DNA of 32,897 bases from Treponema sp. (GTDB lineage: Bacteria > Spirochaetota > Spirochaetia > Treponematales > Breznakiellaceae): positions 1 to 32,897 of the forward strand of contig JAISSH010000134.1 of the NCBI GenBank assembly GCA_031273265.1, given 5' to 3'. How positions within the stretch are numbered: position 1 is the stretch's first letter; each line of letters opens with the position of its first letter. Under the pieces are notes generated by a model. It was given only the letters and a program-made list of their open reading frames with translations, made no database searches and had not been told where the DNA came from. Of this stretch, positions 1 through 32,897 are shown piece after piece. The position numbers were made by a program, and so were the translations under genes.

Positions 1-109
1 TTGATCTTCTCCAGAAAATGGGAGTGCAGGTAACAGAGCGGGCGCGGACGGGGGTGTGAGGGTAAAGCATATATAAGTTTGAAAATACCGAGATTGTCAT
101 TTTTTTCAT
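1..109 (-). CDS. Possible start of a gene running off the left edge (unrecognised)
   Basis: A minus-strand reading frame opens with ATG at 109-107 and stays open to the window edge (36 codons). It is preceded by a clean GGAGG ribosome binding site at 119-115, five bases from the ATG. The first residues, MKKMTISVF, could begin a basic, hydrophobic signal-like segment. The following residues (PHTPVRARSVTCTP) resemble no family I know and could be non-coding translation. If real, the gene is divergent from icd. The support is the ribosome binding site only, so confidence is low. Confidence 0.3.
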   Translation of the reverse strand, partial: MKKMTISVFSNLYMLYPHTPVRARSVTCTPIFWRRS

Positions 110-277
110 AAATTCCTCCAAAATTCCCGGTTTTTGACGAGAACTGGAAAACCCCCAGTTTTTACGATTACGGCGGCTATTCCGCCATATATAAGAAATA
201 TACCATTTTTCTTAAAAATTTGTCAAGTAGGAAAAAGTTAAAATCATCAATAACTATATGCCTTCTTTTTCTCCCAG
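110..277. other. Divergent intergenic region with two small hairpins
   Basis: This stretch separates the possible left-edge gene from icd. It holds two short inverted repeats. AACTGG (142-147) pairs with CCAGTT (155-160) and runs into TTT on the plus strand, resembling a weak terminator or attenuator. GGCGG (172-176) pairs with CCGCC (182-186). The rest is AT-rich and I see no further gene in it. Confidence 0.4.
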
Positions 278-306
278 TTTACCAACTTCCCCAAATTCGC
301 TATAAT
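278..306 (+). promoter_or_regulatory. Putative icd promoter, leaderless arrangement
   Basis: A perfect -10 box TATAAT lies at 301-306, and a weaker -35 box TTTACC at 278-283 is exactly 17 bases upstream. The -10 box ends only six bases before the icd ATG at 313, so transcription would start at or next to the initiation codon. No Shine-Dalgarno sequence is visible, which fits a leaderless mRNA. Confidence 0.55.
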
Positions 307-312
307 ACCCTT

Positions 313-1509
313 ATGGCTAAAATCAACATGAAAACACCCCTTGTCGAAATTGACGGGGACGAAATGACGCGGGTTCTCTGGGATGTAATTAAGGAAAAAC
401 TGCTCCTTCCCTTTGTAGACCTTAAAACCGAATATTACGATCTTGGGTTGAAAAACCGCGATGATACCGACGACGAAGTAACGGTAAAATCAGCCGAAGC
501 TGTCAAAAAGCTGGGCGTGGGCGTGAAATGCGCCACCATTACCGCGAACACCGCAAGGCAAAAGGAATACAACCTCAAGCACCTGCACCCAAGCCCCAAC
601 GCCACAATCCGCGCGATTCTGGACGGGACTGTGTTCCGTAAGCCCATATCCGTCAGCCGCATAAAGCCGTCGATCAACACATGGAAAGCGCCTATCGTTA
701 TCGGACGCCACGCTTACGGCGACGTTTACAAAGCGGCTGAAATGGAAATTGAAGGACCGGGCAAAGTGGAGCTTGTCTACACCAGAGCCGACGGAACGGA
801 AAAGCGCGTAACGGTCGCTGATTTTAAGGGAAGCGGAATCGTTCAGGGAATGCACAATTTTGACGACTCAATCAGAAGTTTTGCGCGCGCCTGTTTTCTC
901 TACGCCATTGATGAAAAACTCCCAATTTGGTTCGCTACTAAGGACACAATTTCCAAAATTTACGACGGTCGCTTCAAGGCGATTTTCGGCGAAGTGTACG
1001 AAACCGAATTCAAGGAAAAGTGCGCCGCCGCCGGTATCGAGTATTTTTACACATTGATTGACGACGCTGTCGCGCGGGTTGTAAAGGGCGAAGGCGGTTT
1101 TTTGTGGGCGTGTAAAAATTACGACGGCGACGTTCAAAGCGACATGATAGCGAGCGCGGCGGGAAGCCTCGCAATGATGACGAGCGTCCTTGTCTCACCT
1201 TCGGGAGTTTTTGAATACGAAGCCGCGCACGGGACGGTACAACAGCACTACTACCGCTGGCAGAAGGGAGAAAAAACCAGCACCAACCCCGCCGCGTTAA
1301 TTTTCGCGTGGAGCGGCGCTTTAGCAAAACGCGCCGAACTTGACAACACTCCCGACTTGGCGGATTTCTCGCGGCGGCTTGAAAAAGCGGTTATTGACAC
1401 TATCGAAGCCGGAATAATGACAGGCGATTTGGCAAGACTTTCCGATCCGCCGCCTGAAAAAATTCTCAATTCATGGGATTTTATAGACGCGATTGCTACA
1501 AGAATCTAA
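313..1509 (+). CDS. icd: NADP-dependent isocitrate dehydrogenase (eukaryote-type family)
   Basis: This enzyme oxidatively decarboxylates isocitrate to 2-oxoglutarate with NADP in the cytoplasm, supplying the carbon skeleton for glutamate. The protein has 398 residues, normal for the roughly 400-residue homodimeric family shared with eukaryotes. Visible signatures are the N-terminal [10 protein letters not shown] substrate/metal segment, [12 protein letters not shown], the [20 protein letters not shown] stretch and [11 protein letters not shown]. The ATG at 313 was chosen because MAKI[13 protein letters not shown] matches the usual N-terminus; the frame is open further upstream to a TTG at 220, but that would add 31 atypical residues. 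It is the only well-supported plus-strand gene here and converges on the LolC/E gene. Its product is the ligand sensed by the NifI proteins encoded at the far end, but a functional link is only inference. Confidence 0.93.
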
Positions 1510-1586
1510 CCACGAACCAGACGAACCAACACGAACAAGAAGAGGAAGGGGAAAATATCAAAGCAAAAGTTCGTGGTAACTTTTTT
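1509..1586 (+). terminator. Convergent-gene inverted repeat with T-run and ACGAAC repeats
   Basis: ACCACGAAC (1509-1517) and its reverse complement GTTCGTGGT (1569-1577) flank about 50 bases and are followed by AAC and six Ts (1581-1586). The left arm begins at the last base of the icd stop codon. ACGAAC recurs at 1512, 1521 and 1531, giving a 9-10-base periodic motif. This could be the icd terminator or a degenerate dispersed repeat. The long loop makes a classical intrinsic terminator uncertain. Confidence 0.4.
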
Positions 1587-2850
1587 ATGTCTTCCTTAAC
1601 AACTCCATAGGTTTCAGTTTTCCGGCGTGGCGGGCTGGAATCCATGAGGCAAGCACGGAACAGACAATCGCGAAAAGCCAAATCATCAGCACCGCGCTCC
1701 AGTCGATGATAATGGGAATTGTTTCAAGGTAAAAACCGGGGTCGAGTATTTTTACTTCGCCTCCTTTGAACAGCCCTGAGAAAAAACTGAGAATTTTTTC
1801 AAGAGAGCGTAGCAGAAAATTGATGTTTACCCCGATTAACAATCCAAGCGCGACGCCGATTATCCCGCCTGTTACCCCCGTAAGAAAACTGCCCCAGAGA
1901 AAAACCCTTGTTACGCCCTTGACGCTTGCGCCCGAAACTTTTAAAACGGCAATGTCCCTCTGGCGCTCAAGGACAAGCATGCTTGTCGCGGAAGAAACAT
2001 TTATCGCGGCGACAATCACTATCAACGCCATGATAAACAGCAAGAGCTGTCTTGTTGATTCGTAGGAACTGTACTGGGAGCGCAGAAGGTCTTTCCATGT
2101 GTATACATTAAAAACACCGTCTAATTTTTCGTATAACACCCATGTTAAATCTTCAGCTTTTTTATACGGTTCGTCTATTTTTACAAGGAGGCTTGCCGAA
2201 GATTGTCCGGGGGAAAGAACACGCTTTCCGCCTTCCAAACTTATAATGCACCATAACGCGTCAAGTTCGTTGTAGCCGCATGACAGTATACCCCGGACAA
2301 CAAAGGGAGCCGTTCTGGGAGACGGATTTCCGCCTTCGCCTGTTCTGATTGTCATAAGCCGCACGGTGTCGCCTATTTTCGCGCCGATATTGGAAGCAAG
2401 CTCTACACCTAACATAATGTCGCGATCCGTCTGTGGTTTCCGTTCCCCGTCAATAATTTTTAAATATAACTCGCTGCCCTTATCTTCCCAAAATGAAGGC
2501 TCAATCGCGCGCACCGTTACTCCTGTTTTTCCCGACCTTCCGGCAAGCACTCCCATGCTTCTCATTTCAGGCCAAACTCCCCTTACGCCGTCTGTTTCCT
2601 TTATTTTCACAATCACGTCTTCGTCATCTATCGAGTTAAACATATCAAAAACCTGTAAATGCCCCGTCCCCATTTCGATATAACGGTCGGTAATTCCCCT
2701 GATCATGCCGTCCGCGACAATAAGAGTTACGATGATAGGGATAAGGCTTACGGCAATACCGGCGGCGGCTCCCCTGAGATACCGCCCGCCTTCGCGTGCC
2801 CTGCCCCACAAATATCTTAACGCGATAAAAAAAGCGGCGTTCTTTTTCAA
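1585..2850 (-). CDS. LolC/LolE-family lipoprotein-releasing ABC transporter permease
   Basis: Inner-membrane permease of the FtsX/MacB type (421 residues). It probably works with the adjacent ATPase to release lipoproteins from the inner membrane. One N-terminal membrane segment (around residues 29-48) is followed by a large extracytoplasmic domain to about residue 265. Three C-terminal membrane segments follow, including LLLFIMALIVIVAAINVSSA and a last helix before IPARHAGKLKPMELLRKT, the usual LolC/E/FtsX C-terminal pattern (x-P-x-E-x-LR). Its ATG overlaps the stop of the ATPase gene (ATGA), and it is the last gene of the unit. It is a paralogue of the gene at 3541-4842. Which one is LolC and which LolE cannot be decided from the sequence alone. 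Confidence 0.85.
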   Translation of the reverse strand: MKKNAAFFIALRYLWGRAREGGRYLRGAAAGIAVSLIPIIVTLIVADGMIRGITDRYIEMGTGHLQVFDMFNSIDDEDVIVKIKETDGVRGVWPEMRSMGVLAGRSGKTGVTVRAIEPSFWEDKGSELYLKIIDGERKPQTDRDIMLGVELASNIGAKIGDTVRLMTIRTGEGGNPSPRTAPFVVRGILSCGYNELDALWCIISLEGGKRVLSPGQSSASLLVKIDEPYKKAEDLTWVLYEKLDGVFNVYTWKDLLRSQYSSYESTRQLLLFIMALIVIVAAINVSSATSMLVLERQRDIAVLKVSGASVKGVTRVFLWGSFLTGVTGGIIGVALGLLIGVNINFLLRSLEKILSFFSGLFKGGEVKILDPGFYLETIPIIIDWSAVLMIWLFAIVCSVLASWIPARHAGKLKPMELLRKT

Positions 2851-3548
2851 AACTGCATTTCCCCTAACTGACCGTTTTCAAGATGAAGGCGGACAGACGC
2901 TTTATCCGCGACTTTTCTGTCATGCGTAACAACAACCAGAGTTTTGCCTCTTTTTTGCGCGCTTGAATAAAGCAGTTCCGTGACAATATCGCTGTTCTGC
3001 GGATCGAGATTTCCGGTCGGCTCGTCCGCAAGAATCAAAGCCGGATCATTTATCATCGATCTTGCTACCGCGACGCGCTGGCGCTCTCCTCCCGAAAGCT
3101 GTGAAGGAAAGTGTCCTGAGCGATCTTCCAGATTTACATCGGCAAGCAGAGACCTTGCCCTTTCCAGAGCGTCTTTTTTCTTTATTCCGGCGATATACGC
3201 GGGGATCATTATGTTTTCAAGCGCGGTAAAATCTTTCAGGAGATAATGAAATTGAAAAATAAATCCAACTTGTTTTGAGCGGTATATTGCCAGCTCTTTT
3301 TCAGAAAGGGACGTGATTTCATAATTGCCGATAAAAACTTTTCCCTCATCCGCGCGATCCAGTCCGCCGAGGATATTCAAAAGCGTGCTTTTTCCGCTTC
3401 CGCTCTGTCCGCTTATCGCGGCGCAAGAGCCTTCCTCAATTTCAAGATTTATACCCTTCAAAATGTGAAGGGTTTCCGTTCCTGAAATATAATTTTTAAC
3501 GATATTTTCCGCTCTGATAATATTTTTTTTACTGATACCGTCATTCAT
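2847..3548 (-). CDS. lolD: LolD-type ABC transporter ATPase
   Basis: Cytoplasmic ATPase that powers the flanking LolC/E permeases in lipoprotein release. From the chosen start it is 233 residues, typical for LolD. It shows Walker A GQSGSGKS (about 47-54), a Q-loop FQF (98-100), the signature LSGGERQR (151-158), Walker B LILADEP (171-177) followed by TGNLD, and a switch histidine in VVTHD. I chose the ATG at 3548: it has a GGAGG nine bases upstream, overlaps the stop of the upstream permease (ATGAATGA), and gives a family-length N-terminus. The open frame extends further upstream only as shadow. The permease-ATPase-permease order supports a complete Lol transporter. Confidence 0.9.
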   Translation of the reverse strand: MNDGISKKNIIRAENIVKNYISGTETLHILKGINLEIEEGSCAAISGQSGSGKSTLLNILGGLDRADEGKVFIGNYEITSLSEKELAIYRSKQVGFIFQFHYLLKDFTALENIMIPAYIAGIKKKDALERARSLLADVNLEDRSGHFPSQLSGGERQRVAVARSMINDPALILADEPTGNLDPQNSDIVTELLYSSAQKRGKTLVVVTHDRKVADKASVRLHLENGQLGEMQF

Positions 3549-4842
3549 AACGCAGAACCTCCGCCGGTTGTATACGTGAAACTTTTCGCGACGCGAACCA
3601 TGCCGCCGCAAGGGCGGACATAAAACCAAACATGAAAATTATTACGACTTCGTGGGGAAGTATTCTTGACGGAATTTCCTTAATATAAAAAATTGCCGGC
3701 GAAAAAACAGCGAAGGTTTCCGCCTGTTCCGCTCCAAAAAGACCGGCTATTATATTAATTGCGCCGATAAAAACATTTACAATATTTTCCAGCAGCGTAA
3801 AAAATTGCGCGATGTTAGACGCTAAAACCAGCCCGATTACAAGCCCAACGCCCGCTCCTGTAAGCCCGATAATCGCGCCGTCGCAGACAAAGACAAAACG
3901 AACGTCTCTTTCCGTTCCCCCGACAGCGCGTAAAAGCCCGATTTCCTCACGCCGTTGAAGAACCGAACGTCTCTGGGACTGAAAAATATTAAGACCTACA
4001 ACGATAAAAATAAGACCGACAAGGATAAACATAAAGAGTTTTTCGGTTCTTAAAGCGCCGAAAAAAGAGCGGTTGTAATCCCGCCAACTGGAAAATTTTA
4101 CCCCTTCAATGCCGCTCTCGTTACGCAATGCTTTTTTTACCTGTTCCAGAGAATGTTTGTCCTGAAAACGGTTCGCGATTTTTACGCCTATTTTCAGATC
4201 GCTTTCGTCTTCAATAAATATTTTACTTTTAATATTGATAAAAGCCCAACTGCAATCGTATTCATAATAACCGGTTCTGAAAACACCCGCAACTTTAAGA
4301 GTATCAAGACCGCTGCCTTCTTCGCTCGCGGATAAAATTCCCGAAATTGAATACATGGTAATCTGATCTCCGAATACGACGCCGAGCCTGCGCGCAAGTT
4401 CCGATCCCAATAAAACGGAATTCATGTCTGAAATGTCGAAAAACCCCGCTTCAAAATCCAGTTTAGTTAACATTGTTTTATCTATTTCGAGAGCGTTATC
4501 GGGCAGTCCCCTTAAAAAAACCGCCTGCTGTCCTGATCTTTTTCCTCTGGCAAGAGCCTGTATTTCCCTGAAGGGAACAGCCGCTTTTATTCCCGAAACA
4601 GATAATATTTTATTCTGTAATTCGACATCTTTATCCTTTGGAACATTATCCAAACGCAAATGATATGACGAAATTTCAAGAATGCTTTCGATAAAGCCAA
4701 GCTGGAAACCGTTCATTACGGCGATTATTACAATTAAAGCGAGAACTCCCATAGCTATGCCCAATAACGCCAAAACAGGAGAACTCCCGCGTCCTTTGAA
4801 TATATAACGCGACGCGATAAAAGTTATCCATTTTTTTTTCAA
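3541..4842 (-). CDS. LolC/LolE-family lipoprotein-releasing ABC transporter permease (second copy)
   Basis: Inner-membrane permease of 433 residues and the first of the two Lol permeases to be transcribed. The N-terminus (KKKWITFIASRYIFKGRG) matches the LolC/E start, followed by a membrane segment LALLGIAMGVLALIVIIAVMNG. A large periplasmic domain follows, then three C-terminal membrane segments. The FQSQRRSVLQRREEIGLLRAVGG stretch is the conserved cytoplasmic loop thought to contact the ATPase, and the end (SRKVSRIQPAEVLRYE) is the standard tail. It overlaps the upstream anchored-protein gene by ATGA and the downstream lolD start, so its expression is coupled to both. Confidence 0.87.
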   Translation of the reverse strand: MKKKWITFIASRYIFKGRGSSPVLALLGIAMGVLALIVIIAVMNGFQLGFIESILEISSYHLRLDNVPKDKDVELQNKILSVSGIKAAVPFREIQALARGKRSGQQAVFLRGLPDNALEIDKTMLTKLDFEAGFFDISDMNSVLLGSELARRLGVVFGDQITMYSISGILSASEEGSGLDTLKVAGVFRTGYYEYDCSWAFINIKSKIFIEDESDLKIGVKIANRFQDKHSLEQVKKALRNESGIEGVKFSSWRDYNRSFFGALRTEKLFMFILVGLIFIVVGLNIFQSQRRSVLQRREEIGLLRAVGGTERDVRFVFVCDGAIIGLTGAGVGLVIGLVLASNIAQFFTLLENIVNVFIGAINIIAGLFGAEQAETFAVFSPAIFYIKEIPSRILPHEVVIIFMFGFMSALAAAWFASRKVSRIQPAEVLRYE

Positions 4843-6284
4843 TTGCTTTTAATCCTTGATTCAGAGATTTTTCTTCCGTCTTCCCAGACAGCCTGCATCA
4901 CAAATTTGTTATTCATATACAATTCCTCTATATCTCTTTTACCTTCCGTTCTTACAATTCGTTCCAAAGCTCCGTTCCGTAAATTTCTTTCAAGAACTAT
5001 TTTACCTGATGAATCATATTCATATTCCGATAAAAGTACAATATCGCCCTCTGTTTTTTTAACGGAAACAATGCTGTCTCCCGACCATTTGCTTTCAATA
5101 ACCCAAATAACGGGGTCTTCTTCATTTTTACCTTTGTTTTCATACAGAGTTTGCGTCAATATCCTGCCTCTTTCATCGGTTGTAAACACAATCCTGCTGT
5201 CTTCCTTTACTAAAAGATCGCCAAAGAACTCAGGATACGCATTCAGTTTTTCACCCATAAAAAAATCATTCTTCGCTGCATTCAAAATATTTCCTGAAAA
5301 TGAAATTCTTACCGGATTTATTGAATCTGAAATATTCTGTTCTGTTGAAAACACACGCTCCACCGCGCGAAGGAACGAAGAACGGTTATAATAAAAATAA
5401 TCCCTGTGGGTTTCCCTGTACTCTCCCCCTTCATCGTTTTCTTCCCACGATAACGATACTGCGCGAACGGCGTTCCTGCCGTTGTAATAATACTCTGTTT
5501 TATTTTTTATCCCGTCGCTGTAGTATTTATATTCAGAAGTTAATAAATTATTTTCATCCATAATCTCAATGAACCCGCTTCTTGAATCGGTCTTGATGTC
5601 TATTTTTTTCTCTATTTCAACTAACTCTTCTCCCTCTTCAAAATCAATATCATCAATACCAATATTTTCGGTAAATTCATCGTCTTCGGCGGCGATATTA
5701 ACACCGATATTATCGTCGATATTATCATCTGTCTGTTCAGTTATATTTTCAATGTTGACATTTTCAATATCAACGATTTCATTCTCTTCCGGTTCTTCTT
5801 CCGGTTCGATAAAAACAGCAACAAGCCTTGTCTGTCCGCCTGCGTCTCTGAAAATCCACTGCTTGCGCGATTCTTTTCCATTTTCATAAAGCGTGCGGAT
5901 TTCAATAAAAAAGCTGTCGTTGTAATGCTCCAACAGATATTCAGGCAGTTCCTCAGGTTCAACAAAGTCAATCACAAGCGCGTATTTATTCCGCAGAGCC
6001 GCAAGTCTGGAAGGAATTTCTTCAACCGCCATGCCGCCTGAGTTGGAGCGGAACCAGCGAGTGGGTTTTACCCATTCGGGAATTTCACGCGCCATTTGCG
6101 GCTCCTGTGTTTCTTCGATGTATTCGCCTTCGCCTTCATCGGCGTCTTCTTCGCTTATTTCTTCATTTTCGAATAACTCGTTTTTTTGATCTAGTTTTAC
6201 GTCATCCGCTTCCTGCGTCATGACAATAAAACCCGCGAACAGGAGTAAAACAAAAAAACTGATCCAAAAAATTTTCTTAGTCAA
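4839..6284 (-). CDS. Unrecognised anchored acidic protein with Y-x-x-G-type repeats
   Basis: A 481-residue protein I cannot place in a named family. A short basic start is followed by one hydrophobic segment (FWISFFVLLLFAGFIVM), so it is exported or anchored with the bulk outside the cytoplasm. Then comes an acidic stretch rich in Glu/Asp, and near residues 170-225 a low-complexity run dominated by I, D, E and N. The second half has loosely repeated motifs such as YKYYSDG, YYYNGRN, YEYDSSGK and LRNGALERI, resembling YwqK/MORN-like beta-hairpin repeats. I set the start at the TTG at 6284, which overlaps the ftsY stop (CTTGACTAA) and keeps the signal anchor; the longer frame would embed it in ftsY. 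Its position between ftsY and the Lol genes suggests an envelope-biogenesis role, which is inference. Confidence 0.7.
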   Translation of the reverse strand: MTKKIFWISFFVLLLFAGFIVMTQEADDVKLDQKNELFENEEISEEDADEGEGEYIEETQEPQMAREIPEWVKPTRWFRSNSGGMAVEEIPSRLAALRNKYALVIDFVEPEELPEYLLEHYNDSFFIEIRTLYENGKESRKQWIFRDAGGQTRLVAVFIEPEEEPEENEIVDIENVNIENITEQTDDNIDDNIGVNIAAEDDEFTENIGIDDIDFEEGEELVEIEKKIDIKTDSRSGFIEIMDENNLLTSEYKYYSDGIKNKTEYYYNGRNAVRAVSLSWEENDEGGEYRETHRDYFYYNRSSFLRAVERVFSTEQNISDSINPVRISFSGNILNAAKNDFFMGEKLNAYPEFFGDLLVKEDSRIVFTTDERGRILTQTLYENKGKNEEDPVIWVIESKWSGDSIVSVKKTEGDIVLLSEYEYDSSGKIVLERNLRNGALERIVRTEGKRDIEELYMNNKFVMQAVWEDGRKISESRIKSN

Positions 6285-7173
6285 GCCCTGAAAATTCCCT
6301 TGTAAATTTATGGGGATCAAAAATCTCGATATCCCCGTATTTTTCACCTGTGCATAAATATACAACAGGCAAATGAAGATCGGACGCAACAGAGAACACT
6401 ACTCCTCCCTTTGCCGTAGAATCATATTTTGTCAGAATTATCCCGTCCAGGGCAACAGCGTCATTAAAAATTTCCGCCTGCGCAAGCGCGTTTCTCCCTG
6501 TTGTCGCGTCCAACACCAGATATTTTAAGTATAAGGCATTCGGCGCCTTTGCTTCCACTACCCTGTCTATTTTACGCAATTCTTCGACAAGCGCGGACTT
6601 TGTGTGCATTCTTCCGGCGGTATCGGCGATAACGACACCGACTCCCCCTGAAAGAGCAGCCTCAAGCGCGTCATAGACAACCGCCGCCGGGTCTCCTCCC
6701 TGTTTGTGGGTAATTACGCGAGTTTTCAGCTTTTCTCCGTGAATTTTAAGCTGATCGATTGCCGCTGCCCTGAATGTGTCGGCGGCGGCGAGAATTGCCT
6801 TTTTATTTTTTTCAGCGTACAGATGCGCAATTTTCGCGGCGGTTGTGGTTTTCCCTACCCCGTTTACTCCCAACAACAGAATTGCGGTAAGGTTATTTTC
6901 AGACGCGGAATCGAAAACTTCGGCAGGATTCGTTTTATGCTTTGCTTCTTTCAACGCTTCGCATAATTCCTCCTCCAACAATTCGGCAAGTTTTTCCGAA
7001 ACTTCTCCTGTTTTCTCTTTTATACATTTTTGTTTTAACAGCTCTGTTGTTTTATACGCCTGTTCCGCTCCAAAGTCGCCTTCAATTAATAAATCGCACA
7101 GATCATCGAATAACTCATCGGAAAGGGTCGGCACTCCCGAAAAAAAAGCTTTTAGTTTTTCGCCAAATCTCAT
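6277..7173 (-). CDS. ftsY: Signal recognition particle receptor FtsY
   Basis: GTPase that receives SRP-ribosome complexes at the inner membrane for co-translational insertion. It has 298 residues. The short N domain (about 1-90, SDELFDDLCDLLIEGDFG) lacks the long acidic A domain of E. coli FtsY, as in many bacteria. The G domain carries G1 GVNGVGKTT (102-110), the DTFRAAA element (132-138), G3 DTAGR (184-188) and G4 TKYD (248-251), followed by the GGVVFSVASDLHLPV and GEKYGDIEIFDP elements. The ATG at 7173 directly abuts the stop of the PEGA-domain gene, and its own stop overlaps the TTG start of the next gene, so it sits inside a tightly coupled operon. Confidence 0.95.
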   Translation of the reverse strand: MRFGEKLKAFFSGVPTLSDELFDDLCDLLIEGDFGAEQAYKTTELLKQKCIKEKTGEVSEKLAELLEEELCEALKEAKHKTNPAEVFDSASENNLTAILLLGVNGVGKTTTAAKIAHLYAEKNKKAILAAADTFRAAAIDQLKIHGEKLKTRVITHKQGGDPAAVVYDALEAALSGGVGVVIADTAGRMHTKSALVEELRKIDRVVEAKAPNALYLKYLVLDATTGRNALAQAEIFNDAVALDGIILTKYDSTAKGGVVFSVASDLHLPVVYLCTGEKYGDIEIFDPHKFTREFSGLD

Positions 7174-8646
7174 CTATTTCCTGCTTGTTCTCGCTACTGT
7201 CGCTGAATCTCTGTTGGATACATATAAATATCTGCTGATGAAAAACGCGTCAAACACAACGGCTGTAATTAAGCCTATAACGGCTCCCATACTAATATAG
7301 TACAATCTGGTATTATTCTCTATGAAAGATTGGTTATTTGATCCTGAGTAGGTTATAGCATTGTATGAATCGACGTATGAATAGTATGAAATCAATGTTG
7401 CAATTCCGGCGATCCATGTTGCCCCCCATGACCAATAAAACATACGCCGCGCTTTGTCTACGCGCCCCTGCGGCAGAGGTTCTCTTATACGCAATGTCAG
7501 ATAACGAACAGAATCATCATTGTCGGGCGTATCAAAAACAATTTTTCCTATTTTTTCATCTTTTTCATCGTTATTGATCAATTCAACATATTCCATTGTA
7601 CCTAACGGCAGGCGAAGAGTATAAGGAGCCTCGCCCGCATATAATGACCCGTGATAAACAGAACCTCCCGAATTTGCGCCGGAAATTTCCACATTTCCAT
7701 ATTCTATGGGTTTTAGCTTAAAAGTAATATTAATATGTTCTCCTGGAAGGAATTCTATTTCTTCAGTCAGAGGTTCATGATCCGCGGCGGATGCGGTAAC
7801 TATATATTTGCCCGGCGGATATTCCATTTCGGTAATTTCACCCTTGCCGGCAAAAGACCTGTTGATCAGCACAAGAGTTTCTTTAGGTTCAGCCGCAATG
7901 GTTACAACAGCCGGTTTATTGCCTGAAAGCGTCAAAAGCAATCTTGAAGTAATTTCACTTAAAGCGTTATCCATGTCGTCAGGTGAAAAAATAATACTAT
8001 CCTCATATACAAACGATCGTGTGTAAAAAGTATAAAGTTTGATTGATAAATAATATCTGCCGTGAAAATCCGTAACATAACCTGTCAGAAACGCGTCCGC
8101 TTTTTGATCGCGGCAGAACTTGTATTCACTTCCTTCTGCGGGCGGTTCCGGAAAAATAGAAGTTATATTACCGGCTGTTAATTTAACTACAGGCTCATTG
8201 TTGATTAATGGCGCGTTGCTGTCTATTTCCTCAAAAGCCAGGCGCAGTTTTTCAATTTCTGCGTCAATACGCGCAAGATTTTTTTTGTATTTCCATTTTG
8301 CTTCCCCGCTGTAAATCTGCATGGAACGTTCATCAAGTTTGGCTGACAATGCCTTAGCCGCCGTTGAACGCGCGTTTGACCATGCATAATCCTCATATAA
8401 GGCATATTCGCGCGATACGCGCGTCCGGTAATTAATCGCGTTTAACCTTTCGACAATTTGTTTTGAAATAACATCGGAGACGCTCCACTTGTCTTTAGGT
8501 AGTGAGCTGACATCAAAATTTGTAACGCAAAGTATCCACTCATCATTTTGCGTTTTAACTTCGGGCTCTTCTTTCTTACCGCGCGCAAAGAGCAGTGTGT
8601 TAAATACGAGGAAAATAAAAATTAATAACGCCGCCCTGCTCTTCAA
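7174..8646 (-). CDS. Exported PEGA-domain protein with C-terminal membrane segments
   Basis: A 490-residue envelope protein of unknown role. A signal peptide (KSRAALLIFIFLVFNTLLFARG) is followed by a domain whose start (WILCVTNFDVSSLPKDKWSVSDVISKQI) resembles the periplasmic nucleotide-independent 'FD/TolB-like' segment of spirochaete envelope proteins. Around residues 245-310 is a PEGA domain (beta-sandwich with P-PGKY-IVTASAADHEP). Two predicted membrane helices lie near the C-terminus (WSWGATWIAGIATLISYY and ISMGAVIGLITAVVFDAFFI). It starts with TTG overlapping the prfB stop (TTGA), so its translation is coupled to prfB. PEGA proteins are common in spirochaete surfaces, but no specific function can be assigned. 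Confidence 0.75.
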   Translation of the reverse strand: MKSRAALLIFIFLVFNTLLFARGKKEEPEVKTQNDEWILCVTNFDVSSLPKDKWSVSDVISKQIVERLNAINYRTRVSREYALYEDYAWSNARSTAAKALSAKLDERSMQIYSGEAKWKYKKNLARIDAEIEKLRLAFEEIDSNAPLINNEPVVKLTAGNITSIFPEPPAEGSEYKFCRDQKADAFLTGYVTDFHGRYYLSIKLYTFYTRSFVYEDSIIFSPDDMDNALSEITSRLLLTLSGNKPAVVTIAAEPKETLVLINRSFAGKGEITEMEYPPGKYIVTASAADHEPLTEEIEFLPGEHINITFKLKPIEYGNVEISGANSGGSVYHGSLYAGEAPYTLRLPLGTMEYVELINNDEKDEKIGKIVFDTPDNDDSVRYLTLRIREPLPQGRVDKARRMFYWSWGATWIAGIATLISYYSYVDSYNAITYSGSNNQSFIENNTRLYYISMGAVIGLITAVVFDAFFISRYLYVSNRDSATVARTSRK

Positions 8647-9756
8647 ACTTGCTCTCCTGTGCGCCAGACAAATCTAAGATACTCTTCAATAAACGGGTCG
8701 ATGTCACCGTCCATAACCGCCTGAATGTTCCCTTTTTCAACTTTTGTTCTGTAATCTTTTACCATTGTATAAGGTTGAAACACATAGGAACGAATCTGGT
8801 TACCCCAAGAAATATCTTTTTTCTCCTGGGAAAATTTCGCGTTTTCTTTTTCCTTCTCCTGCCTGTAATATTCATAGAGCCGCGCCTTTAACATGCTCAT
8901 CGCAATCGCGCGGTTTTTAATCTGACTGCGCTCGTTCTGGCAGGCGACAACAATTCCCGTGGGCAGGTGCGTAAAACGAACCGCGCTGTCCGTCTTGTTA
9001 ACGTGCTGTCCGCCCGCGCCGCCGGAACGGTAGGTGTCAACGCGCAAATCCTCAGGCTTAATATCCACTTCTATTGTATCATCAATGATAGGGAAAATGT
9101 AGACCGAGGCGAAAGAAGTGTGCCGCCTCGCGTTCGCGTCAAATGGGCTGATACGCACAAGCCGGTGTATGCCCGACTCGCCTTTCAGATAACCGTAAGC
9201 GAAGTCCCCTTCGACCTTGCAGGTGGCGGACTTGATTCCCCCTTCGGCTTCCTGCCTGTCAACTTCCTCGGCGGAAAAGCCTTTCTGTTCAGCCCAGCGC
9301 AGGTACATACGGTAGAGCATCTGCGACCAGTCGCAGGCTTCCGTCCCGCCCGCGCCGGAATGTACGGTAAGAAAACAGCCGTTCTTGTCCATTTCGCCCG
9401 CCATAAGTTCAAAGATATTCTGTTTTTCATAACGGGCGGTCAGATCCTTCAGCGTTTTTTCGATACCGGCGCCTTCACTTTCGTCCTTAGCTTCGACAGC
9501 CAGTTCAAAAAGAGTCTGAAGATCGACAGCTTCGCTGCGGAGAGTTTTCCACGGCTCATAACGGTTTTTAAGGCTTTTAAGAGAGGTCATTGTTTTTTCC
9601 GCCGCATCCGAATCGTTCCAGAAACCCGGTTCGGCGGTTTTTGCTTCTATTCCGGAAATGCGCCCCGCAAAATCGGCGTCTTCAAAGACGCCTCCATGTT
9701 TCATCAATTTTTTTCAGTAAATCGGCAATGGGCGCGCCCAATTCGGCTAATAACAT
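8643..9756 (-). CDS. prfB: Peptide chain release factor 2, expressed through a programmed +1 frameshift
   Basis: RF2 reads UGA/UAA stop codons and triggers peptide release. The full product is 370 residues: 24 zero-frame codons from ATG 9756 (ribosome binding site AGGAG at 9768-9764), then a +1 shift at CTT-TGA, then 346 codons. The catalytic GGQ is in RSGGAGGQHVNKTDSAVR, the stop-codon-recognising SPF motif is in RISPFDANARRHTS, and the N-terminal part after the shift (PGFWND) is standard RF2. A plain ORF reading would start at the internal ATG 9707 and lose the true N-terminus. The gene is not broken: the in-frame TGA is the regulatory site. It is first in a unit with the PEGA gene and ftsY and has its own promoter. 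Confidence 0.95.
9682..9695 (-). promoter_or_regulatory. RF2 autoregulatory +1 frameshift site
   Basis: Read on the minus strand, this is a Shine-Dalgarno-like GGAGG (9695-9691), a three-base spacer CGT, the slippery codon CTT (9687-9685) and the stop TGA (9684-9682), followed by A rather than the C found in E. coli. The spacing matches the classical prfB element, where low RF2 activity lets the ribosome slip +1 to continue in the main frame. Confidence 0.93.
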
Positions 9757-9778
9757 GGTAAGGCTCCTATATATGAAA

Positions 9779-9807
9779 ATAATAACCTATAAACGCCGGT
9801 GTTTCAA
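9779..9807 (-). promoter_or_regulatory. Putative prfB promoter
   Basis: On the minus strand, -35 TTGAAA (9807-9802), a 17-base spacer and -10 TATTAT (9784-9779) each match the sigma-70 consensus at five of six positions. The predicted start lies about 16 bases before the prfB ATG. An inverted repeat (AACGCCG ... CGGCGTT, 9829-9791) overlaps the -35 region and could be a tdk terminator or an operator. Confidence 0.6.
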
Positions 9808-9831
9808 GCATGATAATAAAACGGCGTTACC

Positions 9832-10389
9832 TCACATTTTCTCCGTTGTTTCTTTCTTTTCTTCCAGCAGACATCCTCTGCAAAGGGCGATGAAACTTTC
9901 AGCGCTTCCGCCAATATCCACCTGATTGGCGCTGGTGTCATTTACTTTGTATGAAAAAGACGCTTCATAAGAACCGCATTTGGAACAGACTGCCTTAAGA
10001 AAAATAATTTCATCGGCAAGCGGTATCATCTGCTGGGTTACATTCCATTCTTTTTGATGCCTGTCGCCGTTTAAGGCGGAAATGAAAACCCTCTTCCCGT
10101 CATTTGCCCATTGTACGCTGTGATGCAAACTCTTAAAAAACTGCCCCTCGTCAATACAGATGACATCGTATTTTTCCGCCGGAACATCTTCAAGATTCTC
10201 GACATTGTAATTATCAAATGAGCGGAATTCTCTTTTTGAGTGCGTGAAAAATTCCCTCGTATCTGTTTTCGGTCTTATTATGCAACAGGGAATTTTCGCT
10301 ATTGTCGCTTTGTCAATTTCACTTAATAAAATTGAACTTTTTCCAGAAAACATCGGTCCTAATAAAAGTGTTATTTTTCCAGTTTTCAT
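9832..10389 (-). CDS. tdk: Thymidine kinase (type II)
   Basis: Phosphorylates thymidine to dTMP in the salvage pathway. It has 185 residues, typical for the compact type II enzymes. It shows the P-loop GPMFSGKS (11-18), the DEGQFF catalytic/lasso-proximal motif (80-85) and two zinc-binding pairs, C135-x2-C138 and C170-x2-C173. The lasso segment contains DTSANQVDIGG. It lies 17 bases after the preceding gene and 75 bases before prfB, so it may be the last gene of the mod unit or have a weak promoter of its own (a TAAAAT box lies just upstream of the ATG). Confidence 0.94.
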   Translation of the reverse strand: MKTGKITLLLGPMFSGKSSILLSEIDKATIAKIPCCIIRPKTDTREFFTHSKREFRSFDNYNVENLEDVPAEKYDVICIDEGQFFKSLHHSVQWANDGKRVFISALNGDRHQKEWNVTQQMIPLADEIIFLKAVCSKCGSYEASFSYKVNDTSANQVDIGGSAESFIALCRGCLLEEKKETTEKM

Positions 10390-10406
10390 ACTTATTTATT
10401 TTACCA

Positions 10407-11420
10407 CTAATTACGCCCGCTATGCAACTCCGGCTGCTTGCACCCCAGCGAACAGGCGGCGCAAGAGGCAGGGGCGCACATAGGCGTTGAGGATGAATAT
10501 TCCGTAACTGAAAAGGCACAGCCGGAAATGAGCATTATTGTATCTTTCTCACCCTCAGTAAATTGTATCGTATCCGTATCGTAGTCAAAGGAGAGCTTTA
10601 ACCCCTCAATTATCGTAGACTCGCCGTCCAGCGGATTTATAACTTCACGAGGAGCAAACTGTAAAACCTTCCCGTCCTCAATCTTCGCAGCGACGCGGTT
10701 GTTTACCGTAGTTAGCGCGATTATTCTTCCGTCCTCGTCGAACATAAGGGAATTGATGTCCGCGTTAATACCCACCGCGTTTGGATCGAAGGCGGTAAGC
10801 GCGCCTATGGGAGTTTTAATCACAACAGGAGCGGACGGTTCAAGGGATTCGAGTTTTCCCGATTCGTAAAGTGAAAAACCGTTACGCGCTTTTATCTCGC
10901 CGTATTTTGTCGCGACAGAGACGGTTTCGCCGGGAAACAGCGTGATACTGCGGATAACCCCGCTTTTATAAAAGGCGATTCCGCCGATAATCGCGGTAAA
11001 AGCCGTAAACGGCAGTTCAAAAGAAAGCGGGATAGCCAGTGTTTTCTCTTCCTGCTCGCTCCACATTCCGCTGATTTTTCCGTCAAGGGGGAATACTCGC
11101 TTTAGTTCGCCTGATTCAAAAAATGTTACAAGTTCGGCGGGAAGCTCTCCGAGAGGGGTCTGTATTTCTTGCATTTCGTCTAACGCAATTTTTTTGACCT
11201 TGCCGGATTGGTAAAACTCAACGGAATATTTATTTTTTCGGCGGTGGGTCTCGGTATATGCGGGGATCAATCCGCCGACATGGGTTACGAGCATATTTTT
11301 CTCGGAAAGTTTTACACCTAACAGCTCGCCGTCAGGATAGCAGGAATAGCTTTCCACTCCGGCAAGTTCGCCTTTTTCAATCTGAATTATCTTGTCGTCA
11401 AGCATATCGAAATTACGCAC
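10407..11420 (-). CDS. Unrecognised repeat protein with Cys-rich tail, downstream of the AnfO-like gene
   Basis: A 337-residue protein without signal peptide that I cannot name. It contains at least four spaced units of the form Y/F-x-SG-x-[hydrophobic]-x-x (FYQSGKVKKIAL, FFESGELKRVFP, FYKSGVIRSITLFPG, LYESGKLESLEP), a MORN/YwqK-like beta-repeat pattern. The last 25 residues hold five cysteines (C-APAS-C-AA-C-SLG-C plus an earlier C-AFSV), suggesting a metal or cluster site. I chose the GTG at 11420: it lies one base after the AnfO-like stop and has AAGG about seven bases upstream. The frame continues upstream only inside the AnfO gene. Its position in the modB-modC-anfO-like unit links it to molybdate or nitrogenase physiology by context only. 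Confidence 0.7.
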   Translation of the reverse strand: MRNFDMLDDKIIQIEKGELAGVESYSCYPDGELLGVKLSEKNMLVTHVGGLIPAYTETHRRKNKYSVEFYQSGKVKKIALDEMQEIQTPLGELPAELVTFFESGELKRVFPLDGKISGMWSEQEEKTLAIPLSFELPFTAFTAIIGGIAFYKSGVIRSITLFPGETVSVATKYGEIKARNGFSLYESGKLESLEPSAPVVIKTPIGALTAFDPNAVGINADINSLMFDEDGRIIALTTVNNRVAAKIEDGKVLQFAPREVINPLDGESTIIEGLKLSFDYDTDTIQFTEGEKDTIMLISGCAFSVTEYSSSTPMCAPASCAACSLGCKQPELHSGRN

Positions 11421-11421
11421 C

Positions 11422-12042
11422 TTAGCACCTTCGCGTAATAACCGCTTCAACCGCGCCGTCTTTGTCGCTTGTTACCTGCACATTGTAAGCGCTTGAGTTT
11501 TCTATCCACGGCGGAATGTGCTTGCAGACAAGGCGCAATTCCAAAAACGGCGTGTCCTTCAAAAAGTCCATCATTGCCTTTTTACTGGTAACTTCGGGAC
11601 ATTCTTTTTGCAGGGCGATTAAATCCAGAAAGTACACGCCGGGCGTGGAAGTTTCAACAGGTTTCGCTTCCCTGATAATTTTTTCTTTAGCGGCGGCGGC
11701 GGAATCCGCGCTGCGCAAATCTTCGACAATTCCGTCAAAAACTTCATCGCCTGCCGCGCCTATTTCAAAAATATGCAAACCTGCGCGGTCAAAAACCGTA
11801 AACGGAATGCCGACTAACGCGCCGCCTGCCAGCACGTTACAGCCTTCGATGAGAGGCAAAAGCGCTTCCGTACTTTTGCGCGTAAGAGCGGGATTGCTTG
11901 GAACTATTTTTTCAAAATTCTTTTCGCCTGTCACTTTCCATTTTCTTTCCGCTTCATCGCGTTCAAATATCAAAAAACGCCCCGCGTCAAAAAAATCGCA
12001 AACTTGAGAATCTTTGTTTACAAATACCGCTATCCTGCTCAT
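11422..12042 (-). CDS. AnfO-family nitrogenase accessory protein
   Basis: A 206-residue protein resembling the Fe-only nitrogenase accessory protein AnfO, whose biochemical role is not firmly established. The N-terminus (SRIAVFVNKDSQVCDFFDAGRFLIFE) resembles the dinitrogenase-cofactor-like fold typical of AnfO. The C-terminal block FLDLIALQKECPEVTSKKAM and HIPPWIENSS is what I recognise as the family hallmark in clostridial homologues. The start is the ATG at 12042, with GGAGG just upstream and an ATGA overlap with modC; a longer reading would run into modC. No anfH, anfD, anfG or anfK occurs in the window, so here it accompanies a Mo nitrogenase and a molybdate transporter. A distant anf operon elsewhere in the genome is possible. 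Confidence 0.75.
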   Translation of the reverse strand: MSRIAVFVNKDSQVCDFFDAGRFLIFERDEAERKWKVTGEKNFEKIVPSNPALTRKSTEALLPLIEGCNVLAGGALVGIPFTVFDRAGLHIFEIGAAGDEVFDGIVEDLRSADSAAAAKEKIIREAKPVETSTPGVYFLDLIALQKECPEVTSKKAMMDFLKDTPFLELRLVCKHIPPWIENSSAYNVQVTSDKDGAVEAVITRRC

Positions 12043-13112
12043 TTTACCGCCTCCTGTTTTAAGAATAATATATGTTCCTTTAGTAAGGCAAGTTCCTGAC
12101 GGCTTTCTCTCAGCGCCTCGCGGTCTTTTTTTCGCATTTCCCACCTGATCGGCGGCAATTCCGTTCCTATTTTACGCACCATTAAAATACTTGTGAAAGT
12201 GTCCTCAATTTCATCTACAATCTCGAATGGGAAAGAAACGGCGATAGCGTCTCGCGGTACGGCGGATGTCGGAACAATAAAATTCGCCCTGATCCCTGCG
12301 AAATTAATGTCATGCCGCGCTTCATCAATTTTTAACTCAACGCCCCAATCGGGAACTGAAATCCGCGTCCCATTTGCGTCAGCCATTGTCTGTGCAGGCG
12401 CGATATTTTTACAGCCCGTAAGCCGCGCCGCCTGAACGGTTACAGGGTTTTTGAATAACTCCCATTTCTCTCCGGTTATCTCGCTTTTACCGCCGTTTAT
12501 AATCGCGATATCGTTGCATAAGCGGTACACTTCATCGCGGTTATGCGAAACATACAAAACAGGTTTTGAAAAACTCCTGAAAAGTGAGGCAAGTTCCATT
12601 TCCAGTTCCCAGCGCAGATGGCTGTCAAGCGCGGTAAAAGGCTCGTCAAGCATGAGAATATCGGGAGAGCCTATCAAAATCCGCGCAAGAGCGCAACGCT
12701 GTTTTTCACCGCCTGAAAGCTGGTGGGGGAATTTATCCAAATGGGGAGACAGTTGAAAAGTCTGCGCTATCTCTTCGGCGGCACACTGTCTTTCTCGCCT
12801 AGTCTTTTCCTTTGAGCCTGTCATAATGTTTTGGCGTACCGTCATATTTGGAAAAAGCGCGTAATCCTGAAACAAAAAACCGGTGTTGCGCTTTTGAGGC
12901 GGCAGGTTTATCTTTTTTTCGGAATCGAATAAAACTTTTCCATTTAACTCAATATGCCCCCTGTCGGGCTTTGACACTCCGGCGATACAGCGAAGCGTCA
13001 TGCTCTTTCCGCTTCCCGATGCGCCCATAAGCGCGGTAACGCCCGACTTTGTGTTTATATTTACATTCAGGGAAAAACCTTTTAAGTTTTTTTCGATTTC
13101 ACATAACAGCAT
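12039..13112 (-). CDS. modC: Molybdate ABC transporter ATPase ModC
   Basis: Cytoplasmic ATPase driving molybdate import through ModB. The protein has 357 residues. Walker A GASGSGKS lies at 30-37, the Q-loop in FLFQDYALFP, the signature LSGGEKQR at 132-139, Walker B ILMLDEP at 152-158, and the switch histidine in LYVSHNRDE. Residues after about 230 form the C-terminal extension expected to hold a TOBE/mop-like molybdate-sensing domain (GCKNIAPAQ, RANFIVPTSAVP), rather degenerate here. It starts three bases after the modB stop and its own stop overlaps the AnfO-like gene. The substrate could also be tungstate or sulfate; adjacent modD and the split-off modA favour molybdate. Confidence 0.88.
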   Translation of the reverse strand: MLLCEIEKNLKGFSLNVNINTKSGVTALMGASGSGKSMTLRCIAGVSKPDRGHIELNGKVLFDSEKKINLPPQKRNTGFLFQDYALFPNMTVRQNIMTGSKEKTRRERQCAAEEIAQTFQLSPHLDKFPHQLSGGEKQRCALARILIGSPDILMLDEPFTALDSHLRWELEMELASLFRSFSKPVLYVSHNRDEVYRLCNDIAIINGGKSEITGEKWELFKNPVTVQAARLTGCKNIAPAQTMADANGTRISVPDWGVELKIDEARHDINFAGIRANFIVPTSAVPRDAIAVSFPFEIVDEIEDTFTSILMVRKIGTELPPIRWEMRKKDREALRESRQELALLKEHILFLKQEAVK

Positions 13113-13115
13113 GGT

Positions 13116-13778
13116 CTATACCCTAACCTTAGGCTTGGTGAAAACGTTGATCAACATCATAAACAAAAATGAAACGATAAGGTTGAGTACTACCCAATAG
13201 AACGCCATATCGTCCTGATTGATCTGCCAGAAGTACGCGACCGATGTTGAAATGGTGGCGGTTCTTCCGGCGATATAGCCCGACACCATGCTTGTCGCGC
13301 CGTATTCTCCCAAACCGCGCGCGAACGCCAGCGCCACTCCAGCCAAAATTCCGTGCTTGCAATTTGGGAGCAGTATCCTGAAAAAAATATACGCCTCGCG
13401 GTGTCCCAATGTGCGCCCTGCGTCCAGCAGGTTCTGATCAAAATTTTCAAACGCGCCGCGTGTGGTGCGGTACACAAACGGAAACGCGATAATTGCGACG
13501 GCAATTACTGCCGCGTACCAGCGCATGGTAATGATTATCGAAAACCATTCCTGAAGTTTTGAACCAATCGCGCTTTTCGGCGACAGCGACACAAGTATAA
13601 AATACCCTACTACCGTAGGGGGCAGTACAAGCGGAATTGTCAGAACGGTGTCGCATACGCCCTTGAGCAAACGCGGAAGGCGCAAAACTGCGTAAGCAAG
13701 GAGAATCCCTGTAACAACCGCTATTGATGTGGCAATTGCCGCTATGCGTAACGAGTTAAAGAGCGGAAATAAATCCAT
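13116..13778 (-). CDS. modB: Molybdate ABC transporter permease ModB
   Basis: Inner-membrane channel subunit for molybdate uptake (220 residues, normal length). About five membrane helices are visible. The cytoplasmic EAA-type loop, GHREAYIFFRILLPNCKHGILAG, precedes the ModB-typical GVALAFARGLGEYGATSMVSGYI. The N-terminal half contains TIPLVLPPTVVGYFIL, also characteristic of ModB. It is spaced three bases from modD upstream and modC downstream, so the three are one translational unit. The binding protein gene modA is not adjacent but 8.3 kb upstream in the nif operon. Confidence 0.92.
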   Translation of the reverse strand: MDLFPLFNSLRIAAIATSIAVVTGILLAYAVLRLPRLLKGVCDTVLTIPLVLPPTVVGYFILVSLSPKSAIGSKLQEWFSIIITMRWYAAVIAVAIIAFPFVYRTTRGAFENFDQNLLDAGRTLGHREAYIFFRILLPNCKHGILAGVALAFARGLGEYGATSMVSGYIAGRTATISTSVAYFWQINQDDMAFYWVVLNLIVSFLFMMLINVFTKPKVRV

Positions 13779-13781
13779 TTT

Positions 13782-14624
13782 TCAGTATCCCAGCTTTACC
13801 TTTACATCGGAAGGTTTCGCGTAATAGGGAGTTGAAGTTACGAGGAGTCCGGCTCCTGCTTCCGCGTAATCGGCGGCGTTGTCTGCGGTAACGCCTCCAG
13901 CCGCGGAGATAAGACAGCGACCCTGCGCCAGATCAACCGCCTTTTTAATATCTGCTGGAGAAACTTTGTCAAGCTGGATAATATCGGGCTGAGAGGTAAT
14001 GACGGCTTTTACTTCGTCCATTGTTTCCGCCTCGACAATAATTTTCTTCTCAGGCGCTTCTGCCTTGAGTTTGTCAACGACTTTCTTCCATGCTTCCGCG
14101 CTGTTGTCAAAATCGAGAAACGCACGATGATTGGCAAACAACAAAATGGTTTCCGATGCGCCACCTCGGTGGATTATTCCGCCGCCGTTCAAAACCGCGT
14201 TCAGGGCAAGTGTCTTGGTTCCCGGAATGTTTTTTCTTGTGGTTGAAACTTGAATATTGGGATTTTTTGATCGCGCCGCCTTTACCATACGGGCGGTGTA
14301 TTCGGCGACACCGCATGACCATTCCAGCACATTCTGCGCAACTTTCCACGACATAAAAAGCGCGGAAGCCTTCCCTTCGGCGGAAATGAGTACGCCCATG
14401 TCGGGCAAATCGATTCCATCTTCAGCGCGGTCGGTAATTTCAAGACCCAGCTTGCGCAGAAGTTTTTCCGCCGCGTCAATACCGCTGGCGCGCCCTGCTT
14501 TTTTCAATGAAAAAACAATATGCCCCTTAATGTCACCTAATCCCAATATTCGGGTTGTCAAATCTCCCTGGGCAACATCGTCGGCGATCCATTGATCGAC
14601 TAACGCATCAGGATAATAGATCAT
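13782..14624 (-). CDS. modD: ModD, quinolinate phosphoribosyltransferase-like molybdenum-locus protein
   Basis: A 280-residue member of the NadC (quinolinate phosphoribosyltransferase) superfamily, in the branch called ModD that travels with mod genes; its reaction is not known. The NadC-like fold is visible: an N-terminal DDVAQGDLTTRILG, a central STTRKNIPGTKTLALNAVLNGGGIIHRGG in place of the NadC substrate-binding loop, and a C-terminal barrel with EAETMDEVKAV, DIIQLDKVSPADIKKAV and ISAAGGVTADNAADYAEAG. It has a good ribosome binding site (GGAGAAG) before the ATG and is the first mod gene of the modD-modB-modC unit. An ordinary nadC is unlikely, because of the context and the absence of nadA and nadB. 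Confidence 0.85.
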   Translation of the reverse strand: MIYYPDALVDQWIADDVAQGDLTTRILGLGDIKGHIVFSLKKAGRASGIDAAEKLLRKLGLEITDRAEDGIDLPDMGVLISAEGKASALFMSWKVAQNVLEWSCGVAEYTARMVKAARSKNPNIQVSTTRKNIPGTKTLALNAVLNGGGIIHRGGASETILLFANHRAFLDFDNSAEAWKKVVDKLKAEAPEKKIIVEAETMDEVKAVITSQPDIIQLDKVSPADIKKAVDLAQGRCLISAAGGVTADNAADYAEAGAGLLVTSTPYYAKPSDVKVKLGY

Positions 14625-14644
14625 ATCTTCTCCTTAATCTTACT

Positions 14645-15346
14645 TTATTTTTTCCATGCTGCTTTGGCTTTTTTCTTGTAATCCCATGTTGTGCCGCCGG
14701 CTTCGCGGACAAACACGGAGTCCCTTCCCTTTACGGTAATGCCGCCGACATTAATCGGAAACGCAGGATGAAAACGCCATTCCCCAAGTATAACAAGAAT
14801 ATTTCCGCGCACAAGATAGGCGTTGTCAAACTGATGAAGCCGGTGGTGATACGCCTTGACCGTGCCGTCCGTTCGATAGAGGAAAGACCATGTCCCAAGC
14901 GCCCCGTCATGATTCCCTCCGTTCCATTTCGCTTCCCACTGCCCAAGCAATGGATGGGCGCGAACATCAAGAGGAGCGGGATTTCCAGCAATCCGCGTAA
15001 AGACAAGCTGGTTTCCCTCAGCGTCTTGCGCCTTCACCGTACCATCGCTTTCCTGAGTATAGGAGTAAAGTTTCATCGTTATGTCCTGCGGAGAAGTTCC
15101 CGATCCGCTGACAAGTAGCAACGTGTTTACGCGAGGATAATTCGTCGTAATTCCCGTTCCTTCCCATGAAAGAAAACTAAAGTCTTCAATAAAGTTACCT
15201 TCAGGCGATTTGGAAACGCCGCCGGTTCCGTCGGTATTAAATTTGTAATAGTTACCCGCATCAACACTCCACTGTCCCACAAAAATATTTTGAGCGAACA
15301 GGGCGGCTGTTAAAAAAAACAGAACAACAAAAACTCGAACCTTCAT
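14645..15346 (-). CDS. Exported protein with two lipocalin-like modules (paralogue 1)
   Basis: A 233-residue secreted protein of unknown function. A signal peptide (KVRVFVVLFFLTAALFAQ) has no lipobox cysteine, so the product is probably periplasmic or released. Two modules follow. The first is FVGQWSVDAGNYYKFNTDGTGG (about 22-43) with a hydrophobic strand NTLLLVSGSG. The second is LLGQWEAKWNGG ... YRTDGTVKAYHH ... QFDNAYLVRGNILVILGEWRF. The G-x-W start plus DGT strand pattern resembles small lipocalin-like beta-barrel domains. It is closely similar to the gene at 16425-17171 across both modules. A GAGGTGAG ribosome binding site precedes the ATG, and modD begins only 20 bases downstream, so it is probably co-transcribed with the mod genes. 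Confidence 0.75.
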   Translation of the reverse strand: MKVRVFVVLFFLTAALFAQNIFVGQWSVDAGNYYKFNTDGTGGVSKSPEGNFIEDFSFLSWEGTGITTNYPRVNTLLLVSGSGTSPQDITMKLYSYTQESDGTVKAQDAEGNQLVFTRIAGNPAPLDVRAHPLLGQWEAKWNGGNHDGALGTWSFLYRTDGTVKAYHHRLHQFDNAYLVRGNILVILGEWRFHPAFPINVGGITVKGRDSVFVREAGGTTWDYKKKAKAAWKK

Positions 15347-15366
15347 AATCTCACCTCTAAAAAAAT

Positions 15367-16428
15367 TTAAAACCTGTACTTAATCCCAATCGAAGGGATC
15401 ACACCGCTGACATCTCGTTTTCCTTGAATGGCATTCAGGCGAATCTCTTCATCAGTCCCCGCATCACCCAGATTAATAAAAAGCACTCCGGCAAAGATAC
15501 TGAGCTTTTTGATACGGTAAGACACATAGGGTTCCACGCTGAACTGCCGAAAACCGCCGTCCGCCGTCAATGTTAGAGCGGCAAAAAAAGCGCCGCGCCA
15601 ATAACTTAAAACCAATTCTGTTTCTCCGTATTGGAAACCAGGATCAGTCTGACCATATTCGCTGTTCGGGTCAACCCACAAATTCCAGAACCGGCATGAC
15701 ACAGTAACGCCAAAACCAAGAAGTGAGTTAAAGGACGCCGAAACCGTATAATCCAGCGCCATGTCGCCGGTGTAAGAAAAAGGAAAACTGTTGGTTAGGC
15801 TGAAATCCCCAAACTCAAGATCACAGCCGATTCTGAGCGAAGGTTCAAGTACCGAATAAGAAAGGACTCGCCCGTTACTGTAGAGTGAATTTGCGTCCGG
15901 CATAAAATCAAACTGGTTCTGGTTATCAAGAGACGGGGTAAGAGTAAAACGCTCGTTTAAATCAAAAGTATACGCGACATCCGCCTCAATACCGCCACGG
16001 CTCAGGGTTTCAAGTTTTTCATTTTTCCCGCCTGGCGACAACACCGGATCATCAAGGGAGAGCGTATAAAAAACACTCGCGAAAATATCCAGAGCGCCAA
16101 AGCCGTTCAGATACGCAATGGACGGACGCAGATTTATATAGTCGTTTTTTTTGTCATTCCAATCCCCAAGGTCCATTTGAAAACCCAGAATGAGTCCCAG
16201 CGGTTTTTTGACCGCCACATTTTCTCCGTCCTCTGTAACTTCTGCCTCATCTTCTTCCCTAGCGGCATCCGGGCTTTCCCTCTGGCGTTGTTCACGTTGA
16301 CGCTGACGCTGTTCCTGTTTAAAAGCGCGGACACAACTTTCGTGCAAGGGACAGCCCGGAATATACGGCAAGGCAGCGCTGCCCATAAGAACGGTAAAAA
16401 ACAAAACGATGAAAAATAAACCCTTCAT
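15367..16428 (-). CDS. Candidate outer-membrane beta-barrel protein with CPLHESC N-terminal motif
   Basis: A 353-residue exported protein ending in phenylalanine with an alternating-hydrophobic last strand (SIGIKYRF), the usual outer-membrane barrel signature. A signal peptide (KGLFFIVLFFTVLMGSAA) is followed at the predicted mature N-terminus by IPGCPLHESCVRAFKQEQ, then a Gln/Arg/Glu-rich charged segment to about residue 65, then repeated amphipathic strands (RPSIAYLNG, YTLSLDD, LSYSVLEPSLRIG, FFAALTLTAD). The same IPGCPLHESCV motif occurs in the 100-residue protein at 21548-21850. The ATG at 16428 overlaps the upstream stop (ATGA); the longer frame would extend into that gene. Its substrate or function is unknown. 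Confidence 0.7.
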   Translation of the reverse strand: MKGLFFIVLFFTVLMGSAALPYIPGCPLHESCVRAFKQEQRQRQREQRQRESPDAAREEDEAEVTEDGENVAVKKPLGLILGFQMDLGDWNDKKNDYINLRPSIAYLNGFGALDIFASVFYTLSLDDPVLSPGGKNEKLETLSRGGIEADVAYTFDLNERFTLTPSLDNQNQFDFMPDANSLYSNGRVLSYSVLEPSLRIGCDLEFGDFSLTNSFPFSYTGDMALDYTVSASFNSLLGFGVTVSCRFWNLWVDPNSEYGQTDPGFQYGETELVLSYWRGAFFAALTLTADGGFRQFSVEPYVSYRIKKLSIFAGVLFINLGDAGTDEEIRLNAIQGKRDVSGVIPSIGIKYRF

Positions 16429-17171
16429 TCTTTCCACTTCGCGGCGGCGACTCTTGTGTAGACCCACTCAGCCGGAGTGGGACTTAACTGCGTCTCTGTT
16501 ACCCGCCATTTGCCGTTTCCCTGTTGATTGATCTCAGCTATTACAGGCGCGATTCCAAAACGCCATTCGCCAAATATAACCAGCGTGTTTCCCCGCAGGG
16601 CGTAGGCGTTTTCAAACTGATGACCTGCCTGGTGATGAAAGACTTTTACCGTCCCATCGGCGCGGTACTTGAGCGACCATGTAAGACCGTGTTCACTGCC
16701 CGTCCAATCCGCCGACCACTCCCCGATTAACGGGTTCATCAGTCTGAGCGTCTGCGGACTGCCGCTTATCCGTTCCAGCGTTATAAATGATACCTCCCCT
16801 CCCCCCCATAGTGTCAGAGTCGCTCGGTTATTCGCAATCGAAAACTCATAACGGGTAACGACGGCGGGGGAACCTTCAAGAATCAAAAGGTTTCCCTGAG
16901 ACGGCGCGGTTTGAACATCTTGTCCGGCGTAGACAAAAAAAGAAAAGTTATCTGGGAACGGTCCCGCTTGCGCAACTGCCCTGCCGCCGGTTCCGTCTGC
17001 CCTGAACTGCCAATATTGCGAGCCAGCTTTCCAGATGCCAATAAAACTGTTCACAAGCGAGACATGGGGGTCGGGCGGTAAATCCGGCTCCTCTTTGCAG
17101 ACGGCAAGGCAGAGAACCAGCGCCGCCGGAAAGAGGAGAAAGAGCCGCCAGAAAGAGAGTGTTTTTTTCAT
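16425..17171 (-). CDS. Exported protein with two lipocalin-like modules (paralogue 2)
   Basis: A 248-residue secreted protein of unknown function. The hydrophobic N-terminus (LFLLFPAALVLCLAVC) followed by KEEPDLPPDP fits a relaxed spirochaete lipobox, so it is probably a lipoprotein. Module 1 reads FIGIWKAGSQYWQFRADGTGG and LLILEGSP. Module 2 reads LIGEWSADWTGSEHG, YRADGTVKVFHHQAGHQFENAYALRGNTLVIFGEWRF. Module 2 is strikingly similar to that of the gene at 14645-15346, including the HH and QF-NAY-x-RGN positions. Its ATG directly follows the TAA of the 158-residue gene, and its stop overlaps the barrel gene, giving a coupled set. Confidence 0.75.
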   Translation of the reverse strand: MKKTLSFWRLFLLFPAALVLCLAVCKEEPDLPPDPHVSLVNSFIGIWKAGSQYWQFRADGTGGRAVAQAGPFPDNFSFFVYAGQDVQTAPSQGNLLILEGSPAVVTRYEFSIANNRATLTLWGGGEVSFITLERISGSPQTLRLMNPLIGEWSADWTGSEHGLTWSLKYRADGTVKVFHHQAGHQFENAYALRGNTLVIFGEWRFGIAPVIAEINQQGNGKWRVTETQLSPTPAEWVYTRVAAAKWKE

Positions 17172-17648
17172 TTATTGTATCAAACTTCCAGCCAAAAGCA
17201 TGAGCGATTCTTTGCTTATGTCACGAAACCGAAAAGAATAGTAAAGGTCTTTTACGTTCTGTTCCGTCATAAGAACTCGTTTGCGTGATTTGGCTGCGAC
17301 AAGGCTAAGCACCCTGTTAAACAAAAATAGGGCTATTTTTGCGTTCAAAATGTCGGGGGAAATTTTTTGGCAGGTAAAGGGGCACAATTTTATTATCCAA
17401 AAACACATGAGCGCCCCTTCGTTTAATTCGCCCATTTTGCATCCGTCGTAGAAAATATGAAAATAAACTCTGCGTTTTTCAATGCGGTCAAAAATTTCCA
17501 ACAATGTGTCTTCATGCACAATTATATTTGCGATACCGGTAGATTGAGTAAAATTATTAAGATATAAATTTAGTTTTATCAGAAGTTCACGAGCCATACT
17601 GTTATCCAACTTGGTGAATATCGGGAAATCTTCGGGTTTGTTCGCCAT
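17172..17648 (-). CDS. Unrecognised 158-residue cytoplasmic protein (second of a small pair)
   Basis: I do not recognise this family. It has no signal peptide and is probably mostly helical and cytoplasmic. The central region FHIFYDGCKMGELNEGALMCFWIIKLCPFTCQ contains four cysteines and a hydrophobic stretch, and a basic segment (AAKSRKRVLMTEQN) precedes the C-terminus. It begins two bases after the stop of the 61-residue gene, under a strong promoter. The size and order (short upstream protein, longer partner) resemble toxin-antitoxin pairs, but no toxin motif is visible, so that is only a guess. Confidence 0.6.
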   Translation of the reverse strand: MANKPEDFPIFTKLDNSMARELLIKLNLYLNNFTQSTGIANIIVHEDTLLEIFDRIEKRRVYFHIFYDGCKMGELNEGALMCFWIIKLCPFTCQKISPDILNAKIALFLFNRVLSLVAAKSRKRVLMTEQNVKDLYYSFRFRDISKESLMLLAGSLIQ

Positions 17649-17650
17649 AA

Positions 17651-17836
17651 TTATAAGTCTCTTATAAGTTCAGCGATTCGTTTGCCTTCCGGCGTTTGGG
17701 TGAAATCGGCTTCATCGCTCAATATTGCATCCCAGAATGAAACGTTATCGGGGCGTAACCGTTCGTTACTGATAGTTTCGTGATTATCCAAATATCTCTG
17801 CCAAGCTTGAGATGATATATTTATATCTGCATTCAT
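17651..17836 (-). CDS. Unrecognised 61-residue protein (first of a small pair)
   Basis: A small soluble acidic protein (NADINISSQAWQRYLDNHE ... EGKRIAELIRDL) with no recognised domain. Coding status is supported by a good ribosome binding site (GGAG about nine bases before the ATG), a strong promoter and two-base spacing to the next gene. The amphipathic C-terminal helix could bind the downstream partner. An antitoxin-like role is possible but unproven. Confidence 0.6.
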   Translation of the reverse strand: MNADINISSQAWQRYLDNHETISNERLRPDNVSFWDAILSDEADFTQTPEGKRIAELIRDL

Positions 17837-17855
17837 ACACTAAACTCCTAATAAT

Positions 17856-17886
17856 ATTATATATTGGGAAAAACGCCTATTGTCAA
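17856..17886 (-). promoter_or_regulatory. Strong sigma-70-type promoter for the 61/158-residue pair
   Basis: Minus strand: a perfect -35 TTGACA (17886-17881), with TATATA 17 bases later and a perfect TATAAT (17861-17856) 19 bases later. It probably drives the pair and, by close spacing, the exported-protein and modD-modB-modC genes downstream. Confidence 0.7.
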
Positions 17887-17887
17887 C

Positions 17888-17915
17888 CAGCCGCCCGCCG
17901 TATCGCGCGCGGCTG
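17888..17915 (-). terminator. GC-rich hairpin after the 17931-18638 gene
   Basis: CAGCCGC and GCGGCTG form a seven-base-pair stem extended by three pairs past a C-C mismatch, with a five-base loop. It lies 15 bases downstream of the preceding stop and abuts the -35 box of the next promoter. No U-tract follows, so it is a terminator-like hairpin rather than a classical intrinsic terminator. Confidence 0.5.
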
Positions 17916-17930
17916 CCATTCCCTATACAT

Positions 17931-18638
17931 TTACTCCGCAAGACTGAATTTACTTTGTTTCCCGTCTGAACGTTTCAAGTAAAGTTCGTTCCCCTTCCGG
18001 TTAAACTGGTATTTCAGTAAATCCGCCGTCTCTCCGTCAACGAGGGGACCAATGGTCATTAATTCTCTGTACCGCACAAAATACCCGTATTGCTGGGAGT
18101 CTATCAGGAGTCCGGTATCGGAACTGAATTCATATTCCGTTCCGTCCTCCCCCTGCCAGCTTCCCAGCAGATCATTCAATAAAACCAAAGGCGCGGAAGA
18201 AGAACCATCCGGCGCTCCCCGAATAAATTTTTTCCCATTGTCCCTCGTGAAAGAAACGCCGTTTTCATCTTCGGTCATGGTAAAGACTGTAACTTCCATC
18301 TCGTCAAAGCTTATTTCACTTCCGTAGGTGATAAGAACATCGCCGCAAAGTAAATAGTTGAATTGCCTGTTATACACGTCGCCGCAGCAATGGATGACCG
18401 ATATAGTTCCGTCATTTTTGAAGATCCATGTAAAATCGGAATCTTCTCTTACCCACTGCCACCCCAGAAACTGTGAAACATCGACCCCCCCGGCGGAATA
18501 GGTAATGGTGTACTTTTTACTGTCCGCCGAGGAATTGGAGGAATCGGTAACATGGTTAACCGCGTTTTCATCGACCTCGTTATCACAAGCCGCTAAGAGA
18601 AAAAGAAAAACAATTACTACCATGACCGTGTTCTTCAT
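17931..18638 (-). CDS. Lipoprotein with two lipocalin-like modules (paralogue 3)
   Basis: A 235-residue lipoprotein of unknown function with a clear lipobox (FLFLLAAC, Cys 19), then a Ser/Asp/Asn-rich linker. Module 1: FLGWQWVREDSDFTWIFKNDGT, with HCCG and RQFNYLLCGDVLITYG, matching the second-module type of paralogues 1 and 2. Module 2: LLGSWQGEDGTEYEFSSDTG, matching the first-module type. So the module order appears swapped relative to its paralogues. It lies 14 bases downstream of the 399-residue paralogue and probably ends that transcription unit at the hairpin near 17900. Confidence 0.72.
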   Translation of the reverse strand: MKNTVMVVIVFLFLLAACDNEVDENAVNHVTDSSNSSADSKKYTITYSAGGVDVSQFLGWQWVREDSDFTWIFKNDGTISVIHCCGDVYNRQFNYLLCGDVLITYGSEISFDEMEVTVFTMTEDENGVSFTRDNGKKFIRGAPDGSSSAPLVLLNDLLGSWQGEDGTEYEFSSDTGLLIDSQQYGYFVRYRELMTIGPLVDGETADLLKYQFNRKGNELYLKRSDGKQSKFSLAE

Positions 18639-18652
18639 ATCATACTTCCATT

Positions 18653-19852
18653 TCAGGGTTCAACAACCTTTGTAAGCCGCCAGAATAACGAGGTGTTGGT
18701 ACTCCTCGAAAATTCACGCTTTTCGCTAATCCTGACGACCTCTTTACCTCCCATTGCCGTAGCGGTTACTGCTTCCCATGACGCAATCGCCGGCGGGTCC
18801 CAGCGCCTACCGTCATTTCCCACAGTAACAAATACCGCGCCTCGTTTCAACCATGCCCCGCTATAATTAAAAGATGGATAATTTGGTCCATGGAACTGAA
18901 CCCACCCATCTTTGTGATAGGTAATATTGCGAGTGGTGCTAGTTATACTGTCGGATGAGGGATTGAAGAGAGCACCGGTAAAACTGCCGGTCCAGCCGCC
19001 TATCATCCTCAATGCAGAATAGTTCTTCGACAGATCAAGAGTCGCCGGCGCGCCGCTAAGACGGGTCAGGGTAATAGGCGCCCCAGATATATCATATTGC
19101 ATAGGGTCCTGTTTATTTGTTGCATCAGTATAGGTAAAGCTTATGGGGGTTATCTTGATTTTATTTCCTGTTTGTTCAAAACAGTATACGGTGTACAATC
19201 CGTTATCAGGATCGGCTACTTCTTCCATTGTGATGGTCTCTGGGTTGCCGGAAACGGTAACCAAAAATTTACGTCCCGGTTTGCCGCTCCACACCACAAA
19301 ACTTCCCGTGTTAAACATATCATCATCTATGCCGTAGGTTCCGTCTATCCTGAATGTCCACCTTTTTCCGTCAGAGCCGCTCCATGTGCCGATAAAGGGG
19401 TTACGGGGGAAATCAATGCTGACTTCAAATTCTTTGGTATAATCAAAACCTTCACCCTCCCCGTCTGTTACAATGGCGAACACTTTTACTTTGCTTGTAA
19501 AAAACGTTGTCGGGATAAACAGATCATCTTCTATGACGATCCTGTCAGTCGCAAACTCTGTGCCGCTGTTGTTACTTGCCCAGATAATGTCGTCAAAGGT
19601 TTTACCCGGAGCTTTGGGAAGATTTATCGTTATCCCTTTCCGTAAATTAAAGGGTACGCCCATTGGAATAGTTGAAGGTAACCCGTTTATGCCTTGCGGC
19701 GTCTTTTTAGTCGAAGTTGTTGACTGTTTATCATCAACCACTTCATCGTCTTCACAACTTAAAAATACCGGGAGAAGGATTAATAAAACCGCAGCTCCCA
19801 CCAAAAAACCTTTCTTTCCTTTCTTGATCATTTCGACAATTGCCTTTTTCAT
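18653..19852 (-). CDS. Lipoprotein with Ig-like domain plus two lipocalin-like modules (paralogue 4)
   Basis: The largest of the four paralogues (399 residues). A long basic/hydrophobic signal ends in FLSC (Cys about 33), followed by EDDE. Residues about 50-150 look like an Ig-like beta domain (GITINLPKAPGKTFDDIIWASNNSG ... KVKVFAIVTDGEG). Module 1 starts with FIGTWSGSDGKRWTFRIDGTYG; module 2 with MIGGWTGSFTG and contains YHKDGWVQFHG and AWLKRGAVFVTVGNDGR. It is preceded by copy A of the duplicated leader. The frequent AT and ST run (STTSTKKTP) after the lipobox suggests a flexible tether. Surface location is likely; the ligand is unknown. Confidence 0.75.
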   Translation of the reverse strand: MKKAIVEMIKKGKKGFLVGAAVLLILLPVFLSCEDDEVVDDKQSTTSTKKTPQGINGLPSTIPMGVPFNLRKGITINLPKAPGKTFDDIIWASNNSGTEFATDRIVIEDDLFIPTTFFTSKVKVFAIVTDGEGEGFDYTKEFEVSIDFPRNPFIGTWSGSDGKRWTFRIDGTYGIDDDMFNTGSFVVWSGKPGRKFLVTVSGNPETITMEEVADPDNGLYTVYCFEQTGNKIKITPISFTYTDATNKQDPMQYDISGAPITLTRLSGAPATLDLSKNYSALRMIGGWTGSFTGALFNPSSDSITSTTRNITYHKDGWVQFHGPNYPSFNYSGAWLKRGAVFVTVGNDGRRWDPPAIASWEAVTATAMGGKEVVRISEKREFSRSTNTSLFWRLTKVVEP

Positions 19853-19919
19853 GAGAATTTCCTTTATGTAAGATTTTGCTTAGGCGCTTGTTAGCCGCCT
19901 AAAGCATAGGCAGGTAGAA

Positions 19920-19948
19920 AATATAATGACTGCCGAAACTCGGGTCAA
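19920..19948 (-). promoter_or_regulatory. Second promoter of leader copy A, downstream of the hairpin
   Basis: -35 TTGACC (19948-19943), a 17-base spacer and -10 TATATT (19925-19920), each five of six matches. The predicted 5' UTR of about 60 bases contains the hairpin GCTTTAGGCG/GCGCCTAAGC (19905-19878). In copy B the same interval is three bases longer and the spacing is poor, so this promoter may work only here. Confidence 0.55.
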
Positions 19949-19959
19949 ATACTCTACTT

Positions 19960-20000
19960 AAAAAAAAGACACTGCGGACAAGGAATCGTCCACAGCGTCT
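19960..20000 (-). terminator. Hairpin-U-tract in leader copy A
   Basis: Minus strand: AGACGCTGTGGAC (20000-19988), an eight-base loop and GTCCGCAGTGTCT (19979-19967) pair over 13 positions with two wobbles, then a run of eight Ts. It is a strong intrinsic terminator. It lies about 95 bases after the multicopper oxidase stop and about 11 bases after the predicted start of the TTGACA promoter, so it may end the oxidase transcript, attenuate the next, or both. Confidence 0.85.
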
Positions 20001-20017
20001 TTGCTGTTTATACCCTA

Positions 20018-20046
20018 AATTTACTAAAAATGAAAATTCTTGTCAA
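20018..20046 (-). promoter_or_regulatory. Promoter upstream of the copy A hairpin
   Basis: Perfect -35 TTGACA (20046-20041), a 17-base spacer and -10 TAAATT (20023-20018). The predicted transcript starts about 10 bases before the terminator hairpin. That would give a roughly 50-nt terminated RNA or an attenuated mRNA leader. Confidence 0.5.
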
Positions 20047-20094
20047 TAGGTTTTTTTCCATTTTTAACAAATTTTTCCACCGTCCAATTCGTTT

Positions 20095-21546
20095 CTACTC
20101 GGCAATTATCATCGTCAACATACCGTTGTCCTCATGGTCGATGATATGGCAGTGAAGCATCCAATGACCGGGATATTGAAATTTGACCGCCACATCAACA
20201 TATGTATTCGCGGGAATCTCCATTGTGTCTTTCCACATTTCCCGTTCAGGCGCCGTTCCGTTTATGGAGACAACCTGAAAATGCCCTCCGTGCAGATGCA
20301 TGGGATGGCGGTTTATGTGATGCATCAGTCCGCCTACGTCCTCGTTTTTAAAACGCAGAATATACACCTGATCAACCGTACATTTATCATAAACCTCATC
20401 ACCACTGGTATGGTCAACAAAAGCTTTACCGTTGATTGTCCATGACGTAGCTATTGACTCGTTTTCGTGGCTGTCCCCGCTGTGATCCATGTTTGAATTG
20501 AGTACATAAGTATGGTCGGGGGTCGCGCCGGGAGTTTTTCCAAACGACTTAGACACACCCGGCACAAAGGGCGATTCCATCTCTTTTCCAACGCCTTTAT
20601 ATTTAACGGGGATGCGTATTCCATAACCGCGCTCGTTCCTTATGTAATAAGTGCCCTCGCTTTTGATTCCTTTTAGTTCCGCATCCACCCGCTCGCCGGG
20701 GGCTATTCTGATACGATTCGCCGTGTACGGTTCAAGCAGGTAGTGCCCGTCCAGATGGGTAACGCGGAATTCATGTCCAGCCATAGACAGGGTATGGCTT
20801 TGAGCAGTTGACGCGTTGATAAAACGCAGTTTGACAATTTCACCCTTTTTCAACGTAACAGGATAGATGTCATTGCCGTAGCGCCGGTTGACCGTCTCCA
20901 CATTGCCGACTAATTCCGTGTATCCGTGAGAACCGCCATAATTGTTGTTGTCGTCGGCAATGCTGTTATCAAGGGGATTGATTGTCCAATCGTCCAGAGT
21001 AAAGACATAATCGCCCGCGTATTGGCTGTCATAGTCCTCTTTTATAATAAACGGCGCGTAAAGCCCGCGGTTAAGCTGGGGCAGAATCGGTCTCATGTGC
21101 GGATGATACCAATGGGTTCCCGTCATATCCAGGGTAAAGTTAAAAGTATGAGTATCGCCCGAGTTCAACACTACCGAAGGTCCGTCCTGATCATAGGGTA
21201 CCCTGAGTCCGTGCCAGTGGAGGCTGGTTTTTGTATTGAGGGAATTGGTAACATTGAACGTTAACGATTCATCTCTGCGAACAATTATCATACCGCCGGG
21301 CATTCCGGTTTCGTATTGGTATATATCAGTCTTGCCGCTCTTTAGTTTGGTCTTAGCGTTAACAATGTTGATGTTATATTCAGTTTTGGGCTGGTATTTA
21401 AGAATATTATACGGATTTCCGGGATCTTGGGTGGAATTGGAGTTATATACTTTTTTGTCATTATCTTCATCCTCGCAGGAAAAAAAAGCCGGTGTCGTGA
21501 TGATTAAAACCGTAATGGTGAAAACGATTAAAGCGTATTTTTTCAT
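20095..21546 (-). CDS. Multicopper oxidase (laccase/CueO-like), predicted lipoprotein
   Basis: Oxidises phenols, metal ions such as Cu(I) or Fe(II), or other donors with reduction of O2 to water. The protein has 483 residues and a lipobox (PAFFSC), so it is predicted to be anchored outside the inner membrane. All four copper motifs are intact: HWHG (about 110-113), HWYHPH (145-150), HPMHLHGGHF (414-423) and HCHIIDHEDNGM (465-476), which includes the type 1 Cys, two His and the axial Met. The ATG at 21546 lies one base after the upstream stop. An in-frame ATG at 21570 has a somewhat better AGAGGCG site and would add eight residues. It pairs with the CPLHESC protein under leader copy B. A dioxygen-using enzyme is notable next to oxygen-sensitive nitrogenase. 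Confidence 0.92.
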   Translation of the reverse strand: MKKYALIVFTITVLIITTPAFFSCEDEDNDKKVYNSNSTQDPGNPYNILKYQPKTEYNINIVNAKTKLKSGKTDIYQYETGMPGGMIIVRRDESLTFNVTNSLNTKTSLHWHGLRVPYDQDGPSVVLNSGDTHTFNFTLDMTGTHWYHPHMRPILPQLNRGLYAPFIIKEDYDSQYAGDYVFTLDDWTINPLDNSIADDNNNYGGSHGYTELVGNVETVNRRYGNDIYPVTLKKGEIVKLRFINASTAQSHTLSMAGHEFRVTHLDGHYLLEPYTANRIRIAPGERVDAELKGIKSEGTYYIRNERGYGIRIPVKYKGVGKEMESPFVPGVSKSFGKTPGATPDHTYVLNSNMDHSGDSHENESIATSWTINGKAFVDHTSGDEVYDKCTVDQVYILRFKNEDVGGLMHHINRHPMHLHGGHFQVVSINGTAPEREMWKDTMEIPANTYVDVAVKFQYPGHWMLHCHIIDHEDNGMLTMIIAE

Positions 21547-21547
21547 G

Positions 21548-21850
21548 TTAAACCGCCGCAGGATGTTCACGCCTCTTCATGCCGTAAAGCAGAAACGCCG
21601 CGCCCAAAAAAGCGGCGGATGCAACACCGGCAATACCGCCGGAATATACTGCCGGGAAACGCGGCGCAAAAACTGCCCATTCCTCCTGCAGAGCCTTAAC
21701 ACAGCTTTCGTGCAAAGGACAGCCGGGAATGTTGGGAAGTTCCCCCGCCGCCGCCACGATGAGCTGTGCCCGCGCCGCGTGGTTTACCGTAAAAAAGACC
21801 CCTGTTCCAAGAAGCAGGCAGGGAATAGCAAGTAAAAGTGTTTTTCTCAT
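21548..21850 (-). CDS. Small exported membrane protein with CPLHESC motif
   Basis: A 100-residue protein of unknown function. A signal peptide (LLLAIPCLLLGTGVFFTVNHAARA) is followed by IPGCPLHESCVKALQEEW and a C-terminal membrane helix (GGIAGVASAAFLGAAFLLYG) with a short basic tail. The CPLHESC element (Cys-x5-Cys with an internal His) is nearly identical to that at the mature N-terminus of the beta-barrel candidate at 15367-16428. Metal or copper binding is conceivable given the multicopper oxidase immediately downstream, but not shown. It is the first gene after leader copy B. Confidence 0.7.
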   Translation of the reverse strand: MRKTLLLAIPCLLLGTGVFFTVNHAARAQLIVAAAGELPNIPGCPLHESCVKALQEEWAVFAPRFPAVYSGGIAGVASAAFLGAAFLLYGMKRREHPAAV

Positions 21851-21980
21851 GAGAATTTTCCATATGTAAGATAATTTGTTGTTCAGGCGCTTTTAGCGTT
21901 TTACGTATCAGAGCGCCTACAACTTGGCAGGGTAGAAAATACATTGACTGCTGAAACTCAGGCGGTCAAGCACTCTACTT

Positions 21981-22022
21981 AAAAAAAAAGACACTGCGGA
22001 CAAGGAATTGCCCACAGCGCCT
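21981..22022 (-). terminator. Terminator of the nif-modA operon / hairpin of leader copy B
   Basis: Minus strand: AGGCGCTGTGGGC (22022-22010), an eight-base loop and GTCCGCAGTGTCT (22001-21989) pair over 13 positions with four wobbles, followed by a run of at least eight Ts. It lies about 65 bases after the modA stop. Confidence 0.85.
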
Positions 22023-22039
22023 TTGCTGTTTATACCTTC

Positions 22040-22067
22040 ATTTTACAAAAAAGAAAAACTTTGTCAA
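22040..22067 (-). promoter_or_regulatory. Promoter upstream of the copy B hairpin
   Basis: Perfect -35 TTGACA (22067-22062), a 16-base spacer and -10 TAAAAT (22045-22040). As in copy A, the predicted start is only about 11 bases before a terminator hairpin. Confidence 0.5.
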
Positions 22068-22086
22068 GCGGTTTTTGGCGGTTTTT

Positions 22087-22902
22087 TTACTTAATTACCG
22101 TAAACCCGATTTTGTCAAACACCGCCGAAGCCTGCGGTGTGCTTAAAAAATTTAAGAACGCCCGCGCCTCTTTTGCGTTTGGCGAATCCTTTACCACAGC
22201 GGCAGGATATACAACAGGCTGATGACTGCCTAAAGGCGCGTCTGCCACAACTGTTACGCCTTTTGCTGTCGCCGCGTCTGTTGAATACACGACTCCGCAG
22301 TCAACACTCCCACTTTCCACCTGCGACAGCACTTCTTTTACGTTAGTTCCCAGCGACGCTTTGGCGCGGACAATATCCCAGCCGTTCAGGAACTTGAAAA
22401 TTTCCTCCGCGTACTGTCCCACAGGCACATCGGCGTTGCCAAGCGCCAAGAGCGACACTTTAGACGTCAGACAGTCCTGAAAAGACGAAATGCCCTTGTT
22501 ACTGCCCTGCGGCACTATCAACACCACGCTGTTTACAAGCAAATCTTTGCGCGTCGCGTCGTCAATGTAAACGCCTGCAAGCGCGTTCATCTGCCTCTGC
22601 GCCGCAGACAGAAACAGGTCAGCTTCCGCGCCGTTTTCAATTTGGGTTTGCAATGCGCCGCTAGACTGGAAATTAAACGAAAGCGTTACTTCAGGCGCGG
22701 CAGTTTTGTAAAGCTGCGCGATTTCGTTTAACGCTTCCGTAAGGCTCGCGGCGGCAAACACGTTCAATGTTACAGGCGTCGCTTGTTTTTTTACACAGCC
22801 TGTTAAAAGCATTGCGCTTAAAAGCGCGGCGCTTAAAAGCGCGACGCATGAAAGCATGGCGCATAACACGGTGATACTAAATATGGAAAAGCTCCTTCTC
22901 AT
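22087..22902 (-). CDS. modA: Molybdate-binding protein ModA
   Basis: Extracytoplasmic solute-binding protein that captures molybdate for ModB-ModC. It is 271 residues with an unusually long signal region (two CALLS-like hydrophobic repeats) ending in a lipobox LLTGC. The mature protein shows VTLNVFAAASLTEALNEIA, the ModA anion-binding start, then FNFQSSGALQTQIENGAEADLFLSA, the LALGNADVPVGQYA segment and CGVVYSTDA. It overlaps the homocitrate synthase gene by ATGA, so it is the last gene of the nif operon. Its partner genes lie 8.3 kb downstream on the same strand, separated by the envelope island. Confidence 0.92.
   Translation of the reverse strand: MRRSFSIFSITVLCAMLSCVALLSAALLSAMLLTGCVKKQATPVTLNVFAAASLTEALNEIAQLYKTAAPEVTLSFNFQSSGALQTQIENGAEADLFLSAAQRQMNALAGVYIDDATRKDLLVNSVVLIVPQGSNKGISSFQDCLTSKVSLLALGNADVPVGQYAEEIFKFLNGWDIVRAKASLGTNVKEVLSQVESGSVDCGVVYSTDAATAKGVTVVADAPLGSHQPVVYPAAVVKDSPNAKEARAFLNFLSTPQASAVFDKIGFTVIK
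22814..22843. repeat. Tandem 15-bp repeat inside the modA signal-peptide coding region
   Basis: The 15-mer GCGCTTAAAAGCGCG occurs twice in direct succession (22814-22828 and 22829-22843), with degenerate copies on either side. Each unit is itself a near palindrome (GCGCTT-AA-AAGCGC). Read in modA it encodes repeated hydrophobic five-residue units (ALLSA), so copy-number change would lengthen or shorten the signal peptide in frame. Confidence 0.85.
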
Positions 22903-23720
22903 CTTGTTCTCCTTGTAGATTTTATAACCCTAAAAATATTATTTTGAAGATCCCGCGCCGCGGAACCTGTCAAACCCCAATTAAAAAGCGAAGAGCTTGC
23001 CTGAACCAGATGCGCCAGATTGCAGTTTCCCGCCCGCTCTCCGATACCGCCCGCCGTTACGTCGGCGTACAGACAGCCTGATTTTACAGATTCAAGCGTG
23101 TTTGCCACCGCCATGCCGAAATCGTTGTGGGCGTGTATGCCAAGCTCCGCCTTGCCGTCCAGTTTTGCGGAAAGCTCGTTTACCACTTCGCGGCAGCGGC
23201 TCGGCGATGCGACGCCTACGGTATCGGCAAGACGTATGCGCGTAATGCCGTAATCAAGCAGAATCTTGGCAACAGTCGCCATGAAATTTATATCCGAACG
23301 AAACGCGTCCTCAAACCCCACGGACAGAGGAACGCAGTTTTTATCGGCGATGTAAAGACATTCGCGCAGTTGGCTTATTACCCAGTCCTCGTCCTGACGA
23401 ATTTTTTCACGGATATGAATCTGCGAAACAGGTATGCTGACGTGTATGATGTCAGGACGAGTGTCAACCGCGTTTTCGATATCGGAGGGAACAAGACGCG
23501 ACCATACCGAAACAGCCGCGTTTTTCCGGTTTTCAATTATCTTGATAATTATTTCTTTTTCCTGTTTGGACACGGCTGGGATTCCGGCTTCAATTTGATG
23601 TACACCGCTGTAGTCCAAAATAGACGCGATTTTCATTTTTTGTTCGGCGGAAAAACAAATACCCGGACTCTGCTCTCCGTCGCGCAAAGTACTGTCTAAA
23701 AGAAACCTTTGTTGTTTCAT
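22899..23720 (-). CDS. nifV: Homocitrate synthase, catalytic-barrel subunit (split NifV)
   Basis: Condenses acetyl-CoA with 2-oxoglutarate to homocitrate, the organic ligand of FeMo-co. At 273 residues it holds only the TIM-barrel part of the usual roughly 380-residue NifV. The catalytic signatures are intact: LLDSTLRDGEQSPGICFS at the N-terminus, the EAGIPAVS segment, the metal-binding HAHNDFGMAVANT, and ADVTAGGIGERAGNCNL. The C-terminal lid and accessory domain is absent and is carried by the preceding gene, with which it overlaps by ATGA. This two-gene arrangement is known from Clostridium pasteurianum, whose homocitrate synthase is encoded by two nifV genes. Confidence 0.9.
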   Translation of the reverse strand: MKQQRFLLDSTLRDGEQSPGICFSAEQKMKIASILDYSGVHQIEAGIPAVSKQEKEIIIKIIENRKNAAVSVWSRLVPSDIENAVDTRPDIIHVSIPVSQIHIREKIRQDEDWVISQLRECLYIADKNCVPLSVGFEDAFRSDINFMATVAKILLDYGITRIRLADTVGVASPSRCREVVNELSAKLDGKAELGIHAHNDFGMAVANTLESVKSGCLYADVTAGGIGERAGNCNLAHLVQASSSLFNWGLTGSAARDLQNNIFRVIKSTRRTR

Positions 23721-24706
23721 TTAACGCGCTCCTTTGCTATATGCTCATTAATGAGCTTGACAAATTCCGCGTCGCTTACTTCGCCGCTTTTTTCCGCCGC
23801 TTTATTTTTGATCTGTTCAAGAATGAACGGAATGTGCTCCTGCTCGCATTTAATATCAAACTCGGAAAGTTTCACGCGAACTGACGCGGTTCCGCTGTGT
23901 TTGCCAAGCACGAACTTTCGCTTTTGCCCGACAATTTCAGGGGCAAACGGCTCGTAGCTTTTTGGCTGTTTAAGAATCCCGTCCACATGAATGCCCGACT
24001 CCACGCAGAATATCCGGCTGCCGATTATGGGTTTATTCAAATTAACATTTTTTTTTGTAAACTTATGAAACAGACGCGACATTACCGGGAAAAATGAATA
24101 AATTTTATTTTCATTTCGCAGACGGTTTTCCCTCAGGAACATCAGCACTTCCTCAGTCGGCGCAAAACCGCCTATGCCGCCAAAGGAAGTTACGACATTG
24201 TTTCCCGCGCCGCTTGTTATCCATTCCGCCGCCAGCGCGGTCGCGCAGTTGAAATGGTTTCTAGGACAAAACTCAAAGCGTTCGGCATCGCTCTTAAATG
24301 TTTTTTTCAGATACTCGAAAGCGCGCGTATAGTCGTCGCACATAAGATAATCCAGTCCCTGTACGCGCACATTCTCGTAATTGGCATAACGGGCGATTGT
24401 TTCCGAAGAAGCTTTTAGCGTATTGTCAAGAGAAATTTCGGCGCGAATTCTTTTGTCTATACCGTTAGGCGCATTACGGCAGACAAATTCTTTTATTTGC
24501 GGATATTTTTCAGCGTTGGCGGAATTTTCTATGCGAAGAATATATGAATATTCGGGCAGGGGCGACAGCAGTTTATACATTTTTTCGGAAAGCTCTATCG
24601 CTCCCGGATCCATTTTGATTAAAAACTGTAAAAAACGCACAAGGGCTGACTTTTCGCCTGCCCGGTCGTCAACACACGATAATGTCCTGTCCGTTATTCG
24701 AATCAA
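23717..24706 (-). CDS. nifV: Homocitrate synthase second subunit: degenerate barrel plus C-terminal domain (split NifV)
   Basis: A 329-residue partner of the catalytic subunit. The first roughly 220 residues align with a homocitrate synthase barrel but have lost catalytic motifs: DRTLSCVDD in place of D-x-TLRDGEQ, CPRNHFNCATA in place of HAHND-x-G, and FGGIGGFAPTEEVL in place of NGIGERAGN. The C-terminal part is well conserved: ESGIHVDGILKQPKSYEPFAPEIVGQKRKFVLGKHSGTASV, the lid region that completes the active site. The protein is therefore probably structural/lid-supplying in a hetero-oligomer. It starts at TTG 24706 with CAGGA five bases before, the frame beginning where the first barrel strand is expected. 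It is not a pseudogene, because it overlaps the next gene by a clean ATGA. Confidence 0.85.
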   Translation of the reverse strand: MIRITDRTLSCVDDRAGEKSALVRFLQFLIKMDPGAIELSEKMYKLLSPLPEYSYILRIENSANAEKYPQIKEFVCRNAPNGIDKRIRAEISLDNTLKASSETIARYANYENVRVQGLDYLMCDDYTRAFEYLKKTFKSDAERFEFCPRNHFNCATALAAEWITSGAGNNVVTSFGGIGGFAPTEEVLMFLRENRLRNENKIYSFFPVMSRLFHKFTKKNVNLNKPIIGSRIFCVESGIHVDGILKQPKSYEPFAPEIVGQKRKFVLGKHSGTASVRVKLSEFDIKCEQEHIPFILEQIKNKAAEKSGEVSDAEFVKLINEHIAKERVK

Positions 24707-24830
24707 GAAAGTCCTGCCTAGTTTTTGCGTGTATTATGAAATACGCCACCGCGAAAAACCATCCGGTGTTTGTTACTAGACAATCTGACGTTAAGTCCCT
24801 GTCTTCTACTTTCTGCTTAGGCGATACCAT
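24669..24830 (-). CDS. Possible 53-residue small protein bridging nifN-B and nifV
   Basis: A frame of 53 codons that starts with ATG at 24830, seven bases after a strong GGAGG, overlapping the nifN-B stop by 14 bases and the nifV TTG start by 38 bases. The product begins with a charged VSPKQKVEDRD segment, then has a hydrophobic GWFFAVAYFIIHAK segment. I recognise no family. It could be a real small membrane protein or a coupling cistron that delivers ribosomes to the weak TTG start. The overlap with both neighbours makes chance possible. Confidence 0.35.
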   Translation of the reverse strand: MVSPKQKVEDRDLTSDCLVTNTGWFFAVAYFIIHAKTRQDFLDSNNGQDIIVC

Positions 24831-27420
24831 ATACCGCCCTCCTTTCCTTTATTTCTCTTGCCGCCATGCTGACGGCTGTTTCTACTCTCTCGTAAGTAGT
24901 AATAACATAAATGCCGTTTTCTTGCAAGCGTCTTTCGGGGGTGGGACCGATCCTAAGCGCAAGCACCGCATCGCAGTCGGAAACGGCGCGTATAACTGAC
25001 GCCCATTTGTCCTCTTTGTCGCATGTTCCGTCGCAGTACTTGCTTACACTGCGGGTTTCCACAAAGCGCGTTTCCGTATCGTCGCTTTCGTAGATATAAA
25101 ACTTGTCCGCGTGTCCGAAGTGCAAATCCACAATCGCGCCGGTTTTGCTGGCAACGGCAAAACGCTTAAGTTTATCTTCAGTTTGATCCGTTTCAAGCGT
25201 TTTAGACGCTAAAACCGGCTCTGTAAATTCAATTGAAAGGTCATCGTCCAGCGTCCCCGCGGCGTCCGAACGGCATTGTCTGCAATGGGTCATCTGTTTG
25301 ACATGAGCGCCGCACTGTTCGCGGAGAGCCTCTATCTCTTTATTTGTCACGCGCTCCAAGCCTTCAAACGCCGAACCCTTGACAGGAATGTGCGGCATGA
25401 CATTTGTCATAAAAGCGCCAAGTTCAGATACTTTTTTCGTTACTTCAAAAACATGTCCGTCATTTACGCCTTTTAACACCACGCAGTTTACTTTGCAGAT
25501 CATTCCGGCATCGACAAGCATTTTTATTCCGGCAAGCTGGTTTGCCAAAAGAATTGCCGCTCCCTGTTCCCCTGTGTATGTCATTCCCATATAATTTACG
25601 TGATGATAAATTTTCGCGCCGACAGCCGGGTCAACAGCGTTAACCGTTACAGTTACATGACTTACACCTAACGCCTTCAACCGCGAAACATACTGCGGAA
25701 GCAAAAGCCCGTTAGTAGCAATGCAGAAAGTAACGTCAGGGTCGAAATCCCGAATCAGGCGGAAGGTTTCGCTTGTATTTTCAAAATTCGCAAGCGCGTC
25801 TCCGGGACCGGCGATTCCGGCGACGGTAAGGTTAGGCATTGTTTCTTTTAAGTTTTTGTAACGTTCCAAAGCTTCGTCAGGCGATAAAATTTTTGACGCT
25901 ACTCCGGGACGGCTTTCGTTCATGCAGTCGTAATTGCGAAGGCAGTAGTTGCACTGAATGTTACATTCCGCGGCGACAGGCAGATGAACTCTCGCGTTCT
26001 TGCAGGCGTGCTCTCCGAAACAGGGGTGGGTTGCTGTTTTGTCTTTCTCCTGCCCATCGAAAAATTTGTCGTACAGTTCGCCGCGAAAAGTTGTTTCGGT
26101 TTTATCGATCATCGCGTTTGCAATCATATCCAGTAAATTGAGGGTACCGTCAAAACCGAACATACGCACACGCTGTCCGCCGACATGGTCGTGTATCGGG
26201 AAGGCGCACCGTATCAGCGGAATGTTCAGTTTGCGGGCAATGCGCCTGCCATCCGAGCTTCCAATCAGCAGGTTCGCTTTTCTTTCAACGCAGGACTTTT
26301 CTATCTCTGCAAAGTCGCTGTCGTCAAGTACCATCATTCCTTCGTCAAAGTGAAATTCTGCGCAGTTTTCAACTTCACTTGAAAGCGTTTCGCGTAACTT
26401 TTCAGAAACCGAACCTGTAGCCGCAACGACAGGAAGAATTCCGTTCTCACAGCACAACCTGACCATCGCTGCCGTAAAATCAGGCTCTCCAAAAACAGCC
26501 GCACGCGCCTCTGCACAGTGTTTGTGGGAGTCGACCATCGCGTCAAGATAGCGACCCCGCGCTTTTTTTGTTTTTCCGGTTATAACATCGCCATCGTCTA
26601 TCAGCACATCGATCAATTTATCCATGCCGCGAAGTCCTATAGGCAGAGGCAGTTTGACAGAGGGCACGCCGTATGCGCTCCTTAAAAATTCAGCGGGTGA
26701 GTTTTTCTCATCGGTAAACTCGGAAAACTCAATCGTGAATTTTGCCCCTGCCATCGCCGCTATGTCCGAAATCGCGGTTCCGCCCGTTTTCAGTCTCCTG
26801 TACTTTTTTTCTGTCGCACCGTCCAGATTTTCCGAAAGATCCGGAAACATAATAAATGTTATATCCATTTCCTCAAAAAAATGTTTAAGCCAGCGGGTGT
26901 CCGCCGGGCTTATCTGAGGCGTGATAATATTTATCTTGCCGTTGCGTGTTGTGTCAGGTTCCGTCTGTTCCAGAATAGCGCGTAACGCGGCGAACCAGCC
27001 TTCGTTCTGCGTTCCGCCGTATCCGGGAGAGGCGATATTGATAATTTTCACATTAAGTCCCGGATTTTGCGCGTAAAACTTTTTTACAATAGCGTTCACA
27101 TCTTCGCCGATAGTCTCAGCGAGACAGGTGGTGCATACTCCAATCACTTCCGGCGCGTATAAATCGATCATGTTGCGAAGACCTCTTAATAAATTCGCCT
27201 CTCCGCCAAAGACCGTCCCCTCTTCGGTTAACGATGACGAAGCAATGTCAACAGGTTCGTTGTAGTGAGTCGCCATGTGCCTGCGGATATAAGTCGCGCA
27301 CCCTTGAGAGCCATGCAGGATAGACATACTGGACTTTATGCCGCATAACGCGCTGACCGCTCCCATAGGCATACACATCTTGCATGGGTTTACATTGAGG
27401 CTGACCAAATTGCCGATCAT
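24817..27420 (-). CDS. nifN-nifB: NifN-NifB fusion protein (FeMo-co scaffold and NifB-co radical SAM synthase)
   Basis: An 867-residue bifunctional FeMo-co biosynthesis protein. Residues 1-445 are NifN-like (NPCKMCMPMG, HGSQGCATYIRRH, TTCLAETIGEDV), the partner of NifE in the scaffold. After a short linker, from about 464, comes NifB: CFGEHACKNARVHLPVAAECN with the radical SAM triad C486-x3-C490-x2-C493, GIAGPGDALAN as the SAM-binding GGE-like motif, and VKGSAFEGLERV. From about 745 to the end is a NifX/NafY-like domain (GAIVDLHFGHADKFYIYES). NifN-B fusions are known in Clostridium pasteurianum. It overlaps nifE by ATGA. The fusion may channel NifB-co directly to the NifEN scaffold. Confidence 0.95.
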   Translation of the reverse strand: MIGNLVSLNVNPCKMCMPMGAVSALCGIKSSMSILHGSQGCATYIRRHMATHYNEPVDIASSSLTEEGTVFGGEANLLRGLRNMIDLYAPEVIGVCTTCLAETIGEDVNAIVKKFYAQNPGLNVKIINIASPGYGGTQNEGWFAALRAILEQTEPDTTRNGKINIITPQISPADTRWLKHFFEEMDITFIMFPDLSENLDGATEKKYRRLKTGGTAISDIAAMAGAKFTIEFSEFTDEKNSPAEFLRSAYGVPSVKLPLPIGLRGMDKLIDVLIDDGDVITGKTKKARGRYLDAMVDSHKHCAEARAAVFGEPDFTAAMVRLCCENGILPVVAATGSVSEKLRETLSSEVENCAEFHFDEGMMVLDDSDFAEIEKSCVERKANLLIGSSDGRRIARKLNIPLIRCAFPIHDHVGGQRVRMFGFDGTLNLLDMIANAMIDKTETTFRGELYDKFFDGQEKDKTATHPCFGEHACKNARVHLPVAAECNIQCNYCLRNYDCMNESRPGVASKILSPDEALERYKNLKETMPNLTVAGIAGPGDALANFENTSETFRLIRDFDPDVTFCIATNGLLLPQYVSRLKALGVSHVTVTVNAVDPAVGAKIYHHVNYMGMTYTGEQGAAILLANQLAGIKMLVDAGMICKVNCVVLKGVNDGHVFEVTKKVSELGAFMTNVMPHIPVKGSAFEGLERVTNKEIEALREQCGAHVKQMTHCRQCRSDAAGTLDDDLSIEFTEPVLASKTLETDQTEDKLKRFAVASKTGAIVDLHFGHADKFYIYESDDTETRFVETRSVSKYCDGTCDKEDKWASVIRAVSDCDAVLALRIGPTPERRLQENGIYVITTYERVETAVSMAAREIKERRAVYGIA

Positions 27421-28778
27421 AGCGAGTACCCTTTAACATATTTCCAAACAGGGCTGTTAATCGAACTGTGAATCTCTTTTACAAAATTTTCTATTCCCTC
27501 AAATCCGGCGAGAGGGTGTTTGCGCTCGTGGTTGTGATCGCAGAACGCCATGCCGAGTTTGTAAGCCAGCGGACGCTCTTTCACGCCGCCAACGAGTATG
27601 TCCGCGTTTTTTTCAGTCATGAAACGTTCAAGCTCGGCGGGATTCGCGTCGTCAAGAATCACCGCGTTACCGTCTACCAGTGTGCCTATTGTTTCATATT
27701 CGTCTTTCTTTCCGGTTTGCGTACCGACAACGACAGTTTCCATACCCAGTTCGTTGAATTGGCGGATAAGAGAAATCGCCTTGAAACCGCCGCCGACAAA
27801 GATTGCCGCTTTCTTGCCCTGCAAGCGCGGTTTATATTTTTCGATAACGGGCATTATCTTCGCCGTTTTTTCAGCCGCGAAACGCCGCGCGTTATTCAAA
27901 ATGTCATCTCTGCCGGTCGCTTCCGCCACGCGCAGAAGCGAGGCTGTGGTGTCCTCAATGCCGAAAAAACTCACTCTTACTGAAGGGATTCCCAATTCCG
28001 ATTCCATGCGCTGGGCGAGATACGCGGACGAGCCGGCGCACTGCACGATGTTAAGCGAAGCGGACGGCGCTTGAATCAATTTTTCATAAGAGGAATCGCC
28101 TGTTATCGTGGAAATAACTGGGATACCGATTTGTTCAAGATAGCCTTTGATGATCCACATTTCTCCGGCGAGGTTATAGTCGCCCAAAATATTTATGCCA
28201 AAACGTTTTTCTTGATTCGCGTGAGGAAGAATCAATGTCATGAGCGCGTCACACGCGAGTTTATAACCTTGCGTCTTTGTTCCCGAGAAACCCGGAGCTT
28301 TAACTGGTATCACGCGAATTGCGTACTTCGCTTCTGCGGCGCGGCACACTGCCTCAATGTCGTCGCCGATTACGCCGACTATGCAGGTGGCGAAAACAAA
28401 AATCAGTCTTGGCGCGGGACTTGCTTTTTCCATTAGCTCGTCAATCGCGGCGGTAAGTTTTTTCGCGCCGCCAAAAACGATGTCCGTCTCGCGCAAATCG
28501 GTTGAAAAACTGTTGCGGAACATTTCCGCCCCGGAAGTAAGACTGCCGCGTATGTCCCATGTGTAGCTCGCGCACCCGATTGGTCCGTGAACGATGTGGT
28601 ATGCGTCCGTAATAGGATTAAGCACAACCCTCGCGCCGCAGTAAACGCAGGCGCGCTGACTCACCGCGCCTGAAACGCTTTCCCGTTCGCACGAAATATC
28701 GGCGGCTATAACCCGCCTTCCTCTTTCGCGCCTGTCGGAAATTGACGCTTCGCGTTCTTTTAATATACTGGTGTTCAT
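27417..28778 (-). CDS. nifE: Nitrogenase cofactor scaffold protein NifE
   Basis: Forms the NifEN scaffold on which the FeMo-co precursor matures. It has 453 residues, in the normal range. Cluster-ligand regions typical of NifD/NifE are present: RACVYCGARVVLNPITDAYHIVHGPIGC (about 42-69) and FVFATCIVGVIGDDIEAV near 130. The motif IVQCAGSSAYLAQRM occupies the place where NifD has its FeMo-co cysteine segment, and the CDHNHER region lies near the C-terminus. It starts 17 bases after the ferredoxin gene with a weak ribosome binding site and is coupled to nifN-B by an overlapping ATGA. Confidence 0.94.
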   Translation of the reverse strand: MNTSILKEREASISDRRERGRRVIAADISCERESVSGAVSQRACVYCGARVVLNPITDAYHIVHGPIGCASYTWDIRGSLTSGAEMFRNSFSTDLRETDIVFGGAKKLTAAIDELMEKASPAPRLIFVFATCIVGVIGDDIEAVCRAAEAKYAIRVIPVKAPGFSGTKTQGYKLACDALMTLILPHANQEKRFGINILGDYNLAGEMWIIKGYLEQIGIPVISTITGDSSYEKLIQAPSASLNIVQCAGSSAYLAQRMESELGIPSVRVSFFGIEDTTASLLRVAEATGRDDILNNARRFAAEKTAKIMPVIEKYKPRLQGKKAAIFVGGGFKAISLIRQFNELGMETVVVGTQTGKKDEYETIGTLVDGNAVILDDANPAELERFMTEKNADILVGGVKERPLAYKLGMAFCDHNHERKHPLAGFEGIENFVKEIHSSINSPVWKYVKGYSL

Positions 28779-28795
28779 CTTATAGAACGATCTCT

Positions 28796-29116
28796 CTATA
28801 TTCGGTACTTTTCTACCGGAGTCCCGCCCTCTAAATGCTGTTCACAAATTTCCTCAACGGCGTCTTCGTCAAGTTTTCCGTACCAGACTCCGCCGGGAGC
28901 CGCAGAGCCGTAGATTACCGCGCAGGGACCGTCTTTGCACATGCTGAAACAGCTTGTGTATGTCACCAAACAGTCTGAACCTAATCCCCTGTCGTCAATT
29001 TCCTGAATAAATTTCTGCAGGACTTCCTGTCCGCCTTTCTTGAAACAAAAGCCGGTAGGCTCTCCTTTAACTTTACACGCCGTGCAAACAAAAACGTGAT
29101 ACTTAACCGAAATCAT
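28796..29116 (-). CDS. Thioredoxin-like 2Fe-2S ferredoxin
   Basis: A 106-residue [2Fe-2S] ferredoxin of the family typified by the Clostridium pasteurianum 2Fe-2S ferredoxin, which is known to interact with the MoFe protein. The sequence matches it closely in pattern: YHVFVCTACKVKGEPTGFCFKK, TYTSCFSMCKDGP and GVWYGKLDEDAVEEICEQHLEGG. Cysteine ligand candidates are C11 and C14 near the N-terminus, C24, and the CFSMC pair near 56-60. It lies between nifK and nifE with good ribosome binding sites (AAAGGAGG), so it is probably a nitrogenase-specific electron carrier or accessory. Confidence 0.92.
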   Translation of the reverse strand: MISVKYHVFVCTACKVKGEPTGFCFKKGGQEVLQKFIQEIDDRGLGSDCLVTYTSCFSMCKDGPCAVIYGSAAPGGVWYGKLDEDAVEEICEQHLEGGTPVEKYRI

Positions 29117-29128
29117 TGTTGTCCTCCT

Positions 29129-30496
29129 TTATAAGACAAGTTCAAAATCTTCGTCTTTGACATCTCTGTCGAATCTATCAAGCAGAGTGTTGACGATTCT
29201 TTCCGCCATTCTAATACCGCCGGCATAACCGACAATAGGCAGAATAGTACCGGCATAACGGTCGATCACCGGAAATCCGGCGCGGACAAAAGGTATATCC
29301 TCCGCGCGCGCGATTTGCTTTCCGTAAGACGAACCGATCAGCAGATCCACAGGCTCATTTTTGATCCACTGATGAAGTTTGAATAAATCGGTTCCGGCTT
29401 TAACGGTGCATTGATCGGCTACATTGTACTTTTCAAACAGCGCCCTTACGCTGTCCGCGAAAGCTTCTTTCGGCGTTCCCGAAATAACATATTTCGGAAT
29501 CATGCTCATTTCCAGCGCGAGTGATGTAAGTCCCAATACCACGTCAGGGTCGCCGAAAATCGCGACTTTCTTTTTGTAGGTATACTGATGAGAGTCGATC
29601 AAAAGATCGACAAGCTGTCCGCGTTCAGTTTCAATTTCACTTGGAACTTCCATCTTTGATTGATTTCGCAGAGCCATAATAAATTGATCGGTAAAATCAA
29701 TTCCAACCGGCAGAGGCAGCATGGTAAAGGGAACTTTCCATTTTTTCCTGAGCAGTTCCGCAGGCTCTGTGCTGACGATCTCTCCAAGGGCGATAAGCCC
29801 TTCGCTGTCGCCAAGTCCCTTTATTTCCGCAACCGTAGTGCCGCCGTCTGGATACATTTTATAATGACCTGTCATCGGCGTGTCCATAACTCCGCTTTGA
29901 TCGGGAAAAAATGTCGCCGGAACGTTCATAAGCTTGGTAAGCCGTTTAAGCTCACGGATGTCGGCAGGGTTTACCCAACCGGGGAAAATCGCGGTCTTGC
30001 CGTTAGGCGTTCCGGTTTTCTGGGTAAGGCAGTTCATAAAACCCAGCATCATATTGAAGAAACCGTAAATGTGAGAGCCAACGTATGACGGAGTACTGCT
30101 GTAAACAACCTGCTTGCCTTCCGGGATCGCTATTTCCGCAATGTACGAATAAAGATCGTCTCCGATTGTTTCAGAAAGACAGGTTGAATGAATGGCGATG
30201 ATTTCGGGGTTGTACATTTCAAAAATGTTTTTGACGGCGGTAGTAACGTTGCTTCTGCCGCCGAATACCGACGCGCCTTCCGTAAACGACGATGATGACG
30301 CCAGCGCGATTTCCTTGAAGTGGCGCGAGAGAAGCATACGGTGATAGGAAGCGCAGCCCTGAGAGCCGTGGCTGTGCGGCATACAGTTATTTACGCCTAA
30401 CGCGGCGTACATCGCGCCGACAGGCTGACACGCCTTACAGGGATTGATGTTAAGCGCGGTTCTTTCTTTTACTTCCTTAGGTGTCATGTCAAGCAT
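29129..30496 (-). CDS. nifK: Nitrogenase MoFe protein beta chain NifK
   Basis: Beta subunit of the MoFe protein, sharing the P-cluster with NifD. At 455 residues it has the short N-terminus of cluster III/clostridial NifK, lacking the roughly 50-residue extension of Azotobacter. P-cluster cysteines are visible at about C23 (KACQP), C48 (HGSQGC) and C106 (STCLSETIGDD). SSTPSYVGSHIYG carries the conserved serine region. The stop of nifD and its ATG share one base (TAATG), giving tight coupling for equimolar subunits. Confidence 0.97.
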   Translation of the reverse strand: MLDMTPKEVKERTALNINPCKACQPVGAMYAALGVNNCMPHSHGSQGCASYHRMLLSRHFKEIALASSSSFTEGASVFGGRSNVTTAVKNIFEMYNPEIIAIHSTCLSETIGDDLYSYIAEIAIPEGKQVVYSSTPSYVGSHIYGFFNMMLGFMNCLTQKTGTPNGKTAIFPGWVNPADIRELKRLTKLMNVPATFFPDQSGVMDTPMTGHYKMYPDGGTTVAEIKGLGDSEGLIALGEIVSTEPAELLRKKWKVPFTMLPLPVGIDFTDQFIMALRNQSKMEVPSEIETERGQLVDLLIDSHQYTYKKKVAIFGDPDVVLGLTSLALEMSMIPKYVISGTPKEAFADSVRALFEKYNVADQCTVKAGTDLFKLHQWIKNEPVDLLIGSSYGKQIARAEDIPFVRAGFPVIDRYAGTILPIVGYAGGIRMAERIVNTLLDRFDRDVKDEDFELVL

Positions 30497-32094
30497 TATT
30501 TGTCCTCCTTAAACTCACCGGTGATCATAGCCCCATGTTTCCAGGGAGGAGTAACCAGCTTCCACGCATTGGTGTACAGATCCATTGTCAGGTCGCGCCC
30601 GAAATTTACCGCGCCTCTGAACCCGGCGTAAGGTCCCGAATAGTCGTAAGCGTGAATCTGCCGCGAGGCAACGCCCGTTTTTTGAATCGAATATTTGTCC
30701 TTAACGCCAGACAGCATAATGTCAGGCTTAAAAATTTTGAGCAATTGCTCTGTTTCATAGTGGTTATAGTCGTCCAAAACAATATCTTCCGCTTCCGTGT
30801 CGGGGAACAACCCCGGATAGTCGGCGAGGACAATGCCTTTTTCTTTGAGCGCCTCGACTTGTTCCGGCGTTAGCTGTTTACGATAAAGTTTCTCGTCCGG
30901 TTCAAGAACGAGGTTTTCAATATTCTTACTGTCCGCGTCTTCCTTGATAGTCGGGATAACTTCGCGCCCTTCATAGTCGTCGCGGTGGGCAAACTCGTAA
31001 CCGGTAATGATCGCCTTCATTCCCAAATCCTTCAACAGAATTTTGTAATGATGGGCGCGTGCGCCGCCGGCAAAGACACCGGCCGTTTTGCCTTCAAGTT
31101 TGGATCGGTAATACTCCATATCCTCCTTGATCGCCGCCATTTCATCGGCGATTACTTCCTCTACCCTCTTGGTCAATTCGGGATCGTCAAAATATTTCGC
31201 GATCTTGCGCAAAGACTGGCAGGAGGCGTTCATGCCGATAAAGTTGACCTTCATCCAGTGCATGCCGTATTTTTGCCGCATCATTTCCGCAACGTAGTTG
31301 ATCGAACGGTGGCACATAACAATGTTGAGGTGGGCGGTGTGCGCGCTTTTCAGCGATTCAAAAGTACCGTCGCCGGTAAAAATGTTGCGCACTTCAAACC
31401 CGCATCTTTTGAGGATACGCTCCACTTCCCAGCCGTCCCCGCCAATGTTGTACTCGCCCAGGACGTTGATCGAAAACTTGGTCTTGGGCTGGTCGTCCCC
31501 TATGCCGATTATGTGCTGCATAAGCCCGTTGTTGGCAATATGGTGTCCGCCCGACTGGGAGACGCCCTTGTATCCTTCACAATTAAAAGATATTACTTTT
31601 ATGCCGTACTTTTCCTCCGCGGCTTTCGCGACCGCCTTAACATCATCGCCGATAAGGCCGATGGGGCAGGTACAGGCGATAGCGATAAACTTGGGGCTAA
31701 AGATTTCAACCGCCTCATCAATGGCTTTCGCGAGTTTCTTTTCGCCGCCGAAAACAATATCCGGCTCCTGCATATCGGTAGACAAACAGTAAACGGTAAA
31801 GTTTTTTCCGTCTTCATTGGGACGCGCCTTGTTTCTGCGCGTTCCCCAGGTGTAAAAACCACAGCCGATAGGTCCGTGAGTAATGGTACAAACATCTTTC
31901 ACCGGGCCTAACACAACGCCTTTACACCCTGAATAACAACAGCCGCGCTCGGTTATCACCCCGGGAATGGCGCGGGTGTTAGCTGATATAACTTGTTTTT
32001 CGCCGCCTTCGTCAAACTGCAGGATATGTTCCTTGCGGTTCTTGTAAACTTTGGCGGAGTATTTATCCAGCAGTTTATCCCTGTTGCCGCTCAT
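30496..32094 (-). CDS. nifD: Nitrogenase MoFe protein alpha chain NifD
   Basis: Alpha subunit carrying FeMo-co. It has 532 residues. P-cluster cysteines at C52 (RGCCYSGC), C78 (GPIGCGFYTWG) and C143 (CTCPIGLIGDD); the active-site histidine H184 in GGHHIANNG; FeMo-co ligands C261 (NIVMCHRSINYV) and H481 (QIHAYDYSGPY). The C261-H481 spacing is 220 residues, against 167 in Azotobacter, so about 53 residues are inserted near positions 375-430. This insertion is a feature of clostridial and cluster III NifD. All catalytic residues are intact, so the nitrogenase should be functional and of the molybdenum type. It overlaps nifI2 by ATGA. Confidence 0.97.
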   Translation of the reverse strand: MSGNRDKLLDKYSAKVYKNRKEHILQFDEGGEKQVISANTRAIPGVITERGCCYSGCKGVVLGPVKDVCTITHGPIGCGFYTWGTRRNKARPNEDGKNFTVYCLSTDMQEPDIVFGGEKKLAKAIDEAVEIFSPKFIAIACTCPIGLIGDDVKAVAKAAEEKYGIKVISFNCEGYKGVSQSGGHHIANNGLMQHIIGIGDDQPKTKFSINVLGEYNIGGDGWEVERILKRCGFEVRNIFTGDGTFESLKSAHTAHLNIVMCHRSINYVAEMMRQKYGMHWMKVNFIGMNASCQSLRKIAKYFDDPELTKRVEEVIADEMAAIKEDMEYYRSKLEGKTAGVFAGGARAHHYKILLKDLGMKAIITGYEFAHRDDYEGREVIPTIKEDADSKNIENLVLEPDEKLYRKQLTPEQVEALKEKGIVLADYPGLFPDTEAEDIVLDDYNHYETEQLLKIFKPDIMLSGVKDKYSIQKTGVASRQIHAYDYSGPYAGFRGAVNFGRDLTMDLYTNAWKLVTPPWKHGAMITGEFKEDK

Positions 32095-32489
32095 GCTCCC
32101 TCCTTATGCGCAATTACCGTATTGCCCTCTCCGGTTCTTACGGAGAATGTTTCATCAATCGGCAGAATAAAAATTTTGCCGTCGCCGGGGTTACCGGTTT
32201 GGTTCACCTCGATGATCGCCTGAACCGCCTTGTCCACCTCTTTGTCGTCCACAACCAGCGTGAAAAACCGTTTGGCGATAAGCCGCGTCGCTTCGGTCAG
32301 GTTCTCGCCGACCGGAGAAAGCGGCAGTTCTCCCGCCGCCAGGACGGTATTCAGCAATTCAGGGTCGATACTCTTTTTACCGCGCCCCAGACACCTGCAG
32401 CAGGTGAACGCGGGAAAACCGTGTCCCGCCAGCGCTTTTTTGGTGTCGTTCACTTTGTTTGGCCGTATAAAGCACATAATCTCCCGCAT
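32091..32489 (-). CDS. nifI2: Nitrogenase-regulating PII-like protein NifI2
   Basis: PII-family protein (132 residues) that, with NifI1, binds 2-oxoglutarate and ATP/ADP and reversibly inhibits nitrogenase in archaea and anaerobic bacteria. It starts with REIMCFIRPNKVNDTKKALAGHGFPAFT and has a longer, distinctive T-loop (LGRGKKSIDPELL ... GENLTEATRLIAKRFFTLVV), followed by NQTGNPGDGKIFILPIDETFSVRTGE. Location between nifH and nifD is diagnostic. It lies nine bases after nifI1 and overlaps nifD. Confidence 0.93.
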   Translation of the reverse strand: MREIMCFIRPNKVNDTKKALAGHGFPAFTCCRCLGRGKKSIDPELLNTVLAAGELPLSPVGENLTEATRLIAKRFFTLVVDDKEVDKAVQAIIEVNQTGNPGDGKIFILPIDETFSVRTGEGNTVIAHKEGA

Positions 32490-32498
32490 ACGTTCTCC

Positions 32499-32825
32499 TT
32501 ACAGACCGGGCTTGCCGGTGCTGATGGTGTACGCGGATTCCACCACCGAGGTGAAGATACGCCCGTCGCCGTACTGGCCCTTTTCGCCCGTCCTCGCGAC
32601 GCGCATAATAATTTTTACCAGATCGTCTTTGTCTTCGTCGTTACAGACAATGACCAGCATCTCTTTGGGGATTTCGTCGTAATGCACGTCGCCGACTTTA
32701 ATGCCCTTCTGTTTGCCGCGCCCGTACACGTCCAGTTTGGTAACGGCGGGGAAGCCCGCCGCCGTCAGTTCACTTAAAACAAGCCCCACTTTTTCGGGGC
32801 GGATAATCGCTCTTACCAATAACAT
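32499..32825 (-). CDS. nifI1: Nitrogenase-regulating PII-like protein NifI1
   Basis: PII-like protein of 108 residues, partner of NifI2 in post-translational nitrogenase control. Signatures are LLVRAIIRPEKVGLVLSELTAAGFPAVTKLDVYGRGKQKGI, a T-loop with HYDEIPKEMLVIV, and the nucleotide-binding TGEKGQYGDGRIFTSVVESA. Ribosome binding site AGGGAGG lies five bases upstream of ATG. It follows the nifH stop by 12 bases, fixing the order nifH-nifI1-nifI2-nifD. Confidence 0.93.
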   Translation of the reverse strand: MLLVRAIIRPEKVGLVLSELTAAGFPAVTKLDVYGRGKQKGIKVGDVHYDEIPKEMLVIVCNDEDKDDLVKIIMRVARTGEKGQYGDGRIFTSVVESAYTISTGKPGL

Positions 32826-32837
32826 AGCAGCCCTCCC

Positions 32838-32897
32838 TTAGCCTATAATCCCATGTTCCATCAGAATGGACTCCAGCCGGTCGATGGACATTGGTTT
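32838..32897 (-). CDS. nifH: Nitrogenase iron protein NifH, C-terminal end only
   Basis: Nineteen codons and a TAA remain of a gene entering from the right edge, ending KPMSIDRLESILMEHGIIG. The terminal pattern (short helix rich in E/L, ending near a G-I) and the position immediately upstream of nifI1-nifI2-nifD identify it as the end of nifH. None of the catalytic or cluster-binding residues is in view. Confidence 0.75.
   Translation of the reverse strand, partial: KPMSIDRLESILMEHGIIG

Follow-up and report, generated by a model that had tools for sequence, protein, structure and literature searches.

ANTAR targets have been defined as RNAs with two hairpins, and both hairpins are needed for the full affinity of EutV and NasR (PMC3369931, PMC7496416); a single hairpin is bound by NasR at about 12 uM (PMC7496416). 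The EutV element, AGCAANGRRGCUY, overlaps the 5' part of the terminator (PMC3369931), and SELEX with NasR led to a terminal C-G pair with A1 and G4 in the loop (PMC7496416). The phyla for which ANTAR targets have been described are Firmicutes, Proteobacteria, Actinobacteria, and Bacteroidetes (PMC3369936).

Here, we analyze two copies (A and B) of a leader in a stretch of 32,897 nt from a treponeme genome, which we refer to as the window. Each copy very probably acts as a transcription attenuator, operated by an ANTAR-domain antiterminator that conveys nitrogen or glutamine status. The analysis supports this reading by the anatomy of the leaders, the mutual exclusivity of their two structures, conservation and covariation, a nitrogen regulon, and co-occurrence with ANTAR genes; a missing second hairpin counts against it. 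The decisive feature is a 5' hairpin, ACAGC-AAAGRC-GCUGU, that had been overlooked in an earlier sequence-only reading of this DNA.

Results

Structure of the two leader copies

Both leaders and their downstream genes, like all genes of the region, are on the minus strand. The units and their sigma-70 promoters (P1), the latter from a promoter scan, are as follows:

about 20046-19853, minus strand: copy A, full unit
about 22067-21851, minus strand: copy B, full unit
20018..20046, minus strand: copy A promoter P1, TTGACA-17-TAAATT
22040..22067, minus strand: copy B promoter P1, TTGACA-16-TAAAAT

The duplication that had been claimed extends across the whole unit, as A and B can be aligned end to end with a mean column identity of 81%, and the repeat search returned blocks of 88, 78, 92, and 81% identity; no third strong copy of the full unit was found in the genome assembly. 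The TTGACA promoter reported close before a hairpin is likewise present in both copies, with the distance between the end of the -10 box and ACAGC being 10 nt in each. The structures that follow P1 are:

19992..20007, minus strand: copy A predicted ANTAR-type antiterminator hairpin, ACAGC-AAAGAC-GCUGU
22014..22029, minus strand: copy B predicted ANTAR-type antiterminator hairpin, ACAGC-AAAGGC-GCUGU
19960..20002, minus strand: copy A intrinsic terminator and U-tract
21981..22024, minus strand: copy B intrinsic terminator and U-tract

In both copies, the small hairpin lies at the 5' end of the RNA and consists of 5 bp and a hexaloop, with A at position 1, G at position 4, and a closing C-G pair; in copy B, 11 of the 13 positions agree with the published EutV element. 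ACAGC comprises the five bases preceding the terminator, its partner GCUGU lies inside the 5' arm of the terminator, and the terminator starts within the hexaloop (AAAGRCGCUGUG...), the two structures being mutually exclusive in A and B. The short 5' segment, folded by itself, yields the ACAGC/GCUGU hairpin. The hairpin with a U-run that the sequence-only reading had described is a strong terminator in both copies (z-scores of -8.1 for A and -5.9 for B against shuffles), but its stem contains 17 pairs, including A-U and G-U, and not 13 bp; the differences between the two main stems do keep the pairing, mostly via G-U.

In the proposed mechanism, RNA polymerase would initiate at promoter P1, and the 5-bp hairpin with the A1/G4 hexaloop would form after the first few bases. 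By default, the much stronger terminator would overtake the small hairpin, and an RNA of ~50 nt would be released; an active ANTAR protein would hold the small hairpin, leaving the 5' arm of the terminator occupied and the operon transcribed. We infer the binding of the ANTAR protein to the small hairpin, as well as the activating signal. Attenuation had been proposed earlier in several versions, among which the one with a bound protein is backed by the ANTAR evidence presented below, whereas the metal, stress, and tRNA versions lack support. Termination could also leave a stable ~50-nt small RNA as a by-product, which the explanation does not need.

The statement that the leader belongs to no known riboswitch class was borne out: Rfam gave no match at gathering and at permissive thresholds, and the best sub-threshold matches near the leaders had E-values of 0.6-0.7, far below the gathering scores. 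A tRNA or T-box element was rejected, since the window has no tRNA and there is no Rfam hit.

The hexaloop hairpin in Clostridia

From a sample that spans the class Clostridia, we examined 90 regions upstream of genes for type III glutamine synthetase (GSIII), picked by the protein only. Hairpins with a hexaloop, at least 4 pairs, and an overlapping terminator were counted for all 16 letter combinations at loop positions 1 and 4, with C-G closing as a selection criterion. The A1/G4 hexaloop with an overlapping terminator was found in 35 of the 90 regions, whereas each of the 15 other letter pairs was found in 0-2 regions, mostly in none. The stems vary (ACAGC/GCUGU, AAGGC/GUCUU, GAAAC/GUUUC, UAAAC/GUUUA, ACGGC/GCCGC, and more), while loop positions 1 and 4 are constant; UAAAC-AAAGGC-GUUUA in the genome G025 is a compensated example. 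For 35 distinct hairpin versions, 93% of cells were paired, compared to 73% in shuffles, the number of double-changed cells was 49 compared to 17.6, and covariation was 0.73 compared to 0.32 (0 of 500 shuffles); because the inner pairs of the stems were partly selected by pairing, the letter-pair control is stronger evidence than this covariation.

These data bear on the reading of ACAGC-N6-GCTGT as a DNA operator for a repressor just 3' of the start site, and not an RNA structure. The 16-bp dyad at about +4 to +19 would be suitably placed for an operator, which would, however, be expected to keep its arms and to free its spacer; instead, the arms vary with pairing kept, the loop retains A and G at positions 1 and 4 at the near-exclusion of the 15 other letter pairs, and the hairpin overlaps the terminator arm. 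We regard an operator as extremely improbable.

Distribution and regulon of the leader

DNA searches in the genus showed that the unit of P1 and hairpin recurs in related termite-gut treponemes, where the leaders precede GSIII, asnA, carA, gatCAB, and a gltS-type ferredoxin operon (the names of the adjacent genes are partly from sequence inspection). The terminator pairs covary among related leaders. The further copies that the sequence-only reading had predicted for relatives thus exist. In a covariance-model search of the kind it suggested, a model built from 16 leaders had four matches in this genome; A and B are among them, as is a place on contig C12 that is a true leader. Another match (L284 7681; G000:C88:37681), located before a chemotaxis receptor, was rejected; its terminator is very leader-like, but the antiterminator arm is destroyed. 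The C12 leader (L058 1897; G000:C12) lies before an outer-membrane-protein-like gene, as does a leader in a second species (L290; G016:C80); envelope targets thus also occur outside the window.

A pattern scan of named genomes detected at least 119 loci, mainly in Clostridia and Spirochaetes. Among the 119 listed loci, BLAST identified the first downstream gene as GSIII in 86 cases, asnA in 8, purF in 2, and glmS and glnA in one each; inspection of the other 21 suggests ammonium transporters in eight cases. The leaders of Clostridia are mostly found before GSIII, amtB, and asnA. A promoter -10 box ends 3-20 nt (mostly 9-12 nt) before ACAGC in 105 of the 119 listed leaders, compared to 10% of random positions.

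Two side observations concern individual loci. At one of them (L329; G025:C73), a single GSIII gene is preceded by a tandem of two complete hexaloop-terminator units, with a compensated stem. In two Spirochaetales/Spirochaetia MAGs (L165, L169), the leader precedes a protein of ~265 aa that resembles an AraC-type regulator by inspection, a possible member of the regulon.

Default termination would release a ~50-nt RNA from every copy, and ANTAR binds single hairpins weakly (PMC7496416), as would suit a unit that mainly makes a small RNA whose ANTAR hairpin acts in trans, e.g., as a sponge for the ANTAR protein. Yet nearly every copy lies directly 5' of an operon in the same orientation, and nitrogen genes are strongly favoured, neither of which is needed for action in trans. 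Furthermore, in the genome G010, which has no ANTAR gene, the GSIII leader retains the TTGACA promoter and the terminator but has ACAAA in place of ACAGC, and thus has lost the antiterminator. Action in trans as the main role appears very unlikely.

The segment between terminator and start codon

The distance from the U-tract to the start codon is 107 nt in copy A and 130 nt in copy B, unlike most GSIII leaders, in which the ribosome-binding site and the gene usually come directly after the terminator. This segment contains:

19914..19957, minus strand: copy A nested hairpin or interrupted palindrome with TTGACC-17-TATATT
19948-19943 and 19925-19920, minus strand: hexamers of a possible second promoter in copy A
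21932..21978, minus strand: copy B nested hairpin or interrupted palindrome with TTGACC, 20 nt from TGTATT
19882..19900, minus strand: copy A AGGCG/CGCCT hairpin, 5' of the ribosome-binding site, weak
21885..21918, minus strand: copy B AGGCGCU/AGCGCCU hairpin, weak

The TTGACC element noted earlier is present in both copies, but a promoter spacing (17 nt) exists in copy A only, for which alone the scan listed a promoter; the 20 nt of copy B are non-standard. The segment with TTGACC folds as a nested hairpin in A and B (z-scores of -3.2 and -4.1), with two pairs that differ on both sides between the copies in an alignment read by eye. These apparently compensated differences (19914-19957, 21932-21978) belong to a structure that was found nowhere else in this genome. 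The nested hairpin may be the operator of a second promoter, or it may act as an RNA element once the transcript reads through; the operator dyad of the putative second promoter does not occur elsewhere in the window. As for the second hairpin, AGGCG/GCGCCT, the sequence does follow TTGACC, but with z-scores of only -1.3 and -1.7 its folding is not clearly better than that of shuffles.

The simple reading as a terminator plus a new promoter fits copy A but not copy B, where the spacing is 20 nt. Applied to the entire unit, it would mean a plain intergenic layout, i.e., the terminator of the preceding gene and a fresh promoter, with an accidental TTGACA and a second copy that arose by recent duplication. 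Indeed, the two terminators sit 3' of modA and of the multicopper-oxidase gene, TTGACC-17-TATATT comes after the terminator of copy A, and the unit is duplicated as a whole. However, a TTGACA/-10 promoter stands right before the hairpin in the 105 of 119 listed leaders, from many genomes, in which the terminator usually runs straight into the ribosome-binding site and GSIII; ACAGC is kept or covaries, although the terminator has no need of it; and a second promoter with proper spacing is missing from copy B. A plain layout is, in our view, highly improbable.

ANTAR genes and their co-occurrence with the leader

This genome has one ANTAR gene (G000:C93; L113:5224-5793). It encodes a receiver-ANTAR protein (Pfam PF03861, 55 bits), the nearest solved structures of which are Rv1626, AmiR, 6wsh, and NasR. 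The gene is placed between glmS and purF-carA, in an operon with glmS, purF, carA, and gltS-type genes, and comes after glnA in relatives. Directly before the gltS-glmS-ANTAR operon (L113, about 853-915; G000:C93), there is a promoter, TTGACC/TATAAA, and then a hexaloop hairpin, CTGAAC-AATGGC-GTTCAG, with no terminator, which may be a translational or vestigial ANTAR site.

Of the 12 genomes of the genus with an ANTAR gene, 11 have the leader at GSIII or its operon, compared to 2 of the 16 without one, and these two are 70-71% complete (p = 5e-5, relatedness ignored and some genomes incomplete). G010, with neither an ANTAR gene nor the antiterminator arm, is in line with this association. For Clostridia, the leader was found in 32 of 45 genomes with and in 2 of 26 genomes without ANTAR (p = 1.2e-7, relatedness ignored and some genomes incomplete). 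ANTAR is present in 45 of 48 genomes chosen for the leader, compared to 72 of 148 class-wide.

Another RNA-binding regulator or a ligand, and not ANTAR, could conceivably hold the small hairpin: the leader has only one hairpin, ANTAR binding is predicted, and G017 and G019 of the genus as well as two Clostridia genomes have leaders and no detected ANTAR gene. G017 and G019 are, however, only 70-71% complete, and the co-occurrence of leader and ANTAR gene, the nitrogen regulon, and loop letters and a closing pair that are identical to those of the EutV/NasR consensus all favor ANTAR. We consider a different regulator or ligand very improbable.

Genes putatively controlled by the two copies

The genes around the leaders are:

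18653..19852, minus strand: 399-aa lipoprotein-like protein, first gene after copy A
21548..21850, minus strand: 100-aa protein with a signal-like N-terminus and a CPLHESC motif, no family found, first gene after copy B
20095..21570, minus strand: multicopper oxidase with three Cu-oxidase domains, second gene after copy B
22087-32825, minus strand: cluster of nif and mod genes beside both copies
13778-12039: modB and modC, further down

More lipoprotein-like genes continue after 18653..19852 down to 14645. The motif IPGCPLHESCV, near a signal-like N-terminus, is common to the otherwise different proteins 21548-21850 and 15367-16467. The nif-mod cluster comprises nifI1, nifI2, nifD, nifK, a ferredoxin-like gene, nifE, a nifN-nifB fusion with a nifX-like tail, nifV split into two genes, and modA (the names nifI, nifD, nifK, and nifE are from sequence inspection).

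The window genes downstream of the copies are not classical nitrogen genes. No more leaders, e.g., before the nif genes, were detected in the window by the covariance model and AGCAANGRNGCT, and the region upstream of the multicopper-oxidase homologue in G005 has no similar leader. We infer that the multicopper-oxidase and lipoprotein operons are under the same nitrogen control as the operons behind the other leaders. Their position alone suggests that the oxidase and lipoproteins might serve nitrogen fixation, e.g., by oxygen removal.

Discussion

From the leader, a nitrogen regulon can be predicted and tested in spirochaetes and many gut Clostridia, with the ANTAR protein as the probable regulator of GSIII; in the window, the leader places a multicopper oxidase beside a nif cluster under likely nitrogen control. 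It also raises a biochemical question, namely, how a normally dimeric RNA binder works with one hairpin. We suggest tentatively, with less than even confidence, that there is a widespread second class of ANTAR antitermination, in which one 5'-terminal hairpin, formed once RNA polymerase leaves the promoter, and a single ANTAR domain for each transcript, or a dimer whose second site stays free, are enough. This class would extend over Clostridia and Spirochaetota and would govern GSIII, ammonium transport, and the use of asparagine and glutamine; in this nif-bearing termite-gut treponeme, it would have gained a further hairpin downstream and been co-opted to couple a multicopper oxidase and envelope lipoproteins to nitrogen fixation, e.g., through oxygen removal near nitrogenase. 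The one-hairpin type would have been missed because searches used the two-hairpin definition.

Among known systems, the BglG/SacY/LicT RAT antiterminators are similar in that a short stem stabilised by a protein excludes a terminator; they differ in having a stem of ~29 nt with internal loops and in belonging to sugar genes and CAT-domain proteins, and the leaders contain no such element. The likeness to the EutV/eut, NasR/nasF, and AmiR/amiE RNAs (Ramesh et al. 2012, PMC3369931) is as follows: the A1/G4 hexaloop with C-G closing lies on the 5' arm of the terminator, the stem covaries, hairpin and terminator are exclusive, the genes are related to nitrogen, and an ANTAR gene is present in the genome. 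Unlike ANTAR-target RNAs (PMC3369931), the leaders have one hairpin, located right at the 5' terminus of the RNA, with no P1 hairpin and linker, and they reach Spirochaetota, outside the four phyla described (PMC3369936).

The second hairpin was sought on both sides. An upstream P1 hexaloop hairpin at a short linker (5-12 nt in eut) is absent in A and B; the 40 nt upstream of the 119 listed leaders contain 3 A1/G4 hexaloops, which is background (other letter pairs reach 8); and no A1/G4 hexaloop hairpin was found downstream of the main hairpin. There is no second hairpin because promoter P1 occupies its place, the transcript starting practically at the hairpin. The leader therefore falls outside the dual-hairpin ANTAR motif as defined, and is very probably a single-hairpin variant of the ANTAR antiterminator, of which we found no description in the papers examined. 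Some Clostridia have canonical dual-hairpin GSIII leaders (L381, L398), with the same P2 hairpin on the terminator before the same gene family; these have a further A1/G4 hexaloop hairpin, located about 22 nt upstream of P2, and no promoter was detected immediately before P2, whereas the leaders of the window type have a -10 box at that place.
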